Shown here: one piece after another, positions 1 to 64,000 of the stretch
Numbering within the stretch: position 1 is the first letter of the stretch
How the letters are laid out: each line of letters opens with the position of its first letter
NCBI GenBank assembly: GCA_002238925.1
Contig: MPNH01000010.1
Coordinates: forward strand, 1 to 64,000
Source of the DNA: Spirochaetaceae bacterium bin103
GTDB lineage: Bacteria; Spirochaetota; Spirochaetia; SZUA-6; Bin103
DNA length: 64,000 nucleotides
Direction: 5' to 3'
Notes under the pieces: model-generated
What the model was told of the DNA's origin: nothing
The model's input: only the letters and a program-made list of their open reading frames with translations
Databases searched by the model: none
Program-made: the position numbers and the translations under genes

Positions 1-190
1 CCACTACATGAACGCGTGGTCGCTGCTGCCGTGGCACCCGAAGGAGCACGAGCGTACGGCCAACGCCGACCACCGGGCGGTGGAGCCGGTGGCGGGCGTG
101 GACCCCTACGCATGGAAGGGATACGAAGAGCCCCCGCGCCGCGTGTACCTGCGCCGCTGCAAGGCGAACGAGGCCGCCGCCGCGGGATAG
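1..190 (+). CDS. C-terminal fragment of a gene cut by the window edge, possibly PhyH-like
   Basis: An open frame enters from the left edge (first full codon at base 2) and ends at TAG 188-190, giving 62 residues. It begins H-Y-M-N-A-W and contains a P-R-R-V-Y-L-R stretch. Such tails occur at the end of phytanoyl-CoA dioxygenase (PhyH) proteins, and other PhyH genes lie in this window, but the iron-binding residues would be upstream and cannot be seen. It converges on the dioxygenase gene at 227. The coding frame is plausible; the family is a weak inference. Confidence 0.4.
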   Translation, partial: HYMNAWSLLPWHPKEHERTANADHRAVEPVAGVDPYAWKGYEEPPRRVYLRRCKANEAAAAG

Positions 191-226
191 AGCTCCACCG
201 CAGCGCCAGCCGGTGTCCACCGCCGT

Positions 227-862
227 TCACATGCGAAGAACGATGTCCCTCCGTCCGTAGAGGACGGGGCTGCCGTCGGCGGCGGTGTGCTCGGCGAGTT
301 CGACGATGAGCGCCGCGTTGCCGGCGGTCCTGGCGAAGATCGAATCGGTCGCCTTGCGCGGATCGTCGGCAAAGTAGAGCTGGGTCGTCAGCAGCGTCCG
401 CCCGTTCCGCTTGATCTTCACGTGGATGTGCCGGGGCCGCGGGGCATACTGGCCGGGGAGAATGGTGCGGAAGCGATACGTGCCGTCCTCCGCGGTCACC
501 GATTCTCCGTAGAACTGGAAGTTGGCGTCCCGCTGCGCAGTGCGGCGAGCGTTCGGATGCGCGTAGATCCCGTTGCTGTCGGTTTGCCAGATCTCGATTA
601 CGGCGCCTGCCACCGGCATGCCGCCGGCGTCGAACAGGGTGCCGCCGAATTCCACGATCTCGCCGGCGGGGAGACCGCTCGCCCCCTGCATGGCCACCAG
701 GTCGCTGTCCCGATCGGCCGGCTTGGTAACCGGATAGTACGGGCCTTCCGTCTGTGCCGGCGTGAAGTAGGTAACTTCGGCGGCAGCCGTGCCAGCTCCG
801 AGGTATGCGAGCAGCACGACCAGCGCGGCCGTCACCCAGCCGCCGGCGATCCATCGTTGCAT
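227..862 (-). CDS. Secreted intradiol ring-cleavage dioxygenase-like protein
   Basis: 211 residues. An N-terminal hydrophobic segment (about 6-28) looks like a signal peptide, so the protein should act outside the cytoplasm. The body matches the intradiol dioxygenase fold of catechol/protocatechuate enzymes: EGPYYP (39-44), a W-Q-T-D-S-N-G-I-Y-A-H segment with Tyr100, PGQY with Tyr139, and RPRHIH with His145 and His147. These give the 2-Tyr/2-His Fe(III) site. Classical enzymes are longer and cytoplasmic; this short secreted type has poorly known substrates. The ATG at 862 overlaps the stop of the upstream gene by one base (TGATG) and has a GGGAG site before it, so it is the last gene of a coupled three-gene operon. 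Confidence 0.8.
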   Translation of the reverse strand: MQRWIAGGWVTAALVVLLAYLGAGTAAAEVTYFTPAQTEGPYYPVTKPADRDSDLVAMQGASGLPAGEIVEFGGTLFDAGGMPVAGAVIEIWQTDSNGIYAHPNARRTAQRDANFQFYGESVTAEDGTYRFRTILPGQYAPRPRHIHVKIKRNGRTLLTTQLYFADDPRKATDSIFARTAGNAALIVELAEHTAADGSPVLYGRRDIVLRM

Positions 863-1314
863 CACTTTGCTCTCCCTGTTCTCGTTTCTTGCCGCGGCCC
901 TCCGGAGGCCGGGTGGCGATAGGTGGCGGCCGCGGCCACCAGGGCGCCGAGGGCGATGCCGCCGGGCGCGAGCAGCGGCGCGACGCCCTTGAGGGCGCTG
1001 CCAAGCAGTTCGGCGAGCGGAGCGTCGGGGAAGATCTCGCGCTCGAAGCCGAAGTTGCCCTGCAGGTGCTGCACCATGCCGATTACGGCGCCGGCCGCGG
1101 CCAGCAGCATCACCGCCTGCAGCAAGCGCGCCGTCACGCGGCCGGGGTTGGCGGCGAACACCGCGATCGCGGCGATGCCGGCACCGCACAGGAAGAACGG
1201 CACCACCTGCCACGGCGCCGCCCAGTGCTCGTGCAGCACCAGCTCCGCGATCACGCCGGCGAACCCGACCGCGGCGATGGCAAGCTGCATGGCGCGCAGC
1301 CGCCGCTCGGTCAC
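862..1314 (-). CDS. Small four-helix membrane protein
   Basis: 150 residues with four hydrophobic stretches (about 10-27, 38-58, 68-85 and 118-135) and an amphipathic region between the third and fourth, consistent with an inner-membrane protein with a loop of about 30 residues. I do not recognise the family. The start is GTG at 1314, which shares four bases with the stop of the HhH gene (GTGA), and its own TGA overlaps the ATG of the dioxygenase gene. Both junctions indicate translational coupling, so the three proteins are probably made in fixed ratio. A role as a membrane partner of the secreted dioxygenase is inference from position only. Confidence 0.65.
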   Translation of the reverse strand: MTERRLRAMQLAIAAVGFAGVIAELVLHEHWAAPWQVVPFFLCGAGIAAIAVFAANPGRVTARLLQAVMLLAAAGAVIGMVQHLQGNFGFEREIFPDAPLAELLGSALKGVAPLLAPGGIALGALVAAAATYRHPASGGPRQETRTGRAK

Positions 1315-1820
1315 GCCTCCTCTTCCTCCTCCGCGGTCAGCATGGCTTCGACCACCGACAGGTCCTCGTCGCTCAGTTCGACCAGCGCCGTCAACTGCGC
1401 CAGGAACGCCGCCGCATCCGCGTATTGGCGCGCCTCGATCAGCGCCGCCGCGGTGTCCCCGTCCACGCCGGGGATCTGCTGCAGGGTCTCGGCGTCGGCT
1501 TCGTTGGGATCGATCGGTACGAACACGTACTGCTCGTAAGCGGCGACCTGCTCGTCGTTGACGTACTTGCCAATCTCGCGGCGGAACTGCCGGATGCTGA
1601 CGTAGGGCCGGTACTCCATGAATTCGCGCACCATGCGGATGCCGACGCCGGGAATCTCGCGGAACTCCCGCCGCGTCGACGTGTTCAGGTTCAAGCGGTC
1701 CTGCCACTCCGGTTCGTCGGCGTTGCCTGCAACAGCGGCGAGGGCGAGCGCAACGGTCACGGTGCCCAGCCGCCATCTGCGCCGGTAGCGCGGCGCGCGC
1801 TTGTTCGACCTGGTTTTCAT
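1311..1820 (-). CDS. Exported helix-hairpin-helix (ComEA-like) protein
   Basis: 169 residues. A basic N-terminus followed by a hydrophobic segment (about 18-33) suggests a signal peptide or anchor. Two helix-hairpin-helix units follow, around 43-61 (N-L-N-T-S then I-P-G-V-G) and 103-127 (I-D-P-N-E-A-D then I-P-G-V-D), as in ComEA-type DNA-binding proteins. The tail is a run of glutamates. I chose ATG 1820 because GGAG lies 8 nt upstream; ATG 1835 is an alternative. First gene of the three-gene operon. ComEA homologues bind DNA at the cell surface during uptake, but its company here is a dioxygenase, so the role is open. Confidence 0.7.
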   Translation of the reverse strand: MKTRSNKRAPRYRRRWRLGTVTVALALAAVAGNADEPEWQDRLNLNTSTRREFREIPGVGIRMVREFMEYRPYVSIRQFRREIGKYVNDEQVAAYEQYVFVPIDPNEADAETLQQIPGVDGDTAAALIEARQYADAAAFLAQLTALVELSDEDLSVVEAMLTAEEEEEA

Positions 1821-2036
1821 TTCAGATGTCTCCATTTCAGCTTGCCTTGTTCGCGGCGGGTCAGGGCCGGCGAACCAGCGCTCGCCCACATTACAGCAAT
1901 ATCCGTGCCAGCCCGTGCAGCGCGTCTGTGCCGTCCCGCGGTGGGCGATTCTTTCCCACCGGGTGCACCGGCGGGAACATTCTACCCAGCCGCCGCTACG
2001 GAGCGTCCTGGATAGCCGTGCGGGCCGGTTTTCTGG

Positions 2037-3020
2037 TCATCCCGCCCGCGTCTTGAGCGCCAGGGCGCGGCGGGCGCCAGCGACCACGTCGGCGACGGAG
2101 CAGCCGTGGCGGTCGAGCAGGTCGAAGTAGGGGCCGGACTCGGTGAAGCGGTCGGCGATGCCGGTGCGGACCACCGGGACGGGGCAGCGCTCGGCGAGCA
2201 CCTCGGTGACCGCGCCGCCGAGGCCGCCGAGCACGTTGTGCTCCTCCGCGGTGACGACGGCGCCGGTGTCGCGGGCGGCGCGGGGGGCGGGGGCGGCGGC
2301 GGCTGGTGTGTCGGCGGCGAGCGGCTTGATGGTGTGCACGTCGATTACGCGGCACTGTACGCCTTCGCCCGCCAACTGCTCGGCCGCGGCCACGGCGCGC
2401 GCCACCATCACGCCGGTGGCGGCGATGGTCAGGTGGTTGCCGGGGCGCACTACCTGGGCGCGGCCCAGCTCCACGGCCTCAGCCGGCCCGGCGTCGCCGG
2501 TCCCGTACACGGCGGGCACCTCGTTGCGGTTCATGCGGAAGTAGACGGGGCCGTCGCTGGCCGCCACCTGTTGCAGCAGCTCGGTCTGGGCGTAAGGGTC
2601 GGCGGGCACCACCACCCGCATGCCGGGGAAGGTGCGCAGGATGGCGATGTCCTCGGTGGCGTGATGGGTCGGCCCCTCGAAGCTCGGCGACACCCCGCCG
2701 TAGGCAGCCATCAGCTTGACATTGGCGCGCCCGTAGCACACGTGGGTGCGGATCATCTCCACGGCGCGGGTGGCCAGGAACACGCCGAAGGTGTTGACGA
2801 ACGGAATCTTGCCGGCCAGCGCCAGGCCCACCGCGCAGTCCACCAGCGACTGTTCGGCGATGCCGGTGTTGATGAACCGGTCCGGGAACTCGTCCGCGAA
2901 CATGAAGCTGTAGTCGGAGTTGGACACGTCGGCGGACAGCACCACCACGTCGGGGTTGCAGCGCCCCAGCTCCACGAGCGCCTTGCCATACGCGACACGG
3001 GTGTTGATCAGTTCAGCCAC
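2037..3020 (-). CDS. Transketolase, C-terminal subunit (pyrimidine-binding half)
   Basis: 327 residues covering the pyrimidine-binding and C-terminal domains of a split transketolase. Visible marks are I-N-T-G-I-A-E-Q with the catalytic Glu that activates thiamine diphosphate, then F-E-G-P-T-H-H-A-T-E-D and V-V-V-P-A-D-P. It should pair with the product of the overlapping upstream gene to move two-carbon ketol units in the pentose phosphate pathway. The start is GTG at 3020, preceded by an AGGGGGG site and overlapping the upstream gene by 13 bp. Residues 265-285 hold a low-complexity Ala/Pro linker. Confidence 0.88.
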   Translation of the reverse strand: MAELINTRVAYGKALVELGRCNPDVVVLSADVSNSDYSFMFADEFPDRFINTGIAEQSLVDCAVGLALAGKIPFVNTFGVFLATRAVEMIRTHVCYGRANVKLMAAYGGVSPSFEGPTHHATEDIAILRTFPGMRVVVPADPYAQTELLQQVAASDGPVYFRMNRNEVPAVYGTGDAGPAEAVELGRAQVVRPGNHLTIAATGVMVARAVAAAEQLAGEGVQCRVIDVHTIKPLAADTPAAAAPAPRAARDTGAVVTAEEHNVLGGLGGAVTEVLAERCPVPVVRTGIADRFTESGPYFDLLDRHGCSVADVVAGARRALALKTRAG

Positions 3021-3904
3021 TGCCGCATCCCCCCTTCCAGTTCCGCCTTGGCGGCGGCGTACTCGTCTTCGGTCGGCGGTGTGCCATGCCAGTTGTGGTC
3101 GTATTCCATGAACGACACCCCGCGCCCCTTGGTGGTGCGGGCAATGATAACGGCGGGCCGCGCGTGCACCTGGTCGGCACGGTCGAGCGCCTCCAGAACC
3201 TCGCGCACGTTGTGGCCGCCGATCTCCTGCACGTGCCACCCGAACGCCTGCCACTTGGCCGCAATCGGCTCGTGCGGCATAACGTCGGCGGTGGCGCCGG
3301 TCTGCTGGGTGCCGTTGTAGTCCAGGATCGCCACCAGGTTGCCGAGCCGGTACTTGGCCGCCAACATGGCACCCTCCCAGATTACCCCGGCGTCGATCTC
3401 GCCGTCGCCGAGAACCACGTACACGCTGGCCGGCGAGGCCGCTCCCGACGGCGCCGTCTGGGCCGACGGTTTGGCGTCGCGCTCGCGCAGGCCCAACGCC
3501 ATACCGCAGCCGACCGCCACCCCGTGCCCGAGCGGCCCGGCGGGAATCTCGATGCCCGGCGTCTTGCGGTCCGGGTGCCCCTGCAACAGGCTGTCCACCT
3601 TGCGGAAGCTCAGCAGCTCGGAAGGCGGGAAGAAGCCGCGATGCGCCAGCGCCGAGTAGAGGGCGGCGCAGGCATGCCCCTTCGAGAACAGCAGCCGGTC
3701 GCGGTCCGGCCAATCAGGACGCCCGGGATCGATGCGCAGGTGGTGGAAGTAAAGCGCCGCCAGGATCTCTGCGCAGGAGAAGGCGCCGCCCAGGTGGCCG
3801 CTGTTGCTGTCGTGGACCATCTCCAGCACGTCCAGCCGGAACTGCTGGGCCCGCCGGTGCAGCTCGCGCACGAGCCCCTCGGGATGGTCATGAGTATGCC
3901 GCAT
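3008..3904 (-). CDS. Transketolase, N-terminal subunit (thiamine diphosphate binding)
   Basis: 298 residues, the thiamine-diphosphate-binding half. The metal/ThDP motif is seen as G-D-G-E-I-D-A-G ending in D-Y-N-G-T-Q, with S-N-S-G-H-L-G-G near residue 35 and G-P-L-G-H-G in the middle. Split transketolases of this kind often serve sugar-catabolic clusters rather than central metabolism. The start ATG lies only six bases downstream of a strong -10 box and has no Shine-Dalgarno sequence, so the mRNA is probably leaderless. Co-transcribed with the C-terminal subunit. Confidence 0.9.
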   Translation of the reverse strand: MRHTHDHPEGLVRELHRRAQQFRLDVLEMVHDSNSGHLGGAFSCAEILAALYFHHLRIDPGRPDWPDRDRLLFSKGHACAALYSALAHRGFFPPSELLSFRKVDSLLQGHPDRKTPGIEIPAGPLGHGVAVGCGMALGLRERDAKPSAQTAPSGAASPASVYVVLGDGEIDAGVIWEGAMLAAKYRLGNLVAILDYNGTQQTGATADVMPHEPIAAKWQAFGWHVQEIGGHNVREVLEALDRADQVHARPAVIIARTTKGRGVSFMEYDHNWHGTPPTEDEYAAAKAELEGGMRQWLN

Positions 3905-3910
3905 GCGCCG

Positions 3911-3939
3911 AACCTAAGCCGCACCCCCTCCCCGGTCAA
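3911..3939 (-). promoter_or_regulatory. Promoter of the split transketolase operon (leaderless type)
   Basis: On the minus strand, -35 TTGACC (3939-3934), a 17-bp spacer and -10 TAGGTT (3916-3911). Six bases (cggcgc) then separate the -10 from ATG 3904, so transcription should start at or next to the start codon. Confidence 0.75.
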
Positions 3940-4086
3940 GACCGCCCGGCCTTGTGCGTGGCGCTGCGGTGGGCAGCGCGTCCCATCCGTCCCGGTTGCG
4001 ACCCCGTTCGGGCAATGTGCGTCGGATTGCTGAGCCGTACCCCTTCGCTGGTAGAGACCGCTCGACCACACAAAACAGGCGGCGCC

Positions 4087-4115
4087 TTGCTGCCTGATCC
4101 GCAAGCGGCTATGTT
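4087..4115 (+). promoter_or_regulatory. Promoter of the nucleotidyltransferase pair
   Basis: TTGCTG (4087-4092), 17-bp spacer, TATGTT (4110-4115). This leaves a leader of about 35-40 nt before ATG 4156, unlike the leaderless promoters nearby. The 250-bp gap 3905-4155 also holds a diverged repeat: bases around 3917-3953 and 4032-4066 share an agccg-ac-ccc-t-g-t-aga-ccg pattern. Confidence 0.5.
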
Positions 4116-4155
4116 CTCATTGGCATCCTTCGGCAGGGGGGCCCGGCGGTAAGCG

Positions 4156-4713
4156 ATGGATTTCGAGCGCGTTCTCCGCGATCTGACTTCCGATTTCAAC
4201 GAGGAAAGCGTCTCCTACGCCATGATTGGCGGGTTCGCCCTTGGCGTGCTCGGAATACAGAGGGCGACCATGGACCTCGATTTTCTGGTGGCCCGGGACG
4301 CTCTGCCTCAGATCGATGAGATAATGCAACGCCGGGGTTACCGCTTGCGGTACCGGAGTGAGAACGTATCCCAGTTCGTGTCGGACGCGGCTCCGCTCGG
4401 ACAGGTCGATTTTCTGCATGCCTTTCGGGAGATCTCGACCGGGATGCTGAGCCGGGCTTCCGATATCCCGGCGTTTGCCTCCAGCCTCCGCGTGCGCACG
4501 TTACGACCGGAGGATATCATCGGCCTGAAGGTACAGGCGCTGTCGAACGATCCGGAGCGGGAACGCGGGGACTTGGCCGATATCGAGTTGCTCACCGAGC
4601 GCTACTCGCGCGAGATCGATTGGGAACGGGTGCGCGGGTACTTCGCGTTGTTTGATAGATTGGAGCTCTACGATGAGATTCGAAACAAATATGGCCCCGC
4701 TGACCGAAGGTGA
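4156..4713 (+). CDS. Nucleotidyltransferase-fold protein (AbiEii/DUF6036-like)
   Basis: 185 residues. The N-terminal half carries the polymerase-beta nucleotidyltransferase pattern: M-I-G-G-F-A at about 22-27 followed by M-D-L-D-F-L at about 39-44, and a third acidic position in Q-V-D-F-L near 80. The C-terminal half is helical and charged. Proteins like this act as toxin or enzyme halves of two-gene modules. The next gene starts inside its 3' end (41-bp overlap). It may be a toxin-antitoxin or defence pair, but the target is unknown. Confidence 0.7.
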   Translation: MDFERVLRDLTSDFNEESVSYAMIGGFALGVLGIQRATMDLDFLVARDALPQIDEIMQRRGYRLRYRSENVSQFVSDAAPLGQVDFLHAFREISTGMLSRASDIPAFASSLRVRTLRPEDIIGLKVQALSNDPERERGDLADIELLTERYSREIDWERVRGYFALFDRLELYDEIRNKYGPADRR

Positions 4714-4903
4714 GAAAGCTGAGCTGTTGGCGCTGGTCGGATCCACCGAGTTGCGGATGGATATGAGGAACGTGGCCAGCAGCATACGGAACCGAAAGGT
4801 CAGCGTTGACGACTATGTCGCGTTTGCCACCGCTGTGGCCCGGCTTTCGAACCACGCCCGCCCGCCGTTTCGAGCGATGACCGGGAGTTGCTTCAAGCTA
4901 TAG
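4673..4903 (+). CDS. Small partner protein of the nucleotidyltransferase
   Basis: 76 residues starting at ATG 4673, inside the end of the upstream gene, with GGAG 7 nt before the start. It is rich in charged residues (T-E-G-E-K-A-E-L-L near residue 11; R-N-R-K-V-S-V-D-D-Y near 36), probably all helical, and ends P-F-R-A-M-T-G-S-C-F-K-L. The 41-bp overlap implies coupled translation. I do not recognise a named family; an antitoxin or regulatory-subunit role is inferred from arrangement. Its last bases overlap the convergent aminopeptidase gene by 11 bp. Confidence 0.55.
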   Translation: MRFETNMAPLTEGEKAELLALVGSTELRMDMRNVASSIRNRKVSVDDYVAFATAVARLSNHARPPFRAMTGSCFKL

Positions 4904-6122
4904 CCCACTCGCCGGCGCGCATTACGGGCTCGGTGGAGCCGTCGGCGAGCACGCCGTCGATGTCCGTCTGTTCGGACCCGATCATGAAGTCCACGTGCGT
5001 GACGCTGGCGTTGGCGCCCGCCGCCGCGAGTTGTTCCTCCGACATGGACTCGGCACCCTCCAGGCACACCGAGTAGGCTTGGCCGAGGGCCGCGTGGCTC
5101 GATGCGTTCTCGTCGAACAGCGTGTTGTAGAACAGCCGGCCGAGCCCGGAGATCGGTGAGCTGTGCGGAACGAGGGCGATCTCTCCCAGGCGGGCGGCTC
5201 CCTCGTCGGTCGCGATCAGCTTCTCCAGCACCTCGGCACCGGACTCCGCCTCGACGGCGACGACCCGACCGCCCGCGAAGGTCAGGCTGAAGTGCTCAAT
5301 CAACCGGCCCCCGTAGTTGAGCGGCTTGGTGGACGACACCGTGCCGTCGACCCGCCCGCGGTGCGGCAGCGTGAACACCTCCTCGGTGGGGATGTTCGGC
5401 ACGAATCGCGTGCCCTGCTCGTTGTGGTCGATGCCGCCCTTCCAGATGTGGCCGTCGGGCAGCCCCACGGTGAGGTCGGTGCCGGGCGCGGCGTAACGGA
5501 GCGCGGTGTAGGCGCGTTCGTTCAGGTATTCACGGCGCGCCTCTAGCGTGTCGATGTGGCGGCGCCACGCCTGCGCCGGGTCGTCCTGATCCACGCGGCA
5601 GGCACGGAAGATGGCGTCCCACAGGCGGTCGACCTGCTCCTGCGCCGGCGCGTCGGGAAACACCCTGGCCGCCCACGGCGCTACCGCCGCCGAGATCACG
5701 CACCAGCTCACCCGCATGTTGGTGATATACCCGCGGCTGAACGGTTTCGACTGCTCCGAGGCCGTGCGCATCGTGGTAGCCACCCGCTCGGGATCCTGGC
5801 CCTTCAACAGATCGGGGTTGCCGCCGGCGACGGTCAGGAACGCGGCGCCCTGCTCGGCGCGCTCGATCATGCCGTTGACCCGCCAGGTCGGGAACTCGCC
5901 GAACGAATCGGCCGGCGCATGCCGGAACCGCACCAGGTCGAGTTGGTCGTCGCCGTAGATAACGTCCACGTACGGGCAGCCCGCATCGTAGGCGCTCGCC
6001 GCCAGCGCGCGGGTCAACGCCGCGGCTTCTATCGGCGCGCGAATCACCAGGCGCTGCCCCGGCTGCAGGTTCAGGCCCACCCCGATCGCCAGGTCCGCGT
6101 ACCGTTTCAGTTGCTCTTGCAT
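4893..6122 (-). CDS. Aminopeptidase of the thermophilic M29 family
   Basis: 409 residues, the usual length for M29 metallo-aminopeptidases (AmpS/PepS/aminopeptidase T), cytoplasmic enzymes that remove N-terminal residues using two metal ions. Family marks are N-I-P-T-E-E-V-F-T with a metal-ligand Glu, the following H-R-G-R-V-D-G, F-D-E-N-A-S-S-H-A-A-L-G and T-H-V-D-F-M-I-G near the C-terminus. I start at ATG 6122 because the protein then begins as known homologues do (short N-terminus before L-A-I-G-V-G-L). A possible -10 (TACACT, 6134-6129) lies six bases upstream and there is no Shine-Dalgarno site. Monocistronic. Confidence 0.88.
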   Translation of the reverse strand: MQEQLKRYADLAIGVGLNLQPGQRLVIRAPIEAAALTRALAASAYDAGCPYVDVIYGDDQLDLVRFRHAPADSFGEFPTWRVNGMIERAEQGAAFLTVAGGNPDLLKGQDPERVATTMRTASEQSKPFSRGYITNMRVSWCVISAAVAPWAARVFPDAPAQEQVDRLWDAIFRACRVDQDDPAQAWRRHIDTLEARREYLNERAYTALRYAAPGTDLTVGLPDGHIWKGGIDHNEQGTRFVPNIPTEEVFTLPHRGRVDGTVSSTKPLNYGGRLIEHFSLTFAGGRVVAVEAESGAEVLEKLIATDEGAARLGEIALVPHSSPISGLGRLFYNTLFDENASSHAALGQAYSVCLEGAESMSEEQLAAAGANASVTHVDFMIGSEQTDIDGVLADGSTEPVMRAGEWAIA

Positions 6123-6195
6123 GCGGTGAGTGTAACGTATCGGCGCACCGCCCCGGCTCGGCCTATACTCGGCGCCGGACAACACGGCTGATAGC

Positions 6196-6921
6196 ATGAC
6201 AACCAACGACACGGCACCCATCGACAACGACATCATCGCCGCCCTTGAGGGCGTGACGACCGCCACCTTGACCACGCTGCTGCTCAAGAAGGGCCTGCGC
6301 AACGTATGGATGCGCGGCACCCGTCCGCTGCAACCTGGCCAGCCGCGCGTGGTGGGACGCGCCTTCACGCTGCGCTTCGTGCCGGCGCGCGAGGACTTGG
6401 CCACCCCGGAGTCGTGGAGTTCGCCCACCTCCACGCGCGCCGCGATCGAGGCGATGCCGGCGGGATGCGTGGCGGTGGCGGATGCGGGCGGCTATACCGA
6501 CGCCGGCATCTTTGGCGACATCCTGTGCGCGCGGATTGGCAAGCGCCGCGTCGCCGGACTGGTGACCGACGGCGTGGTGCGCGACGGCGACGGCGTGAAG
6601 GCCACCGGGCTGCCGGTGTGGTGTCAGGGCATCGCCGCGCCGCCGTCGGTGGCGGGCCTGACCTTTGTCGGCTGGCAGGAACCGATCGGCTGCGGCGGGG
6701 TGGCGGTGTTCCCCGGCGACCTGGTAGTGGCCGACGGCGACGGAGCGGTTCTGGTGCCGGCTGCGCTGGTGGAAGAGATGGCCGCCGCCGGGCCCGAGCA
6801 GGAACGCCTCGAAGAATGGATCATGGCCGAGGTGGAAGGCGGCGCGGCGCTGCCAGGCCTGTACCCGCCGAACGACGAGGCCCGCGCCCGCTACAAGACC
6901 TCATTTCGCACCGACACCTGA
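6196..6921 (+). CDS. RraA-like / HMG aldolase family protein
   Basis: 241 residues of the RraA-like fold. Members are either class II aldolases (4-hydroxy-4-methyl-2-oxoglutarate/oxaloacetate) or regulators named after RNase E inhibitor RraA. The core is G-D-I-L-C-A-R-I-G near 108-116 and V-T-D-G-V-V-R-D near 124-131, which includes the conserved Arg-Asp pair of the aldolase-type active site. In sugar- and aromatic-acid-catabolic clusters such proteins are usually aldolases or dehydratases, which fits here better than an RNase role. A TATACT at 6164-6169 may be its -10, but I see no good -35. Confidence 0.75.
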   Translation: MTTNDTAPIDNDIIAALEGVTTATLTTLLLKKGLRNVWMRGTRPLQPGQPRVVGRAFTLRFVPAREDLATPESWSSPTSTRAAIEAMPAGCVAVADAGGYTDAGIFGDILCARIGKRRVAGLVTDGVVRDGDGVKATGLPVWCQGIAAPPSVAGLTFVGWQEPIGCGGVAVFPGDLVVADGDGAVLVPAALVEEMAAAGPEQERLEEWIMAEVEGGAALPGLYPPNDEARARYKTSFRTDT

Positions 6922-7054
6922 ATGCCCCCGTCCGTCGGGCACCGAGATGCGTGCGCCGCGTGATTGCCAGCAACGCCGGTAACCTGTTCATCTCCGCGAT
7001 CACGGCATCACGGTGATCTGGAACGGACGCCGGTCGTCTCGTTGAGATCCGCGT

Positions 7055-8683
7055 TCATTGCGCGCGGCGCCGTTGCAGGTCGTGCCAGGGGACGACGCCG
7101 CAGCGGCGTGCCCAGTCGTCGTACCGGCGGGCCAGCCGGCGCACCTCACCGCCGTGGGCGGCAGCCAGGTCGCGCAGCTCGGTGCGGTCGCGGTGCATGT
7201 CGTACAGCTCCCAGGAGCCGGGGTGGCGGGAGACCAGCTTCCACTGGCCGTCGCGCACGGCGCGGTTGCCCTCGTGCTCGAAGAAGATGGGACGGTCGCG
7301 CTGCCACGGCGCGCCGGACAGCAGGGGCAGCAGGTTCTCTCCCTCCACCGGGGTCACCGGGCGCCCGTCACGGCGTTCCGGGAGCGGGATTCCGGCGGCG
7401 GCGAGCAGGGTCGGCATGATATCGATAACATGCACCGGCTGGTGCGCGATGCCGGAGCGCTCGATGGCCCGCGGCCACGACGCCACCAGCGGGGTGCCGA
7501 TGCCGCCCTCGTGCACCCAGTGCTTGAACAGCCGGAACGGGGTGTTGGAGGCGTTTGCCCACGGCAGGTCATAGCTCTGGAAGGTGTCGTCGGGGCCCGG
7601 CGCCACCGCCGGGGTGTTGCCGACGCGCATCGGGCGCCCGTCGGGGGTGGGGATGTTGTAGCGAAACGGCCCCGGGCTGTCGCCGTCCTCGTCCAGGAAC
7701 TCCGCGCAGCCGCCGTTGTCCGACAGGAACAGCACCAGGGTGTCGTCTTCCACGCCGGCGCGGCGCAGCGCGGCCATGATGCGGCCAATGCCGCGGTCCA
7801 TGCTCTCGACCTGTGCGGCGTACACGGCCATGCGCAGCTCCTCCCAGTCCGGGTGGCGCGCATCGCGCCAGGGCCGGGAGTCCGGGTCGCGCGGCGAGAT
7901 CGGCCAGCGCCGGTCCAGTACGCCCATGCCCTTGAGTTGCTCGTGGCGGGCGGTGCGCACGGCGTCCCAGCCGTCCCGGTAGCGGCCCTCGTGGCACGCG
8001 ATGTCCTCCGGCAACGCGTGCAGCGGCCAGTGCGGGGCGGTATAGCCGACGTACAGGAAGAACGGCGCATCCGCCGCGGCCGCCTCCTCCACCATGGTCG
8101 CGGCGCGATCGCTGATGTCATCGGTCAGGTAGTAGGAGTCCGACTCGGCGCCGGGGTTCACCAGGCGGTCGTCATGCACCATGTAGGGCGGGTTGAAGTA
8201 GCTGCCGCCGCCGCCGGCCATGCCGTAGTGGGTGTCGAAGCCGCGCTGCACCGGCAGCGGATGGTCGGGCGTGCCGGGGCGCCAGGTCTCGGGGCGGTTT
8301 GCCTGGTAGCCGCCGCCGACGTGCCACTTGCCCGCCATCATGGTGCGGTAGCCGCCCACCTTGAGCGCCTCGGCGATGGTGACGCAGTCGTCGCGCAGGT
8401 AGCCCTGGTACTCCGAAATGCCGTAGTTGCCCACCATGTGGCCGACGCCGGCCTGGTGCGGGTACAGCCCGGTGAGCAGCGCCGCACGGGTCGGACAGCA
8501 GCGCGCGCAGTTATACGCCTGCGAGAAGCGCAGCCCGGAGCCGGCCAGCGCGTCCAGGTTCGGGGTGGCAATCTCCGACCCGTAGCAGCCGATGTCCGAG
8601 TAGCCGAGGTCGTCCGCCAGGATCACCACGAAATTGGGGCGCCGCGCCGCCGGGCCGTTGCACTGTTCGTTCCGTTCCGCCAT
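7055..8683 (-). CDS. Type I sulfatase (arylsulfatase family)
   Basis: 542 residues from ATG 8683. The alkaline-phosphatase-superfamily sulfatase pattern is complete: metal-binding L-A-D-D-L-G at 22-27, then C62-C-P-T-R in which Cys62 would be converted to formylglycine, G-K-W-H-V-G-G and, later, L-S-D-N-G-G-C. It should hydrolyse sulfate esters from an organic substrate. I see no signal peptide, so action on imported substrate is likely unless a longer start is used. The start codon sits seven bases behind a TAGGCT -10 with no Shine-Dalgarno site. Divergent from the TauE-type permease, a possible exporter of sulfur oxyanions. Confidence 0.92.
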   Translation of the reverse strand: MAERNEQCNGPAARRPNFVVILADDLGYSDIGCYGSEIATPNLDALAGSGLRFSQAYNCARCCPTRAALLTGLYPHQAGVGHMVGNYGISEYQGYLRDDCVTIAEALKVGGYRTMMAGKWHVGGGYQANRPETWRPGTPDHPLPVQRGFDTHYGMAGGGGSYFNPPYMVHDDRLVNPGAESDSYYLTDDISDRAATMVEEAAAADAPFFLYVGYTAPHWPLHALPEDIACHEGRYRDGWDAVRTARHEQLKGMGVLDRRWPISPRDPDSRPWRDARHPDWEELRMAVYAAQVESMDRGIGRIMAALRRAGVEDDTLVLFLSDNGGCAEFLDEDGDSPGPFRYNIPTPDGRPMRVGNTPAVAPGPDDTFQSYDLPWANASNTPFRLFKHWVHEGGIGTPLVASWPRAIERSGIAHQPVHVIDIMPTLLAAAGIPLPERRDGRPVTPVEGENLLPLLSGAPWQRDRPIFFEHEGNRAVRDGQWKLVSRHPGSWELYDMHRDRTELRDLAAAHGGEVRRLARRYDDWARRCGVVPWHDLQRRRAQ

Positions 8684-8690
8684 GCCGGCG

Positions 8691-8719
8691 AGCCTATGTC
8701 CGTTCGCCGGCAGGCTCAA
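8691..8719 (-). promoter_or_regulatory. Promoter of the first sulfatase (leaderless type)
   Basis: Minus strand: TTGAGC (8719-8714), 17-bp spacer, TAGGCT (8696-8691), then seven bases to ATG 8683. Confidence 0.75.
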
Positions 8720-8776
8720 GCGCGGACCGCGCGCGTACGTCCCATCTTGCACGCGCCGGGGAGGTGCGCGTCATGG

Positions 8777-8805
8777 ATGACCTGGGGCGTCGTTCGGGCT
8801 ATCGT
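8777..8805 (+). promoter_or_regulatory. Probable promoter of the TauE-type permease
   Basis: ATGACC (8777-8782), 17-bp spacer, TATCGT (8800-8805), then 11 bases to GTG 8817. It is back to back with the sulfatase promoter, 57 bp apart. Confidence 0.5.
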
Positions 8806-8816
8806 GCGGCGGCACC

Positions 8817-9578
8817 GTGACCGAACTGCTGGAACACATGCCTGCCCTGAGCGCACTGCAGTGGGCCGGCTACCAGGCCGGCGCGCTGCTGGTGGGGTTC
8901 ACCAAGACCGGCGTGCCCGGCCTCGGACCGGTCGTGGTGCCGCTGATGGCGACCGTGTTCCCGGCGCGCGCCTCCACCGGCCTGCTGCTGCCCCTGCTGC
9001 TGGCCGCCGACCTGTTCGCCGTCGTGCACTACCGCCGGCACGCGGTGTGGCCGCACCTGTGGCGCCTGCTGCCCTGGGCCGCCGCCGGCATCGTGGCCGG
9101 CTGGCTGGTGCTCGGCCGCATCAACGACCGCCAACTGGAAGTGGCGATCGGCGCAATCGTGCTGGTGATCGTCGCCCTCGGCCTGCTGGGCGGGCGCTGG
9201 CAGGCGCGCTCCGACGCGATGGCTCGCTCCTGGTGGTGGGCGGGAGGGCTCGGGCTGGCGGCCGGCTTCACCACCATGATCTCCAACGCCGCCGGCCCGA
9301 TCATGGTGATCTACCTGCTCGCGATGCGCCTGCCCAAGCGCGAGTTTGTCGGCACCGGCGCCTGGTACTACCTCACCATGAACCTGCTCAAGGTACCGTT
9401 CAGCGCCAGCCTCGGGCTGATCACCGGCCCCACCCTGCTGCTCAACGCGACCGCGCTGCCGGCCATCGCCGCCGGCGCCTGGCTCGGCATCGCCGCGCTG
9501 GAACGCATCCCCGAGCGCGGCTTCAACACCGCCATGCAGGTCCTGGCCGCCGCCGCCGCCGTCAACCTCCTGCTGTAA
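8817..9578 (+). CDS. TauE/SafE-type anion permease
   Basis: 253 residues, about eight membrane segments in two halves. It has the TauE/SafE look: G-F-T-K-T-G-V-P-G-L-G in the first half and F-T-T-M-I-S-N-A-A-G-P in the second, the two inverted-repeat motifs of the family. Members move sulfite, sulfoacetate or related anions across the inner membrane. Divergent placement next to a sulfatase makes export of a sulfur anion a reasonable guess. The GTG start follows a -10-like TATCGT by 11 bases without a Shine-Dalgarno site. Confidence 0.85.
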   Translation: MTELLEHMPALSALQWAGYQAGALLVGFTKTGVPGLGPVVVPLMATVFPARASTGLLLPLLLAADLFAVVHYRRHAVWPHLWRLLPWAAAGIVAGWLVLGRINDRQLEVAIGAIVLVIVALGLLGGRWQARSDAMARSWWWAGGLGLAAGFTTMISNAAGPIMVIYLLAMRLPKREFVGTGAWYYLTMNLLKVPFSASLGLITGPTLLLNATALPAIAAGAWLGIAALERIPERGFNTAMQVLAAAAAVNLLL

Positions 9579-9611
9579 GCCGGTGCCACTCGTAGCGGAC
9601 TTGCCGACCAC

Positions 9612-9679
9612 AAGCACGCGGGCTGGCACCGACTGATCGAGGGGCTCTGCGGCGGACGCCAGTGCGGAGCCGCGTGCTT
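9612..9679. terminator. Large stem-loop between convergent genes
   Basis: A perfect 10-bp inverted repeat (AAGCACGCGG at 9612-9621 and CCGCGTGCTT at 9670-9679) encloses a nested GGCTC/GAGCC pair. It fills the gap between the converging permease gene (ends 9578) and ABC operon (ends 9682), so it may end transcription from both sides. There is no T-run. Confidence 0.5.
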
Positions 9680-9681
9680 GC

Positions 9682-10563
9682 TCAGGCCTTGATGCCGGTG
9701 AGGGTGATGCCCTCGATGAAGTAGCGCTGTGCGAACAGGAACAGCACCAACACCGGCGCGATTACCACCGTCGAGGCGGCCATCAGCAGGTGCCACTGCG
9801 ACGTATACAGGCCGGTGAACTCCGCCAGCCCCAGAGCCAGGGTGAACTGCCGCGAGTCGTTGAGGTAGATCAGCGGCCCCAGGAAGTCGTTCCACTCGAA
9901 CAGCGCCGTGAAAATGGCCACGGTGATCAACGCCGGCCGGCTCAGCGGCACCACCACATGGCGCAGGACCTGCAAGGGATTGGCGCCGTCGATGATCGCC
10001 GCCTCGTCCAACTCCCGTGGCAGCGTCAGGAAAAACTGCCGCAGCAGGAACACGTAGAATATCGAGCCGCCGAACCAGTCGGGCAGTACGAGCGGCCAGT
10101 AGGTGTTGATCAGACCGATGCGGGCCCACAGCAGGAAGGTCGGGATCAGGGTCACGGCGTACGGCAGCATCAGGGCGCTCAGTAACACCCCGAACACCCA
10201 GTCACGCCCCGGCCATGACAACCGCGAGAATCCGAAGGCGGCCAGGGCCGCGGTGATCACCGTACCGACCACGGTCGGCACCAGAATGAACAGCGTATTG
10301 AAGAAGTAGCGCACGAACGGGATCGTCGTGAGCGCCTTGGGGTAGTTGTCCCACTGCCACGGATCGGGAATCCACTCCGGGGGAAAGATGAAAATCTGGC
10401 CCAGTCCCATGAACGAACTGCGCACCAGCCACACCAGCGGAATCAGCATCACCACGCTGCCGGTCAACAGCAGTGCATAGGCGCACAGCGCGCCGAACCG
10501 GGCACGGCCGGTGCGCCCGAGACGCGACGGTGCGGACGCCTTGACGGGTTCGGCGGCGCTCAT
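9682..10563 (-). CDS. ABC sugar transporter permease, MalG/UgpE type
   Basis: 293 residues, six membrane segments. The cytoplasmic EAA loop that docks the ATPase is seen as E-L-D-E-A-A-I-I-D-G-A-N-P-L around residues 190-203. The C-terminus ends R-Y-F-I-E-G-I-T-L-T-G-I-K-A, typical of CUT1 permeases. The ATG at 10563 follows the MalF stop by two bases (TGAGGATG). No ATPase gene is present in the operon, so a shared MsmK-type ATPase encoded elsewhere is expected. Confidence 0.9.
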   Translation of the reverse strand: MSAAEPVKASAPSRLGRTGRARFGALCAYALLLTGSVVMLIPLVWLVRSSFMGLGQIFIFPPEWIPDPWQWDNYPKALTTIPFVRYFFNTLFILVPTVVGTVITAALAAFGFSRLSWPGRDWVFGVLLSALMLPYAVTLIPTFLLWARIGLINTYWPLVLPDWFGGSIFYVFLLRQFFLTLPRELDEAAIIDGANPLQVLRHVVVPLSRPALITVAIFTALFEWNDFLGPLIYLNDSRQFTLALGLAEFTGLYTSQWHLLMAASTVVIAPVLVLFLFAQRYFIEGITLTGIKA

Positions 10564-10565
10564 CC

Positions 10566-11516
10566 TCACCTGCCCGCGTAGTACACCCAGCGCGAGGAGC
10601 TGCGAAAGAGCAGCACGCTGAGGCCGGCGATGATCACGAACAAGACCCACGCCAGCGCCGAGGCGTAGCCCATCTGACTCTGCTCGAACGCCTTGTTGTA
10701 CAGGTAGAGCACGTACAGCAGGCTGGCATTGTCGGGTCCGCCCTCGGTCATGACGTACGCCTGTACGAAGGTCTGCATGGTCCCGATGACGCTCAGGATC
10801 AGGTTGAACAGAATGGTGGGCGTGACCATCGGGATGGTGACGTGGCGCATTTTGTGCCAGGGATTGCCGCCGTCGATCTCGACCGCCTCGTAGAATTGCC
10901 GGGGCACGCCCTGCAACCCGGCGAGGAAGATTATCATCATCGGTCCGATGTCCCACATGCTCATCAGTATCAGCGCCGGGATCACGGTCCTGGTGCCGTA
11001 GATCCACTGCAGCCGCGGCACACCGAGCGGCGTCAGGATGGCGTTGAGCAAGCCGAAGTCGGGATTGAACAGCCAGATCCATAATACGCTGCTGGCGATC
11101 AGCGGTACGATCGACGGCAGATAGAAGATGGTGCGGAAGATCGGCAGGCCCCGGATCTTCTGGTTCAGGAGCACTGCCAGGACGAAGGCGGCCAGCAGGC
11201 GCAACGGGACGCTGCCGAGCGCATAGTAGGCGGTAACCCCGAGCGACTTTCTGAACAGCCGGTCCCCGGTCAGGATTTGTTGGAAGTTGTCGAGTCCGAT
11301 CCAGTTGGGGGTGGCGGCGATGCGCCAGTCGGTCAGCGCAATCAGGAGGCTGGCCACGATCGGCCCGAGTTGCCAGAACACGAACCCGAGCACAGCGGGC
11401 GCGGCGCACGCCATGCCCCAGAACACCTCGCGGCGCCGATGATGGCTCAACCGGGCGGTCTTCGCACGCGTTGCCGGCCGCGGCCGCCCGCGACCGTCAC
11501 TGTACCTGGTTGCCAT
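10566..11516 (-). CDS. ABC sugar transporter permease, MalF/UgpA type
   Basis: 316 residues with an arginine-rich cytoplasmic N-terminus and six membrane segments. The EAA loop reads F-Y-E-A-V-E-I-D-G-G-N-P-W near 210-222. It should form the inner-membrane channel with the downstream MalG-type protein, fed by the upstream solute-binding protein. Start ATG 11516. The 124-bp gap from the SBP gene contains a stem-loop (11588-11616), a common arrangement that lets the binding protein be made in excess. Confidence 0.9.
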   Translation of the reverse strand: MATRYSDGRGRPRPATRAKTARLSHHRRREVFWGMACAAPAVLGFVFWQLGPIVASLLIALTDWRIAATPNWIGLDNFQQILTGDRLFRKSLGVTAYYALGSVPLRLLAAFVLAVLLNQKIRGLPIFRTIFYLPSIVPLIASSVLWIWLFNPDFGLLNAILTPLGVPRLQWIYGTRTVIPALILMSMWDIGPMMIIFLAGLQGVPRQFYEAVEIDGGNPWHKMRHVTIPMVTPTILFNLILSVIGTMQTFVQAYVMTEGGPDNASLLYVLYLYNKAFEQSQMGYASALAWVLFVIIAGLSVLLFRSSSRWVYYAGR

Positions 11517-11587
11517 TCAAACCCCGAACCGGATCAGGAAAGCCGGACTGCAGCGACGCCCGGCTGTGTGCGGTGTTCCACCCGCGG

Positions 11588-11616
11588 GGCAGCGGGACAA
11601 GCGCAAGCCCGCCGCC
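11588..11616 (-). other. Intercistronic stem-loop after the SBP gene
   Basis: Inverted repeat GGCAGCGGG (11588-11596) and CCCGCCGCC (11608-11616), 8 of 9 bases paired, with an 11-base loop and no T-run. It probably protects or partly ends the SBP transcript before the permease genes. Confidence 0.45.
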
Positions 11617-11640
11617 CCTGCCCCTGGTCGAACCGTACGC

Positions 11641-13029
11641 CTACCAGCGTCCCTGCATGAGCGGGCCGGCGTCGCGCACCGCCTGATCCATTGCCTCCTG
11701 GGCGGTGGCCTCGCCCGCCCACAGCTTGCTGATGGCCGGGCCGATCGCCTCCGAGAAGATCTGGTTGGCATTCTTGAGCCAATAAGCCGGCGGCTGACGC
11801 GTCGTGTTGTTCAGGGTGTAGTCGATCAGCACACCACGCGCCTCGGGCGGATAGACTCCCGGGATTGCGTCCAGCCATTCGGCGGTCTTCGACGGATCGG
11901 TGTAGTAGTCGAGCCGCAGCGGCATCCAGAGCCCCTTCGCGTACAGGTCCACCTCGGTGGGATCATTGTGGAACTTGTAGAACTCGAACGCCTCGTCCGG
12001 ATGCTCGGTGGCCGCATAGATTACCGTCGGCGAGCCGAGCAGAATGGTGGTCGGCTCGACATGGTAGGGCAGTACGCCCAGACTCCAGTCGAACTCGAGC
12101 TGGCTGTAGTCCAGGATCGCCCAGTGACCGTTGACCGCCATCGCCACCTTGCCGGACTGCATCATCACCGATGCGGACGGCAGCGCCTCGGACTGCGCCG
12201 GTGTCGGCGCCACGTGGTGGACGTAGACCAGGTCCTGAATCGCCTGCAGCGCCTCCACGGCCTCGGGCTCGTTGAGCAGCAGCTTGCTGCCGTCATCGCT
12301 GGCGAGCTGGCCGCCGTTGCTATAGACCATCGGCAGGTAGCCGCCCCACCAGGTCGGGAACGACACGCCGAATACGTCGATATTCTGGGGGTCGAACGCG
12401 TCGCTGTTGGCATTGTTGCCGCTGCGGTCGACGGTAAGCTGCTTGGCCACGGCAACGAACTCCTCCCAGGTCCACGCCATGGAGGCATCTGACGGCGGAT
12501 AGTCCACCCCGGCCTCGTCGAACAGCGTCTTGTTGTAGTAGAGGACCATCGTCTCGGCCGCCGTGTTCGTGCCGATGGTCTTGGAGCCGCCGTCGTAGTT
12601 GTAGTAGGACGCCTCCAGGCGGTTGCTGGCCTCCGGGTCGGCCTTGAAGTGGGGCGTCAGATCCAGGATCACCCCTTCAATGGCCCACAGAAACGCTTGC
12701 TGCTCGTTGAGGTAACCCAGGTCGGGCGGGGTGCCGCCCGCCACCATGGTGGCGATCTTCTCGGCGTAGCCGTCGGGTATATGCTGGCCACGAACCTCAA
12801 TGTTCGGGTTTGCTTCGTTGAATGCAGCGACCATCAGGTCGACGGCTTCGCGCTCGAACGGCGACCCCCAAAACGTGAAGGTCAGTTCCGCGGGTTGCAT
12901 ACCCTCCGCGGACGCGCCCTCGTCAGCTCCCGTTGCCCACAGCGGCGCGCCCGCGCACAGCAGTGCAACCACGACCACCATTACGCCCCGCGCCAGCGGA
13001 TGCGTACCTCGAGTTCGGTACTCGGCCAT
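11641..13029 (-). CDS. ABC sugar-binding protein (family 1 extracellular)
   Basis: 462 residues. Signal peptide about 12-32 ending A-L-W-A-T, then an acidic linker (A-D-E-G-A-S-A-E-G) and a two-lobed binding domain (L-T-F-T-F-W-G near 48; M-V-A-G-G-T-P-P-D-L-G-Y near 93). Many Trp/Tyr residues fit carbohydrate stacking. ATG 13029 is chosen because AAGGAGG precedes it by five bases. First gene of SBP-MalF-MalG. An ACGG-cgtaa-CCGT inverted repeat at about 13059-13071 in the upstream region could be an operator. Confidence 0.9.
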   Translation of the reverse strand: MAEYRTRGTHPLARGVMVVVVALLCAGAPLWATGADEGASAEGMQPAELTFTFWGSPFEREAVDLMVAAFNEANPNIEVRGQHIPDGYAEKIATMVAGGTPPDLGYLNEQQAFLWAIEGVILDLTPHFKADPEASNRLEASYYNYDGGSKTIGTNTAAETMVLYYNKTLFDEAGVDYPPSDASMAWTWEEFVAVAKQLTVDRSGNNANSDAFDPQNIDVFGVSFPTWWGGYLPMVYSNGGQLASDDGSKLLLNEPEAVEALQAIQDLVYVHHVAPTPAQSEALPSASVMMQSGKVAMAVNGHWAILDYSQLEFDWSLGVLPYHVEPTTILLGSPTVIYAATEHPDEAFEFYKFHNDPTEVDLYAKGLWMPLRLDYYTDPSKTAEWLDAIPGVYPPEARGVLIDYTLNNTTRQPPAYWLKNANQIFSEAIGPAISKLWAGEATAQEAMDQAVRDAGPLMQGRW

Positions 13030-13115
13030 GTCAGCCTCCTTGTTGGCGTGCCGCACGATACGGTTACGCCGTTTGTAATAATTCGCCCACGAACATGGCG
13101 ACGCCGGTTGGCATT

Positions 13116-13142
13116 GTCAACTCTGGTGGGTCAACTCTGGTG
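13116..13142. repeat. Two adjacent 13-bp direct repeats in the divergent promoter region
   Basis: GTCAACTCTGGTG occurs at 13116-13128 and again at 13130-13142, period 14. They lie between the divergent SBP gene (starts 13029) and the LplB-type gene (starts 13194), where a regulator binding site is plausible. Slippage without function is the alternative. Confidence 0.6.
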
Positions 13143-13193
13143 CCGTTTATCTGCTGCGGCGCCCGGCGGCTCCGGCTATACTGCTGCCTGACG

Positions 13194-14132
13194 ATGGCCC
13201 CAGCAGATCCGCCGCTTGACCGCCCCTCGTTGCGCCGCCGGCTGGAGCGGTCCAAGTACCTGTACCTGCTGTTCACCGGGCCGTTCCTGTTCTACGTGCT
13301 GTTCGAGTACGCGCCGATGTTCGGGGTGCTGATCGCCTTCAAGGAGATCAAGGTGTTCCGCGGCCTCATTCCGATGCTGACCGCGCCGAACGTCGGCTTC
13401 AAGTACTTCGAGCAGTATCTGGCCGACCCCTACTTCTGGCAGCTGGTGCGCAACACGGTGCTGATCCGCGTGCTCGGGCTGGCGATCGGTTTCCCGGCGC
13501 CGATCATCCTGGCGCTTATGCTCAACGAGGTACGCTCCGATCCGTTCAAGCGCACCATCCAGTCGATCACCTACATGCCGCACTTCATCTCGCTGGTAGT
13601 GATCTGCGGCATGATCGTCAACTTCGTGGCCACCGACGGCGTGGTGAACAACTTCCTGGCCTTCCTCGGCTTCGAGCGCACGCCGTTCCTGGTGAAGCCG
13701 GAATGGTTCCGGCCCATCTACATTGCCAGCGACGTGTGGCAGGACGTCGGCTGGGGCTCGATCATCTACCTGGCGGCGCTCACCAACATCGACCCGCAGA
13801 TCTACGAGGCGGCGGCGATCGACGGCGCCGGGCGCTGGCGCCGCCTGCGGCACGTCACCTGGCCGGGTATCCTGCCCACCGTCGTCATCCTGTTCATCCT
13901 CGCCCTGGGGCGGATCATGGAGGTGGGGTACCAGAAGATCATCCTGCTCTACACCGGCGCCACCTACGAGACCGCGGACGTGATCAACACCTTCGTCTAC
14001 CGGCGCGGGCTGATCGAGTCCGACTTCGCCTACGCCACCGCGGTCGGGCTGTTCACGTCGGTTATCGGCTTCGCGTTCGTTATCGCCGCCAACCGCATCA
14101 GCCGCGCCGTCGGGGAGACCAGCCTGTGGTAG
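13194..14132 (+). CDS. ABC transporter permease, LplB type
   Basis: 312 residues, six membrane segments; the Y-L-Y-L-L-F-T-G-P-F-L-F opening and the C-terminal I-S-R-A-V-G-E-T-S-L-W are typical of LplB-like permeases of polysaccharide or aldouronate importers. The EAA loop is I-Y-E-A-A-A-I-D-G-A-G-R-W. Start ATG 13194 has no Shine-Dalgarno site; TATACT (13177-13182) ends 11 bases before it. First gene of LplB-LplC-SBP-FAD enzyme-sulfatase. No ATPase gene nearby. Confidence 0.88.
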   Translation: MAPADPPLDRPSLRRRLERSKYLYLLFTGPFLFYVLFEYAPMFGVLIAFKEIKVFRGLIPMLTAPNVGFKYFEQYLADPYFWQLVRNTVLIRVLGLAIGFPAPIILALMLNEVRSDPFKRTIQSITYMPHFISLVVICGMIVNFVATDGVVNNFLAFLGFERTPFLVKPEWFRPIYIASDVWQDVGWGSIIYLAALTNIDPQIYEAAAIDGAGRWRRLRHVTWPGILPTVVILFILALGRIMEVGYQKIILLYTGATYETADVINTFVYRRGLIESDFAYATAVGLFTSVIGFAFVIAANRISRAVGETSLW

Positions 14133-15010
14133 GCATCGCACGCGCCGCCACCCACGGCGACCGGGTGTTCGGCCTGGTCAACGGCCTGCTGCTGGTGGCG
14201 CTCGCCTTCATTACCCTGTATCCGCTCTACTACGTCGCCATCGTGTCAATCTCGCACGGCTACGCGGTGGTGCGCGGCGAGGTGGGCTGGTGGCCGGTGC
14301 AGGTCAACCTGGAGTCGTACCGCGCCGTCCTGGAAGCGCCCTACGTGCTTATTTCCTACCGCAACACCATTTGGTACACGGTGGTCGGCACCATTGTGAA
14401 CGTGGCGCTGTCCGCGTTCTGCGCCTACCCGTTGGCAATGAAATTCTTCTACGGGCGGCGCTTCTTCACCGCCTTCATCGTGGCCACCATGTTCTTCAAG
14501 GGCGGCCTGATCCCGACCTACCTGGTGGTGCGCAGCCTCGGCCTGCTCGACTCCATGTGGTCGTTGGTCCTGCCCACCGCCATCGTCACCTACTACATGA
14601 TCATCATGCGCACCTTCTTCCAGAACATCCCGGAGGAGCTGCACGACTCGGCGTACCTGGACGGCGCCAACGACATCCAGATCTTCTTCCGCATCGCGCT
14701 GCCGATCTCGACGCCGATCATCGCCACCATGACGCTGTTTTACGCCGTGCAGCACTGGAACAGCTTCTTCCCGGCGCTGATCTACCTGAGCGACCGCGCC
14801 AAGTACCCGATCCAGCTGGTGCTGCGCAGCATGGTGATCGAGGGGGACGTGGCCAACATGCAGGTGGAGTTCCAGGACGACGAGCGGATTGTCGACACTA
14901 CCGTGAAGTACGCCATAATCATGGTGTCCACGGTCCCGATCCTGCTGCTGTACCCCTTCCTGCAAAGATATTTCGTAAAGGGCATAATGATAGGCAGCCT
15001 GAAAGGCTGA
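14126..15010 (+). CDS. ABC transporter permease, LplC type
   Basis: 294 residues from GTG 14126, overlapping the LplB gene by seven bases, with GGGGAG upstream. Six membrane segments; EAA loop L-H-D-S-A-Y-L-D-G-A-N-D-I. It ends R-Y-F-V-K-G-I-M-I-G-S-L-K-G, the usual LplC tail. It forms a heterodimeric channel with LplB. Confidence 0.88.
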   Translation: MVGIARAATHGDRVFGLVNGLLLVALAFITLYPLYYVAIVSISHGYAVVRGEVGWWPVQVNLESYRAVLEAPYVLISYRNTIWYTVVGTIVNVALSAFCAYPLAMKFFYGRRFFTAFIVATMFFKGGLIPTYLVVRSLGLLDSMWSLVLPTAIVTYYMIIMRTFFQNIPEELHDSAYLDGANDIQIFFRIALPISTPIIATMTLFYAVQHWNSFFPALIYLSDRAKYPIQLVLRSMVIEGDVANMQVEFQDDERIVDTTVKYAIIMVSTVPILLLYPFLQRYFVKGIMIGSLKG

Positions 15011-15038
15011 CCGGACAACATCAAGGAGGGTGTTTCTG

Positions 15039-16583
15039 ATGCAGAAACTGTTTCTATTGGGCTCAGCGATGGTGCTGGCCGCCGCCGGAGCGTTTGCCGC
15101 CGCTGCCGGAGAGGAGAGCGCGGCGATGGACAACGAGCCGACCGTGCTGAAGGTGGTGCTGCAGGATCGCGGCACCGCGCCGATCAACGTCGACTCGTCC
15201 GTGATCGACGCGATCGAGGAGCAGTTGAATATCATCTTCGACATCACCGCAATTCCGGGCGGGGGCGACTACAACCAGAAGAAGCGCACCCTGATCGCCA
15301 CCGACGACGTGCCCGACATCCTCAAGGTGCACCGCAACGACCTGGTCGAATTCGGCGACACCGGCGTGTTCCTGGCACTGAACGAGATGATCGACACCCA
15401 GGTGCCCAACTACAAGCGCATCCTGGAGGGCAACGAGCGCGTGCAGAAGACCGCCATCGACGGCGTCTACTACGCGTTCGCCACCACCAAGCGGTTCGAG
15501 TTTCACCGCGGCATCATCAGCGTGATCCGCACCGACGTGGTGGCCGACCTGGGACTGGAGTTGCCGCAGACCTTCGACGAGCTGTACGACGTGCTGGCGG
15601 CCATCAAGCAGGCCCACCCCGACAGCCACGTGTGGACCAACCGGGGCGGCGGCCGCAGCCTGGTGCGCAACACCTCCTACGCGTTCGGCACCGGCGGCGA
15701 CATCTACTACGATCCCGCGATCGACGGCGGGCGCTGGGCGTACGGCCCGATCCAGCCGCAATACCGCAACCTGCTGGCGTACCTGCACCGCGCCTACGAC
15801 GAGGGCATTCTCGACCCCGACTTCGCCACCCTCACCACTGCTCAGTGGCGCGAGAAGCAGGGCTCGGAGAAGAGCTTCTTCTTCTACGACAACCCCACCT
15901 ACGGCAAGCGCGCCAACGACGCCATCGTGCCGGTCAATCCGGACGCATGGTGGGCGCCGACCGACGTGCTGACGAACTCGCTGGGGCAGCGGCGCTCGCT
16001 GTTCTACGAGGAGGAGGTGTCGAGCCAGATGTGGGCGGTCGGCCAGAAGACCGAGGCGCAGGACGCCATTGCGAGCTTCTTCAACTTCGCCTACACGGAT
16101 GAGTTCGCGGAGATGAAGGCGTTCGGACTCGAGGGCGTGCACTGGGTGCGCGACGGCGACGACTACCGCTTTACCGAAGAGATGCGCGCCGAGTACACCA
16201 GCGAAACCGGCGCCTACCTGATCGACAAGTTCATGAACGAGGTGGGCACCGGCGCCTACGGTGCGTTCTCGCCCTACATCGACATGCGCCTGTACCGGAT
16301 GAACTGGCCGGAGTACCAGATCAACTGGTACCTGGACATGGAGGCCACCGGCCACTGGGACGACCCGAAGGTGGTGGCGCCGTTCATCTCCGACGAACGC
16401 GAGGAAATCACCAACCTGACGGCGTCGCTGAACACGCAGGTGCACGCCGCCATCGACAAAGTGATTCTGGGCGACATGAGCCTGGAGGAGTGGGACGACC
16501 TGGTTGCCAAGATCAAACCGGACGCGATGCGGCTGGAAGAGATCCACAACGCCGCCGAGAAGCGCTACCAGATGTCGCGGTAG
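15039..16583 (+). CDS. Extracellular solute-binding protein of the LplB/LplC transporter
   Basis: 514 residues. Signal segment about 4-22 ending A-F-A-A-A-A-G-E-E, followed by an acidic linker. The mature domain has the large family 1 binding-protein layout, including the D-P-D-F-A segment shared with the paralogues at 30311 and 32045. AAGGAGGG lies eight bases before ATG 15039; the in-frame GTG at 15030 is rejected because it overlaps that site. Its position directly behind LplC and ahead of an oxidoreductase and a sulfatase suggests the ligand is their substrate or its precursor. Confidence 0.88.
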   Translation: MQKLFLLGSAMVLAAAGAFAAAAGEESAAMDNEPTVLKVVLQDRGTAPINVDSSVIDAIEEQLNIIFDITAIPGGGDYNQKKRTLIATDDVPDILKVHRNDLVEFGDTGVFLALNEMIDTQVPNYKRILEGNERVQKTAIDGVYYAFATTKRFEFHRGIISVIRTDVVADLGLELPQTFDELYDVLAAIKQAHPDSHVWTNRGGGRSLVRNTSYAFGTGGDIYYDPAIDGGRWAYGPIQPQYRNLLAYLHRAYDEGILDPDFATLTTAQWREKQGSEKSFFFYDNPTYGKRANDAIVPVNPDAWWAPTDVLTNSLGQRRSLFYEEEVSSQMWAVGQKTEAQDAIASFFNFAYTDEFAEMKAFGLEGVHWVRDGDDYRFTEEMRAEYTSETGAYLIDKFMNEVGTGAYGAFSPYIDMRLYRMNWPEYQINWYLDMEATGHWDDPKVVAPFISDEREEITNLTASLNTQVHAAIDKVILGDMSLEEWDDLVAKIKPDAMRLEEIHNAAEKRYQMSR

Positions 16584-16604
16584 GCTGGGCTGGCCGGTAA
16601 CGAC

Positions 16605-18872
16605 ATGACTCACCGCAACATAACGCTGCCACTTGGCGAGCAGTGCGATATGGACGTGCTGGTGGCCGGCGGCGGCGTGGCCGGGGTGTACGCCGCGCTG
16701 GGCGCCGCGGATCACGGTGCGGGCGTGCTGCTGGTCGAGCAGCACGGCTTCGTGGGCGGGCAGGGCACGGCCGGCGGCGTGCACACCTTCTGCGGAGAAA
16801 CCCGGTTCGTGAACGACCGCTGGCGCGAGATGCTGCGCCGGCTGGACGCGTTCGGCGGCATTGCCCGCTACCGGCCCAACGCCGACGGGCGCGCGTTCGA
16901 CTGCGAGAGCCTCAAGTTCGTACTGCAGGAGATGCTCGCCGAAGCGGGCGTGGAGCTGCTGCTGCACACGCAGGTGTTGGCCGTGGAGCGCTCCGGGGAG
17001 CGCGGCGCCGACCGCGTGGCCGGGGTGGTGCTGGCCAACAAGAGCGGGCTGACGCGCGTTGCCCCGGGGGTCGCGGTGGACGCCACCGGCGACGCCGACC
17101 TGGTGGCGCGCGGCGGCTGGCCGTTCCGCAAGGGGGGGCCGGTGCTGATGCCCGGCGACCCGCCGACGGTGGACGAGGCGGCGGGCCGGCTGCAGTTGCC
17201 GATGAGCCTCTATTTCACCCTGGTGGACAACGGCGCGCCGGTACAGCCGCAACTGCCGCCCGGTTGTCCGCGCTACGGCGACGACGAGGCGGTGCCGATG
17301 ATCACCGTCATCCCGCACGGCCACCACGTAACCGTGAAGATGAAGGTGATCGGCCACGACGCCACCGACGGCGCCTCGCTGTCGGCCGCGGAACAGGCGG
17401 GCCGCCGGCAGATGATGGGCGTCGTGCACTACCTGCAAACCATCGGCTACCGCGGCAAGCGCTTCCCCAACCACCGGCTGGCGTGGGTGGCGCCGCACAT
17501 CGGCATCCGCGAAGGCCGGCGGGTGGAGGCGCTCTACTCGCTGTGCGCCGACGACATCCTGGCCGGGCGCCACTTCCCGGACGCCGTGGCGGTGGGCTCC
17601 TACCACACCGACTACCACTGGCCCACGGTAGTGCAGCGCGCCGGCACCGGCATCACGGTGCAATGCCCGCCGCACCAGATCCCGCTGCGCGCCATGCGCC
17701 CGCGCGGCGCCGCCAACCTGCTGGTGCCGGGCCGCTGCCTGGGCGGCGACCACCTGGCCACCAGCTCGTTCCGGGTCATGGGCACCTGCGCGCAGACCGG
17801 CTTCGCCGCCGGCGTGACGGCGGCCCTGGCGGCTCCTTCGGGCTCCGTGGACGCGGTGTCCGTGCCGGCAGTGCGCGCCCGGCTGCGGCAGGCCGGCGTA
17901 CGCCTGGATCTGGCCCCCTACTACAGCTACCTGCGCCGCCGCCGCGGCTACGACGAGCACGCGGGCACGGCGCCAGGGCCGGTCACCGGCTTGGCCGTCG
18001 CCGAACTGCCCACCGGCGAGGTGCTTCTTGCCTACGCCTCCGGCGGCGAGGTCGGCGTGCTGCGCCGCTACGAAGAGTGCTGGCAACCGGCGGCAGAACC
18101 GGCGCGCGGGATGCTGGCGGACCCGGATGGCGCAGCGGCCGCGAGCGCCGGTGCGGAGGTGGCTCTGGCCGTGCACGACGCCGAACGCAACCGGATCGAG
18201 GGCCTGGAGCAGGCGGCCGCGATGGCCGAGGAGGTGCGGGAGAGCGACGCGCCGCCCGGGGTCGAGTTACACGCCGCCGGGGTTCGCTGGCTGTCGTGCG
18301 ACGGCGGCGCCACTTGGCACACTCGGAGCGCTGCGCCGAACGGCGACGTTGCCGGCGCCGGCAGTGGCTCCGGCCGCAACGTCGACACCGGAAGCAACTT
18401 CGGCATACGAGCAGACAGCAACGGCCAAGTTGCCGAGCCAGACGGTATCGGCAGGCGTGGCCATACTACCGGCATCGACGCCGGTGTCCCGGCGCCGCCG
18501 ACGCCGGGGGCCGCCGTGGCAGCCTTGACGCTGACCGAGGACGACCGCGCCACTCTCGGCGTACGGCGCCTGTACGCCGCGGCGTGGGCGAACCTGCAAG
18601 GCGTAGTGATAGGCACTTCGACTGGAGACGGTTCCTGGCGGGAGACCTTGATCGCAGTACCGGGCGGCCGCGGCCCATGCACCCTGGCGGCGACCGCGGA
18701 TGGTGTGCTGCTGGCATGCACCGATGGCACCGCCATCCGCTGCAGCCGCGTGCCGCTGGATGCCTTCATCGGCGACGGCGGGCACCGCGAGGCCGCTACA
18801 GCCAACTGGCACCACGACAGCGCCGACTTGATCGCCACCCTCCGGGAACGCCAGCCGGCGGACACCCCGTAA
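16605..18872 (+). CDS. FAD-dependent oxidoreductase fused to a BNR-like tail
   Basis: 755 residues. Residues about 1-430 are an FAD-dependent oxidoreductase of the PF12831 type: dinucleotide fold V-L-V-A-G-G-G-V-A-G-V-Y near 18-29, E-Q-H-G-F-V-G-G-Q-G-T near 45-55, D-A-T-G-D-A-D near 160, and a C-terminal FAD contact G-R-C-L-G-G-D-H. The remaining about 300 residues are not part of that family. They contain one clean Asp-box, S-C-D-G-G-A-T-W, plus strand-like repeats, resembling sialidase/BNR beta-propellers. A Gly/Ser/Asn-rich linker lies in the tail. It begins 22 bases after the SBP gene, so it belongs to the transporter operon. No signal peptide, so cytoplasmic. Confidence 0.8.
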   Translation: MTHRNITLPLGEQCDMDVLVAGGGVAGVYAALGAADHGAGVLLVEQHGFVGGQGTAGGVHTFCGETRFVNDRWREMLRRLDAFGGIARYRPNADGRAFDCESLKFVLQEMLAEAGVELLLHTQVLAVERSGERGADRVAGVVLANKSGLTRVAPGVAVDATGDADLVARGGWPFRKGGPVLMPGDPPTVDEAAGRLQLPMSLYFTLVDNGAPVQPQLPPGCPRYGDDEAVPMITVIPHGHHVTVKMKVIGHDATDGASLSAAEQAGRRQMMGVVHYLQTIGYRGKRFPNHRLAWVAPHIGIREGRRVEALYSLCADDILAGRHFPDAVAVGSYHTDYHWPTVVQRAGTGITVQCPPHQIPLRAMRPRGAANLLVPGRCLGGDHLATSSFRVMGTCAQTGFAAGVTAALAAPSGSVDAVSVPAVRARLRQAGVRLDLAPYYSYLRRRRGYDEHAGTAPGPVTGLAVAELPTGEVLLAYASGGEVGVLRRYEECWQPAAEPARGMLADPDGAAAASAGAEVALAVHDAERNRIEGLEQAAAMAEEVRESDAPPGVELHAAGVRWLSCDGGATWHTRSAAPNGDVAGAGSGSGRNVDTGSNFGIRADSNGQVAEPDGIGRRGHTTGIDAGVPAPPTPGAAVAALTLTEDDRATLGVRRLYAAAWANLQGVVIGTSTGDGSWRETLIAVPGGRGPCTLAATADGVLLACTDGTAIRCSRVPLDAFIGDGGHREAATANWHHDSADLIATLRERQPADTP

Positions 18873-18968
18873 CCGCGCCGGACCAACCGCAGTCTTGTCA
18901 ACACCGACTGTACCCGGCACGCGCAACGCTTCGGCTCGGCTCTGGCGTAGCCGGGATCACCAACAACG

Positions 18969-20432
18969 GTGAGGCAGCAGCCGAACTTCCTGTTCCTGAT
19001 CGCGCACGACATCTCACCGCGCTTCGGCTGCTACGGCGATGCGCGCGCCGTAACCCCGAACTTCGACGCACTTGCCGCCGGCGGCACCCTGTTCGAGAAC
19101 GCGTTCTGCCAGTTCCCGATGTGTGCGCCGGCGCGCACCTGCCTGATGACCGGTTGCCGGCCCGGCACCGTGCAGCGCTACGACATCGGCGGCGCCGACT
19201 ACTTTGCCGGCCTGCGCCGCCGGCTGCCCTGGATCCGCACCCTCCCCGAGTTGCTGCGCAGCGCCGGTTACCAAACAGTTTGCCTGCACAAGGTGCTGCA
19301 CGAGTACGAGGCCGATCCGCCGAGCTGGAGCGAGCCGCCCTGGTACGCTGACAGCGGCGACGTACCGGCTTGGTGTCCGGACGACTTCGACTGCCGCGAA
19401 CGAGCGCGGCGCTACCAGTCGGGCGCCAACCGCAGCCTGATGGAAGCACGCTTCCGCCTGTTGCAGGCTGCCGAACCGTCCGCCGCCACCGAGTTCAAGC
19501 GCTGGCGCGGCGGCCCGGTCGAACGCGCACCGGTGGACGACGCCGCCTACTACCCCGGAGAAACCGCCGACCGGGCGATCGCGCGGCTGCATGCCCACGC
19601 CGCCGACCGTGGCGCCGCGCCGCTGTTTCTCGGCGTCGGGTTCTGCAACACCCACCTGCCGTGGCTGGCCCCGGAGCGCTACTGGCGGCTGCACGACGCC
19701 ACCGACTTCGGCGCCGCAGCCGGCTACGACACGTCCCGCCCCGCCCCGCTCGCGAAGGAGTTGGCGGTGGCCGGCAACGAGCCGTTCCAGTACTACCGGC
19801 AAGACGATCACATTCCCGGCGCTCGCGCTGCCTGGCAGCCCACGACCCCGCAAGCCAGGGAGCTGCGCCACGGCCACTACGCCGCGGTCAGCTACCTCGA
19901 CGCCCAGGTCGGCCGCATCCTCGCCGCCCTTGACGACACCGGTCTGGCCGGCAACACCGTAGTGGTGTTCACCACCGACCACGGTTTCGCCCTCGGCGAA
20001 CACCGCCACTGGGGCAAGGGCATGCCCTGGGAACCTGACCTGCGCGTTCCCCTCCTCCTGCGCGCACCGGGTGCCGGCTCAGGTCAACCCGTAACCGCGC
20101 TCACCGAACACGTCGACCTGCTGCCCACCCTCCTGGAACAGGCCGGCCTGGAACCGCCCGCGTGGGCCGAGGGCAGCAGCCTTACGCCCCTGCTCCGCAA
20201 CCCCGCCGCGCCCGGCAAGCCGGCGACGTTCTCCCAGGCGCGCCGCGGCGCGCTCACCGCCCACTCCACCCGCACTCCCCGCCACCGCTACACCCGCTGG
20301 CTCGACCCCGCCGGCCACCTGCACACCGAGGAACTCTACGACCACCGCGCCGACCCCGCCGAGGCCACCAACCTCGCCCCGGATGCCGACCGGTCCCTCC
20401 TCGCCCACCTGCGCAGCATCAGCCCCAACTGA
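18969..20432 (+). CDS. Type I sulfatase, iduronate-2-sulfatase-like
   Basis: 487 residues from GTG 18969. Sulfatase motif C52-A-P-A-R with Cys52 as the formylglycine precursor; upstream L-I-A-H-D supplies metal ligands, and F-T-T-D-H-G-F-A-L-G-E-H-R-H-W and the preceding Y-L-D-A-Q-V-G-R-I are typical of iduronate-sulfatase-like enzymes. No signal peptide is visible. It follows the FAD enzyme by 96 bp on the same strand and probably acts on the same imported substrate. In-frame ATG starts are too far inside the fold to be right. Confidence 0.9.
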   Translation: MRQQPNFLFLIAHDISPRFGCYGDARAVTPNFDALAAGGTLFENAFCQFPMCAPARTCLMTGCRPGTVQRYDIGGADYFAGLRRRLPWIRTLPELLRSAGYQTVCLHKVLHEYEADPPSWSEPPWYADSGDVPAWCPDDFDCRERARRYQSGANRSLMEARFRLLQAAEPSAATEFKRWRGGPVERAPVDDAAYYPGETADRAIARLHAHAADRGAAPLFLGVGFCNTHLPWLAPERYWRLHDATDFGAAAGYDTSRPAPLAKELAVAGNEPFQYYRQDDHIPGARAAWQPTTPQARELRHGHYAAVSYLDAQVGRILAALDDTGLAGNTVVVFTTDHGFALGEHRHWGKGMPWEPDLRVPLLLRAPGAGSGQPVTALTEHVDLLPTLLEQAGLEPPAWAEGSSLTPLLRNPAAPGKPATFSQARRGALTAHSTRTPRHRYTRWLDPAGHLHTEELYDHRADPAEATNLAPDADRSLLAHLRSISPN

Positions 20433-20528
20433 CGAATCAGCCTGTCCGCCAGCAACCAGCGGCAGACTGGTGCGACTCGCCGATGACACGGTGCCATGTT
20501 CTATGGTTAACAATGCGTCCGGTACACG

Positions 20529-21221
20529 ATGTCTCGTATTGGCCCGCGTCTGCTTCGATCGGCTGTCCTTGCAATCGTATTCCTCGCGGCAGCGGCTGTC
20601 GGCCATACACATCCGGGCGGTAGGGCGAGTGACGGTTGCCACTTCTGCCGCTCGAATTGCGAGAAGTGGGATCTCGAGAAGGACGAGCGCCACTGCCACG
20701 ACGACGGCTCCGCTTCCTCCGTATCCGATTCCCCGGCTACGCCAACCGCGGCGTGCAAGCGCGGCAGCGGTGAGACGTGGCGCGGGCTGGTGGTGGCGCC
20801 GGAGTGCCGCTGTACACCGTACGATCGGGATGACTACCCGTATCCGCAAAGCGTCGAACCGCTCATCGCCAAGCGAGACGGGATGAGATCGCCTTACGAC
20901 GGCGCGGTGTTTCGCAGCCTGAAGGAATCGGACATCGAGCATGTCGTGTCCATTTCCGAAGCGCACGACAGCGGATTGTGCGCCGCCAGCGCCAATGTGC
21001 GCAGGCTATTCGCCCGCGACCTCGACAACCTCGCGCTGGCGACGCCGCGCTTGAACCGCTACGAAAAAAGCGGTCACGACGCGGCCGAGTGGCTGCCGGC
21101 CCTGAACAAGTGCTGGTATGCCAGGACCATCATCGCCGTGCGCCAAGAGTACCGGCTGACCATCGACCTACGGGAGGCCAAGGCTCTGCAAGCGGTGCTG
21201 GCCGCGTGTGAATCGAGCTGA
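20529..21221 (+). CDS. Secreted HNH-type nuclease with a Cys/His-rich N-terminal module
   Basis: 230 residues. A signal peptide (about 8-26) ends A-A-V-G-H. The mature N-terminus (H-T-H-P-G-G-R-A-S-D-G-C-H then C-x3-C and H-C-H) resembles the YHYH/excalibur-like extracellular modules. The C-terminal half has the DUF1524-like HNH pattern: D-I-E-H-V-V-S near 139, a downstream D-N-L-A-L-A with N-R near 175-183, and D-A-A-E-W-L-P. That matches small secreted DNases. A stand-alone gene with a TATGGT at 20502-20507 as possible -10. Substrate and purpose (nutrient DNA or biofilm release) are inference. Confidence 0.7.
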   Translation: MSRIGPRLLRSAVLAIVFLAAAAVGHTHPGGRASDGCHFCRSNCEKWDLEKDERHCHDDGSASSVSDSPATPTAACKRGSGETWRGLVVAPECRCTPYDRDDYPYPQSVEPLIAKRDGMRSPYDGAVFRSLKESDIEHVVSISEAHDSGLCAASANVRRLFARDLDNLALATPRLNRYEKSGHDAAEWLPALNKCWYARTIIAVRQEYRLTIDLREAKALQAVLAACESS

Positions 21222-21291
21222 GGCCGCGCCGTCACTCCGTCGCACAGGCGACGATGAGTACGATACTCATCTGCGTGCTCCGCCACCAGGC

Positions 21292-21513
21292 CTACACGCA
21301 GCCGGGGAACTCGCGGCCGCGGATGGACAGGAACGGCAGCAGGTCGGGGCGCTCGCGCAGCTCGGGGAGGTACCAGGTGCGGGCGCGCCTGTAGTGGGTG
21401 GCGTAGCCGCGCCGGCGCCGCGGACTGCGGTTGGCGCCGCTGCGGTGATAGGTAAGGCTGTGGTGGAAGCTCACGCTGCGCGCACCGCGGGTATAATGCG
21501 GTTCGTGGACCAA
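21292..21513 (-). pseudogene. C-terminal remnant of a PhyH-family dioxygenase
   Basis: A 73-residue frame reads V-S-F-H-H-S-L-T-Y-H-R-S-G-A-N-R-S followed by R-R-R-G-Y-A-T-H-Y. This is the distal-His/Arg block and C-terminus of phytanoyl-CoA dioxygenase family proteins. The N-terminal two thirds, including the HxD motif, are missing; their place is taken by the start of the MFS gene on the opposite strand. The frame has no credible start codon. It is a deletion remnant, and its far end supplies the TATAAT used as a possible MFS promoter. Confidence 0.65.
21492..21497 (+). promoter_or_regulatory. Possible -10 element of the MFS gene
   Basis: A consensus TATAAT 39 bases before GTG 21537. No matching -35 is seen at 16-18 bp, so the promoter call is tentative. 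Confidence 0.35.
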
Positions 21514-21536
21514 CCGATTCGGCTCGGTGCGGCGTA

Positions 21537-22775
21537 GTGGCGGCGGCGGTGCGCAAGCCGCGGCTGAGCGAGGCGTCCGGCGCGTTCCGGTACCCCGCGT
21601 TCCGGCGGGTATGGGTCACCGGCGTGCTGATCGCACTGGCCGCCTGGACCGAACGCCTCGCCGCCGGCTGGCTGATCCTGACCGAGACCGATTCGGTGTT
21701 CCTGACCGCGGTGTCGTTTGCGGTTCGCCAAGCGCCGGGGCTGATCGCCGCACCGATTGCCGGCGCGTTGAGCGACCGCATGCCGCGCAGCCGGTTGCTC
21801 GGGCTCGCGGCGGCATTCCGAGCCGTACTCCTGGCCCTGCTCGCGCTGTTCGCCCTGTCCGGCCTGGAACCGCTGTGGGTCGCGTTCGTGCTGATCGCGC
21901 TGGCCGGCGTTGCGCACTCGTTCGAGACGCCGTGCACCCAAGCGCTGGTGACCGACTCCGTCCCGCGCCGCGCCGCCATGAACGCGGTCGCACTGCAATC
22001 GGTGGGCGCGCGTGGCGTGGGCGCCCTGGGTGGGCTGCTAGGCGGCGTGGTGATCGCCAGCTACGGCATTCCGGCCGCCCTGTTTGCCGGCGCGGCCGTG
22101 TCTCTGGCCGGCGGCCTGGTGGTGGCAACGATGCGCCCGCCGGCGGCGCGGAGCGCGCGGCCCGGCCGCCGCGACACGTCGGTCCTGAGCGACGTGGCCG
22201 ATGGGCTGCGGGTGATGTTCTCCGTCCCGCTGGTGAGGACGCTGCTTTTGCTCGCGGTGCTGGTGGAGATGTTCGGGTTCGCCTACCACTCGGTGCTGCC
22301 CGCCGTGGCGCGCAACGTGCTGGAGGTGGGCGAGGTGGGGCTGGGCGTGCTGACCATGATGGCCGGGTTCGGCTCGCTGGCGGGGGTACTGGCGCTGACC
22401 GCGATCGGCAACGTCCGGCGCAGGGGGCTGCTGCTGATCGGCATCACCCTCGGGTACGGCGCGTTCCTGGTGTCATTCGCTTCCTCGGGGCTGTTCCCCC
22501 TGTCGCTGGCCCTGATCACCGGCGTGGGCGCGATGGCGGCTGCCTTCGACGCGATGCAGTGGACCCTGCTGCAACAGTACGTGCCCGACCACATGCGCGG
22601 CCGCGCCATCGGCGGCTGGGTGTTCGCCATCGGCTTCGGATGGGTAGGCTACCTGACCCTCGGTGCCGTCGCAGAATACGTCGGCGTGCAGTGGGCCCTG
22701 GCCGCCACGGGAACGCTGGTAGTGCTGACCGGCCTCGCCGCCGCCGCCGTTGCCCCCAAGCTGCGCGCGGCGTAA
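21537..22775 (+). CDS. MFS transporter, MFS_3/enterobactin-exporter-like
   Basis: 412 residues with about eleven to twelve hydrophobic helices; the loop after helix 2 reads G-A-L-S-D-R-M-P-R-S-R, the MFS A-motif (G-x3-D-R-x-G-R-R variant). The order and the W-x-E-R-L-A-A-G-W opening fit the MFS_3 subfamily of proton-driven exporters (EntS-like). Start GTG 21537; no Shine-Dalgarno site is evident. Substrate unknown. It overlies the edge of the PhyH remnant. Confidence 0.8.
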   Translation: MAAAVRKPRLSEASGAFRYPAFRRVWVTGVLIALAAWTERLAAGWLILTETDSVFLTAVSFAVRQAPGLIAAPIAGALSDRMPRSRLLGLAAAFRAVLLALLALFALSGLEPLWVAFVLIALAGVAHSFETPCTQALVTDSVPRRAAMNAVALQSVGARGVGALGGLLGGVVIASYGIPAALFAGAAVSLAGGLVVATMRPPAARSARPGRRDTSVLSDVADGLRVMFSVPLVRTLLLLAVLVEMFGFAYHSVLPAVARNVLEVGEVGLGVLTMMAGFGSLAGVLALTAIGNVRRRGLLLIGITLGYGAFLVSFASSGLFPLSLALITGVGAMAAAFDAMQWTLLQQYVPDHMRGRAIGGWVFAIGFGWVGYLTLGAVAEYVGVQWALAATGTLVVLTGLAAAAVAPKLRAA

Positions 22776-22800
22776 CGGAACGTGCGGGCAACTGCACCGG

Positions 22801-23185
22801 CTACGGCGAATGTTCGGACCACTGTTGTTGCGGTCCATCCAACAGCAGCGACAGGTGGTTGAGAATATCTCGCCCCATGATGCCGCGATCATCCTCGATC
22901 AGAAGATACCGCCCGCGGAAGGCTCGCCCCAGGAACAGGGAGATCCAGTATCACAACGGGAGCCGAAGTCGTGCTGCCGTCGAAACCGATCAACTCGTAG
23001 AGTTGACCAGCCATGGGTTGAATGCCGAGTTGCTCGACCGTACTCTCGGGAAGCAGTGTTACATCCGCGCCAGTATCCATAAGCAACGGCACGTCGTGGG
23101 CCGACTCTCTGCCGTGGACGTTTCGCAAGGAGACCTGAACCACCGGCGCTGGTGGATCGCAATCGGTGGCATCATAGCGTGGCAT
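22801..23185 (-). pseudogene. Retropepsin-like aspartic protease gene with one frameshift
   Basis: The first frame (ATG 23185) gives L-L-M-D-T-G-A-D-V-T-L-L-P, the D-T-G-A catalytic motif of single-domain retropepsin-like proteases. After V-P-G-A near 22930 the frame is lost, while another frame continues naturally: F-R-G-R-Y-L-L-I-E-D-D, then G-R-D-I-L-N-H-L, then L-L-L-D-G-P, ending at TAG 22801. The span is one base more than a multiple of three; dropping one G from the GGGG run at about 22929-22932 restores a protein of about 127 residues. Either a recent inactivating mutation or a sequence error. It overlaps the upstream small gene by 14 bp. Confidence 0.7.
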
Positions 23186-23387
23186 CCGTTGGCACCTCTA
23201 TGACCTGCTTGGCAAAGTCGTGGGCTTGTTCCGGACGCGCAAGTCGCGGGCTGCGCGCGTAAGCCATCGGTGTCGCCTCAACATCGGGAATCACGACGTA
23301 TACCTTCGTGTGCTCGGGTAGCTCCACCTCGTGGCGCAGCCTGACACGGCCGTCTTCAATTACGCCTTCAACGGTCATCGTTGCCAT
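23172..23387 (-). CDS. Small antitoxin-like protein (DUF104/AF2212-like) paired with the retropepsin
   Basis: 71 residues. The N-terminal strand-rich part (M-T-V-E-G-V-I-E-D-G-R-V-R-L) is like the short AF2212/DUF104 beta-barrel proteins annotated as antitoxins. The C-terminal half is charged. GGGGG lies six bases before ATG 23387. The retropepsin gene starts 14 bp before its stop, so the two are coupled. Such small proteins commonly sit beside retropepsin-like or PIN genes; the meaning of the retropepsin pairing is not established. Confidence 0.6.
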   Translation of the reverse strand: MATMTVEGVIEDGRVRLRHEVELPEHTKVYVVIPDVEATPMAYARSPRLARPEQAHDFAKQVIEVPTDATL

Positions 23388-23499
23388 CGTTCACCCCCGC
23401 TAGTTCAGTGGCAGCCCGATCGATAGCAAGCGTACATCATCGGTACGTGTGCGGAAACCCGGCAAACGCCGCCCAAACACTCATGTTGGTTCCTTCCCC

Positions 23500-24768
23500 T
23501 CATACGCCGCGTAACCCGGCGGCATTGTCGATCGGCTCCTGGTAGGCGCGCACCGCACCGCTCATCACGTCTTCTACGGTGACCGGCTTGCCGCACGCGG
23601 CCGACTCCAGCATGGCGTACGACACGGCGACCGCGCGCATGCCCTGCTCAACGTCCACCTCAACCGGCGCGCCGCCGGCAACCGCGCGTCCCAGCTCGGC
23701 GTACTCGACCGCGATCAGCTTGCGGTCGACCGCCGGGAACTCCCACTCGTAGCTGGCCAGCAATTCGCCGCCGAACAGCCGCGCGGTCACCTCGTCGAGG
23801 CGATACTCCGGCACCCATGCCAACAGATCGGAGCCGCCATGGCGCTCGCCATCCCGGTCGAGCATGAAAGGGTGCCCAAGGCGGTCTGGCGGCAGCTCCA
23901 CGGCACCGGCGGAGCCGTACAGGGCCCGCCGCCACTGTCGGAGCCCGCGCGCCGCGTGGTCGGACACGTATTGGCCGGCGGCGCCGTTGGCAAAGCGCAG
24001 CGTCGCGTACACGGCGTCCTCGGCGTCCACCGCAAACCGTTCCGGCATGTGCCGCTGCCAGCGCCCGTAGACGCCGGCGGGGTTGACTGCGCCGCCGCCG
24101 GCGGCCGCCGCGGGGTTGGCGCGCTCCGGTTCGTGCAGCCGCGCCTGCGCGTACACCTCCGTCACCGGCCCGCACAGGTACTCCATCATGTCGGTGTCGT
24201 GCACGCCGGCGTCCACCAGCAGCCCGCCTTGCTCCTTGCGGTGCCGCCACACCGTGATGAACATCACGTCGCCGCCGCCAAAGCTGTTGTGCAGGAAGAA
24301 CCGCGGCGCGCCGATGGCGCCGGCGTCGATCAGCGCCCGCGCCAGCCGGTTCATCGGGTCGCGGCGATAGTTCTCCGCCACGCTCACCACCAGCCCCGAG
24401 CGGTCGGCGCACTGCCGGATGGCGCGGCAGGCGGCCACCGACACCCCGAGCGGCTTCTCCACCATCACGTGCCAGCCCTGCTCCAGCGCCCCGGCCACCA
24501 CGGTATGATGCCCGACCGTGCTGGTGGTGACGTCCACCGCCTCGACGCCCAAGGACACCAACTCCTCAAGGCCCGCCACCGTCGCAGGACGCCTCCCGAA
24601 GTGGCGCTCCGCCGTGGCCGCCAGCGAGCCGGCGTTGTCCGCCACCGGGTCGCACACGCCGACCAACCGGAACGGGCTCAGGCCGGCCCGGTGTAACTCC
24701 GCCAACCCCTCCAGGTGGCGATGCCCCATACCCCCGCAGCCGACTATGGCCAGCGCAATCTGCTCCAT
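23500..24768 (-). CDS. Gfo/Idh/MocA-family NAD(P)-dependent oxidoreductase
   Basis: 422 residues from ATG 24768, chosen for the GGGAGGACAGG just upstream. The N-terminal Rossmann fold begins I-V-G-C-G-G-M-G-H-R-H, and the active-site block is V-E-K-P-L-G with its lysine near residue 98. The dehydrogenase domain contains D-A-G-V-H-D-T-D. It should oxidise or reduce a sugar, cyclitol or related polyol. Divergently arranged with an amidohydrolase gene 65 bp away; the two may act in one pathway, for example dehydrogenase followed by lactonase. Confidence 0.88.
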   Translation of the reverse strand: MEQIALAIVGCGGMGHRHLEGLAELHRAGLSPFRLVGVCDPVADNAGSLAATAERHFGRRPATVAGLEELVSLGVEAVDVTTSTVGHHTVVAGALEQGWHVMVEKPLGVSVAACRAIRQCADRSGLVVSVAENYRRDPMNRLARALIDAGAIGAPRFFLHNSFGGGDVMFITVWRHRKEQGGLLVDAGVHDTDMMEYLCGPVTEVYAQARLHEPERANPAAAAGGGAVNPAGVYGRWQRHMPERFAVDAEDAVYATLRFANGAAGQYVSDHAARGLRQWRRALYGSAGAVELPPDRLGHPFMLDRDGERHGGSDLLAWVPEYRLDEVTARLFGGELLASYEWEFPAVDRKLIAVEYAELGRAVAGGAPVEVDVEQGMRAVAVSYAMLESAACGKPVTVEDVMSGAVRAYQEPIDNAAGLRGV

Positions 24769-24821
24769 CCTGTCCTCCCGGCCACATGGTATACCGTCTG
24801 GCACTGTCGGCGGCAGTACGC

Positions 24822-24827
24822 TACGGT
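24822..24827 (+). promoter_or_regulatory. -10 element of the amidohydrolase gene (leaderless type)
   Basis: TACGGT ends six bases before ATG 24834. The -35 is weak (CTGGCA at 24798-24803, 18-bp spacer). Confidence 0.45.
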
Positions 24828-24833
24828 TGGCGC

Positions 24834-25730
24834 ATGGACCAGATACCGATTGTCGACACCCACCAGCACCTGTGGGATCTCGATCTGCTCGACCTGCCCT
24901 GGCTCGAGGAGGCGCCGCAGCTCGCCCGCAACCACCGCATCGACCACTACCTGCGCGAAGTTGCCGGCCACGGCGTGGCCAGGGCGGTGTACATGGAGGT
25001 GGACGTTGCGCCGTCCGAACGCCCGCGCGAGCGCGAAGTGATCACGGCACTGTGCCGCGACCCGGAGGCACCTACCTGCGGCGCGGTATTCGGCGCCACC
25101 CCCGGCAGCGTCGAGTTCCCGGCCACCGTCGAAGCGCTGGCCGCCAATCCGTTCGCCAAGGGCGCCCGCCTGGTGCTGCATCCCCCCAACCTGCCGGCCG
25201 ACCACTGCCTGCAGGACGCATTCGTGAACGGCGTACGGCTGTTGGGGGCGAATGGCCTGATGTTCGATATCTGCATCCGCCCAACCGCTTTGCCGGAAGC
25301 CGCCGAGCTGGCGAGCCGCTGCCCGGGCACCACCTTGATCCTGGACCACTGCGGCAACGCCGATCCACACATCGTGGCCGGCAACGGCGGCAACCCCGGC
25401 GAACCGACCTACGGCCACACGCGCGAGCAATGGCTGGAAGGGATGCAAGCGGTAGCAGCGCAGCCCAACGTGGTATGCAAGATCTCCGGCATCGTGGCGC
25501 GCGCCGCCGCCGGCTGGTCCGCCGCCGATCTGGCCCCGGCGGTCAACCACTGCATCGACACCTTCGGCGAAGACCGCATCGTGTTCGGCAGCGACTGGCC
25601 GGTGTGCACCTTCGGCGCCCCCCTCCGCGAGTGGATTACCGCCCTACGCGAGATCATCAGCACTCGCCCCGACCGCCTCCAGCACAAGCTCCTGCACGAA
25701 AACGCCACCCGCATCTACCAACTCGCGTAG
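24834..25730 (+). CDS. Amidohydrolase-2 family protein, L-fuconolactonase-like
   Basis: 298 residues. V-D-T-H-Q-H-L-W-D at 6-14 is the HxH metal-site motif of amidohydrolase-2 TIM barrels in the sugar-lactonase branch. L-I-L-D-H-C-G-N near 166 and V-F-G-S-D-W-P-V near 250 supply the later His and Asp ligands. Members open sugar lactones such as fuconolactone. ATG 24834 is chosen over an upstream in-frame start at 24786 because homologues begin just before this motif. It probably processes the product of the divergent dehydrogenase. Confidence 0.85.
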   Translation: MDQIPIVDTHQHLWDLDLLDLPWLEEAPQLARNHRIDHYLREVAGHGVARAVYMEVDVAPSERPREREVITALCRDPEAPTCGAVFGATPGSVEFPATVEALAANPFAKGARLVLHPPNLPADHCLQDAFVNGVRLLGANGLMFDICIRPTALPEAAELASRCPGTTLILDHCGNADPHIVAGNGGNPGEPTYGHTREQWLEGMQAVAAQPNVVCKISGIVARAAAGWSAADLAPAVNHCIDTFGEDRIVFGSDWPVCTFGAPLREWITALREIISTRPDRLQHKLLHENATRIYQLA

Positions 25731-25741
25731 CGCTCATCTGG

Positions 25742-25966
25742 ATGAGTTCCTCCCGATGGTCGCTGGTAGTTTCGGAATCTACTGATCGCGCGCTGCGTAC
25801 CTTCCTCGCCCGTCGAGGAGTGAAGAAAGGGCACCTCTCGCAGTTCGTAGAGGAAGCGGTCAGAGACAGACTGTTGGATCTGACCGTGGCAGAGGTCAAG
25901 GAGCGCAACGTTGGGCAGACCGATTTGATCACTCATGCCGTGGACGAGGCAATCGAGCGAGCGTGA
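25742..25966 (+). CDS. Antitoxin-like ribbon-helix-helix protein
   Basis: 74 residues from ATG 25742, eleven bases after the amidohydrolase stop. The start W-S-L-V-V-S-E-S-T-D-R-A-L-R-T-F-L-A fits a ribbon-helix-helix fold: a strand followed by two helices (H-L-S-Q-F-V-E-E-A-V). The C-terminal tail is charged, as in antitoxins that neutralise PIN toxins. The expected toxin gene follows only as a C-terminal stump, so this would be an orphan antitoxin. Confidence 0.65.
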   Translation: MSSSRWSLVVSESTDRALRTFLARRGVKKGHLSQFVEEAVRDRLLDLTVAEVKERNVGQTDLITHAVDEAIERA

Positions 25967-25969
25967 GGC

Positions 25970-26110
25970 GTGCGTGTCGTGATTGCCACGGCACTCGCCG
26001 GTGATGCCGACTACTTGGCTACCGGAGATCGGCGTCACCTGTTGCGCCTGGGGAAGGTGCAGCAAACCCGGATCCTGACCGCACGCAAACTGACGGATCT
26101 CCTCGCACTA
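25970..26110 (+). pseudogene. Remnant of a PIN-domain toxin
   Basis: Right after the antitoxin stop a frame reads V-I-A-T-A-L-A-G-D-A-D-Y-L-A-T-G-D-R-R-H-L-L-R-L. This is the last third of a PIN RNase domain, with the A-D-Y-L-x-T-G-D-x2-H/D-L-L motif. The N-terminal part with the first catalytic Asp is absent. The frame then runs into unrelated proline-rich sequence up to 26383. The toxin has been deleted and cannot be active. Confidence 0.65.
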
Positions 26111-26172
26111 CTGTCCGCCCGGTCTCGCCCACCGGCGCGGCCGGAGCCGCCATCAAATGGAATGGGCGGCCC

Positions 26173-26661
26173 CTATGGCTTCTCGAGTTCGAACGTCCCT
26201 TCGCCCCAGCCAGACTCGATGGTATTCAATTCCATCGTGCCGCGCTCCCTTTCCTCAAACTCGCACCGGTGCGTGCCACTTACCGAGTCCGTGAATCTCA
26301 ACTTGCATGTCACGATGAAATCGACGTTAAGGTTGATCCTGAAGGTAATCTCAACGGTACCGGTACTGCCGCTTCTGCTATAAGACATACTGTCCGATGA
26401 CAAGAATTCGTTATTTCGATCCGTGAGTGTCAAGTTAAGCGCGCTATTCTCAGCCGGGAAGAGATACGCAACTCGAGACTCCACATCGAATACTGGGTCA
26501 CCCGCTTCCAGTGGCCCACCACGCTCGCTGTTGATGAGTTCCAGCTGGTATCCGACCAGCGAGTCGGGGGCCAGGGGCCCGAGCATGGTGACGGTAACGG
26601 AGCAGCCGGACAGCAAGATGGCGAGCGCGATGGGGACGGGCCAGACGAGTCGCTTATGCAT
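26173..26661 (-). CDS. Putative lipoprotein
   Basis: 162 residues. A short signal peptide ends in the lipobox L-L-S-G-C, with Cys20 as lipid attachment site, so the protein should be membrane-anchored outside the cytoplasm. The rest is beta-rich with no family I recognise (T-V-E-I-T-F-R-I-N-L; one Cys pair near 118 and 132). GGAGG precedes ATG 26661. Base use is more AT-rich than its neighbours, which suggests recent acquisition. Monocistronic. Confidence 0.7.
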   Translation of the reverse strand: MHKRLVWPVPIALAILLSGCSVTVTMLGPLAPDSLVGYQLELINSERGGPLEAGDPVFDVESRVAYLFPAENSALNLTLTDRNNEFLSSDSMSYSRSGSTGTVEITFRINLNVDFIVTCKLRFTDSVSGTHRCEFEERERGTMELNTIESGWGEGTFELEKP

Positions 26662-26812
26662 GATGTTCCTCCGCGGAATGCGCTCCTATGATTGAGTTGG
26701 ATCGGTGGATCGGTGCCGATCGGCTGAGCGCTTGTTAGGGACATAGTAGCGGGTTCCCGGCGGGAAGTCGCGCCCGGTATCGACGGCATCCGAGCCTGCC
26801 GGCGGGGCGGGG

Positions 26813-28294
26813 TCAGGTCTTGGCGGGGGGCCAGCTGGTGCCGCCGCGGCCGGCGACGTGGGTTACTTCGGTGGCTACCAGGGTGGCGTGCAGGCGATCG
26901 GTCAGGTGGGCGCGGCGGGCGGCGTGTTCGGGTGAGTTCCACAGGTTGGTGGTTTCGGCGGGGTCGGCGTGCATGTCGTACAGCTCGCCTTCCGGCGCGC
27001 GCCGGGCGTCGGAGTTGTGGTACAGGTTCAGCTTGTAGCGGCCGTCGTGGAACATGGTGCCGTAGATCGGCGGGTCCCAGTAGCCGGCGTTGCCGTAGCC
27101 GGAGTTGCGGTACATCGTGAGCGCGTAGTCGCGGGCCGTTCCCGCCGCCGCAGCGATGTCGCCGCGGGCCAGCGCCGCCAGGTCCTGCGACTCGGGCATC
27201 AAGGCCGCCACGTCGGCAGATGGCATGCCGGCGGCGCGCAGCAGGGTGGCGGCCAGGTCGTGCGGCTGCACCAGGTCGGCCACCCGCGTGCCGGCGCCCT
27301 CCGCCCGCGGCAGGCGCAGGATCATTGGTACCCGCGTGCAGGGGTCGTAGAAGTAGGCGCCCTTGGTGATCAGCTCGTAGTCGCCGATCATGTCGCCGTG
27401 GTCGGACACGAACAGCACCACGGTGTTGTCTGCCAACCCGCGCCGCTCCAGCTCGGCGAGGATGCGGCCCACCTGCCGGTCCAGGAAGGCGACCGAAGCG
27501 TAGTAGCCGTGCCGGACGTCGGCCACGGAGCGGCCCCCGGAGTCCCTGCCGTAGCGGCGGTGGAAGCCCTCCCGTTCGCGCGCCACCCCGCCGGGCACCG
27601 GCTCGTGCGCGGCGGTCAGAGGGCGTACCGGACCGATGGCGTCGCGGTCCACCAGGTCGCCGGCCGCCGGCGGGTAGTCAAAGTATGGTGAGTGGGGATC
27701 GAACAGGCTCACGTTCAGAAAGAAGGGCCGCGCCGGGTCCCGCTCCCCGAGGAAGGCGATGGCGCGCTCGGCGGCCCAGGTGCTGAAGTGCGCCTCCGCG
27801 GGATGGTGGTCCTGTGGTCCCGACTCCAGGCTGCGCAGGAACTCCGGCTGGTGCTCGCGCAGCCACGCCGCGTACGCGTTGAACGGCGAGTCGAGGTGAA
27901 TCTGCGGGTCGATGCACCACTCGTAGCGCTCGAAGCCGTCGTGCGGATGGCGCCGCTCCGCCTCCACCATGCGTCCCGACACGTGCAGCTTGCCTACCAG
28001 TGCGGTCTGGTAGCCGAGCCCCGCCAGGTGCGCCGGCAGCAGCACCTGGTCGTCGGGCAGGGTGTCGTGCAGCCGGTACACGCCGTGCCCCGGCGGCGGC
28101 TTGCCGGTCAGCATGCAGGCGCGGCTCGGCGTACAGATGGTGGCGTTCACGTAACAGCGCTCAAACAGCACACCGCCGGCGGCCAGCCCATCCAGAGCCG
28201 GCGTAATGATGGCGCGGCAGCCGTAGCAGCCGAGCGTATCCCAGCGCTGCTGGTCGCTCATTACGAGCAGAATGTTGGGCCGCCCCACCGCCAT
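26813..28294 (-). CDS. Type I sulfatase (choline-sulfatase/arylsulfatase type)
   Basis: 493 residues from ATG 28294. Metal site V-M-S-D-Q-Q-R-W-D near 11-19, modification motif C54-T-P-S-R, G-K-L-H-V-S-G, and V-S-D-H-G-D-M-I-G-D. No signal peptide from this start; a longer frame reaches back to 28444, but the promoter at 28304-28332 places the 5' end next to ATG 28294. Divergent from an LplB-LplC transporter 128 bp away, so its substrate is probably the cargo of that transporter. Confidence 0.9.
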   Translation of the reverse strand: MAVGRPNILLVMSDQQRWDTLGCYGCRAIITPALDGLAAGGVLFERCYVNATICTPSRACMLTGKPPPGHGVYRLHDTLPDDQVLLPAHLAGLGYQTALVGKLHVSGRMVEAERRHPHDGFERYEWCIDPQIHLDSPFNAYAAWLREHQPEFLRSLESGPQDHHPAEAHFSTWAAERAIAFLGERDPARPFFLNVSLFDPHSPYFDYPPAAGDLVDRDAIGPVRPLTAAHEPVPGGVAREREGFHRRYGRDSGGRSVADVRHGYYASVAFLDRQVGRILAELERRGLADNTVVLFVSDHGDMIGDYELITKGAYFYDPCTRVPMILRLPRAEGAGTRVADLVQPHDLAATLLRAAGMPSADVAALMPESQDLAALARGDIAAAAGTARDYALTMYRNSGYGNAGYWDPPIYGTMFHDGRYKLNLYHNSDARRAPEGELYDMHADPAETTNLWNSPEHAARRAHLTDRLHATLVATEVTHVAGRGGTSWPPAKT

Positions 28295-28303
28295 GCGGTG
28301 CGC

Positions 28304-28332
28304 AGCCTGCCGCACACCGCTTCCCGTGTCAA
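28304..28332 (-). promoter_or_regulatory. Promoter of the sulfatase at 28294 (near-leaderless)
   Basis: Minus strand: TTGACA (28332-28327), 17-bp spacer, CAGGCT (28309-28304), then nine bases to ATG. Confidence 0.7.
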
Positions 28333-28385
28333 AGGGGATGAGGAGGAAGGACGACCCGAGTTCCCGGGCTCCCGCGTCCGCGCGG

Positions 28386-28414
28386 TTGACCCGTCGGGGC
28401 CGGCTCCATAGGAT
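28386..28414 (+). promoter_or_regulatory. Promoter of the second LplB-LplC operon (near-leaderless)
   Basis: TTGACC (28386-28391), 17-bp spacer, TAGGAT (28409-28414), then eight bases to ATG 28423. Its -35 is 53 bp from the -35 of the divergent sulfatase promoter, so one regulator could control both. Confidence 0.75.
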
Positions 28415-28422
28415 TCGCTCCG

Positions 28423-29376
28423 ATGGCGGATCTTCCCGCGGCAAAGCCCCTGTCCCCTGCCCGGCCAGGCACCTTGCAGCGCGCCGGGCGCGTGCTGCGC
28501 AAGGACCGCTATCTCTACCTGATCTTCCTGCTGCCGTTCCTCTACTTCCTGGTATTTCACTACCTGCCGATCTACGGCGTCATCATCGCGTTCAAGAATT
28601 ACAAGGTGGCGTTCGGCATCTGGGGCTCCAAGTGGGTCGGGCTGCAGTATTTCATCGAGTTCCTGACCGATCCCTACGCCTGGAAGCTGATCCGCAACAC
28701 CATGCTGCTGTCGTTCTACAGCATCGTGTTCGGCTTCCCGATACCGATCATCCTGGCGCTGCTGCTCAACGAGCTGCAGATCTCCTGGTTCAAGCGCGTG
28801 GTGCAGACGGTCAGCTACCTGCCGCACTTCATCTCGGTGGTGGTGGTGGCCGGGATGGTCGTGAACTTCCTGTCCAGCGACGGCCTGGTGAACCGCATCA
28901 TCGTGGCGCTCGGCGGCGAGTCGTTCCCGTGGCTGATGCAGCCGCGCTGGTTCCCGGGCATCTACGTGATCTCCGGGATCTGGCAACACGCCGGCTGGAG
29001 TTCGATCATCTATCTGGCCGCCCTTTCGGCCATCGACCCGGAACTGTACGAGGCGGCCACCATCGACGGCGCAGGCCGCTTCCAGAAGATGCGCCACATC
29101 ACCCTGCCCGGCATCGCCCCCACCATCACCATCCTGCTGATCCTCGATCTCGGGCGCATCATGTCGGTTGGCTGGGAGAAGATCCTGCTGCTGTACACCG
29201 GCGCCACCTACGAGACCGCCGACGTGCTGCAGACCTACATCTACCGCCGCGGCCTGGAGGGCGCCGACTTCAGCTATGCCACCGCGGTAGGCGTGTTCCA
29301 GGGGCTGGTGGGCCTGGCATTCGTGATCGGGGCCAACTACCTGTCGCGCCGGCTGTCGGATACCAGCCTGTGGTAA
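28423..29376 (+). CDS. ABC transporter permease, LplB type (second system)
   Basis: 317 residues, six membrane segments; Y-L-Y-L-I-F-L-L-P-F-L-Y-F opening, EAA loop L-Y-E-A-A-T-I-D-G-A-G-R-F and C-terminal L-S-D-T-S-L-W as in the LplB protein at 13194. The close similarity and identical gene order suggest duplication of a transporter cassette. No Shine-Dalgarno site before the start. Confidence 0.9.
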   Translation: MADLPAAKPLSPARPGTLQRAGRVLRKDRYLYLIFLLPFLYFLVFHYLPIYGVIIAFKNYKVAFGIWGSKWVGLQYFIEFLTDPYAWKLIRNTMLLSFYSIVFGFPIPIILALLLNELQISWFKRVVQTVSYLPHFISVVVVAGMVVNFLSSDGLVNRIIVALGGESFPWLMQPRWFPGIYVISGIWQHAGWSSIIYLAALSAIDPELYEAATIDGAGRFQKMRHITLPGIAPTITILLILDLGRIMSVGWEKILLLYTGATYETADVLQTYIYRRGLEGADFSYATAVGVFQGLVGLAFVIGANYLSRRLSDTSLW

Positions 29377-30272
29377 CTCCGCGCCTGCGCACCGCGTTCA
29401 GCGACCGCTCGCTCGGCTCGTACTCGTTCGACCTCATCAACATGGCACTGCTGCTCGCGGTGATCTTCATCACCCTCTATCCGATGTACTACATCGCCAT
29501 TGTGTCGTTTTCCGACGGCAAGGAGGTGCTGCTCGGCCGGGTGCGCTTCTGGCCGCGCGGCATCAACCTGCAGTCCTACCAGATGGTGCTGCGCGACGAC
29601 ACCGTGATCCGCTCGCTGTTCAACTCGATCCTGTACACGTCGGTCGGCACCGCGATCAACCTGGTGCTGTCCACGCTGTGCGCCTACCCGCTGTCGCGGC
29701 GCGACTTCTCCGGGCGCAAGTGGCTCACCCTGTACGTGGCGATCACGATGTTCTTCCAGGGTGGGCTGATCCCGCTGTACCTGGTGGTGCTGCAGCTCGG
29801 ACTGCTCGACACCATGTGGGCGATCGTGCTGGTGCCGGGCATCAACGCCTTCTACATGTTCATCATGCGCACCTACTTCCAGGGCCAGCCCACGGCGCTG
29901 CACGAGGCGGCGATCATCGACGGCGCCAACGACATCCAGATCCTGGCGCGCATCGTGGTGCCGCTGGCCAAACCGATCATGGCCACCATGCTGCTGTTCT
30001 ACGCCGTGCAGCACTGGAACAGCTTCTTCCACGCCCTGATCTTCCTCACCGAGAAGGCGCGCTATCCGCTGCAGTTGATTCTGCGCAGCGTCGTGGTGGA
30101 GAGTACCTTTGAACAGATGAACGACATCGGCGCGGCCACCGACTTCATGGTGCTGGAGAAGACGATCCGGTTCTCGGTGATCATGGTTTCGACACTGCCG
30201 ATTCTGCTGGTGTATCCCTTCCTGCAGAAGTACTTCGTAAAGGGCGTCATGATCGGCGCCCTGAAGGGATAG
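29370..30272 (+). CDS. ABC transporter permease, LplC type (second system)
   Basis: 300 residues from GTG 29370, overlapping the LplB gene by seven bases exactly as in the first system. Six membrane segments, EAA loop L-H-E-A-A-I-I-D-G-A-N-D-I, tail K-Y-F-V-K-G-V-M-I-G-A-L-K-G. Followed by a small GC-rich hairpin (30280-30295) and then the SBP gene. Confidence 0.9.
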   Translation: MVTPRLRTAFSDRSLGSYSFDLINMALLLAVIFITLYPMYYIAIVSFSDGKEVLLGRVRFWPRGINLQSYQMVLRDDTVIRSLFNSILYTSVGTAINLVLSTLCAYPLSRRDFSGRKWLTLYVAITMFFQGGLIPLYLVVLQLGLLDTMWAIVLVPGINAFYMFIMRTYFQGQPTALHEAAIIDGANDIQILARIVVPLAKPIMATMLLFYAVQHWNSFFHALIFLTEKARYPLQLILRSVVVESTFEQMNDIGAATDFMVLEKTIRFSVIMVSTLPILLVYPFLQKYFVKGVMIGALKG

Positions 30273-30279
30273 TAAGAAC

Positions 30280-30295
30280 GCGCGCCGGAGCGCGC
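30280..30295 (+). other. Hairpin just upstream of the SBP ribosome-binding site
   Basis: GCGCGC-cgga-GCGCGC, a 6-bp stem with a 4-base loop, ends a few bases before the AGGAG site of the gene at 30311. It may mark an mRNA processing or stabilising point between permease and SBP messages. Confidence 0.45.
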
Positions 30296-30310
30296 GCAAA
30301 AGGAGTTCCC

Positions 30311-31837
30311 ATGAGGATTTCATGGTTTGCGGCAGGGTTGGCCCTGCTGCTCGTTTCCGGCATGGCCTGGAGTGCCGGCGAGGAAGAGGAGGGTGCAGCG
30401 GGCGCCGAGCGGGTGACCATCACCTACATGCGGTCCGAGCACCCGTCGTCGCCGATAGACCCGGAGGCGCCGGTGTACCAGGCGATCCGCGAGCACAACA
30501 ACATCGACCTCAAGATCGAGGCGATTCCCGGCGGCGACTTCAACGCCAAGGTGCAACTGCTGCTCGGTACCGCCCAGCTCCCCGACATCATGCGGCTCAC
30601 CCAACGCCAAGTGAACGACTTCGCCGACGCCGGCGTATTCCTGCCGCTCAACGATCCGGTGCAGACACAGGCGCCGGCGCTGTGGGCCAAGATCGCGGCG
30701 ATATCCGACGCCAAGAAGACATTTGTCGACGGCACCATGTACTACGTGCCACAGCTCAACTCGTTCAAGCTGCTCAACGGCCCGGTACCCAACATCCGCC
30801 GCGACCTGCTGAACGACCTGGGCCTGGAGATGCCGGACAACTTCGAGGAGCTGTTCGAGGTGCTCGCCACCTTCAAGCGCGAGTTTCCGGACAGCCAGCC
30901 GTGGACCAACCGCAGCGGCACGCGCAACCTGCTCAACCGGTCGGCGTTTCCGATGGGGATCGGCTGGAGCATCCACTGGGTGCCGAGCGAGGATCGCTGG
31001 GTGTACGGCACGGTGAAGCCGGAGTTCCGCAGCGTGCTGGAGTACTTCCGCCGCGCCTACGAAGAGGGCGTGCTCGATCCCGACTTCGCCATCAACTCGT
31101 CGAGCCAGTGGCACGAGAAACTCGGCTCCGGCAAGTCGCTGTTCTACTACGACAACATGACGTTCGCCCTGAACTACACACTCAGCCTGCGCCAGGTGAA
31201 GCCCGATGCGGTGTTCTGGCCGGTGCCGGTGATGGAGAACCAGTACGGTGAGCGCCGCAACTACTTCTATTCCAAGCACTGGCTCACCTCCGGCTTCATT
31301 GTCAGCGCGGCGAGCGAACACCACGACCGCATCATGTCGCTATTCAACTGGATGGCCGACGGCGACGGCGAGATCATCACCAACTGGGGCAACGAGGGTG
31401 AGCACTGGCACCGCGTGGACGGCGAAATCGAGGCGCTGCCGTCAGTGCTGGACACCTACCGCGACGCGTCCGACCCGCAGCGCGCCATGCGCGCCGCCCT
31501 GGGTACCGGGCTGCTGCAATTCGCCCTGATCGTGGACCAGAAGCCGATCTACTACTACGATCCGCCGGAGGTGTCGGACTGGTACGCGCAGATCAACTCC
31601 GACCCCAACATGATCCTGCCGGTGCTGCCGCCGCCGTTCAACGAGGAGGAGCGCGAGCGCCTGAAGCGGCTGATCACCGACGTCGACAACATCCTGAACC
31701 CGGCGCTCGACGGGTTCATCATCGGCACCCTGCCGATGGAAGACTTCGACAGCGTGATGCAGCAGGCGATTGAAGCCGGCGCGCTGGAGATCGAGGAGAT
31801 CTACAACGCCGCCGAGGCGCGCACGCGCCAGAGTTAG
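30311..31837 (+). CDS. Extracellular solute-binding protein, copy 1
   Basis: 508 residues. Signal segment 3-22, ending M-A-W-S-A-G-E-E-E-E, then a mature large binding domain with H-P-S-S-P-I-D near 44-50, D-P-D-F-A-I-N near 260 and many Tyr/Trp. AAAAGGAG lies before ATG 30311. It belongs to the LplB-LplC transporter immediately upstream. It is highly similar to the next gene from end to end. A 12-bp perfect inverted repeat follows its stop. Confidence 0.9.
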   Translation: MRISWFAAGLALLLVSGMAWSAGEEEEGAAGAERVTITYMRSEHPSSPIDPEAPVYQAIREHNNIDLKIEAIPGGDFNAKVQLLLGTAQLPDIMRLTQRQVNDFADAGVFLPLNDPVQTQAPALWAKIAAISDAKKTFVDGTMYYVPQLNSFKLLNGPVPNIRRDLLNDLGLEMPDNFEELFEVLATFKREFPDSQPWTNRSGTRNLLNRSAFPMGIGWSIHWVPSEDRWVYGTVKPEFRSVLEYFRRAYEEGVLDPDFAINSSSQWHEKLGSGKSLFYYDNMTFALNYTLSLRQVKPDAVFWPVPVMENQYGERRNYFYSKHWLTSGFIVSAASEHHDRIMSLFNWMADGDGEIITNWGNEGEHWHRVDGEIEALPSVLDTYRDASDPQRAMRAALGTGLLQFALIVDQKPIYYYDPPEVSDWYAQINSDPNMILPVLPPPFNEEERERLKRLITDVDNILNPALDGFIIGTLPMEDFDSVMQQAIEAGALEIEEIYNAAEARTRQS

Positions 31838-31848
31838 CCCGCCGCGGT

Positions 31849-31897
31849 CCGACAGTGCGCACGCCCACCGGTTCCGGCGCGGCGGGCGCACTGTCGG
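31849..31897 (+). other. Stem-loop after SBP copy 1
   Basis: CCGACAGTGCGC (31849-31860) pairs perfectly with GCGCACTGTCGG (31886-31897) around a 25-base loop. No T-run, so more likely an mRNA stabiliser or Rho-dependent element than an intrinsic terminator. Confidence 0.55.
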
Positions 31898-32044
31898 GGT
31901 GGCAGAGCCCGGCGATTATCGCCTATCCTGCCGGCCACATCCCTCCGGCAGATCAGGTTCGGCTGAACGGACGCCTTTCGTTGGCGTCTCCAAGGGATAT
32001 GAATCCATCAGTGTGCCCTGAAGCGCGCACAAGAGGAGTTCTCA

Positions 32045-33562
32045 ATGAGACTATCGTTTCTGGCGGCGGGACTGGCCCTGCTGCTTGTTTCCGGCACGGT
32101 ATGGGCTGCCGGCGAGGAGGAAGGCGCCGCGGCTTCCGACCGGGTGACCATCACCTACATGCGACCGGAGCATCCGTCGTCGCCGATCGACCCGCAGGCG
32201 CCGGTGTACGAGGCGATTCGCGAAGCGCTCAACATCGACCTGCAGATCGAGGCGATTCCCAGCGGCGATTTCAATGCCAAGGTGCAACTGCTGCTCGGCA
32301 CCGCCCAGTTGCCCGACATCGCGCGGCTGCGGCAACAGCAGGTGAACGACTTCGCCGACTCCGGCGTGTTCCTGCCGCTCAACGACCCGGTAAAGAACCA
32401 GGCGCCGGACCTGTGGGCGTACATCGACGCCATTCCCGACGCCAAGAAGACGTTCGTCGACGGCACCATGTACTACGTGCCGCAGATGGACTCCTTTCAG
32501 AAGCTGCTCGCCCCCATCCCGATGATCCGGCGCGACCTGCTGGACGACCTCGGGCTGGAGATGCCGGATAGCTTCGACGAGTTGTACGAGACGCTGGCCG
32601 CCTTGAAGCGAGAGTTTCCGGACAGCCAGCCGTGGACCGTGCGCGGCGGCACCCGCAACCTGCTCAACCGCGCCGCGTTCCCGATGGGCATGGGCTGGAG
32701 CATCCACTGGGTGCCGAGCGAGCAGCGCTGGGTGTACGGCACCGTCAAGCCGGAGTTCAAGGCCATCCTGGAGTACTTCCGCGACGCGTACGCCGACGGC
32801 GTGCTGGATCCCGACTTCGCCATCAACTCTTCCAGCCAGTGGCATGAGAAGCTGGGCTCCGGCAAGTCGCTGTTCTACTACGACAACATGACCTTCGGGC
32901 TGAACTACACGCTCAGCCTGCGCCAGGTGAAGCCCGATGCGCTGTTCTGGCCGGTTCCGGTGATGGAGAACTCGCTCGGCACGCGGCAGAACTTCTCCTA
33001 TCCGCGGCACTGGCTGTCCGGCGGTTTCGCGGTGGCCTCCGACAGCAAGCACCACGACCGCATCATGGAGCTGTTCAACTGGATGGCCCACGGCGACGGC
33101 TTGCTCATTACCAACTGGGGCATCGAGGGCGAACACTGGCACCGCGTCAACGGTGAGATCGAGGCGTTGCCGGAGGTTCTGGACACCTACCGCGGCGCCT
33201 CCGACCCGCAGCGCGCGATGCGATCTTCGATCGGCACCGGCCTCCTGCAGTTCAGCCTGATCGTCGACCAGAAGCCGATCTACTATTACGATCCGCCGGA
33301 GGTGTCGGACTGGTACGCGCAGGTCCAGGCCGATCCCAACATGCACCTGCCAGTGCTGCCGCCGCCGTTCAACGAGGAGGAGCGCGAGCGCCTGAAGCGG
33401 CTGATCACCGACGTCGACAACATCCTCAACCCGGCGCTCGACGGCTTCATTGTCGGCACCGTGTCGCTGGACGAATTCGACAACGTGATGAAGCAGGCAA
33501 TCGAAGCTGGCGCCGAGGAGATCGAAGAGATCTACAACGCCGCCGAGGCGCGCCTGCGCTAA
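32045..33562 (+). CDS. Extracellular solute-binding protein, copy 2
   Basis: 505 residues, collinear with copy 1 over the whole length, including the signal peptide, H-P-S-S-P-I-D, G-S-G-K-S-L-F-Y-Y-D and the C-terminal I-E-E-I-Y-N-A-A-E-A-R. AGAGGAG precedes ATG 32045. Differences cluster in the middle (for example M-D-S-F-Q-K-L against L-N-S-F-K-L-L), as expected if the two copies have shifted ligand preference. Separated from copy 1 by 207 bp with a stem-loop and no clear promoter. Confidence 0.9.
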   Translation: MRLSFLAAGLALLLVSGTVWAAGEEEGAAASDRVTITYMRPEHPSSPIDPQAPVYEAIREALNIDLQIEAIPSGDFNAKVQLLLGTAQLPDIARLRQQQVNDFADSGVFLPLNDPVKNQAPDLWAYIDAIPDAKKTFVDGTMYYVPQMDSFQKLLAPIPMIRRDLLDDLGLEMPDSFDELYETLAALKREFPDSQPWTVRGGTRNLLNRAAFPMGMGWSIHWVPSEQRWVYGTVKPEFKAILEYFRDAYADGVLDPDFAINSSSQWHEKLGSGKSLFYYDNMTFGLNYTLSLRQVKPDALFWPVPVMENSLGTRQNFSYPRHWLSGGFAVASDSKHHDRIMELFNWMAHGDGLLITNWGIEGEHWHRVNGEIEALPEVLDTYRGASDPQRAMRSSIGTGLLQFSLIVDQKPIYYYDPPEVSDWYAQVQADPNMHLPVLPPPFNEEERERLKRLITDVDNILNPALDGFIVGTVSLDEFDNVMKQAIEAGAEEIEEIYNAAEARLR

Positions 33563-33580
33563 GGCAACCTGAGCGACACG

Positions 33581-33611
33581 GCACGCACCGCGCTCGCGGG
33601 CCGGTGCGTGC
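33581..33611 (+). other. Stem-loop after SBP copy 2
   Basis: GCACGCACCG (33581-33590) pairs perfectly with CGGTGCGTGC (33602-33611), 11-base loop. Same position as the stem-loop after copy 1 but a different sequence. Confidence 0.5.
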
Positions 33612-33650
33612 TGTGGACGCACGGAAGCGACAGGCGCGCAAGGACGTTCC

Positions 33651-34012
33651 ATGAGACATGCGTTTCTGGCGGCGGGTTTGGCCCTGCTGTTCGTTTCCGG
33701 TACCGCGTGGAGTGCCGGCGAAACCGAGGAGGGCGCGGCGGCCGATGATCGGGCGACCATCACCTTCATGCGGTCCGAGCACCCGTCATCGCCGATCAAT
33801 CCGGAGGCACCGGTATAACATGCGATTCGCGAGCACAACAACATCGACCTGAAGTTTCGCGGCGTGTTGGAGTATTTCCGCCGCGCCTACGAGGAAGGCG
33901 TGCTGGACCCGACTTCGCCATCAACTCATCGAGCCAATGGCATGAAAAGCTGGGCTCCGGCAAGTCGCTGTTCTACTACGACAACATGACCTTCGCCCTG
34001 AAGATCTCAGTG
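33651..34012 (+). pseudogene. Extracellular solute-binding protein, copy 3, decayed
   Basis: Begins like copies 1 and 2 (signal peptide, E-H-P-S-S-P-I-N-P-E-A-P-V) but hits TAA at 33816-33818 where the others have a Tyr or later codon. The frame then continues E-H-N-N-I-D-L-K and jumps straight to F-R-G-V-L-E-Y-F-R-R-A-Y. That skips about 170 codons present in copy 1. A further two-base loss follows (D-P then D-F-A), and similarity stops after M-T-F-A-L-K near 34005. Nonsense mutation, internal deletion, frameshift and 3' truncation make it clearly dead. Confidence 0.85.
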
Positions 34013-34061
34013 TCCAGTTCCATGCAAGTCGTTCCGAGCGCGGTGGGCCCGCTGAATCGCC

Positions 34062-34898
34062 CTATTCCTTGAGCGATCCGGCCGTGATACCGCTGATGAT
34101 CTTCCGGTGAAAGATGAAATAGAATAGCAGCGGCGGGATGGTAGCCATGAACATCGCCGCCAGCATGGGTCCCCAGTCAGCGTTGTACGGACCGCGAAAA
34201 CTCATCAATCCGACCGGTAGTGTCTTGGCGTGGTTGTTCTTCATGATCACCAGGGAGAACAAGAACTCATTCCAGATTCCCAGGAAATTGATGATGAGAA
34301 CGGTCGCTATCCCACCCAAAGAAACCGGCATGACGATCCGCCCAAATACCTGGAGATGGTTGCCGCCGTCGATCTTTGCAGCCTCCATGATCTCATCGGG
34401 AAACTGGCGGAAGTAGGTTTGCAGGAGAAGAATAGAGAAGGGTAGAAAAAAAGCCACGTAAGGCAGGATAAGGCCCCAGTGGTTGCTCAGTAGCTTGAGC
34501 TGCGCAACGAAGTAGTAGAGCGGGATGATGAGCGCATGGACCGGGATGCCGAGCATCCCCACGAGTGCTATGAGAATGACGTTCTTTCCTGGACCATTGA
34601 GCTTTGCCATCGCGTACCCGGCGAGAAGCCCGACGATGGTGAGGACTGTAAGGGTGGTGAGCGTGACGATTGTGCTGTTGAGAAAGTAGACTGAAATCAG
34701 GATACCGCGCTGACTGAATAGCTGCAGGTCGTAGTTGCTCAGATAGAGAGAAGTCGGCGGTGCGAAGATACGCGACAATATGTCTGCCGTCGGTTTCAGG
34801 GTGGAGAGGGCGAGCCACACCACCGGGTACAGTTGTAGAATGGCCCAAAGGATCAGCAGGGCGTGTATGATGGTGTGACCGATGCCGGGTTTTCTCAA
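34062..34898 (-). CDS. ABC sugar transporter permease, MalG type (AT-richer operon)
   Basis: 278 residues from TTG 34898, whose TTGA overlaps the MalF stop by four bases; no better start exists in frame. Six membrane segments, EAA loop I-M-E-A-A-K-I-D-G-G-N-H-L, tail I-I-S-G-I-T-A-G-S-L-K-E. Base composition is visibly lower in GC than the flanking sequence over this whole three-gene operon. Confidence 0.88.
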   Translation of the reverse strand: MRKPGIGHTIIHALLILWAILQLYPVVWLALSTLKPTADILSRIFAPPTSLYLSNYDLQLFSQRGILISVYFLNSTIVTLTTLTVLTIVGLLAGYAMAKLNGPGKNVILIALVGMLGIPVHALIIPLYYFVAQLKLLSNHWGLILPYVAFFLPFSILLLQTYFRQFPDEIMEAAKIDGGNHLQVFGRIVMPVSLGGIATVLIINFLGIWNEFLFSLVIMKNNHAKTLPVGLMSFRGPYNADWGPMLAAMFMATIPPLLFYFIFHRKIISGITAGSLKE

Positions 34899-35803
34899 TT
34901 CCGTGCTGCTCGGTTGACTGTTCCGGCGTAACCGGACACGCGTATGTAGATCAGTGAAAACACGAATGCGACGAAGAACATGATGCTGGCGATGACTGAG
35001 CCATATCCGAAGCGAACCAGACGGAACGCGTCCTTGTACAAGTGGGTGCCGAGCACCTCGGTGGCTCCTGCGGGTCCGCCCTGGGTCATCACCCACACCT
35101 GGTCGAACACCTTGAAGCTGAAGATGAGCTGGAGCATGATGATGACGGAGAACACGTGCCGGAGCAGTGGAATGGTGATCGAGAAAACCGTGCGCAGTCT
35201 GGTAGCGCCGTCGATCGTAGCAGATTCGTAAAGCTGGGGGTTGATGCTCTGCATTCCCGCCAGCAGGAAGATCATCGTGAAACCGGAGTATTGCCACACT
35301 GCGGTAGCGATGATAGCGGGCATCGCGGTGGCGACGTCACCGAGCCACACTCGTTGCAGGTGCTCCATGCCGATGGCGGCCAGCAACGCGTTGAGCAATC
35401 CGAATGGGTCCAGGACCTTTACCCATAGCAGGCCGGTTATGACAACGGAAATCGAGACCGTAAGAAAGAACAGAAATCGGTAGACCGCCCAGAACCGTAT
35501 CTTGAAGTCTATCAGGAGAGCGAGTACGAAGCCGATACCCACGGTCCCCACGGTGCCAAAAAAAGAGAACAGCAAGGAGTTCTTCAGTGCGGTCCAGAAG
35601 AATTCGTCTTTGGTGAACATTGTTACGAAGTTCTTGAGACCGATAAAGGTGAGCTTGCCGTAGCCCTTCCAGCGAAAGAAAGGCAGCACGAGAGACTGAA
35701 TCATCGGGTACAGGATGAACACGCTGATGAACACAACCGCGGGCAACATGAAGACGCAGAACATCACGTACTCGCCATAGTCCCGTTTCACGGTGCGTTC
35801 CAT
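34895..35803 (-). CDS. ABC sugar transporter permease, MalF type (AT-richer operon)
   Basis: 302 residues from ATG 35803; a TTG at 35815 would add four residues. Six membrane segments, EAA loop L-Y-E-S-A-T-I-D-G-A-T-R-L. Unusual is a single run of aromatic residues in the first periplasmic part (P-F-F-R-W-K-G-Y). A terminator-like hairpin (35825-35848) lies just before the start, so permease expression should be lower than that of the upstream SBP. Confidence 0.88.
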   Translation of the reverse strand: MERTVKRDYGEYVMFCVFMLPAVVFISVFILYPMIQSLVLPFFRWKGYGKLTFIGLKNFVTMFTKDEFFWTALKNSLLFSFFGTVGTVGIGFVLALLIDFKIRFWAVYRFLFFLTVSISVVITGLLWVKVLDPFGLLNALLAAIGMEHLQRVWLGDVATAMPAIIATAVWQYSGFTMIFLLAGMQSINPQLYESATIDGATRLRTVFSITIPLLRHVFSVIIMLQLIFSFKVFDQVWVMTQGGPAGATEVLGTHLYKDAFRLVRFGYGSVIASIMFFVAFVFSLIYIRVSGYAGTVNRAARN

Positions 35804-35824
35804 GGTGGACTTCAACTCAAACCG

Positions 35825-35848
35825 AAAAATGCCGCGGCACTTGCCGCG
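35825..35848 (-). terminator. Intrinsic terminator between SBP and MalF genes
   Basis: Minus strand: CGCGGC-AAGT-GCCGCG (35848-35833) followed closely by TTTTT (35829-35825). It is internal to the operon and would reduce read-through from the SBP gene into the permeases. Confidence 0.6.
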
Positions 35849-35994
35849 ACGCCCTCACCGAGCAGCGGTTGCCGATACTCCGCGGTTGCCACACTCCGCG
35901 CGCTGAGGGTCGCTGCATCTGAGGGCACTGAATCCCCAACTGCCGCCAGCCATGCCAGCTTTCCGGTGACGACGGCTGACGGCGCGGGGCTAAC

Positions 35995-37299
35995 TCACTC
36001 CAGAGAGTCGACCGCCGTCTGATACATCCGCTCGGCCGCCTGAGCCGGCGAGATGTTTCCTTCGAACACACTGGCGATCGTGTCATAATAACCCTGCCGG
36101 TGTGGTGGGCTCTGCAAGGCGTCGATGATGCCGACATCGCCATGGGCCCTCACGTCCGCTATGATCCGGCGCACGATTGGATGCACGATTTCGGAAAAGT
36201 CGGCAGCGCTGACCTCCGTATTGTCCGGGATCGCACCCATCTCGTAGACGACGCGGGCGTACTCCTTGCCGAACGACGAATTCAAGAAGTCGATGATCAC
36301 GGGCAGCTTCGTTTCGTCGATGTAACTCGGAATGATCAGCCCGTTGTAGCCTGCTGGTATCGATACGTTACCGTTGATTGGCGGCAGGTTGAAGTAATCG
36401 TACTCAAGATCTGGTGCCTCGTTCACAAAGATTCCCGGGGTCCAGCTTCCCGAATTGTAGATAGCCGAAGTGCCATCCACGAATAGCGTTCGGGCGGCCC
36501 CATCATCCATTGCGTTGGCGCCCTTGACGAACACTTCCGCATCTATCAATCGCTTGATGTAGCCCCATGCCTCGACCGCTGCGGGATGGCGAAAGACCTC
36601 CGCAGTCGCCTGGCTTCGATTCGGGTCGCGCTCCCAGTTCAAGAACTGTTCAAACTGAGCGGTAGGCATCACGCGGGCCAGAATGTCGTTGAATATTCCG
36701 CCTATGGGCCAGCGTGTCAGTACTCCCGCGGACCAGGCCTCGTAGCCGCCCGATTTGAGCTTTGCAGCCAGCGTGAACAGCTCGTCCATCGACTCCGGTG
36801 GTACCACTCCCACGTTCTCGAAGGTGTCCGTACGGTAGAAGTAATGGGGTACGGTAACCCAATCGGTGGTGAAATAGAAGTTGCCGAGTGCGTCTGTCTC
36901 GTAGATCCTGGCACCGACATTCTTCTTGTCGTACCAACCATTTTCTTTGGTGATCTCGGTGAGATCGAGGAGCAGACCGTCACGTGCCCAAGTGTCGATG
37001 GCAGCACCGCCCCAGTAGAAGGTGAGGTCGAGATCTTCTGCACCGCTCGCCAGCGCGGAGGTCATGACATCCTGTATTGCCTGTGACTCATGAGAGGTGA
37101 TATTGATCATTACGTCCGGGTGTTCCGCTTCGTACAGGGCCTTCCACTTCTGGTACATCTCGGTTTGCACCCCGGCCAGGCACCAGACGCTCAGCGTGGT
37201 CGGGCCGGATGCGTCTTCGGCTCCTGCAGCAGGCAGGAACGTAGCGGCGAAACAGAGTGTCAGCGACAGCAGCGCCGACCGAACTCGCTTACTATTCAT
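35995..37299 (-). CDS. ABC sugar-binding protein of the AT-richer operon
   Basis: 434 residues. Signal peptide about 7-26 ending L-P-A-A-G-A-E-D, then a family 1 binding domain (L-S-V-W-C-L-A-G near 35; Y-W-G-G-A-A-I-D-T-W near 95; W-T-P-G-I-F near 280). GGAGGAG precedes ATG 37299, with a full promoter 27 bases upstream. First gene of SBP-MalF-MalG. It has no close similarity to the SBP copies at 30311-33562. Confidence 0.9.
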   Translation of the reverse strand: MNSKRVRSALLSLTLCFAATFLPAAGAEDASGPTTLSVWCLAGVQTEMYQKWKALYEAEHPDVMINITSHESQAIQDVMTSALASGAEDLDLTFYWGGAAIDTWARDGLLLDLTEITKENGWYDKKNVGARIYETDALGNFYFTTDWVTVPHYFYRTDTFENVGVVPPESMDELFTLAAKLKSGGYEAWSAGVLTRWPIGGIFNDILARVMPTAQFEQFLNWERDPNRSQATAEVFRHPAAVEAWGYIKRLIDAEVFVKGANAMDDGAARTLFVDGTSAIYNSGSWTPGIFVNEAPDLEYDYFNLPPINGNVSIPAGYNGLIIPSYIDETKLPVIIDFLNSSFGKEYARVVYEMGAIPDNTEVSAADFSEIVHPIVRRIIADVRAHGDVGIIDALQSPPHRQGYYDTIASVFEGNISPAQAAERMYQTAVDSLE

Positions 37300-37326
37300 G
37301 CAGTTCTCCTCCGGGGAAATCAGGCC

Positions 37327-37355
37327 ACTCTAGCACGGCGCTTGCGGGCCGTCAA
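37327..37355 (-). promoter_or_regulatory. Promoter of the AT-richer SBP operon (leadered)
   Basis: Minus strand: TTGACG (37355-37350), 17-bp spacer, TAGAGT (37332-37327), then a 27-base leader carrying GGAGGAG before ATG 37299. Confidence 0.75.
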
Positions 37356-37538
37356 GCTCAGCCTGCGGGCGGGAGCGAGCGGGCGGGGCGTGCCGTACGT
37401 GCCGGCCCGAGTCCCCGCCAGGGCCAGGGCCGGGAACCACAGGCCAGGCTCGAAGACCGGATCCTTTGCATAGGGCAGTTCCTGCAGTATCATGGTGCTC
37501 ATGGTTGCACCCGCGGACGATACCGTGGAGCCAGGCCG

Positions 37539-38000
37539 GTGAGTGTCGCAGACGGCACGGCCGCACCTGCCGTGAATCGCGTTCCGGAGCGGTTCGCGGT
37601 CGAAGGCTACTGCTTCTTTCCACGCACATTCGACGATTCCGGCGTGGCCGCCAACCGGGCTTTGCTCGACGAGGCAATCGAGTCGGGAATGCTCCAGCGA
37701 CCCAACTATCTCCTGGAGCCGCACACCCTCGACCAGCGCTGGCTGGACATCTGCCGGCATCCGGGCGTGCTCGGCGCCGTTGCGGCGGCACTCGGGCCGA
37801 ACCTGATTCTCATTCACGACTCGTTCCTGCTGCACGGCAGCGGCACCAACCGCACCGAACGGCGCCGAGCCGGCTATACCATTCGCTACTGCAGCACCGA
37901 CACCACGTGGCTCGATGTGGACCAGCATCCGATACCGGTCTACCTGGTGCGCGGCGAAGCGGGCGCTCGCGGTGAGCGCTACGTTGATGTGCGCCGCTGA
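37539..38000 (+). pseudogene. PhyH-family gene with an in-frame internal deletion
   Basis: 153 residues from GTG 37539. The N-terminal half fits a PhyH dioxygenase up to A-A-A-L-G-P-N-L-I-L-I. The next residues, H-D-S-F-L-L-H-G-S-G-T-N-R-T-E-R-R-R-A-G-Y-T, belong to the distal-His block that normally lies about 100 residues later. The missing middle includes the WHxD iron-binding motif, so the protein cannot be a working Fe/2-oxoglutarate dioxygenase. The frame stays open and its end overlaps the desaturase start by 14 bp, so it may still be translated as a leader for the next gene. Confidence 0.7.
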
Positions 38001-39141
38001 CAAACCGCTGGCGGCCGTCCGCGACGAGTTGCGCGTCGAGTGGTACCGCAGCCCGATCCCGCCGGCGAAGCTGCGCGAGCTGATGCAACGGAGCGACCTG
38101 CAGGGATGGTTGCAGAGTGCTGGACATCTCGCTCTGGTGGTCGGCACGGGCATACTGACGTACGCCTTCTGGCGGCAGGAGTCGTGGCTGGCGTTCGCCG
38201 TCGCGCTGTTCGTCTATGGCACGTTCAGCAGCTTCCTGCCCGGCGCGGCGGTACATGAGCTGGGCCACGGCACCGTGTTCCGCACCAAGTGGCTCAACAA
38301 GCTGTTCCTGTACCTCTTCAGCCTGCCAAGCTGGTGGAACCCGTTCGACTACGCGTCGAGCCACACCTACCACCATCGGTACACCTTGCATCCGGAGGGC
38401 GACCGTGAGGTAATCCTGCCCCTCAAGCCGACGCCTCCCTTCCGGGTTGCGCTGACGCTGTTCACCATCAGCCTGTTCAGCCGCCCGGTGAGTATTTTTG
38501 GTAGAGGGGGGCTGTTTACCGCGGTGGTCGATACGGTGCGCACGGCGCTCGGCATCAACGTCCCGCCGAATACTCCCGCGCGAAAGTGGCTCATCGCCCT
38601 GCGCGCGGACCAGCCCGAGGAAATGCGGAATGTAACAAGGTGGGCCCGGCTGGTGTTGCTGTTCCATGCGCTGGTGCTTGCGGTGACTGTCGTGACCGGC
38701 CTGTGGGTGTTGCCGATTCTGCTCTCGGTAGCCACCTTCATCGGCCCGTGGTGGATCTACGCGGTCGGCATCACGCAGCACACCGGTCTCCGCGACGACG
38801 TGGCGGACTTCCGCAAGTGCACGCGCTCGGTGAAGCTCGACCCGCTGTCGGAGTTCCTCTACTGGCGCATGAACTGGCACATCGAGCATCACATGTATGC
38901 CGGGATTCCCTGTTACAACCTCAAGCGCCTGTCGCGCGAGCTCGCGGCCGACCTGCCGGCGCCGCGCACGTTCCTCGGTGCCTGGCGGGAAATGCGCCAG
39001 ATCTGGAAGCGCCAGCAGACCGATTCCGCCTACCAGTTCGACGTTCCCCTGCCGCCGCCGGCCGCAACCGCGCGCGGCCATGGGGCGGACAAAATCGTAC
39101 AGTCGGTCGGCGATCTGGCCCCCAGGGGTCTGGCGCGCTGA
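37987..39141 (+). CDS. Membrane fatty-acid desaturase
   Basis: 384 residues. Three histidine boxes of diiron membrane desaturases/hydroxylases are intact: H90-E-L-G-H, H126-T-Y-H-H and H298-I-E-H-H, with hydrophobic pairs between them (about 45-75, 225-260). It should introduce a double bond or hydroxyl group into an acyl chain, using electrons from a ferredoxin-type partner not encoded here. ATG 37987 lies inside the end of the PhyH-like frame, implying coupled translation. Confidence 0.85.
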   Translation: MCAADKPLAAVRDELRVEWYRSPIPPAKLRELMQRSDLQGWLQSAGHLALVVGTGILTYAFWRQESWLAFAVALFVYGTFSSFLPGAAVHELGHGTVFRTKWLNKLFLYLFSLPSWWNPFDYASSHTYHHRYTLHPEGDREVILPLKPTPPFRVALTLFTISLFSRPVSIFGRGGLFTAVVDTVRTALGINVPPNTPARKWLIALRADQPEEMRNVTRWARLVLLFHALVLAVTVVTGLWVLPILLSVATFIGPWWIYAVGITQHTGLRDDVADFRKCTRSVKLDPLSEFLYWRMNWHIEHHMYAGIPCYNLKRLSRELAADLPAPRTFLGAWREMRQIWKRQQTDSAYQFDVPLPPPAATARGHGADKIVQSVGDLAPRGLAR

Positions 39142-39147
39142 GCGCGA

Positions 39148-39255
39148 TCAACTGTCTATCAACCAAGCGAGCATCGCGGTGGGTATGGCCGCGACCTCGG
39201 GATCGTCGAGGTTCAACTCGGTGCGCGTGGCCAGAATCCCGCGCCAGCGTAGCTG
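39148..39255 (-). pseudogene. Possible C-terminal gene remnant
   Basis: Minus-strand frame ending at TGA 39150-39148 reads L-R-W-R-G-I-L-A-T-R-T-E-L-N-L-D-D-P and P-T-A-M-L-A-W-L-I-D-S, which has the look of a real protein tail. No start or domain is found upstream, and I do not recognise the family. It lies in a 209-bp gap that otherwise holds nothing recognisable. Confidence 0.25.
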
Positions 39256-39350
39256 TCGGGCCGCTCCCGTTCAGGCTTCGCCGGCCTCGCGGCCGAGACG
39301 ACGGACATCGCCCCCTACCGCGAAGCGGTTTAGTTCGACGCCAGTTATCC

Positions 39351-40121
39351 GTGCCTGTTTCCATCGCCGAGTCGGAAGCTCATAAGGGGCGGCTGTTCGA
39401 ACGCCTGATGAAGACCTACTTCATCAAGGACCCCATCTACAGAGAACGGTTCTCCGCAGTCTGGCTCTGGGCCGAGTGGGCTGCTGAACGTCCCGATTTC
39501 GATGGCACCGACACGGGAATCGACCTGGTTGCAGAGGAGCGCGACGGCAGCGGGTACTGCGCCATTCAGTGCAAGTGCTACGCCCCCGGCACGCGAATCT
39601 CGAAGCCTCATCTCGATTCGTTCATCGCCGCCTCGGCACGCGAACCGTTCACGGCCCGTATCGTCGTCGACACTGGCGACGAGTGGGGCACGACCGCCCG
39701 CAAGGCCATCGCGCATCTCAAGCCCTCTTGCTTCGTGCTTCGCTTCGGCGATCTGGCCAGCCGCCCGTTCGACTGGCCAGACCTCGGACGTGACGAACCT
39801 GAGAACCCGTCCTATCAGCACGAGCCTTACAGCTTGCGGCCGCATCAGCAGGCCGCATTCGACGATGTGATCAGAGGATTCCAGACGGATGACCGCGGTA
39901 AGCTGGTGATGGCATGCGGCACGGGCAAGACCTTCGTCGCACTCCGGATAGCGGAAGCGGTCGCAGGCATCGGCGGCCGGGCGCTGTACCTCGTGCCGTC
40001 GATCGCGCTGTTCGCACAGTCGATGCGGGAGTGGGCGACCCAGCAGACGGTACGACACCGCTACATCGGGATCTGTTCCGACACAAGCGCCGGGAAAAAC
40101 GACGAGGATCTCGTGACGTAG
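39351..40121 (+). pseudogene. Truncated restriction-type nuclease/DEAD-box helicase
   Basis: 256 residues from GTG 39351. An N-terminal Mrr-like nuclease domain shows G-I-D-L-V-A then A-I-Q-C-K-C (D...QxK catalytic pattern, residues about 50-72). It is followed by the start of a superfamily 2 helicase with Walker A A-C-G-T-G-K-T-F and the next motif Y-L-V-P-S-I-A-L. In phage-defence enzymes of the Type ISP kind this continues for over 1000 residues with helicase, methylase and target-recognition parts. Here it stops at D-L-V-T. The DEAH motif is missing, so it is a broken remnant. Confidence 0.75.
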
Positions 40122-40211
40122 TAACCGGTGACCGCGATCGCCTGAAGCGTAGGCGACGTGGCTTCGATGGCATCAAGGTACAACTCCCAGCCATTTTTCT
40201 TGGGTCCCATT
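40118..40211 (-). pseudogene. Possible gene fragment abutting the truncated helicase
   Basis: Minus strand from ATG at 40211: M-G-P-K-K-N-G-W-E-L-Y-L-D-A-I-E-A-T-S-P-T-L-Q-A then I-A-V-T-G-Y-Y-V-T. It looks protein-like but ends where the helicase remnant begins, so the deletion breakpoint is probably near 40110. Family not recognised. Confidence 0.25.
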
Positions 40212-40270
40212 CGGCGGCGGCGAGTGGCCGTCCCCAGCCGTCCGCATGAGAGGCGGGGTCGATTTCGTGG

Positions 40271-40276
40271 TAGGCT
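40271..40276 (+). promoter_or_regulatory. -10 element of the sulfatase at 40283 (leaderless type)
   Basis: TAGGCT followed by exactly six bases (ggcgcg) and GTG 40283; no Shine-Dalgarno site. The -35 is not clear. Confidence 0.5.
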
Positions 40277-40282
40277 GGCGCG

Positions 40283-42008
40283 GTGAGTGACCGCCCCAAC
40301 ATCCTGGTGCTGATGACCGATCAGCAGCGCGCCGACGCCATGAGCTGCGCCGGCAATCCGATCCTGCGCACGCCCGCCATGGACGCCATCGCGGCTTCCG
40401 GCGTGCGCTTTACCAATGCGTGCGCGTCCACCCCGGTGTGCGTGGCCTCGCGGATGAGCTTCATTACCGGCCACCGCGCGGCGCGTACCCACTGGGTGGA
40501 CAACAACGCCCGGCCCGGCCCGGTGCCGGAGCTGCCGACCATGATGAGCTTGCTCCTGCGCGCCGGCTACTGGACCCACGGCGTCGGCAAGATGCATTTC
40601 CGTGGCCGCTCCTACGGCTTGCGCAACCTGCTCACGATGGAGGAGGGGGTCGCACACCGCGTCGACGACGACTACCTGCGCTCCCTGCGCGACGCCGGCG
40701 TGCAGGCGCGCTTTCCCAAGGGGATGCGCGACCTGCTCTACTTCCAGCCGCAGACCAGCGGTGTGCCGGTGCAGCACAGCGCCAGCAACTGGGTCGCCGA
40801 CCGCTCCGTCGATTTCCTGCGCGAGCACGCCCGCTACCGCTCCGACCAGCCGTTCTTCCTGTGGTCCTCCTGGATCGCCCCGCATCCGCCGTTCGCCCCC
40901 AGCGAGCCGTACGACACGCTGTACGATCCGGCCGCCATGCCGCTGCCGGAATACGCCGACCGGCCGGTGCACGACCTGCCCGCGGCGCTGTGGCCGCACC
41001 GCGCCCGCCTGGACGGCGCCCACCGCGACCCGGACCGCATGCGCCGCATCCGCGCCCTCTACTACGGCCTGATCGGCCAGGTCGACGACGGCATAGCGCG
41101 GATCATGGCCACGCTGCGCGAACTGGGCCTGGACGAAGACACGGTGGTGCTGTTTACCGCCGACCACGGCGAGATGCTCGGCGATCACGGCCTGTCGCAG
41201 AAGAACTGCCCCTACGAACCGTCGGTGCGGGTGCCGCTGCTGCTGCGCTGGCCGGGACGGACGCACGCCGGCGCCACCTGCGACGATCCGGTCGGTCTGA
41301 CCGACGTGCTGCCCACCCTCGTGGACGAGTTGGCCCTGGAATACCCCGCCGACCAGGGCCCGCTGCCGGGCGAAAGCTTGCTCGGCAAAACCGGCGGCGG
41401 CCTCGCCTCCGGGCGCGGCGACTACGTGATCGACTACGGTCAAGGCCCGCGCCGCGGGGCGGGGCGCTTAGTGAACGGACTCGGGTCAGGGCGCGCGCCG
41501 CTGGATCGCCGTGCGCCCCCGCCGCCACAAGTACGCCCTGTTCGCCTGCGACGGCGGCCGCGAGGAGCTGTACGACCTGCAATCCGATCCGCGCGAGCGC
41601 ACCAACCTCGCCGCCGCGCAGCCCGATCTGGCCGCCGCGTTCCGAGAACGCGCACTGGAATGGGAGCGCACTTCAGGCCTGGCGCAAGCGCCGGGGGAGT
41701 CCGCCTCATTCGACGGCCCCCGGTTCCGCACCTGGCCGACTCCCGTCCGCGTCCCGTCCGAAGAGGAATTACAAGACGTGGCGATCAACGAGGGGCCGTG
41801 GCCGAAGCGCGTTCCTGCTGACGAGGCCGCCGCCCTGGAGAGCTTCGCCGCCGCCTTCACCCGCGCCATCGGCAAGGAGACCACCCTCAGCCCCGGCAAG
41901 CTCTCCGTTGCCAGCTACAAGCGCAAGATCAGCCGCCTCGGCCCGCGCGACCCGGGCGGCGAATCCCTGGCAGGTACGCCCTGGGAGCAAGCCTGGCACG
42001 ACGCCTGA
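40283..42008 (+). pseudogene. Type I sulfatase gene with a frameshift near the C-terminus
   Basis: The first frame gives a standard sulfatase (L-M-T-D-Q-Q-R near 10; A-D-H-G-E-M-L-G-D-H-G) until about 41460. The natural ending (R-R-W-I-A-V-R-P-R-R-H-K-Y-A-L-F and the tail to TGA 42008) is in another frame. The total span is one base over a multiple of three, and G-runs at 41450-41465 are a likely spot for an extra base. Corrected length about 574 residues. The modification motif is C53-V-A-S-R, with Ala replacing the usual Pro. It may be intact in the real genome if the shift is a sequence error. Confidence 0.75.
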
Positions 42009-42023
42009 AAAAAGAGGATTTGA

Positions 42024-43175
42024 CTACTTGTAGGGGTCGGCGGCGTCGCGCAGGCCGTCGCCGACGGCGTTATAGCACAGCACCGTCACGAACACGAAGA
42101 GCCCCGGGATCAGCAGCCACGGGTTCAGCGCAATCACGCTCACGTTGGAGGCCTGCTGGAGTTGGACGCCCCAGCTCACCGTCGGGGAAGTCAGACCCAG
42201 GCCCAGGAAACTCAGGCCGGTCTCGCCGATGATCATCCCCGGAATCGCCAGGGTAACGTGCACGATCAGGTAGCCGACGAAATTGGGCAGCATGTGCCCG
42301 GTGATGACCCGGAGGTTGTTGGTGCCGGCCACCTTCGCCGCCGTAACGAAGTCCTCTTCGCGGAGTTGCAGGATCTTGCCGCGCACCGTACGCGCCAGCC
42401 CCGTCCAGCCGAGAATCGACAGGATCACCGACATCAGGAAGTACTTGGTTACCGGCGGCCACTCCAGCGGTATGGCCGCGGCCAGCGCCATCCACAGCGG
42501 CAACCCCGGCATTGCCTCAATGAACTCCACGATGCGCTGGATGATCATGTCCACGCCGCCGCCGAGCAGGCCGGAGGCGCCGCCGAGCAGGGCGCCGAGC
42601 ACGAAACTGAGCGCAATGCCGACCAGGCCGATGGACAGCGAGATCTGCGCGCCGTGGATGACGCGGGTCAACACGTCGCGGCCCAGGTCGTCGGCCCCGA
42701 ACAGGTACACCACCCCCGGCTCGTCGACGCCGAACAGGCGAATTCTGGACTCGATCAGGCCCCACAGCTTGTAGGGTTCCCCGCGGACGAACAATCTGAT
42801 CGGGTAACGCGTCTCCCGGTCTTCGGAGAACACCAGCAGGAACGTCGCCGGATCCCGCTCCTGCGCCAGGCCGTACACGAACGGCATCTGCAGCCTGCCG
42901 TCGTGGAACACGTGCACCCGCGTCGGCGGCAGGAACGCCAATTCCGTTCGGCTCCGGATCTTGTCATAGGGCGAAAAGAACCCGGCAAAGACCGCCGTGA
43001 AGTACAGCACGGCCAGAATAACCGCCGACACCACCGCCAGCTTGTGGCGCGTGAACTTGCGCCGCATCAGCACCCAGTGGGATGCGACGTAATACTGTTC
43101 CCGTTGTTCCTCGGCCCGGCTGGCGGCCGCTGACTGCGTCGGCGCGTGCATCGGCGCCCGCGTCTCGGTGCTCAT
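42024..43175 (-). CDS. Peptide/nickel-type ABC transporter permease, DppC/OppC family
   Basis: 383 residues. The first membrane helix (about 47-68) is followed by an unusually long periplasmic insert of about 100 residues before G-A-D-D-L-G-R-D-V-L-T-R, the usual OppC entry into the core. The EAA region is E-D-F-V-T-A-A-K-V-A-G-T. Its ATG 43175 overlaps the OppB stop by one base (TGATG). Long inserts of this kind are known in OppC variants of large-substrate or sugar transporters. Confidence 0.9.
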   Translation of the reverse strand: MSTETRAPMHAPTQSAAASRAEEQREQYYVASHWVLMRRKFTRHKLAVVSAVILAVLYFTAVFAGFFSPYDKIRSRTELAFLPPTRVHVFHDGRLQMPFVYGLAQERDPATFLLVFSEDRETRYPIRLFVRGEPYKLWGLIESRIRLFGVDEPGVVYLFGADDLGRDVLTRVIHGAQISLSIGLVGIALSFVLGALLGGASGLLGGGVDMIIQRIVEFIEAMPGLPLWMALAAAIPLEWPPVTKYFLMSVILSILGWTGLARTVRGKILQLREEDFVTAAKVAGTNNLRVITGHMLPNFVGYLIVHVTLAIPGMIIGETGLSFLGLGLTSPTVSWGVQLQQASNVSVIALNPWLLIPGLFVFVTVLCYNAVGDGLRDAADPYK

Positions 43176-44170
43176 CACATCTGTTTCTCGAACCGGATGC
43201 GCGGATCCACCACCACCAGCAGGAGGTCCGATATCAGCGTGCCGAACAGCCCCAGCGAACCCAGGAACAGGATCAGGCTGGCGGCAATCTGCAGGTCCTG
43301 CTCCAGGAGCGCGGTCAGCAGCAGCGGGCCCACCGTGGGCAGGCTCAGCACGATCGACACCAGCGCCTCGCCGGACACCACACCCGCCAGCAGACCCGCC
43401 AGGCCGGACACCATCGGATTGATCGCCAGCCGGATCGGGTACTTGAACAGCAGGCGGCCCTCGCGTACGCCCTTGGCACGCGCGGTCACCACGTACTGCC
43501 TGCCCAGTTCGTCCATCAGCGTGGTGCGCAGCACGCGGATCATCCCGGCCGTGCCGGCGGTGCCGATCACGAACAGCGGCACCGGCAGGTGCTTCATCAG
43601 GTCGATTACCTTGGCGAAGCTCCACGGCGCCACCAGGTACTCGGGCGAAAACAGGCCGCCCGGGCTCCAGCCGAAGTAGCGCTGGAACAGGAACATCAGG
43701 ATGAGCGCGAGCAGGAAGTTGGGCGTGGCCAGCCCCATGAAACCGAATACCACGCCGGTGTAGTCGCCGACCGAGTAGGGATGGGTGGCCGAGTAGATCC
43801 CGATCGGGATCGCGATGATGTAGGTAACCACCATGGTGGACAGCGAGATGACGATCGACAGCATGATACGCTCGCCGATCAGTTCCGCCACCGGCCGGTT
43901 GTGGGTGGCCGATTCACCGAAGTCGCCGCGGACGATGATGTTGGTAATCCACTTCCAGTACTGGATGTGGAACGGTTCCTTGAAGCCCCAGCGCTTGTTG
44001 AGCGCCTCGATGGCCGACTCGTCGAGCGTTACCCCGAACCGCTCCATGTAGTAGATGAAGTTGTCGATCCAGTCTCCCGGCGGCAGCTGAATCACCGCAA
44101 AGGCGACAAAGGACAGCATGATCAGCAGCAGGACCATGTAGAAAAGTCGCCGTCCGATGTAGCTGGCCAT
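43175..44170 (-). CDS. Peptide/nickel-type ABC transporter permease, DppB/OppB family
   Basis: 331 residues, six membrane segments. N-terminus Y-I-G-R-R-L-F-Y-M-V-L-L-L, then G-D-F-G-E-S near 107 and the EAA loop Y-V-V-T-A-R-A-K-G-V-R-E-G-R. The start ATG 44170 lies six bases behind a TAGGCT -10 with a perfect TTGACA -35, and no Shine-Dalgarno site. So oppBC has its own leaderless promoter even though the SBP gene is just upstream. No ATPase genes are nearby. Confidence 0.9.
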   Translation of the reverse strand: MASYIGRRLFYMVLLLIMLSFVAFAVIQLPPGDWIDNFIYYMERFGVTLDESAIEALNKRWGFKEPFHIQYWKWITNIIVRGDFGESATHNRPVAELIGERIMLSIVISLSTMVVTYIIAIPIGIYSATHPYSVGDYTGVVFGFMGLATPNFLLALILMFLFQRYFGWSPGGLFSPEYLVAPWSFAKVIDLMKHLPVPLFVIGTAGTAGMIRVLRTTLMDELGRQYVVTARAKGVREGRLLFKYPIRLAINPMVSGLAGLLAGVVSGEALVSIVLSLPTVGPLLLTALLEQDLQIAASLILFLGSLGLFGTLISDLLLVVVDPRIRFEKQM

Positions 44171-44176
44171 CGTGCG

Positions 44177-44205
44177 AGCCTAAGCCCGCCAATGACCGCT
44201 GTCAA
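44177..44205 (-). promoter_or_regulatory. Promoter of oppB-oppC-like genes (best leaderless example)
   Basis: Minus strand: TTGACA (44205-44200), 17-bp spacer, TAGGCT (44182-44177), six bases cgcacg, ATG 44170. Confidence 0.85.
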
Positions 44206-44222
44206 GGAAACCTCGGGCCCAG

Positions 44223-44253
44223 AAAAAGCGGCCGCCCGGGAGAGGACGGCCGC
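44223..44253 (-). terminator. Intrinsic terminator of the SBP gene
   Basis: Minus strand: CGGCGGCCG region with stem GCGGCCG/CGGCCGC (arms 44253-44247 and 44234-44228) followed by TTTTT (44227-44223). It separates the SBP gene from the oppBC promoter. Confidence 0.7.
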
Positions 44254-44263
44254 CGTGGGGTCA

Positions 44264-44310
44264 GTTCTTAAAGAACGATAGTTCTCAAAGAACGCTAGTT
44301 CTTAAAGAAC
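44264..44310. repeat. Three 13-bp palindromes, period 17, across the SBP stop codon
   Basis: GTTCTTAAAGAAC at 44264-44276 and 44298-44310 and GTTCTCAAAGAAC at 44281-44293. The unit at 44298-44310 encodes the last residues F-F-K-N of the SBP; the stop TAG (44297-44295) follows, and the other two units lie downstream of it. Each unit is itself an inverted repeat. Confidence 0.85.
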
Positions 44311-46199
44311 ATCTGGTCGGCGTACAGGTTGAAGCCGATGTCGCCCTCGAAGAACGCCGGCACCTGGTCCGGCACGTTGCCGAGGTTGGAGCGATACACC
44401 ATCACCATCGGGGCGGCTTGCACCACGCCGATGTTCCACAGCCACTCGGCCTGCAGCTCCCACGCCTTGGAGCTGGCTGCCCTCTGTTCGGGGCTGCCGT
44501 AGGGGTGCCTCTTGCTCTCCACGATCTGCGTTTGGAAGTACTCCTGCAGTTCCGGCGGCGGCTCCTCGCCCGGCAGGTCGCCGGTCTCCGTGGACGCCCC
44601 CGTTCTCCGGTTGTTCATTTCCTGCCACCAAATCCAGTACTGGTTCGCCATGTGGGACAGCGACTGGGTGTGGCCGCCGCCCGAGCTCAGGTAGTCCTGG
44701 AACTCGCCGATGGTCTCGTTCCAGCGCACGAAGTCGATGGTGCCGCCCGACATGCCCTGGTCGATCACGCTGCCGTCCGCGGGGCGCAGCTCCAGACCGA
44801 TGCCGACCGCCTCGAAGTCCTCCTTGACCAGCTCGTAGGCGCGCAGCGGCGTCTGCCCGTGGAACGCGTTGATCACGATGAACGGCTCGCCGTTGGGCAG
44901 CAGCCGGATGCCGTCGTTGTTGCGCTCGCCCAGACCGAGCGCGTCGAGCATCCGGTTGGCCTCGTCCGGGTCATGGCGCGCATACGGGTGGTCCTCGCCC
45001 CACTCCGGCCGGTAGATGCTGGCCAGCTTGGTAATGGTCATCTGCGACGGCGTGCCCTGGCCGAGCCACTGCGCCTCGTTGATCCGCTCGCGGTCGATCG
45101 CCAGCGAGATCGCGCGCCGGAACTCGACGTTCTCGAAGAACGGCCGCTTCGCCTCGTCCTTGATATTGAGGTTGAACGCATACGCCAGACCGGTGCCCTC
45201 GAACCACGCCTCGAGCAGGTTGAGGTTGTAGTTGCCGGACTGCTGCCCCTGCACCAGCAGCGGGTAGGCGTCCAGCGGGATCGTGGCGAAGTCCGCCTCA
45301 CCGCCGATTACCTTCAGTCTCCGCGCCTCGCCGTCGGCGATGATCTGGATCAGTCCCGAATCGATGTAGGGAAGCTGCTGTCCGGCGCTGTCCACCGCGA
45401 AGTAGTACGGGTTGCGTTCCTTGAGGCGGAACGTCGGCTGCACGTCGGCGAGCATGAACGGCGCCATGGTGGGCCGCTCGATGTTGCGCTGTGGGCAGCA
45501 GAACGTGGAGTGATCGGAGAACGCATCCTGCCAGTTGTCGAAACCTTCTTCCTTGGCCATCGCGTTGGCGTTTTCGTTGTACTCGGCGTGCCACTGCTTC
45601 AGCCAGGTGCTCGGCTGGTAGAGCGTCCAGTCGGTGCCCTTGTAGGTGACCAGGTCCTGCGCCACCTTGGGATACGGCTCGCTATACTCGATCACCACCG
45701 TCAAGTCGTCCACGGCGGTCACGGTCTTGACCTGCGAGGGGTACGCCCACACATAGCCCAGCTCCGCCTTCTGCATGTCGTTGAAGTGGAACGAAAAATC
45801 CTCGGCGGTGAATGGATCGCCGTTGGACCACTTCGAACCCTCACGCAGGGTCAGGGTGAAGGTCATGTAGTCGTCGGAAAGGTGGTAGTCCAGGGCCAGG
45901 TCCGGCTCGAACGACCCGTCCAGGTCCATCCGGATCGGGGTCGGCGTTCCCTCGGGATTCTCGCCCACCAGCGGCGCCCACGGGTTCGGGCTGTTGCCGA
46001 ACACGATCACTTGCCCGCCGTAGGTGCCGATCTCGTCGAACACCGCGCGCACCTTGGGCTCCAGCGGCAGCCGTTCCTCCACGGGCGGCAGCTCGCCGGC
46101 GGCAACCAGCGCCGCCAGCATGGGCGCCTCCTTGTAGTCGGCCCAGGCAGAAGCGACCATCAGCGGTACAACCGCTGCCATCAACAGGACTCTCTTCAT
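44295..46199 (-). CDS. Extracellular solute-binding protein family 5 (peptide/oligosaccharide type)
   Basis: 634 residues. Signal peptide 1-20 (V-A-S-A-W-A), then a family 5 domain: L-T-L-R-E-G-S-K-W-S-N-G-D-P-F-T-A near 125-141, the typical entry motif, F-R-R-A-I-S-L-A-I-D-R near 355, and a Trp-rich W-I-W-W-Q-E-M near 560. Longer than most DppA proteins. Shine-Dalgarno GGAGGAAGG precedes ATG 46199 in a leadered mRNA. Ligand unknown; such large forms often bind oligosaccharides rather than peptides. Confidence 0.9.
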   Translation of the reverse strand: MKRVLLMAAVVPLMVASAWADYKEAPMLAALVAAGELPPVEERLPLEPKVRAVFDEIGTYGGQVIVFGNSPNPWAPLVGENPEGTPTPIRMDLDGSFEPDLALDYHLSDDYMTFTLTLREGSKWSNGDPFTAEDFSFHFNDMQKAELGYVWAYPSQVKTVTAVDDLTVVIEYSEPYPKVAQDLVTYKGTDWTLYQPSTWLKQWHAEYNENANAMAKEEGFDNWQDAFSDHSTFCCPQRNIERPTMAPFMLADVQPTFRLKERNPYYFAVDSAGQQLPYIDSGLIQIIADGEARRLKVIGGEADFATIPLDAYPLLVQGQQSGNYNLNLLEAWFEGTGLAYAFNLNIKDEAKRPFFENVEFRRAISLAIDRERINEAQWLGQGTPSQMTITKLASIYRPEWGEDHPYARHDPDEANRMLDALGLGERNNDGIRLLPNGEPFIVINAFHGQTPLRAYELVKEDFEAVGIGLELRPADGSVIDQGMSGGTIDFVRWNETIGEFQDYLSSGGGHTQSLSHMANQYWIWWQEMNNRRTGASTETGDLPGEEPPPELQEYFQTQIVESKRHPYGSPEQRAASSKAWELQAEWLWNIGVVQAAPMVMVYRSNLGNVPDQVPAFFEGDIGFNLYADQMFFKN

Positions 46200-46224
46200 G
46201 TAATCCTTCCTCCAGTAACAGACC

Positions 46225-46253
46225 ACGCTAAGCCATGCAATGGCAGTTGTCAA
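46225..46253 (-). promoter_or_regulatory. Promoter of the family 5 SBP gene (leadered)
   Basis: Minus strand: TTGACA (46253-46248), 17-bp spacer, TAGCGT (46230-46225), then a 25-base leader with GGAGGAAGG before ATG 46199. Confidence 0.8.
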
Positions 46254-46326
46254 ACTCGCCGGGGTGCGGCGGGTGCGGCGGCTGCGAGCCCGATCAGACG
46301 CCTCTAACCGGAAGCACCAGGCACGT

Positions 46327-46355
46327 TTGAGCACCCCGCCAGCCGGTGGTACGGT
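46327..46355 (+). promoter_or_regulatory. Promoter of the PhyH gene at 46361 (leaderless)
   Basis: TTGAGC (46327-46332), 17-bp spacer, TACGGT (46350-46355), five bases, ATG 46361. Divergent from the SBP promoter, 74 bp between the two -35 boxes. Confidence 0.7.
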
Positions 46356-46360
46356 AGGGT

Positions 46361-47167
46361 ATGGACGCGCGCCAGCAATACCTGTTCGATACCCGCGGCT
46401 ACCTGGTTCTCGACGATGTCGTGTCGGCCGAACAGTGCCGGCGGTTGATCGCCGCGGTGCATGAATTGATCGACGTGCCCGACGCCGACCTGCCGGAGGG
46501 GGTGACCAGCAGCAACGAACTCACCCTCGCGCGGCTCGGCGATCTGACCAGCGCCGCGCCGGAGTTCTGCGAGCTGATCGACATCCCGTGCGTGATCGAC
46601 CTCCTGAAGGTCATCATTCACCACCAGCTGCGCCTGGAGAACACCTACGCCTACGTCCGCCGCAAGGGGTTCGCCGGCCTGCGCATGCACGGCGGCGGGT
46701 CGTTCGACAGCAACGGCCAGGACCTTACGCTGATGTACCGCCACTTCAACGGGCGCATCTTCAGCGGCCATACCGTGGTGGCGTTCAACCTCACCGACGT
46801 CAGCGAGGAGGAAGGCGGCTTCGCCTGCATCCCCGGCAGCCACAAGGCCAACTTTCCGATTCCCGAGGACATGAAGACACTCGAGAATGGGGTCGACCGC
46901 TCACTGATCCAATGCGTGCCGTGCCGCGCCGGCTCGGCGGTAATCTTCACCGAGGCGCTGTGCCACGGCGCCACCCCGTGGACCAGCGACCGCGAGCGAG
47001 TCACGCTGTTCTACAAGTATCACCACGCCGGCATGAAGTTTCACGGCTTCTTCCCGAGCCGTGCCGCCCTGGAGCGGATGACCCCGAGCCAGCGCTCCTT
47101 CTACATCGAGGTGTCCGCCGACCAGCGCGACCCGCGCCAGCTCTACCCCGCCCCAGCCCGCGGCTGA
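46361..47167 (+). CDS. Phytanoyl-CoA dioxygenase (PhyH) family protein
   Basis: 268 residues, normal length for PhyH-like Fe(II)/2-oxoglutarate oxygenases. N-terminal D-T-R-G-Y-L-V-L-D-D-V; C-terminal block F-T-E-A-L-C-H-G-A-T-P-W carries the distal iron His. The proximal HxD/E motif is less obvious: L-R-M-H-G-G-G-S-F-D near 106-115 may supply it. P-G-S-H-K-A-N-F is the usual core strand. Family members hydroxylate small molecules or remove substituents. Followed 84 bp later by a Gfo/Idh gene with its own promoter. Confidence 0.8.
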   Translation: MDARQQYLFDTRGYLVLDDVVSAEQCRRLIAAVHELIDVPDADLPEGVTSSNELTLARLGDLTSAAPEFCELIDIPCVIDLLKVIIHHQLRLENTYAYVRRKGFAGLRMHGGGSFDSNGQDLTLMYRHFNGRIFSGHTVVAFNLTDVSEEEGGFACIPGSHKANFPIPEDMKTLENGVDRSLIQCVPCRAGSAVIFTEALCHGATPWTSDRERVTLFYKYHHAGMKFHGFFPSRAALERMTPSQRSFYIEVSADQRDPRQLYPAPARG

Positions 47168-47205
47168 CCCCGAATGCTCCCGCGGCGACGCTGCGCCGAA
47201 ACTGG

Positions 47206-47234
47206 TTGGGATCTCCCGGCCCGTGCGTCATAAT
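47206..47234 (+). promoter_or_regulatory. Promoter of the Gfo/Idh gene at 47252
   Basis: TTGGGA (47206-47211), 17-bp spacer, CATAAT (47229-47234), then 17 bases with AGGAGGG before ATG. Confidence 0.6.
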
Positions 47235-47251
47235 CGGGACAGGAGGGCGGG

Positions 47252-48445
47252 ATGAACGACAGACCGTACCGGGCGGCGCTCATCGGGTTGGGCAGGATCG
47301 CGGACACCATCGACGACGAGACCGTGGGCAGTGGCTGGCTGCGGCCTTTCAGCCACATGGGCAGCTACATGGACGTGCCCGAGGTGCAGGTGGTCGGCGC
47401 CGCCGACAAGTACCGTGAACAACGGGAAGTGTTCGGGCGGCGCTGGAGCGTGCCCGAAGACAAGCTGTACGAGAACTACCGGGAGATGCTCGAGCGGGAG
47501 CGCCCCGACATCGTCAGCATCTGTACCCACGTCGCGCCGCGGGCGGAGATCACGCTGGACATCGTGCGCATGGTCCGGGAGGGACGCACCGGCGTGAAGT
47601 GCATCTGGGTGGAGAAGCCGATGGCGACCTCTCTGCAGGAGGCCGACGCGATGGTGGAGGCATGCCGCGAGGCGGGCGTGATCCTGATGTTGAACGCCAT
47701 GCGCGCATCCGACGTGTACTACCGCCGGGCGCGCGCGCTGATCGACGAAGGCGCCCTGGGCAGGATGCTGCAGATTACCGCGCACGGGTCGGGGCCGCTG
47801 GCGCACATGGGCGTGCACTGGATCGGCGCCATGTGCGTGCTGGCCGGCGGCAGCGAGCGGGTGTCGTGGCTGGTGGGTGAGGCCGAGAGCGACGAGAAGG
47901 CGGACAGCGGCGGCGATCTGGCCGGCAACGCCTACCTGGCGTTCGCAAACGGCGCGCGCGGTTTCTGCCGGATGATGCCGAGCGGCGCGTCCACCTGGAC
48001 GCTCGACGCCATCGGCGAGCACGGTACGATCTCCATCCGCAACGGCAACGAGGGCTACGAGTTCGAGGTGTGGCGGATGGGCGAACTCGTCGAGGGGGCC
48101 CGTCCGACCCCGGTGCGGTACGTGTTCCCGCGCCCGCAGCGCATCTGGAGCGCGGGTGTCGGGCAGGTCAAGGACGCCATCGCCTGCATCGAGACCGGCA
48201 AGACGCCCAACTGCTCGGGCGACATGGGGCGCCACCTGCTGGAGATCGCCATCGCGATTCGCGAATCGCACGTGCGCGGCAACGTCCGCGTGGACCTGCC
48301 GCTCGCCGACCGCAGCCTGGCGCTGCGCAGAGAATCAAACGACACGCCCGCCGCGCTCGCCAATCGCGGCCGGCCTGATCCCACCCACCTGCTCGCCACC
48401 ATCGCCCGGCGCGAAGGCACCGACAAGCGGCGTCCACTCTCATAG
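47252..48445 (+). CDS. Gfo/Idh/MocA-family oxidoreductase
   Basis: 397 residues. Rossmann start A-L-I-G-L-G-R-I-A near 8-16, active-site block V-E-K-P-M-A-T near 123, and H-W-I-G near 187 in place of the usual D-x-x-x-H pattern, so the catalytic His arrangement may differ. The C-terminal about 35 residues are Arg-rich and variable. It should act on a sugar or cyclitol as NAD(P)-dependent dehydrogenase. Neighbours are a PhyH enzyme upstream and the IolD-transaldolase-sulfatase operon converging downstream. Confidence 0.85.
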   Translation: MNDRPYRAALIGLGRIADTIDDETVGSGWLRPFSHMGSYMDVPEVQVVGAADKYREQREVFGRRWSVPEDKLYENYREMLERERPDIVSICTHVAPRAEITLDIVRMVREGRTGVKCIWVEKPMATSLQEADAMVEACREAGVILMLNAMRASDVYYRRARALIDEGALGRMLQITAHGSGPLAHMGVHWIGAMCVLAGGSERVSWLVGEAESDEKADSGGDLAGNAYLAFANGARGFCRMMPSGASTWTLDAIGEHGTISIRNGNEGYEFEVWRMGELVEGARPTPVRYVFPRPQRIWSAGVGQVKDAIACIETGKTPNCSGDMGRHLLEIAIAIRESHVRGNVRVDLPLADRSLALRRESNDTPAALANRGRPDPTHLLATIARREGTDKRRPLS

Positions 48446-48487
48446 CGGCATCGAGCCGCTGCGCATCAGGTGCCGGCGCTGGCCGGC

Positions 48488-49990
48488 TCAGAACGGCGAC
48501 CTGCCGCCACCCGTGGCCGCCGCCGCGCGAACCAGTTGGCGGCGGCGCTGGCTGGCGCGCACTTCGCGGTCGATGCGGCGCCAGTCCCAGCGGCGCAACA
48601 GGGCATCGGTCATGTCCTCCTGCACACCCGCCACGGCGGGGTCGCCCGCCAGGTTGGTGAACTCGCCGGGATCCTTCTCCAGGTCGTACAGTTCCGGTTC
48701 CAGGTCCTCGGCGCCGGACAGGCACAGCTTCCAGCGCCCGCGCCGCAGCATGGCGCGCGCCCGGTCGGTGCCGTGCGCGGTGTGTTCGGCAAACGCCTCG
48801 CCGCGCCACTCGGGGTCGGAGCCGGCGAGCAGCCCGGCCAGGTTACGGCCGTCCATCGGCGCCGCCGGCGCCGCCGCGCCCGCGGCCCCCACGATAGTGG
48901 CTGCCACGTCCACCAGGGATACACACTCGCCCACCCGGCGCCCGGCCGCCGCGCGGCGCGGCCAGCGAATCTGCAGGGGGACGCGCGCGGACTGCTCGTA
49001 GAAGCTCATCTTGCGCCACAGGCCGTGCTCGCCGAGCATCTCGCCGTGATCGCTGGTGTGGATCACCACGGTGTCATCGGCCAGGCCGCACTCGTCGAGC
49101 GCATCCAGGAGCTGGCGCAGCTTGTCGTCGGCGTAGCTCACCAGCCCGTAGTAGGCGGCCCGTGCGCGGCGCACCTGCGCCTCGGTGTGGCCGGAGAAAC
49201 CGAACGCCCGCCGCAACCGTCGCGCGGCCGGCGGAAGCGCCTCCAGGTGGCCGGACGGCAGGTGCGGCAGGTCGGCGTGATGCGGGAAGTACTGCGAGAA
49301 GAACGGCTCCGGCACGACGAACGGAAAGTGCGGCGCGATCAGGCCCACGCACAGGGCGAACGGGCGCCCGGTCCGCCCATGAGCGCGGCTGCGCAGATAG
49401 GCCACGGCCGCCGCGGTCGCGTCGTCGTCGGCATCGATCTCGGGGGTGCGTCCCGGTCCGGTGGGCGGGCTGTCAAAGTCCTCACCGCCGCCCGCCGCTT
49501 CCGCCTCTACCCCGTCCGGGCCGGGCGGCACGCGCGAGTCGGTGCGCACGACGCCGGGCCACGGCTCGGATGCCTCCGGAATACCGTCGTCCCAGGGGAA
49601 TATCGGGTGTTGCAGCTCGATGTGCAGGTCGCGCGCCAACTGCTCCTGGAAGCCGTGCAACGGATCGTCCCCGATCAGGTGCATCTTGCCCGACAGGGCG
49701 GTGTCGTATCCCTGCGCGCGCAGCAGGTGCGGCCAGGTCACCGCGTCCGCCGGCAGCGGGGTGGCGTTGTCCCAGCCGCGGCAGCGGTGGGTGTACTGCC
49801 CGGTCATGAACGAGAGGCGCGACGGTACGCACAGCGGGTTGTTGCAGTAGGCGGCATCGAAGGTCACGCCCTCGGCCGCCAGCCGGTCCATGGCCGGCGT
49901 GGCAATGAACGGGTGGCCGTACGTGCCGCTGAACTGCGCGCCGTGCTCGTCGGTAAGCAGCAACAGGATGTTGGGGCGCCGCCCGCTCAC
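48488..49990 (-). CDS. Type I sulfatase in the IolD-transaldolase operon
   Basis: 500 residues from GTG 49990, whose GTGA overlaps the transaldolase stop by four bases. L-L-T-D-E-H-G near 11-17, modification motif C54-V-P-S-R, and H-T-S-D-H-G-E-M-L-G-E-H-G-L. This is the choline-sulfatase-like branch. No signal peptide. Being translationally coupled to a transaldolase and an IolD-like hydrolase points to a cytoplasmic substrate such as a sulfated cyclitol or sugar. Confidence 0.92.
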   Translation of the reverse strand: MSGRRPNILLLLTDEHGAQFSGTYGHPFIATPAMDRLAAEGVTFDAAYCNNPLCVPSRLSFMTGQYTHRCRGWDNATPLPADAVTWPHLLRAQGYDTALSGKMHLIGDDPLHGFQEQLARDLHIELQHPIFPWDDGIPEASEPWPGVVRTDSRVPPGPDGVEAEAAGGGEDFDSPPTGPGRTPEIDADDDATAAAVAYLRSRAHGRTGRPFALCVGLIAPHFPFVVPEPFFSQYFPHHADLPHLPSGHLEALPPAARRLRRAFGFSGHTEAQVRRARAAYYGLVSYADDKLRQLLDALDECGLADDTVVIHTSDHGEMLGEHGLWRKMSFYEQSARVPLQIRWPRRAAAGRRVGECVSLVDVAATIVGAAGAAAPAAPMDGRNLAGLLAGSDPEWRGEAFAEHTAHGTDRARAMLRRGRWKLCLSGAEDLEPELYDLEKDPGEFTNLAGDPAVAGVQEDMTDALLRRWDWRRIDREVRASQRRRQLVRAAAATGGGRSPF

Positions 49991-50775
49991 CCCTGCCGCA
50001 CCACTCCCTCGAGCAGGCCGGCTTCCTGCATCTGGCGCCATTCGCCGGCGAAGGTGTCGTTCCAGGTGGCAGTAAGCGGGTGCTCCAGCAGGTCCCGGAA
50101 GATCGGCCAGAACACGATGATGCCGTCGGCGCCGGCGGCCAGCGCCGCGGTGGCCGTCTCCACCGAGCGTACCAGTGCCGCGGTCACGAACGGGCGCTGC
50201 CGCCACGGGGCGAACATGGCGGCACAGTCGCGCACCAGCTTGCCCGGATCGCCGCCCATCTCGCGGATCGGCTCGCAGAACGGCAGCACGTGGGGGGGGC
50301 CCGCCCCGGCGGGGGCCGCGGGCCGGCCCAGGGCAAACACGGGGGGGGGGGGGGGGGGGCGCCCCCCCGCCCGAGCGGCTGCCGCGGCCTGGCCAAGCGA
50401 AAACACGGTGGTGCAGAAGGTGGTTACCCCCTCGTCCGCCAACGGCCCGAACGCACCGAGGCCCTGCGCCGTGCACGGAATCTTGATCGCGATCTGCGGC
50501 GACAGGGCGGTGAACACGCGGCTCACCTCCAGCAGTTCCTCGGTGGTGTGCCCCTCCACCTCGATCACCACCAGCTTGTCGGTAATGTCCAGGTAGCGGC
50601 GCGTCACCTCCAGCAGGCCGCCGTACTTGGCCGCCAACTCGCGCTGCACCACCGTGTTGGTCACGATCCCGGCCGCGCCGCGGGCCAGCCACTCGCCAAG
50701 ATCCGCGGGATCGCCCGCCAGCCAGACGCCCGGTCCGGGGCGGCTGCCGAGCACGTCACTTACCGTCAAACTCAT
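49987..50775 (-). CDS. Transaldolase / fructose-6-phosphate aldolase-like protein with a suspect insert
   Basis: 262 residues as read; FSA/TalC-type enzymes have about 220. The Schiff-base lysine is in I-A-I-K-I-P near residue 98, followed by V-T-T-F-C-T-T-V-F-S. After L-G-Q-A-A-A-A-A-R-A-G-G comes an extra block of about 21 residues (P-rich, then V-F-A-L-G-R-P-A-A-P-A-G-A-G) that repeats the preceding segment in altered form before H-V-L-P-F-C-E-P resumes. The DNA there includes 19 consecutive G on the plus strand (50341-50359). The insert looks like a consensus error or a recent tandem duplication. AAGGAGC precedes ATG 50775. Confidence 0.8.
   Translation of the reverse strand: MSLTVSDVLGSRPGPGVWLAGDPADLGEWLARGAAGIVTNTVVQRELAAKYGGLLEVTRRYLDITDKLVVIEVEGHTTEELLEVSRVFTALSPQIAIKIPCTAQGLGAFGPLADEGVTTFCTTVFSLGQAAAAARAGGRPPPPPPVFALGRPAAPAGAGPPHVLPFCEPIREMGGDPGKLVRDCAAMFAPWRQRPFVTAALVRSVETATAALAAGADGIIVFWPIFRDLLEHPLTATWNDTFAGEWRQMQEAGLLEGVVRQG
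50341..50359 (+). repeat. Homopolymer of 19 G within the transaldolase gene
   Basis: 19 consecutive G followed by cgccccccc. It sits inside the block that duplicates the neighbouring coding segment. An artefact of sequencing or assembly is the most likely reading. Confidence 0.8.
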
Positions 50776-50798
50776 CGTGTTGCTCCTTCACTCCGGAA

Positions 50799-52735
50799 TC
50801 AGTAGTGGAACCGCTGCAGCTCGGCGCGGTCGCGCTCGTACTCGGAACGCAGCGTCTGCGTCACCTCGCTGCGGCTCACCTCTGCCGGCGCCACGTCCCA
50901 CCAGGTATCGGCCCCCGGCACGTAGCGGTGCTTCTCCACCTCGCACACGATCACGCACGAGCGCGTCTCGGCGCGGGCCTCGCGCAGCGCGGCGCGGACT
51001 TCGTCCTGCGTGGCCGCGTTCCAGGCGCGCGCGCCCATGCCGCGCGCGATCGCGGCGATGTCCACCGGCAGGTACTCTCCTTCCAGGCGCGGACCGTCGT
51101 CGGCGCCGGTGCTGCCGTCCGCCGCGCCGCCGCGGGCGCGCAACTCGTTGCCGAACGCGTGCCCGGTGCGCCACATCTGCAAGCGCCGGATCACCTGGAA
51201 GCCGTGGTTGTCGATCACCACCACGGTCACCTTCAGCTGCTCCTGCAAAGCGGTGATCAGCTCCATCGGATTGAGCAGAAAGGTGCCGTCGCCGATGTAC
51301 ACGAACACCTCGCCCCGCCTGCCGGGACCGCCCCGCCGGGACGCCCGGCCCCCCCGGCCGCCATGCGCACGCCGACCCCGGCGGGCAACTCGTAGCCCAT
51401 GCAGGAGAAGCCGAACTCGATGTGGCAGCGGCTGCCGTTGCCGCCATCCCACAGCTTGAGGATGTTGCCGGGCGGCGCCCCGGCCGCCGCGACCACGGTG
51501 TCGTGGCCCTGCGACTCCTCGTTGAGCACCTCGATCACCTGCCCCTCGCTCATCACCTCGCCGGGATGGTCGCCGTAGGCGTCGGTACGCACGATCTTGT
51601 CCCAGTCCTGCTGCGCCTCGGCGACCCGTTCGCCGTAACCCGGGAACGCCACCCCGGCGCCCTGCCCGGCAGTGAGCAGCGCCTCCAGGGCGAGCCGGGC
51701 GTCCGCCACCACCGGCAGCGCGCCCTGCTTGAAGGCGTCCAGCGCGCACACGTTGATGGCGATAAAGCGCACGTCCGGATCATGAAACAGGCTCTGCGAC
51801 GCGGTGGCGAAGTCGCTCAAGCGGGTGCCGACCGCGATCACCAGGTCCGCCTCCTCCGCAATGCGCGCCGCCGCGCTGGTGCCCTCCACGCCGTGGCCGC
51901 CGAGCGACCACTCCGGGGCGCCGCGCAGCGCGCCCTTGCCGGCGTGCGTCTCGCTCACCGGAATGCCGAACCCGGTGGCCACCGCGCGCAGCGCGTCCCA
52001 CGCCGCCGAGTAGTGCACGCCGCCGCCGGCGATGATCACCGGGCGCTTGGCTGCCTGTAGCAGCGCGACCGCCTCGTCGATGCGCTCCGCGACCGGCGGG
52101 CGGCGTTCTATGCGCCAGGTGCGCTCGGCGAAAAACTGGCTCGGGTAGTCCCAAGCATGCGCCTGCACGTCCTGCGGCAGCGACAGCGTTACCGCGCCGG
52201 TTTCGGCCGGGTCGGTGAGCACCCGCATCGCCTGCGGCAGCGCGGTAAGGAGCTGTTCCGGCCGGGTGATGCGGTCGAAAAACCGGCTCACCGGGCGGAA
52301 GCAGTCGTTCACGCTCACGTCCGCCGCCGACGGGTGCTCCAGTTGCTGCAGCACCGGCCCCTGGTGGCGGGTGGCGTAGTAGTCGGAGGCCAGCAGCAGC
52401 ACCGGCATCCGGTTGATGGTGGCAGTGGCCGCCCCGGTCACCATGTTGGTGGCGCCGGGCCCGATCGAGCTGGTGCAGGCCAGCGTCTGGGTGCGCAGGG
52501 TGGCGCGCGCGAAGCCCGCCGCGGTGTGCACCATCGACTGCTCGTTGCGCGTCTGGTGGTAGGGCAGATCCGCCCCGCCCTGCTCCAGGGCCTGCCCCAG
52601 CCCGCACACGTTGCCATGCCCGAAGATGCCGAAGATGGCCGGTATCAGCCGCCGCCGCTCCCCGTCGAACTCGCTATACTGAACCGCCAGGTACTTCACA
52701 AGAGCCTGCCCCATGGTCAGGCGTTCGGTCCCCAT
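50799..52735 (-). CDS. iolD: IolD-like thiamine-diphosphate hydrolase, frameshifted as read
   Basis: Corrected product about 645 residues. ThDP-dependent enzyme of the acetolactate-synthase superfamily: catalytic Glu in R-N-E-Q-S-M near 66, G-P-G-A-T-N-M near 94, and the C-terminal ThDP motif Y-I-G-D-G-T-F-L-L-N-P. It matches IolD, which opens 3D-(3,5/4)-trihydroxycyclohexane-1,2-dione in myo-inositol breakdown. The first frame fails after G-V-R-M-A near 51350 in a G/C-run stretch; the ending is in another frame (total length two bases over a multiple of three). The extra low-complexity residues at the break suggest sequence error rather than decay. First gene of the operon. Confidence 0.8.
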
Positions 52736-52741
52736 GGCGCT

Positions 52742-52771
52742 ACCTTACGGCCCCCGCGCGCGCAGCGTCAA
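52742..52771 (-). promoter_or_regulatory. Promoter of the IolD-transaldolase-sulfatase operon (leaderless)
   Basis: Minus strand: TTGACG (52771-52766), 18-bp spacer, TAAGGT (52747-52742), six bases, ATG 52735. Confidence 0.65.
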
Positions 52772-52796
52772 ACCTTACGGCTATGCCCGGAGGGGT

Positions 52797-53582
52797 CTAA
52801 CCGCGCCCGGAGCGTGCGTGCTTTTTGACCTGGTACTTCCAGGGTACCGGGTCGCGGCGGCGGTGGGCGAAGGCGGCGCTGGTTGCCGGGGCGTTGTGGT
52901 AGTGCTGGGCGATGGCGATGCGGCGCTCGACGCCGCGGTTGGCGAATGCACCATGCACGACGTTCTTGTGGTGGAAGCTGACGTCGCCTGGCTCCAGTTC
53001 CAGCGGGATCAACTCGTGCTCGGGGACGCCGCCGGTGATGGTCTTGAACATGCTCACGCCGCCTGTCCAGTGGTGGTCGTGGATGCGGTGGCGGTGGCTG
53101 CCCGGAAGCAGCCACATGGTGCCGCCGTGGGCGGTGGTGCGGCGCAGCGGCATCCACGCGGTCACCGCCGTGAAACCGGCGCGCTGCAGCTGCCAGTAGT
53201 GGTCGTCCTGGTGCCAGGGAGTGGCGTTGGCGGCGGCCGGTCCCTTGATCAGGGCCTGCTGCTGGAACACGGTGGCACACGCCGCCTCCATCAGTGCGGC
53301 GGCGGCGCCCCGCACGCGCGGGTTGCCGGCCAGCGCGGCCAGCACGGGGTCGTTGACCGGAAACCTGGTGGCCATGACCTGCAGGATGAAGCGGCCCGGG
53401 TCGTCGGGGGTCTCCCAGGACGCCGGCCCGCACACGAAACCGGCGCTCGGGTAGCGTCCGTCCAGCATGCCGTCGAGGCGCTCCACCAGCCGCTCCACGT
53501 CGCCGCGCGGCAACAGCCGGCGAATCGTCACGTGGCCGTGCTCCCGGTAGTACGCGATGTCCGCCGCGCTCACAAACGCCAC
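52797..53582 (-). CDS. Phytanoyl-CoA dioxygenase (PhyH) family protein behind tRNA-Val
   Basis: 261 residues from GTG 53582, with AAGGAGG six bases upstream. Fe(II)/2-oxoglutarate site complete: W-H-Q-D near 124-127 and distal V-H-G-A-F near 218, with R-R-I-A near 230 for 2-oxoglutarate. Its start lies 16 bp downstream of a tRNA-Val gene on the same strand, and no separate promoter fits between them, so the message is probably released from a tRNA-mRNA precursor. Substrate unknown. Confidence 0.88.
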   Translation of the reverse strand: MAFVSAADIAYYREHGHVTIRRLLPRGDVERLVERLDGMLDGRYPSAGFVCGPASWETPDDPGRFILQVMATRFPVNDPVLAALAGNPRVRGAAAALMEAACATVFQQQALIKGPAAANATPWHQDDHYWQLQRAGFTAVTAWMPLRRTTAHGGTMWLLPGSHRHRIHDHHWTGGVSMFKTITGGVPEHELIPLELEPGDVSFHHKNVVHGAFANRGVERRIAIAQHYHNAPATSAAFAHRRRDPVPWKYQVKKHARSGRG

Positions 53583-53598
53583 TCGGGGCCTCCTTGGA

Positions 53599-53671
53599 TG
53601 GGCGATGACGGGCTCGAACCGCCGACCGCCTGGGTGTAAACCAGGTGCTCTACCATCTGAGCTAACCGCCC
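53599..53671 (-). tRNA. tRNA-Val (anticodon TAC)
   Basis: 73 nt. On the minus strand it folds as a full cloverleaf: 7-bp acceptor stem GGGCGGT/ATCGCCC with one G-T pair, D arm with AGATGGTA loop, anticodon stem CCTGG/CCAGG around TTTACAC (anticodon TAC), and T arm with TTCGAGC. The CCA end is not encoded (A is followed by TCC). Confidence 0.93.
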
Positions 53672-53697
53672 GCGGGCACATTCTCAGCGCCCGCAGC

Positions 53698-53727
53698 AAG
53701 CTATCCATCCCGCGCGCGTCATGTCAA
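53698..53727 (-). promoter_or_regulatory. Promoter of tRNA-Val
   Basis: Minus strand: TTGACA (53727-53722), 18-bp spacer, TAGCTT (53703-53698), 26 bases before the tRNA. Probably also drives the PhyH gene downstream. Confidence 0.6.
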
Positions 53728-53815
53728 ACAGGCGGAGGTGACACACCCTGTCTTGTATTTTGCCGTTCCGGATGAACCTGCGCGCCGCCGGTGCCGAGCA
53801 TAAGGGTAGAAGTCC

Positions 53816-54991
53816 ATGGGCTCCCTTTTCGCGCGGCTGTTCGATACGCCGCTCAGCCTAGTCGCATTCGACGCGGTCATCACGCCGCTCGCACTGCTGG
53901 TGCGGCTGATCCTGCCGCTCGGCGCCGCCTTCCTGCTGTACCGGCTGCTGCTGACCCTGTTGCGGCGCAAGATCGGGCGCCTGCGCGCCCAGTTCGACAC
54001 CGCCCAGCGCCTGTACCGCTACGTGCGCACGATCCTGCGCTTTGTCCTCGTGTCGCTCGCCGTGCTGCTCGTGTACGGCCTGTTCGGCTCCGATGCCAGC
54101 CGCGGCGCGGTGGTCCTGTGGAACATCCTGTCGACGCCGATCATCGAGACCGCCGGCAGCTCGATCTCGCTGGTCACGGTGATCTTCGCCATCCCGATCG
54201 GCTACGTGGCGGTATGGACGGCGCGCACCGGTTCCGGCTTCCTGAAGACGCGCGCCCTCTCGCGCCTGCCGCTGACCGACGCCACGCGATTCTCGATTGG
54301 CGGCATCACCCACTACCTGATCCTGAGTGTCACCCTGGTGATCGGGCTCTCCTTTCTGGGCGTCAACCTGTCCACCTTCTCGGTGCTGATCGGCACCCTC
54401 GGCATCGGCATCGGTTTCGGCCTGCAGAACGTGGTGGCGAGCTTCGTGTCGGGCCTGGTGATCATCTTCGAACGCCCCATCAAGGAGGGCGACCGGGTCG
54501 TGGTGGAGGGCACCGAGGGCGACGTGGCGCATATCCGGCTGCGCTCCACCATCATCACCACCCTGACGGACGAGACCATCATCGTGCCCAACCACCAGCT
54601 TATCGGCAACAAGATCTACAACAACTCGCACGAGGTACGGCGCATCACGGTGATCAACCAGGTGAGCGTGGCGTACGGCACCGATCTCGACTACGCGGCC
54701 GAGGTGCTCAAGGGGGTGGCCCTCGCCAGTCCGTATGCCAGGGCGTCCGCCGAGCCGGACGTACGGGTGCGCGAGTTCGGCGACTCCGGCATCCTGATGG
54801 AGCTGTGGACCGGCATCGAAGACGCCGGCACCAAGTGGCCGGCGCATTCCTGGGCCAACTTCGAAATCGCCCGCGCGTTCCGCCGCGCCGCCATTACCAT
54901 TCCCTTTCCGCAACGCGACCTGCACGTCAAGGAGCTGCCTGCCGGCGCGGCAGGCGTGGATCTGAAGCCGGTCCCCGCCGCTTCCGAATAG
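53816..54991 (+). CDS. MscS-family mechanosensitive channel
   Basis: 391 residues. Three to four N-terminal membrane segments, then the pore helix with small residues (G-T-L-G-I-G-I-G-F-G-L-Q-N near 198-210) and the MscS beta-domain start S-G-L-V-I-I-F-E-R-P-I-K-E-G-D. V-P-N-H-Q-L-I-G-N near 260 is the usual upper vestibule motif. The pore helix ends F-G-L-Q-N-V rather than the E. coli sequence. Releases solutes on hypo-osmotic shock. No clear promoter; AGGG lies about 12 bases before ATG. Confidence 0.9.
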   Translation: MGSLFARLFDTPLSLVAFDAVITPLALLVRLILPLGAAFLLYRLLLTLLRRKIGRLRAQFDTAQRLYRYVRTILRFVLVSLAVLLVYGLFGSDASRGAVVLWNILSTPIIETAGSSISLVTVIFAIPIGYVAVWTARTGSGFLKTRALSRLPLTDATRFSIGGITHYLILSVTLVIGLSFLGVNLSTFSVLIGTLGIGIGFGLQNVVASFVSGLVIIFERPIKEGDRVVVEGTEGDVAHIRLRSTIITTLTDETIIVPNHQLIGNKIYNNSHEVRRITVINQVSVAYGTDLDYAAEVLKGVALASPYARASAEPDVRVREFGDSGILMELWTGIEDAGTKWPAHSWANFEIARAFRRAAITIPFPQRDLHVKELPAGAAGVDLKPVPAASE

Positions 54992-55004
54992 CCGCCGACA
55001 GCAT

Positions 55005-55033
55005 TTGTGCAATCGGTCGCCTATCTTTATATT
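55005..55033 (+). promoter_or_regulatory. Promoter of the ammonium transporter gene (near-leaderless)
   Basis: TTGTGC (55005-55010), 17-bp spacer, TATATT (55028-55033), eight bases, ATG 55042. Confidence 0.65.
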
Positions 55034-55041
55034 GCCCGGCA

Positions 55042-56412
55042 ATGGATAAGCTGAAGGATCGCCGGAAGGCTCGTATCGGCGCCCGGGTGGGCGTGATTGG
55101 TATCGTGCTGGGGGCGCTGGCCGGCACGCCGTTGTATGCGCAGGATGCGTCGGTAGCTACGCAGATCGCCGACATCATCGTGGGAATCGACACGGTTTGG
55201 GTGCTGCTGGCGGCCTTTCTCGTGTTCTTGATGCAGGCCGGCTTCGGCATGCTGGAGGCGGGCCTGATCCGCGCCAAGAACACCGCCAACATCCTGATGA
55301 AGAACCTGATGGACTTCTGCATGGCGTCGCTCGGCTTCTTCATTTTCGGCTACGCCATCATGTTCGGCTCCGGCAACCCGCTGTTCGGCACCAGCGGCTG
55401 GTTCCTGATCGGCGCCGAGTCCGCCGCCGGCGTGCCGCTGTACGCGTTCTGGCTGTTCCAGGCGGTATTCGTGGGCGCCGCAGCCACCATCGTGGCGGGC
55501 GGCATGGCCGAGCGCATGAAGTTCCCGGCCTATGTCATCTATTCGTTCCTGATCTCGGCGTTCGTGTACCCGATCGTCGGCCACTGGATCTGGGGCGGCG
55601 GCTGGCTGGCCAGCCTCGGCTTTGCCGACTTCGCCGGCTCCACGGTCGTGCACGCGGTGGGCGGCTGGGCCGCATTCATCGGCACCCGCGCGCTCGGGCC
55701 GCGCATCGGCAAGTTCGGCCCCGACGGCAAGCCCAACGTGATCAGCGCGCACTCGCTGCCGCTCGCTTCGCTGGGCATGTTCCTGCTGTGGTTCGGCTGG
55801 TTCGGCTTCAATCCCGGCTCCACCCTTGGCGTCGGCGACGGTTCGCTGATCGCGCGCGTGGCCATCAACACCAACCTGGCCGCCGCCGCTGGCGCTATCG
55901 CCGCCACCGCGACGGTCTGGATGGTGGTCGGCAAGCCCGACCTCACCATGGGCATGAACGGCGCGCTCGCCGGCCTGGTGGCGATCACCGCGCCGTGCGC
56001 GTTCGTGGAACCCGGGCACGCCATCATCATTGGCCTGATCGGCGGCGTAATCGTGGTGTTCGGTGTGCTGTTCCTGGACCGGCGCCGCGTCGATGACCCG
56101 GTTGGGGCGATCGCCGTGCACGGCATGAACGGCATCTGGGGCACCGTCGCGGTGGGCATCTTCGGGCAGGCCGCCCTCGGCGTGGCCAACGACGGCCTCT
56201 GGTTCGGCGGCGGCTTTACGCAGTTGGGCATTCAGCTCCTCGGCACGGTCACCGTGAGCGTGTTCATCATCGTGGTGATGGGGCTGATCTTCAAGCTGAT
56301 CGACGCCGTGGTCGGGCTGCGCGTGCCGCGCAACGAAGAACTCAAGGGCCTCGACGTGGCCGAGCACGGCACCGAGGCATACGGCGGCTTCCAGGTGTTC
56401 ACGACCGAGTAA
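55042..56412 (+). CDS. amt: Ammonium transporter, Amt family
   Basis: 456 residues. An N-terminal signal segment ends near L-Y-A-Q; eleven membrane helices follow. Amt marks: L-E-A-G-L-I-R-A-K-N near 73, twin-His positions in S-A-H-S-L-P-L-A-S near 235 and A-V-H-G-M-N-G-I-W near 358, and W-F-G-W-F-G-F-N-P-G-S. Conducts ammonium into the cell. No glnK/PII gene follows, which is unusual because amt and glnK are often paired. No Shine-Dalgarno site before the start. Confidence 0.92.
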   Translation: MDKLKDRRKARIGARVGVIGIVLGALAGTPLYAQDASVATQIADIIVGIDTVWVLLAAFLVFLMQAGFGMLEAGLIRAKNTANILMKNLMDFCMASLGFFIFGYAIMFGSGNPLFGTSGWFLIGAESAAGVPLYAFWLFQAVFVGAAATIVAGGMAERMKFPAYVIYSFLISAFVYPIVGHWIWGGGWLASLGFADFAGSTVVHAVGGWAAFIGTRALGPRIGKFGPDGKPNVISAHSLPLASLGMFLLWFGWFGFNPGSTLGVGDGSLIARVAINTNLAAAAGAIAATATVWMVVGKPDLTMGMNGALAGLVAITAPCAFVEPGHAIIIGLIGGVIVVFGVLFLDRRRVDDPVGAIAVHGMNGIWGTVAVGIFGQAALGVANDGLWFGGGFTQLGIQLLGTVTVSVFIIVVMGLIFKLIDAVVGLRVPRNEELKGLDVAEHGTEAYGGFQVFTTE

Positions 56413-56446
56413 ACTCGGCTACCGAGTAAACCTCGGCTACCGAGTA
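56404..56446. repeat. Tandem repeat across the amt stop codon
   Basis: The sequence ACCGAGTAAA-(C)-CTCGGCT occurs at 56404-56420 and 56421-56438, and ACCGAGTA again at 56439-56446. The first copy contains the last codons and stop (ACC GAG TAA). Each junction forms the same hairpin CTCGG-CTA-CCGAG (56414-56426 and 56432-56444). Confidence 0.8.
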
Positions 56447-56504
56447 GCAGGAACGTGCGACAGCCGCGGCGATCCGGCGCTCTCCGGCGCCGCGGTGGCG
56501 CCGG

Positions 56505-57185
56505 TTACGCGCGATTCAGATCGACGTGTTTGCCGGTGGTCACGAAGATCACCGCCTCACAGATGTTGGTGGAGTGGTCGCCGACCCGCTCCAGTTGCTT
56601 GGCCACGAACAGCAGCGACGACGCCTGCGCGATGTTGCCGGCGTCCTCCATCATGAACGACAGCAGGTCACGGAATATGTTCGCGTAGACCTCGTCGACC
56701 TTGTGGTCGCGTGCGCTCACCTGTTCGGCCATCGCCGCGTCCTGCGACACGAAGGCCTGCAGCGAGTCGCCGACCATGGCGCAGACGTCGTCCGCCATCT
56801 GCATGATGGCATTCATGCCACGCGAGAACTGCTCCGGGGCCAGGCGCTGGGCCACGCTCGCCACGTGCACGGCCAAATCGCCGATGCGCTCGAGCTGCCC
56901 GATCACGTTGAGGGTGCCGACGATCTGGCGCAAATCGGTGGCCACCGGCTGTTCGGTCGCCAGCAGCCTCAGGCAGGAGTCGTCGATGTCGTGATGCATC
57001 CGGTTGACGTCGGCCTCCTGACTCAACACTGTCACGGCGGCGTTCATGTCATGCTGGCCCAGCGCGTTCACCGACCCGCGAATGGAGCGTTCCACCTGTT
57101 GCCCCATGACCAGCAGCGCCCGCTTGAGCTGCTCCATGGAAAGGTCGAACTGGCCGCGCAGCGGGGAGGACTCGCCGTTAACCAC
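56505..57185 (-). CDS. phoU: Phosphate uptake regulator PhoU
   Basis: 226 residues in two similar three-helix halves, each with the PhoU metal-binding pattern: E-R-I-G-D-L-A-V-H-V-A near 98-108 and E-R-V-G-D-H-S-T-N-I-C near 200-210. It restrains Pst uptake and signalling when phosphate is plentiful. The frame opens at GTG 57185 directly after an in-frame stop; ATG 57137 is an alternative but would cut the first helix. Last gene of pstC-pstA-pstB-phoU. Confidence 0.92.
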   Translation of the reverse strand: MVNGESSPLRGQFDLSMEQLKRALLVMGQQVERSIRGSVNALGQHDMNAAVTVLSQEADVNRMHHDIDDSCLRLLATEQPVATDLRQIVGTLNVIGQLERIGDLAVHVASVAQRLAPEQFSRGMNAIMQMADDVCAMVGDSLQAFVSQDAAMAEQVSARDHKVDEVYANIFRDLLSFMMEDAGNIAQASSLLFVAKQLERVGDHSTNICEAVIFVTTGKHVDLNRA

Positions 57186-57211
57186 TCACCATCAACCACT
57201 CACCGTTAACC
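57176..57211. repeat. 14-bp tandem repeat between pstB and phoU
   Basis: Units CGTTAACCACTCAC (57176-57189), CATCAACCACTCAC (57190-57203) and CGTTAACC (57204-57211): about 2.5 copies, period 14. The array covers the pstB stop codon (57208-57206) and the phoU start (57185). Confidence 0.75.
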
Positions 57212-58033
57212 GAAGCGGCCCGAGATGTAGTCCTCGGTGCGCTTCTCGTCAGGATTGGTAAAGATCCTGCCGGTGGGCCCATACTCGACCAGGTACCCGG
57301 AACGGTCCTCGTCCATCATGAAGAATGCAGTATAGTCGGAAACCCGCGCCGCCTGCTGCATGTTGTGGGTCACGATGATAATCGTATACTGCGCCGCCAA
57401 TTCGCGCATCAGGTCCTCGATCCGCAGGGTGGCGATCGGATCCAGCGCCGAGCACGGCTCGTCCATCAGGATGATCTCCGGGTGGACGGCGATTGCCCGC
57501 GCGATGCACAGCCGCTGCTGCTGGCCGCCGGACAGGCCAAGACCGCTGTCGGCCAGCTTGTCCTTCACCTCGTCCCAGAGCGCTGCCCGGCGCAGCGACT
57601 GCTCCACCAACTCGTCCATGCTGCCGGTGTAGCCATTGATGCGTGCGCCCCAGGCGATGTTGTCGTAGATCGACTTCGGAAACGGGTTGGGCTTCTGGAA
57701 TACCATGCCGATGCGGCGCCGCACCTCCACCGGATCGACGTCCGCGTCGTAGATGTTGCGTCCCTGGAAGGTCACCACGCCCTCGGTGCGCGCGGTCGGC
57801 ACCAGCTCGTTCATGCGGTTCATCGACCGCAGCACCGTCGACTTGCCGCACCCGGAAGGACCGATCAGGGCCGTGATCCGGCGCGTCCCGAAGTTCATCG
57901 AGATCTCGCGCACCGCCTGGAACGCACCGTAGTAGACGTTCAGGCCAGTCAAGGAGAGAGCACTCGCCTCCGCACCGGGTACCGGCAAGTCCGCGGCGTG
58001 GGTGTTCATTTGCGTCGCCACCGTGCTGGTCAC
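57206..58033 (-). CDS. pstB: Phosphate ABC transporter ATPase PstB
   Basis: 275 residues. Walker [10 protein letters not shown] near 57-65, Q-loop F-Q-K-P-N-P-F-P, signature L-S-G-G-Q-Q-Q-R and Walker [13 protein letters not shown], all as in PstB. Start taken as GTG 58033; ATG 58009 (M-N-T-H) is possible. Energises phosphate import through PstA/PstC. Confidence 0.94.
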
Positions 58034-58055
58034 TCCACTTCGGGCAGGCGCCCGG

Positions 58056-59276
58056 TCATGCGCCGACCTGCTTCCTGGCGTGGTAGTTGCGCAACAGGAT
58101 CGCGGTCGCGTTCAGGGTCAGCAGCAACACCAGCAGCACCAGGATGGCCGCCGCCGCGGCGTTGCGGAACTCCGCCTGCGGACGCGCCGTCCATTGGTAG
58201 ATCTGGATCGGCAGGGTGGTGAACTTCGAGAACGGCCCGGTGGGGTCCAGGGTTACCAGGGTGGACGCACCCACCACCACCATCGGCGCCGTCTCGCCGA
58301 TGGCGCGCGAAGTGGCCAGAATCGTACCGGTCAGGATGCGGTCGAGCGAACTCGGCAGCACGTGGTGGCGGATGGTCTGCCACTTGGTGGCGCCGAGCCC
58401 GTAACTGGACTGGCGCAGACTGTCGGGAACCGCCTTGATCGCCTCCTGGGCGTTGATGATGATCACCGGCAGGATCAGCAGGCCAAGGGTGAGCCCGGCG
58501 GACAGAATCGTCCTGCCGTTGGCCGAACCGTCGCCGAGGCCGAACAGCGCGCCGCTGGTAACCGGTTCCATGGCGCGCACGAATACGGTCAGTCCGAGCA
58601 TCCCGTAAATGATCGACGGCACCCCGGACAGGTTGTTGATGTTGGTCTGGATGATCCGGTTGAGCCGATTGTCGCGCGCGTATTCCTCCAGGTAGATGGC
58701 AGCGCCGACACCGACCGGAAAGGCGAACAGGATGGTGATCAGGATGGTGCCGAGCGACCCCTTGATCGCCGCGCGCACGCCCGCGTCCTCGGGAATGCTC
58801 GACTGCGCGTCGGCGATAAACGACCCGGTCAGCCAGGAACGGAACACCAGCCGCGCTCCCGGATGCCTGCTCATCGCCTCCGCGACCACTGCGCGGCGGC
58901 GGAACAGCGAATCCCACAGCGACCACGCCTGCACCACCGACGGGTCCACCACCCGCTCCACCACCAGGTTGTAGACCTCGTCGCGGCCGCGTTCGGCCAA
59001 CGGCTGGTCGCGCTCGAAGCGGCGCAGCAGGCCGCGCGACACGTGGTCGGCCAGCACCGCGGTCAACGCCGCCCCGTCCATCCGTTCCAGCGGCACGCCG
59101 TCGCGCGCCAACTCGGCCGGGTCGATGGCGTTTTCGATCGCCACCAGGCCGAATGCCCTATTGACGATGGTCAGCAGCAGCGCGGTCAGCATCACGATCG
59201 CCACCGCGGTGGCCAGGTGAAAGACCAGCCGCCACAGCAGGCCGGCGCGGTGGCGGGCCGGCAGGTTGGCGGACAT
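58056..59276 (-). CDS. pstA: Phosphate ABC transporter permease PstA, long form
   Basis: 406 residues from ATG 59276; a TTG at 59285 that overlaps the pstC stop (TTGA) is an alternative. The core from about residue 170 is PstA: I-P-V-like gating segments, [14 protein letters not shown], and A-I-G-E-T-A-P. Ordinary PstA has about 280-300 residues. Here about 110 extra residues sit between the first membrane helix and the core, forming a periplasmic domain rich in charged residues. Confidence 0.92.
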
Positions 59277-59281
59277 GCTGT

Positions 59282-60271
59282 TCAATCGTACACCTCGCGG
59301 AAGCGCAGCACGATCCGCCGGCTCAGCATGTTCAGTGCCAGGGTAATGAAGAACAGCATCATGCCGATCGCGTATATGCTGCTGTAGTCAATCGACTGGT
59401 AGCTCAGGTCGCCGCCGCTGATGCGCACGATGTGGCCGGTCATGGTCTCGGCGGCGTGGAACGGGTTGAACGTGAACGCGGAGCCGGCGCCGGCGGCCAG
59501 GGCAACGACCATGGTCTCGCCGACAGCGCGCGACAAGCCGATGATGAACGCTGCGGCGATGCCGGAGAATGCCGCCGGCACCACGATGCGCACCGAGGTC
59601 TCCAGCCGCGTGGCGCCCAGGCCGAGCGCCGCTTGGCGCAGCGAATCGGGCACCGCGGACAGGGCATCCTCGGCCATCGAGGAGATCAGCGGCAGAATCA
59701 GGATCCCGATGACGATGCCCGCCGAAGCGGTATTGTAGATCTGCACCACGTCGGCGCCGAATACGCCGCGCAGCAGCGGGGTCATGAACGTGAGGGCGAA
59801 GTAGCCGTACACGACGGTGGGAATCCCGGCCAGCACCTCCAGGATCGGTTTCAGCAACGCGCGGGTGCGCGGCTCGGCGTATTCGCTGAGGTAGATCGCC
59901 ACGCTCATGCCGACCGGTGCCGCCACCAGCATCGCTGTGAAGCTGGTCATCAACGTGGCGTTGACGAGCGGGAGGATGCCGAACTTGCCGATCGCCGGCT
60001 GCCACTCGGTGGTGGTGAAGAAGCGCACCAGGTTCACCGCTTCGTTGCGGAAGAACAGGATCGACTCGCGTCCGAGCACCACCACGATGCCGACAGTGAC
60101 CAGAATCGACACCGCGCCGCAGGCGAACAGCAACCCCTGAATTACGCTCTCGCCGGGCCGCGGCCGGCGGGTCAGCGCATGGTTGTCGTTGCGGGCATAC
60201 GCTCCGGTAGCCGCAAGCTCGCCCGCCGGCGTCACGCTTTCCAAGGTAGACAAGCGAACATCCTTCTCCAT
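59282..60271 (-). CDS. pstC: Phosphate ABC transporter permease PstC
   Basis: 329 residues. Six membrane segments; A-G-I-P-T-V-V-Y-G-Y-F-A near 150-161 and S-R-A-V-G-E-T-M near 247 are typical. Forms the channel with PstA. First gene of the operon. No pstS lies upstream in this window: the next gene is an unrelated ABC ATPase 77 bp away on the same strand. I see no clear Pho box or promoter in that gap. Confidence 0.93.
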   Translation of the reverse strand: MEKDVRLSTLESVTPAGELAATGAYARNDNHALTRRPRPGESVIQGLLFACGAVSILVTVGIVVVLGRESILFFRNEAVNLVRFFTTTEWQPAIGKFGILPLVNATLMTSFTAMLVAAPVGMSVAIYLSEYAEPRTRALLKPILEVLAGIPTVVYGYFALTFMTPLLRGVFGADVVQIYNTASAGIVIGILILPLISSMAEDALSAVPDSLRQAALGLGATRLETSVRIVVPAAFSGIAAAFIIGLSRAVGETMVVALAAGAGSAFTFNPFHAAETMTGHIVRISGGDLSYQSIDYSSIYAIGMMLFFITLALNMLSRRIVLRFREVYD

Positions 60272-60348
60272 GGAGACGATGCGGCTCGATTGTTAGGATC
60301 GTGTGAGCGCGGGGACAGGAATCCGTGAATGGCTGGCGGCCCGCGGCG

Positions 60349-61116
60349 TCAGGCGCCGCGCAGCGCTTCGCGGTACAGCGCCTCACGGCGCTTGAGAAAG
60401 TCGAACGGAACATCGTACGCGCGTTCGATCTGGTCGCGGTTGTGCAGCTCCGCGGTACGCCCGATCAGCGGCGGCCGATCCTGCCGGAACAGCGCCACGT
60501 AGTCCGAGAACTGCGCCGACAACTCCAACTCGTGCACCGAGTAATACCAGCTCAACCCCTCCCGGTGCGCGTACTCGTACAGGTAGCCCATCACCCGGCG
60601 CTTCTGCTGTTCCTCCAGGGCGAACACCGGCTCGTCCATCATCAGCACGCGCGAGCCGTACAGCAGGCAGAACGCCAGCAGCGTGCGCTGCAACTCGCCC
60701 TTGCTCACCTCCCCGGTGCGCTTGTGCAGCACGTCGCGCAGCTCGAATGCGTCCACCAGCTCGCGCACAAACTCCTCGCTGTGCTCCTCATGATAGCCGG
60801 TACGGTACACGTACATGATCAGATCGCCGATCGATTCCTCGGTCTCGAACTCCATGTTCTGGTGGATCAGCGACACGTGCCGCTGCCGCGTGTGCACGTC
60901 GCGCAGCTCGCGCGTGTCCACCCCGCGCAGCAGCACGGTGCCGGCGCTCGGCACCGCAATGCCGCTGGCCAGCAGCATGAAGGTGGACTTGCCGGTGCCG
61001 TTCTGCCCCACCAGAGCCATCACGCCCCGCGGCAGCCGCGCCGACAGGTTGTGGAACACCAGCTCGGTGCCTTCCGGGTACGCGTAACTCACGCCGCGCA
61101 TTTCGACCGCATGCAT
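60349..61116 (-). CDS. Stand-alone ABC transporter ATPase with a variant signature
   Basis: 255 residues. Walker A G-Q-N-G-T-G-K-S-T near 38-46, Q-loop L-I-H-Q-N, Walker B V-L-M-M-D-E-P-V, and H-loop Y-Y-S-V-H-E-L. The signature is V-S-K-G-E-L-Q-R instead of L-S-G-G-Q, and the D-loop lacks Asp (F-A-L-E). No permease or binding-protein gene is beside it, so its partner is unknown. CAGAAT (61131-61126) nine bases before ATG 61116 could be the -10. Confidence 0.8.
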   Translation of the reverse strand: MHAVEMRGVSYAYPEGTELVFHNLSARLPRGVMALVGQNGTGKSTFMLLASGIAVPSAGTVLLRGVDTRELRDVHTRQRHVSLIHQNMEFETEESIGDLIMYVYRTGYHEEHSEEFVRELVDAFELRDVLHKRTGEVSKGELQRTLLAFCLLYGSRVLMMDEPVFALEEQQKRRVMGYLYEYAHREGLSWYYSVHELELSAQFSDYVALFRQDRPPLIGRTAELHNRDQIERAYDVPFDFLKRREALYREALRGA

Positions 61117-61230
61117 CGCGGTCCCATTCTGGCCCGGCGCGGCGGGCTCTGACCAGTAGGCATGCCATCGGGGTTACCGGGCGCGCGCCCGCTGCAACTC
61201 GGACCATCCGGGCGCCGCGGCCGCCGGCGT

Positions 61231-61260
61231 TTGACCCGCACGCGGGCACGCCGGTATCGT
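61231..61260 (+). promoter_or_regulatory. Promoter of the UvrD-type helicase gene (leaderless)
   Basis: TTGACC (61231-61236), 18-bp spacer, TATCGT (61255-61260), six bases, GTG 61267. Confidence 0.75.
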
Positions 61261-61266
61261 GCGCGC

Positions 61267-63378
61267 GTGTCGGGCATGGGCGTGGTCCTCAATCCGGAAC
61301 AGGAACGGGCGGCCGCCGCCATCGACGGGCCGCTCATGGTGCTCGCGGGCGCCGGCTCCGGCAAGACGCGCGTCATCACCGCGCGGCTGGCGCGCATGCT
61401 GCAAGCCGGCGTTGATCCGCGCGCCATCGTCGCCCTGACCTTTACCAACAAGGCGGCCGCCGAGATGCGCGAACGCGCGGGCATCTCCCGGCGCGGACGG
61501 CGCGCCGTTCCCACCGTGTGCACCTTCCATGCCCTCGGCCTGGAGCTGGTGCGCCGCTTCAGCGCCGAGTTGGGGTTCCGGTCCGCAAGCACCGGCACCG
61601 GTGCCGCCGCCGCGGTACCGGTTACCGTGTACGACCAGCAGGACAGCGCCCAGCTCCTGCGCGAGGTAGCGCGCGACCTGCGCCTGGATGCCGACCTGGC
61701 GGAGGCCGATTCGGCCGTGCTGCAGCGGCTGGTATCGGGGCTGCGCATGGGCGTCGCCGGCGTCCCGGACCTGGACGGAGCCAGCGAACAGCTGCGCGGG
61801 CTGGTGTCCGCCTACCGGCGCCGGCTGCGCCTGTACCACGCCGTCGACTTCGACGACTTGATCCTGCTGCCGCTGGAGCTGCTGCGCGGCGACGCCGGCG
61901 ACGCCATCCGGGCGCGCTTCAGCCACGTGATGGTGGACGAGTTCCAGGACACCTCGCGTCGCCAGTACGAAATCCTGCACGCCCTCACCGAGGCGGCGCG
62001 CAACGTGTGCGTGGTGGGCGACGACGACCAGTCGATCTACTCCTGGCGCGGCGCCGAGGCGGCCAACTTCGACCACTTCAGCCGCGACTTCCCGGAGCGG
62101 CTGGAGATCAAGCTGGAACAGAACTACCGCTCCACCGGCTCCATCCTGGCATTCGCCAACGCCGTAATCAGCGGCAACAGCGGCCGGCGGCCCAAAAAGC
62201 TGTGGAGCGACGGCGGCGCCGGGATGCACGTCATGGCCGCCTACCCGGAGAGCGACACCGACGAGGCGGAGTGGATCGTGCGTCAGATCCGCAGCCTGGC
62301 GCTCGGCAGTGGCCTGCGCTACGCCGACTGCGCGGTGCTGGTGCGCGCCAACAGCCTTACCCGCGCCCTGGAAGAGGTGCTGTTGCGCGAGGGTATTGCC
62401 TACCAGGTGTCGGGCGGCATGAGCTTCTTCAGCCGCCGCGAGGTGCGCGACCTGATTGCCTACCTGCGCGTACTGGCCAACCCGGACGACGACGTCAGCA
62501 TGCGCCGCATCATCAACACGCCGCGGCGCGGCCTGGGCGCCGCCGCCCTGGAGCGCATCACCGCCACCGCGGCGGCGCACCACTGCTCGCTGTACTCGGC
62601 GGTGGTCCTGATCGGCGGCGGCACCGAGGCCGAGTCACCGCCCGAGCATGCCCGCCTGCGCCCGCTCGCCGGCGAGCTGGTGGAGCTGCTGGAGCGCTAC
62701 GCGGCGCGCATCCGCGGCGCCGAGCGCAGCCGCGCCATGGCGTCGGTGCTGACCGAGCTGGTCGACGAGCTGCAGTACCGCAACCACCTGCTGGACGGCG
62801 TCCGGGCCGATGCCGCGCGCTGGAAGCTGGCCAACGTGGATGCGGTAATCGACTCGCTGGCCTCCTTCGAGCAACACCCCGACCGCATCGCTCCCTCCCT
62901 GACCGACTATCTCGCGCGCACCGCCCTGGTGAGCCGCGACGACGACTCCCCCGACCGCGGCGGCGACGAGCGCGGGCGGGTTCAGTTGATGACCATCCAC
63001 GCCGCCAAGGGCCTGGAATTCGACACCGTGTTCATCGCCGGCGCCGACGACGGCTCCATTCCGCACGCCCGCTCGCTGGCCGATGGCGAAGCCAACCTGG
63101 CGGAGGAGCGGCGCCTGTTCTACGTCGCCGCCACCCGTGCCCGGGAGCGCCTGTACATTACCAGTCCCGCGGTGCGGCGGCGGCGCGGCCCCCGCGGCCG
63201 CCCCCAGGAGCACGCCGCCCGGGCCGGCCGCCCGGCGGCCCCCCCCCCCGAGCCGTCCCGCTTCCTCGGCGAGATCCCTCCCCACTTGGTCGACGGCGCC
63301 CCGGACGAGCAGGAACTGGCCCCCGAACAGGCCTCCGCCCTGTTCGCCGACCTCAAGCGCCGCCTCGCCGCCCGCTGA
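61267..63378 (+). CDS. uvrD: ATP-dependent DNA helicase, UvrD/PcrA/Rep family
   Basis: 703 residues from GTG 61267, chosen because the promoter ends six bases upstream and the protein then starts L-N-P-E-Q-E-R-A as family members do. All superfamily 1A motifs are present in order: A-G-A-G-S-G-K-T near 27-34, T-F-T-N-K-A-A near 59, V-D-E-F-Q-D-T, G-D-D-D-Q-S-I-Y-S-W-R-G, Q-N-Y-R-S-T, T-I-H-A-A-K-G-L-E-F and Y-V-A-A-T-R-A-R. It unwinds DNA 3' to 5' in repair or replication. The tail contains a low-complexity Arg/Pro patch over an 11-C run (63239-63249) that may hide sequence error. Confidence 0.93.
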   Translation: MSGMGVVLNPEQERAAAAIDGPLMVLAGAGSGKTRVITARLARMLQAGVDPRAIVALTFTNKAAAEMRERAGISRRGRRAVPTVCTFHALGLELVRRFSAELGFRSASTGTGAAAAVPVTVYDQQDSAQLLREVARDLRLDADLAEADSAVLQRLVSGLRMGVAGVPDLDGASEQLRGLVSAYRRRLRLYHAVDFDDLILLPLELLRGDAGDAIRARFSHVMVDEFQDTSRRQYEILHALTEAARNVCVVGDDDQSIYSWRGAEAANFDHFSRDFPERLEIKLEQNYRSTGSILAFANAVISGNSGRRPKKLWSDGGAGMHVMAAYPESDTDEAEWIVRQIRSLALGSGLRYADCAVLVRANSLTRALEEVLLREGIAYQVSGGMSFFSRREVRDLIAYLRVLANPDDDVSMRRIINTPRRGLGAAALERITATAAAHHCSLYSAVVLIGGGTEAESPPEHARLRPLAGELVELLERYAARIRGAERSRAMASVLTELVDELQYRNHLLDGVRADAARWKLANVDAVIDSLASFEQHPDRIAPSLTDYLARTALVSRDDDSPDRGGDERGRVQLMTIHAAKGLEFDTVFIAGADDGSIPHARSLADGEANLAEERRLFYVAATRARERLYITSPAVRRRRGPRGRPQEHAARAGRPAAPPPEPSRFLGEIPPHLVDGAPDEQELAPEQASALFADLKRRLAAR

Positions 63379-63385
63379 CATGTCA
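63376..63385. promoter_or_regulatory. Perfect 10-bp palindrome upstream of the ppdK promoter
   Basis: TGACATGTCA, overlapping the helicase stop codon and lying 13 bp before the TTGACATG that forms the next -35. The shared GACATG suggests a regulator site, but this is unproven. Confidence 0.35.
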
Positions 63386-63398
63386 CGGGCGGTCATAT

Positions 63399-63427
63399 TT
63401 GACATGAGGCGGCGGTTTCTTTAGGTT
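63399..63427 (+). promoter_or_regulatory. Promoter of the pyruvate phosphate dikinase gene
   Basis: Perfect TTGACA (63399-63404), 17-bp spacer, TAGGTT (63422-63427). An ATG lies seven bases downstream (63435) but opens only a 15-codon frame; ppdK starts 67 bases later at 63502. Confidence 0.8.
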
Positions 63428-63434
63428 GCGTGCG

Positions 63435-63482
63435 ATGGGACGGGCCCGAAACGGGCACACTTCTCCACGTCCCGGAACCTGA
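63435..63482 (+). CDS. Possible 15-residue leader peptide upstream of ppdK
   Basis: ATG 63435 to TGA 63482, product [15 protein letters not shown]. Its start has exactly the -10-to-ATG distance of the leaderless genes here, so ribosomes could load on it at the 5' end of the mRNA. The ppdK start lies 19 bases after its stop. It may modulate ppdK translation; it could also be chance. Confidence 0.35.
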
Positions 63483-63501
63483 ACAGAACGAGGTAATTCC
63501 C

Positions 63502-64000
63502 ATGCCTGAACAGAATAAATCGACCAAGAACGTGTACTTCTTCGGCGCCGGCAGCGCCGAGGGCAAGGCCGAGATGAAGGAACTGCTTGGCGGCAAGGGC
63601 GCCAACCTGGCCGAGATGACCAATCTCGGCATCCCGGTACCGCCTGGATTCACCCTCTCCACGGAAGTGTGCGCGGCGTTCTACGAGAACGAGCGCAACT
63701 ACCCCGCCAGCCTCAGGGAAGAGGTGGCCGAGCACCTGCAGCGGCTGGAGACGATGATGGGCAAGAAGCTCGGCGACGCCGGCGACCCGCTGCTGGTCAG
63801 CGTGCGCTCCGGCGCCGCCCAGTCGATGCCGGGCATGATGGACACGGTGCTCAACCTCGGCCTCAACGATGCCGCGGTGGAGGGCTTGGCCGAGCAGTCG
63901 GGCAACGCGCGCTTCGCCAAGGACGCCTACCGGCGCTTCATCCAGATGTACGGCGACGTGGTGATGGGGGTGGAGCACGAGCACTTCGAGCACGCCCTCG
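63502..64000 (+). CDS. ppdK: Pyruvate phosphate dikinase, N-terminal part (continues past window)
   Basis: 166 residues visible, open at the right edge. Y-F-F-G-A-G near 13, [11 protein letters not shown] near 29-39, P-P-G-F-T-L-S-T and [20 protein letters not shown] are the nucleotide-binding start of PPDK, which interconverts pyruvate, ATP and phosphate with PEP, AMP and PPi. ATG 63502 is preceded by a weak GAGG site. Confidence 0.93.

Follow-up and report, generated by a model that had tools for sequence, protein, structure and literature searches.

Sigma70-type promoters adjoining start codons and predicted leaderless mRNAs in a GC-rich spirochaete genome

Introduction

In the window (the whole stretch of 64,000 nucleotides analysed here), the gene of an OppB-type ABC permease is preceded, on the minus strand, by the arrangement TTGACA-N17-TAGGCT-CGCACG-ATG at 44168-44205, which raises the question of whether a promoter so close to its start codon leaves room for any 5' leader, and how often the same layout recurs in this genome. 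A sequence-only reading of the window had quoted this example, which we confirm, as the best case of a promoter with sigma70-type boxes that recurs directly before start codons and had predicted leaderless mRNAs from it; the genome-wide peak and the absence of Shine-Dalgarno (SD) sites described below support this core claim. In sigma70 promoters, transcription usually begins about 6 nt behind the -10 box. A gap of 6 nt thus puts +1 on the A of the ATG, and the mRNAs are therefore most likely leaderless.

Actinobacteria and Deinococcota are well-established bearers of leaderless genes in which a TAnnnT element adjoins the start (PMC3160421, PMC12340547), and leaderless mRNAs of Deinococcus deserti have been mapped, as cited in PMC5243855. 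Among Spirochaetes, 6 of 18 genomes were predicted to contain so-called TA-led (leaderless) genes, with an average of 3.9% and a maximum of 6.9% (Zheng et al., 2011, PMC3160421), while differential RNA-seq of Leptospira interrogans revealed about 440 leaderless mRNAs (leaders shorter than 10 nt) and no common promoter motif except that of sigma54 (PMC5243855). The remark of the sequence-only reading that no such systematic pattern is known for this kind of genome does not hold once the genome is assigned to the spirochaetes (see below), and the case of the window's genome belongs to a known kind. GC-rich uncultured spirochaetes presumably lay outside the data then available to Zheng et al. (2011).

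Materials and methods

The assembly containing the window comprises 4.78 Mb in 96 contigs. Gene-based tests on this genome (G000) covered about 1.0 Mb of the 4.78 Mb, with a GC content of 67% in the sampled part; a portion of this sample and nearly all of the sample from a sister genome of the same genus (G001) were chosen around pattern matches, and results for unselected stretches are given separately. A genome of the same family (G003) was also used, and the pooled gene-based test comprised four genomes of the class (G000, G001, G003 and G062). Genes were called by a small, home-made, hexamer-based gene finder blind to upstream signals, which on a stretch of Escherichia coli found 39 of 42 genes and placed the start exactly in 31 of the 39.

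Upstream regions were searched de novo with position-specific gapped 3-mers; a free EM motif search of the same regions merely picked up their GC composition and was abandoned. For pattern counts independent of gene calling, the control was changed from the reversed pattern to the same boxes with the ATG shifted to a gap of 14-16 nt, since genuine promoters that happen to have an ATG behind them would outnumber a reversal as well. "Gap" denotes the number of nucleotides between the -10 box and the start codon.

Results

Promoters adjoining start codons in the window

The features of the permease locus and of the other sites are collected in Table 1. The permease gene follows a solute-binding-protein gene, from which its promoter is separated by a terminator-like hairpin, so that a promoter of its own makes sense at this place; G001 shows a similar hairpin and T-run at the corresponding position. 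Directly before this hairpin, at the end of the solute-binding-protein gene, a palindrome-like element, GTTCTTAAAGAAC, is repeated three times in tandem, 17 bp apart (44264-44310, one copy being GTTCTCAAAGAAC). Exact copies of it were found in none of the 214 loci searched; G001 carries a diverged version of the tandem element in the same place.

Table 1. Promoters adjoining start codons in the window, with neighbouring features of the permease locus
Feature	Positions	Strand	Evidence or conservation
TTGACC-N17-TAGGTT-N6-ATG, transketolase N-terminal subunit	3902..3939	-	-10 kept in G001, gap 7
TACACT-N6-ATG, M29 peptidase; -10 only	6120..6134	-	sequence
TTGAGC-N17-TAGGCT-N7-ATG, sulfatase	8681..8719	-	sequence
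ATGACC-N17-TATCGT-N11-GTG, TauE/SafE family	8777..8819	+	sequence
TACGGT-N6-ATG, amidohydrolase; -10 only	24822..24836	+	sequence
TTGACA-N17-CAGGCT-N9-ATG, sulfatase; weak -10	28292..28332	-	sequence
TTGACC-N17-TAGGAT-N8-ATG, LplB-type ABC permease	28386..28425	+	G001: boxes kept, gap 12 nt
TAGGCT-N6-GTG, sulfatase; -10 only	40271..40285	+	G001: TANNNT kept, flanks differ
Predicted leaderless gene, oligopeptide-type ABC transporter permease (BPD_transp_1 + BPD_transp_1_N)	43175..44170	-	Pfam
ATG, OppB-type ABC permease start, 6 nt behind -10; predicted +1	44168..44170	-	sequence
-10 box TAGGCT, 17-nt spacer to -35	44177..44182	-	sequence; conserved in G001
-35 box TTGACA	44200..44205	-	sequence; conserved in G001
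Intrinsic-terminator-like hairpin, 11 pairs then T-run	44227..44254	-	RNA fold -26.8 kcal/mol, z -4.2
TTGAGC-N17-TACGGT-N5-ATG, PhyH dioxygenase	46327..46363	+	in G001 conserved as TAGGGT
TTGACG-N18-TAAGGT-N6-ATG, thiamine-diphosphate enzyme	52733..52771	-	conserved in G001; G003 TATGAT, gap 7
TTGTGC-N17-TATATT-N8-ATG, ammonium transporter	55005..55044	+	G001: conserved, gap 9
TTGACC-N18-TATCGT-N6-GTG, UvrD-type helicase	61231..61269	+	sequence

All the other starts that had been listed with both boxes (3904, 8683, 28294, 28423, 46361, 52735, 55042, 61267 and 8817) are present, and those with a -10 alone (6122, 24834 and 40283) read as quoted. The spacer is 17 nt throughout, except at 52735 and 61267 (18 nt). 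The -10 at 28294, CAGGCT, departs from TANNNT, and at 8817 the gap reaches 11 nt, for which we predict a short leader rather than a strictly leaderless mRNA. With strict TANNNT at a gap of 5-9 nt, 7 of 32 operon-first genes of the window and 2 of its 6 "mid" genes carry the element.

The thiamine-diphosphate enzyme at 51257-52735 (492 aa), named IolD by the sequence-only reading, showed only the N and M domains of TPP_enzyme, TPP_enzyme_C not being reported, and may be shortened or divergent.

Pattern counts across the assembly and the phylum

In a search independent of gene calls, the whole 4.78-Mb assembly holds 13 copies of TTGACN18TANNNTN6ATG, against one occurrence of the reversed pattern, and the version with a gap of 6-8 nt occurs 23 times, again against one. 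The same boxes with the ATG shifted to gap 14-16 give only 4 matches. In three relatives, gap 6-8 versus the reversed pattern yields 17 versus 1, 6 versus 0 and 11 versus 0, and the four family members sum to 57 matches at gap 6-8 versus 21 at gap 14-16. When the ATG is sought behind TTGAnn-N17-TANNNT in a partly selected sample, it appears 12, 4 and 3 times at gaps 6, 7 and 8 and mostly 0-2 times elsewhere.

Of 60 spirochaete genomes from across the phylum, 54 have more matches at gap 6-8 than at gap 14-16 (totals 1402 versus 745), significance within the single genome being lacking in 38 of the 60. The seven genomes of the window's class have a ratio of about 3.5 between the two gaps, the remainder one of 1.7; the trait is thus widespread but uneven in Spirochaetota. 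In samples of other families passed through the gene-based pipeline, the peak is borderline in G133 (P 0.03) and not significant in G158 (P 0.11). The strict promoter-ATG pattern is very abundant in G133, G158 and G142, all three from other Spirochaetota families, with 180, 107 and 86 matches per genome and control-gap counts of 28, 29 and 26, respectively.

The gene-based peak

A peak at 5-9 nt between the -10 and the start codon, on which the sequence-only reading had staked its proposal, is present: in the four pooled genomes TANNNT stands at gap 6-8, with its centre some 10-12 bp before the start codon, in 93 of 905 operon-first genes, versus 17.2 expected. In the sampled 1 Mb of G000, the element at gap 5-9 precedes 52 of 424 single and operon-first genes (12%) versus 7 of 212 operon-internal ones (3%). 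The unselected part of this sample has it at 24 of 199 first genes, versus 9 at gap 25-29, and the unselected sample of G003 (two contiguous 200-kb stretches, 400 kb) at 19 of 152, versus 5.7. The de novo search returned TAnnnT 6-9 nt before the start as the strongest motif other than SD. The same pipeline finds a clear peak (9 versus 1.8) when given 150 kb from a D. deserti plasmid; this plasmid holds no exact match of the strict pattern at either gap, a result that carries no weight in either direction.

Properties of the starts

The contention that the starts adjoining a -10 lack SD sites, and that genes inside operons have them, holds: an SD site accompanies 7 of 92 starts with the -10 versus 254 of 813 without it (P 3e-7) and 47% of the operon-internal genes in the G000 sample. 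The deficit at these starts is in part due to the -10 itself, which occupies the space of an SD. ATG is the start codon in 78 of the 92 starts with the -10 versus 548 of the 813 others (P 5e-4). A 16S gene was not found in the window's own assembly; in G003 the 3' end of 16S is GGATCACCTCCTTTC, which is normal, with a canonical anti-SD, so that SD pairing is available. This anti-SD and the SD sites of the operon-internal genes speak against a genome devoid of SD initiation.

Upstream of the -10, a TTG occurs with a spacer of 17 nt in 28 of 96 cases and of 18 nt in 7, and at most twice with any other spacer. In the unselected subsets, TTG at spacer 17 or 18 is weaker than in the full set, with 5 of 23 cases in G000 and 3 of 20 in G003. 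The clearest -35 boxes are concentrated in the window, where about 8 of 11 tabulated sites have a TTG at these spacers, versus the 5 of 23 in the unselected stretches of G000; this surplus reflects either chance or unusually strong leaderless promoters in the region.

The arrangement is conserved gene by gene, 13 of 16 testable sites being kept in place at the start codon in G001. In 39 aligned pairs, which were aligned on the -10 and limited to those whose -10 is kept, T1, A2 and T6 agree in every pair (39 of 39) and the TTG position of the -35 in 33 of 39, versus an identity of 69% in the spacer and 57% upstream of the -35.

The primary sigma factor

The RpoD of the window's genome shares 62-70% identity with primary sigma factors of Spirochaetales and Spirochaetaceae and groups with those of Spirochaetales, which characterizes the organism as a GC-rich, apparently uncultured spirochaete; an assignment to Chloroflexota is rejected on the same grounds. 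Regions 2.3/2.4 and 4.2 of this RpoD are canonical and differ little or not at all from those of other spirochaete RpoD proteins. The promoters, for their part, have the anatomy expected of group-1 sigma70: a TTGACa-like -35, a spacer of 17 ± 1 nt and TAnnnT.

Discussion

We consider it highly probable that these are ordinary promoters of RpoD (group-1 sigma70), which have 6-8 bp between the -10 and the start codon and would yield leaderless or nearly leaderless mRNAs. RNA polymerase should start transcription on the first base (A or G) of the start codon or at most 1-2 nt from it, and the resulting mRNA would have neither a 5' leader nor an SD site. Its translation would most likely be leaderless, with the initiating ribosome recognizing the 5'-terminal start codon directly. 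Among operon-first and single genes, a sizeable minority would use this mode; the operon-internal genes and many other first genes would rely on normal SD initiation. We infer the position of the mRNA 5' end from promoter geometry only, and the mechanism of translation is likewise proposed from the sequences. The effect itself is real and genome-wide, and it is an extension of an established mode of gene initiation, not a new mode.

Could the peak be produced by open reading frames beginning right after an in-frame TAG or TAA, which would mimic TANNNT before a called start? At gap 6 the TAG or TAA of the -10 does share the reading frame of the ATG (examples are 44168, 3902 and 52733), yet the probability of such an artefact is next to nil, since an equal peak at gap 6-8 is seen for TA[CT]NNT, which cannot form a stop codon (54 versus 11.7), whereas TGANNT has no peak (4 versus 5.2). 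Furthermore, the T at position 6 is needed (TANNN[ACG] gives 51 versus 42.5, hardly any peak), the out-of-frame gaps 7 and 8 peak as well, and 150 kb of E. coli passed through the same pipeline shows no peak (4 versus 5.9), so that this explanation is refuted. Another alternative is that the starts are miscalled: the promoters might be real and the true starts lie further downstream, the mRNAs then having normal leaders and SD sites. Both our gene finder and the sequence-only reading lean to upstream starts, and the start calls were exact in just 31 of 39 E. coli genes. However, start codons mark the 6-8 nt peak even in counts that involve no called genes, true starts further downstream would give no reason for an ATG at precisely this distance, and the start codon is conserved in G001 with the gap unchanged or almost so; we regard this explanation as improbable.

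Slightly more improbable still is a dedicated alternative sigma factor that recognizes a TAGGNT -10 and runs a regulon which happens to be leaderless. The sequence-only reading had noted an unusual preference for G at positions 3 and 4 of the -10, and TAGGNT is in fact over-represented in the window (5 of 8 strict sites); in addition, the genome encodes at least four proteins with sigma70 region 3, three of them besides RpoD. Outside the window, however, TAGGNT accounts for only 11 of 88 sites, so that no distinct class of TAGGNT promoters emerges, and the preference is at most weak genome-wide, with G at positions 3 and 4 in 31% and 42% versus 20% and 31% in other upstream TANNNT hexamers (Fisher P 0.02 and 0.06). 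The genes concerned are of diverse function (transketolase, helicase, permeases, sulfatases, ammonium transporter), and TTGAC with TANNNT are the boxes of group-1 sigma70, for which the canonical RpoD is at hand. The motif is TANNNT in a genome of 67% GC, as already described for GC-rich bacteria (PMC3160421). As for the three further sigma70-region-3 proteins, one (L057) is encoded just beyond the window (contig C51, 69907-73137), the other two being L058 and L059.

Ordinary RpoD promoters abutting the start codon being thus the preferred reading, the closest counterparts are the -10-proximal promoters of Deinococcota (PMC12340547), which likewise combine TANNNT a few bp before the start, the lack of an SD, a GC-rich genome and a -35 that is helpful and not obligatory. 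The peak is also of similar size, the excess among first genes being 10.4% in the D. deserti plasmid sample and about 9-10% in G000 (with a PWM trained on relatives). In contrast to Deinococcota, the present case concerns a different phylum and is known from sequence alone, and most sites in the window (8 of 11) carry a good -35 as well. With the TA-led genes of Zheng et al. (2011, PMC3160421), which include those of actinobacteria, the promoters share TAnnnT with an uninformative middle, a position about 12 bp upstream and GC-richness, and, as shown above, they stand at single and operon-first genes rather than operon-internal ones, at starts without an SD. L. interrogans, a distant member of the same phylum, also has leaderless mRNAs (mapped there, predicted here); unlike in that organism, for which no housekeeping motif was reported, the -35 and -10 boxes are plain in the window's genome.

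What the present case adds is a clear anatomy of -35 and -10, conservation gene by gene and an effect of the size seen in the Deinococcus sample, by which an uncultured GC-rich spirochaete lineage joins the short list of bacteria with common leaderless genes. It also offers a testable promoter rule for a phylum whose one large start-site map that we found, that of Leptospira, gave no housekeeping motif. We put forward tentatively, as a possibility that we stop short of favouring, that leaderless initiation is a standing mode on the scale of Deinococcus in a GC-rich clade of Spirochaetia, weaker across the phylum and conserved gene by gene, the choice between leaderless and SD initiation being a maintained regulatory trait and not noise.

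In these genomes, gene finders that rely on SD sites only will set starts wrongly, and true starts are better located by means of the promoter. The start of the UvrD-type helicase, for example, is placed at 61267 from its promoter, while the coding score alone chooses the ATG at 61276; for the amidohydrolase, the coding score alone favours an in-frame ATG at 24786 over 24834. One more strong promoter of this layout, TTGACA-N17-TAGGTT-N7-ATG, is found at 63399-63437; its ATG (63435) is out of frame with the gene called from 63502, and it belongs either to a small unrecognized gene or to a promoter with a leader.

Follow-up and report, generated by a model that had tools for sequence, protein, structure and literature searches.

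Three adjacent genes in a spirochaete genome, coding for an IolD-type hydrolase, a transaldolase-like protein and a sulfatase, raise the question of whether their products act in one catabolic pathway or are only transcribed together. The genes lie in the window, that is, the whole stretch of 64,000 nucleotides of contig MPNH01000010.1 (Spirochaetaceae bacterium bin103) that was analyzed. The first gene (positions 50799 to 52735) encodes a TPP-dependent ring-opening hydrolase of the IolD type (TIGR04377), which belongs to a clade that we call IolD2 and is frameshifted in the window assembly. The start of the second gene (49987 to 50775) is located 23 bases past the IolD stop codon, and its product is a class I (Schiff-base) aldolase/transaldolase-like protein of an unnamed TAL/FSA subfamily (PF00923, 51.7 bits). 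The third gene (48488 to 49990) encodes a formylglycine-type (CxPxR), choline-sulfatase-like sulfatase (PF00884, 153.8 bits), and its GTG start codon and the TGA stop codon of the aldolase gene form the 4-base overlap GTGA. The earlier note, made from the sequence alone, had placed the three genes on one strand with this coupling; all three were confirmed to be on the minus strand, and the junction is repeated in a second genome of the same genus, G002. A PhyH-family dioxygenase gene (52797 to 53582, minus strand; PF05721, 93.1 bits), missing from that note, adjoins the upstream side of iolD and is kept in G002. It possibly belongs to the same transcription unit. At the sulfatase-side end, a convergent gene on the plus strand (47252 to 48445) encodes a Gfo/Idh/MocA oxidoreductase (PF01408, 58.7 bits), which scored 56.6 bits on TIGR04380 (IolG) against a cut-off of 355 and is 94.8% identical to its copy in G002.

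In G002 (locus L069), the PhyH, IolD, transaldolase-like and sulfatase genes are arranged in the same order as in the window and are intact, with an IolD of 637 amino acids, an aldolase of 241 amino acids and an identical GTGA junction. A leaderless promoter-like element, TTGACG-N18-TAAGGT-N6-ATG (52733 to 52771, minus strand), precedes iolD, and a standard scan for sigma-70 sites found none. A loose form of the leaderless pattern has five occurrences in the window, where 0.10 would be expected, and none of 100 shuffles reached five. Furthermore, two of these copies, the one preceding iolD and the one preceding an oligopeptide permease gene, are conserved in G002. This excess and this conservation support the single leaderless promoter that had been proposed for the trio. 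The dN/dS values between the window and G002 were 0.09 to 0.18 in the parts tested, and these values, together with the retained order, junction and promoter, favor the reading of the genes as one unit.

The window copy itself carries sequence defects. A G+C-rich stretch near 51310 to 51355 breaks iolD into two frames, and because of this frameshift the two pieces scored 655.4 and 131.5 bits on TIGR04377, under the cut-off of 715. The intact orthologues in G002 and G003, the latter a member of a sister genus, exceeded it with 794.1 and 762.4 bits, respectively. In addition, the aldolase gene contains an in-frame, low-quality insert with a 19-base homopolymer (50341 to 50359) that is absent from G002; the homopolymer is a sequence or assembly error.

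The gene association was then followed outward. Two of the four family genomes reached, that of the window and G002, have the trio linked. G003 has an orthologue of each gene (69% identity for IolD, about 66% for the aldolase and 70% for the sulfatase) but at three separate places, and its sulfatase gene is coupled instead to a short-chain dehydrogenase gene by a 4-base overlap. IolD was found near the aldolase gene at none of 76 aldolase-subfamily loci, which take in the family members G003 (L082) and G001 (L130), and neither the aldolase nor a window-type sulfatase was found in the DNA covered at 56 other IolD loci; many loci of both sets had only about 1.5 kb of flank. On the basis of the 76 aldolase loci, an operon conserved across phyla was rejected. 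The neighborhood search thus found the trio again in G002 and nowhere beyond the genus, so that the idea of a conserved three-gene pathway was not supported. The trio is a real operon, limited to one genus. A literature search for IolD linked to fructose-6-phosphate aldolase returned nothing, and one for IolD and a sulfatase in a single gene cluster returned only an apparently unrelated match. One 28% match to a TPP enzyme was seen at locus L137, among the 76 aldolase loci.

These distributions bear on the possibility that three independent catabolic genes were joined by chance in a genus rich in sulfatases and dehydrogenases, giving a real operon that does not form one pathway. The unlinked orthologues of G003 fit this explanation, as do the 75 sulfatase matches in the 4.8-Mb genome, five of them in the window, and the finding that 29 of the 50 aldolase-carrying genomes searched have no IolD over the cut-off. 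The separate G003 genes and the predominance of aldolase carriers without IolD also weaken the one-unit reading. Against a chance assembly, the order, the GTGA junction and the promoter have been kept across two species although the intergenic DNA upstream of the iolD promoter has changed in G002. We consider chance assembly a serious contender, not far short of an even chance; if it is correct, the trio is an ordinary lineage-specific operon.

Turning to the one-unit reading, we compared the iol-pathway complement of these genomes. TIGR04377 represents 3D-(3,5/4)-trihydroxycyclohexane-1,2-dione hydrolase, the IolD of the Bacillus-type myo-inositol pathway, whose cut-off the G002 and G003 orthologues pass. 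Nevertheless, the sequences from G002, G003, G062, G064 and G068 and one G072 copy form the IolD2 clade (support, 100/100), apart from the ordinary IolD sequences of those lineages. Elsewhere in Spirochaetota, where 392 genomes were drawn, the other 18 matches were at most 49% identical. Two fixed Tyr/Trp to Phe changes were observed in IolD2. Unlike in the Bacillus-type pathway, no iolB, iolC or iolJ partner of IolD2 was found here. IolB (PF04962) and the DUF2090 aldolase had no match in the four family genomes, and no IolC match in them exceeded the cut-off of 300 bits (best, 184.6 bits in G003). KduI/IolB-family matches were present in all four class relatives with IolD. Since these four relatives also stay below the IolC cut-off, the absence of IolC is a weaker test of the standard pathway. 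Similarly, G065, G099, G102, G103 and G104 have ordinary IolD without IolB, so the absence of IolB is not specific to the IolD2 clade, and its loss was ruled out as a mark of IolD2. IolE was found in three of the four family genomes, over the cut-off in G000, G001 and G002, and at 165.1 bits, below it, in G003. Of class II aldolases (the IolJ-type family), G000 and G002 each have one strong match, at 315 bits, and G001 and G003 have none. A complete normal iol cluster elsewhere in the genome was searched for and did not occur, and the earlier statement that this is not the standard iol pathway holds with IolB, IolC over the cut-off and DUF2090 absent from all four family genomes. The presence of IolE while these components are absent favors the one-unit reading.

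The aldolase had been called an FSA-type enzyme, a label that proved too precise. The window protein, which carries the insert, scored 80.9 bits on TIGR00875 and an intact relative (L073) 111.4 bits, both far below the equivalog cut-off of 245.95. Judged by its sequence, the aldolase is a member of an unnamed FSA/TalC-fold subfamily. The Schiff-base lysine, common to this protein and the FSA/TalC family, is invariant in 42 of 42 relatives and aligned with the KIP of Thermoplasma acidophilum transaldolase (3s0c). In place of Gln59 and Tyr131 of FSA, positions that are named in PDB titles, the subfamily has invariant Glu and Phe; the former are the FSA acid-base set, and the latter are a pair of the transaldolase type. 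In a profile alignment to the T. acidophilum enzyme, two positions of the phosphate clamp, Arg135 and Ser167, are occupied by Pro and Leu. A model of a relative that is 69% identical to the G002 aldolase matched the structure of this transaldolase and has the same fold as 3s0c and E. coli FsaA (1l6w), with Z values of approximately 29 and 27, respectively. The sulfofructose transaldolase BmSF-TAL (8bc3), whose substrate, according to its PDB title, is a sugar with an acidic tail, is of the same fold family and approximately 24% identical to the aldolase. The subfamily has a wide distribution that takes in marine Chloroflexota (SAR202 among them), Poribacteria and others, and to our knowledge no substrate has been assigned to it. 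An enolase-superfamily gene occurs in 28 of the 76 aldolase-bearing loci, on the same strand directly upstream of the aldolase gene in four and two genes upstream in 11. It was rejected as a partner and not counted as evidence because SAR202 genomes are reported to have about 80 such genes (PMC10444878).

Our tentative proposal is that the trio is a functional, genus-limited operon in a marine member of the Spirochaetia for the catabolism of a small cyclitol- or sugar-acid-type compound. In this proposal, a sulfate ester taken up by the cell would be desulfated by a cytoplasmic sulfatase, the IolD-type enzyme would hydrolyze a cyclic 1,2-dione to an open-chain acid of the 5-deoxyglucuronate type, and the Schiff-base aldolase/transaldolase would then break this acid, or the keto isomer of it, with no phosphorylation step beforehand, standing in for the IolB-IolC-IolJ steps. 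The sulfatase may also be co-transcribed without taking part in the route, its substrate being another compound. If the genes are one unit, a kinase-free lower route after IolD appears to be the best reading, with chance assembly about as likely. The more specific form of this route, in which, after IolE and IolD2, a transaldolase-fold enzyme with a partly lost phosphate clamp splits the unphosphorylated acid or transfers its dihydroxyacetone unit to an aldehyde, replacing IolB, IolC and IolJ, is speculative and on balance doubtful. Transfer would be as likely as cleavage because the Glu/Phe pair is of the transaldolase type. The FSA-type aldol stereochemistry (3S,4R) would fit 2-deoxy-5-keto-gluconate. 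C-C cleavage after IolD is ascribed to the IolJ and IolC-DUF2090 aldolases (PMC9007349); the aldolase here would fill the same step but belongs to another aldolase family. Should this enzyme accept the product of IolD, inositol catabolism would have a third way, beside those two, of making its last C-C cleavage, which would account for the completion of the pathway in bacteria that have IolD but neither IolB nor IolC.

The route of the earlier note, in which a sulfated cyclitol loses its sulfate and is oxidized before IolD opens the ring and the aldolase cleaves the product, is unlikely. It draws on the sulfatase and IolD sharing one layout under one promoter, on the missing lower iol pathway, which means that something else must take the IolD product, and on the nearby Gfo/Idh dehydrogenases. 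However, a sulfatase is weak evidence as a neighbor because of the number of sulfatase matches in the genome, no window-type sulfatase accompanied IolD in the DNA covered at the 56 other loci, and the closest named relative of this one is choline sulfatase, so that a sulfated cyclitol substrate was not supported. In addition, the dehydrogenases next to IolD2 in other genomes (L071, L200 and L203) are orthologous neither to one another nor to that of the window, and a conserved Gfo/Idh partner of IolD2 was rejected.

The sulfatase, which by eye has no evident signal peptide, had choline sulfatase TIGR03417 as its best family (397 bits, below the curated cut-off of 433.45), and choline sulfatases also take the first three places among its PDB matches, with 6fny at the top. 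Its overall sequence, CxPxR motif and aligned C-terminal tail are as in BetC choline-O-sulfatase (6fny, 6g5z), but phmmer alignments to 6fny and 7pth place a His at the position of Glu386, a residue that PMC5870055 reports to be fully conserved in choline sulfatases. The region of Trp129 and His145, the choline hairpin (PMC9063841), gave no alignment between the window sulfatase and the choline sulfatase structures. Despite the family match, it is therefore improbable, given the sub-cut-off score and this His, that the protein serves as a choline-O-sulfatase to provide sulfate or a precursor of an osmolyte, with no connection to IolD and the aldolase. A distant sulfatase match was also present at one of the 76 aldolase loci (L133), 6 to 8 kb from the aldolase gene.

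The locus lies on the minus strand, where tRNA-Val (53671-53599), a PhyH dioxygenase gene (53582-52797), iolD (52735-50799), a transaldolase-like gene, here called the aldolase gene (50775-49987), and a sulfatase gene (49990-48488) follow one another in the direction of transcription. A frameshift breaks iolD within a G+C-rich stretch near 51310-51355, and an in-frame insert that includes a 19-base homopolymer lies inside the aldolase gene. Both were read as sequence errors because a same-genus genome, G002, has an intact set in the same gene order. The GTGA junction of the aldolase and sulfatase genes was common to the window and G002, and dN/dS between the two was 0.09-0.18 for PhyH, the two IolD pieces, the N-terminal portion of the aldolase and the sulfatase. 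An 11-base C homopolymer at 63239-63249, in a gene read by eye as helicase-like, is a possible second error site.

The leaderless promoter proposed for this operon was supported by TTGACG-N18-TAAGGT-N6-ATG at 52771-52733 (minus strand), before iolD. A looser pattern, TTGAC-N16..20-TANNNT-N4..8-ATG, has five copies in the window, where 0.10 would be expected, and two in the 20-kb G002 stretch bearing the orthologous locus (L069), where 0.01 would be expected. The G002 copies precede iolD and an oligopeptide permease gene, and the window carries the pattern at both of these places too. The other four window copies, of the form TTGAC-N-TAGGNT or TAAGGT-N-ATG, are located at 3902-3939 and 44168-44205 (minus strand) and at 28386-28425 and 63399-63437 (plus strand). 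A sigma-70 scan under stricter rules found no site. The recurring element could represent a class of leaderless promoters in the window's lineage.

IolD, the aldolase and the sulfatase occur together in two of the four family genomes reached (G000, the window genome, to G003), namely G000 and G002. In the sister-genus genome G003 (5 contigs, 97% complete), the orthologues lie apart (IolD at C1:100822, aldolase at C2:1249446, sulfatase at C2:1407338), and the sulfatase gene has a 4-base overlap with a short-chain dehydrogenase gene. In G001 (81% complete, 510 contigs), the aldolase gene stands at the end of a contig, a transporter gene occupies the sulfatase's expected place, and IolD is of another type and on a different contig. 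A scan of genome contigs gave 76 aldolase loci, mostly from marine Chloroflexota (SAR202 and Caldilineaceae); the others were from Poribacteria, Latescibacterota, Gemmatimonadetes, G001 and G003, organisms being named after the record titles. None of the 76 had IolD nearby, and one had a distant sulfatase match. Neither the aldolase nor this sulfatase was found within the flanks covered at 56 IolD loci other than that of G002 (some overlapping, about 45 distinct genes by place, many with only about 1.5 kb of flank). Nineteen of 392 Spirochaetota genomes drawn matched the G002 IolD at E up to 1e-120, and none except the window genome exceeded 49% identity. The operon is real and lineage-specific.

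In a 31-row tree, the window IolD, represented by that of G002, formed a clade (support 100/100, branch 0.77) with those of G003, two Poribacteria (G064, G068), a Gemmatimonadetes record (G062) and the second copy of a Caldilineaceae genome (G072), separate from the ordinary IolD of the same lineages. We designated this clade IolD2. Its six members differed from 24 others, with the long-branch G001 copy left out, at only three fixed positions.

No IolB-family match, no IolC over the cut-off and no DUF2090 aldolase was found in G000-G003, whereas IolE passed its cut-off in three of them. G000 and G002 each had one strong (315 bits) and one weak match to the class II aldolase family; G001 and G003 had no match. 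Absence of the lower half of the iol pathway is well supported. Four class relatives with IolD all have IolB-family genes, and none passed the IolC cut-off. IolB-family matches were found in 13 of the 21 aldolase-carrying genomes that have IolD: eight were strong (Caldilineaceae, 260-272 bits) and five weak (Poribacteria, best stretch about 48-52 bits). The eight without a match comprise three with an IolD2-clade IolD and five with an ordinary IolD; IolB loss is therefore not peculiar to IolD2.

The window aldolase matched the FSA/TalC family weakly (80.9 bits; cut-off 245.95), and an intact relative scored 111.4 bits. A model of the intact aldolase from locus L073 (pLDDT 90) was closest to T. 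acidophilum transaldolase (Z about 29, rmsd about 2, 25-26% identity), followed by other small transaldolases and FsaA. A profile alignment showed the catalytic Lys and Arg169 conserved, with Pro and Leu at the Arg135 and Ser167 positions and a transaldolase-like Glu/Phe acid-base pair, residue numbers and roles being those we assume for the family. PDB titles list the variants FSA R134V/S166G, FSA Q59E/Y131F and transaldolase E60Q/F132Y. We infer a Schiff-base enzyme for which phosphorylated substrates are not required. Non-phosphorylative sugar pathways reported in use in SAR202 isolates (PMC10444878) are compatible with this reading and assign no substrate; the word 'transaldolase' does not occur in the main text of that paper.

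Chance assembly of independent catabolic genes is quite possible, though short of an even chance, and is rated slightly more likely than the next reading, the kinase-free route below. A sulfatase neighbour is unsurprising because the 4.8-Mb window genome has 75 sulfatase-family matches, five of them within the 64-kb window; taking the roughly 50 genes called for the window and ignoring strand, simple arithmetic puts a sulfatase in at least one of two flanking positions about one time in five. By sequence, 126 matches to the window sulfatase were seen in this genome, a large sulfatase expansion. A kinase-free cyclitol or sugar-acid route is tentatively offered as the best explanation, because its mechanism is stated and testable. 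Any joint pathway of the three genes is hypothetical, above all one for a sulfated cyclitol. The exact pathway of the earlier note is unlikely. That the sulfatase is a choline-sulfatase passenger is more improbable still. The sulfatase has the CxPxR motif, no signal peptide seen by eye, and choline sulfatase as its nearest family, scoring below the curated cut-off, with His at the Glu386 position and no alignment over the choline-hairpin region.

The IolE gene of G000 is on a different contig, beside dehydrogenase, TPP enzyme and transport genes (names by eye). At L172:5170-10665 and L173 (G000:C37 and G002:C171), IolE over the cut-off is close to by-eye short-chain dehydrogenase and TPP enzyme genes, with hydroxyacid-dehydrogenase-like and HpcH/HpaI-like genes, possibly another cyclitol or sugar-acid cluster. 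At the Chloroflexota aldolase loci (e.g. L078:9514-11126, L103:8375-11307), a VOC/glyoxalase-like gene was seen by eye directly upstream in 16, a cupin-like gene in 13, directly downstream in 10 of these, and at times an enolase-superfamily gene two places upstream.
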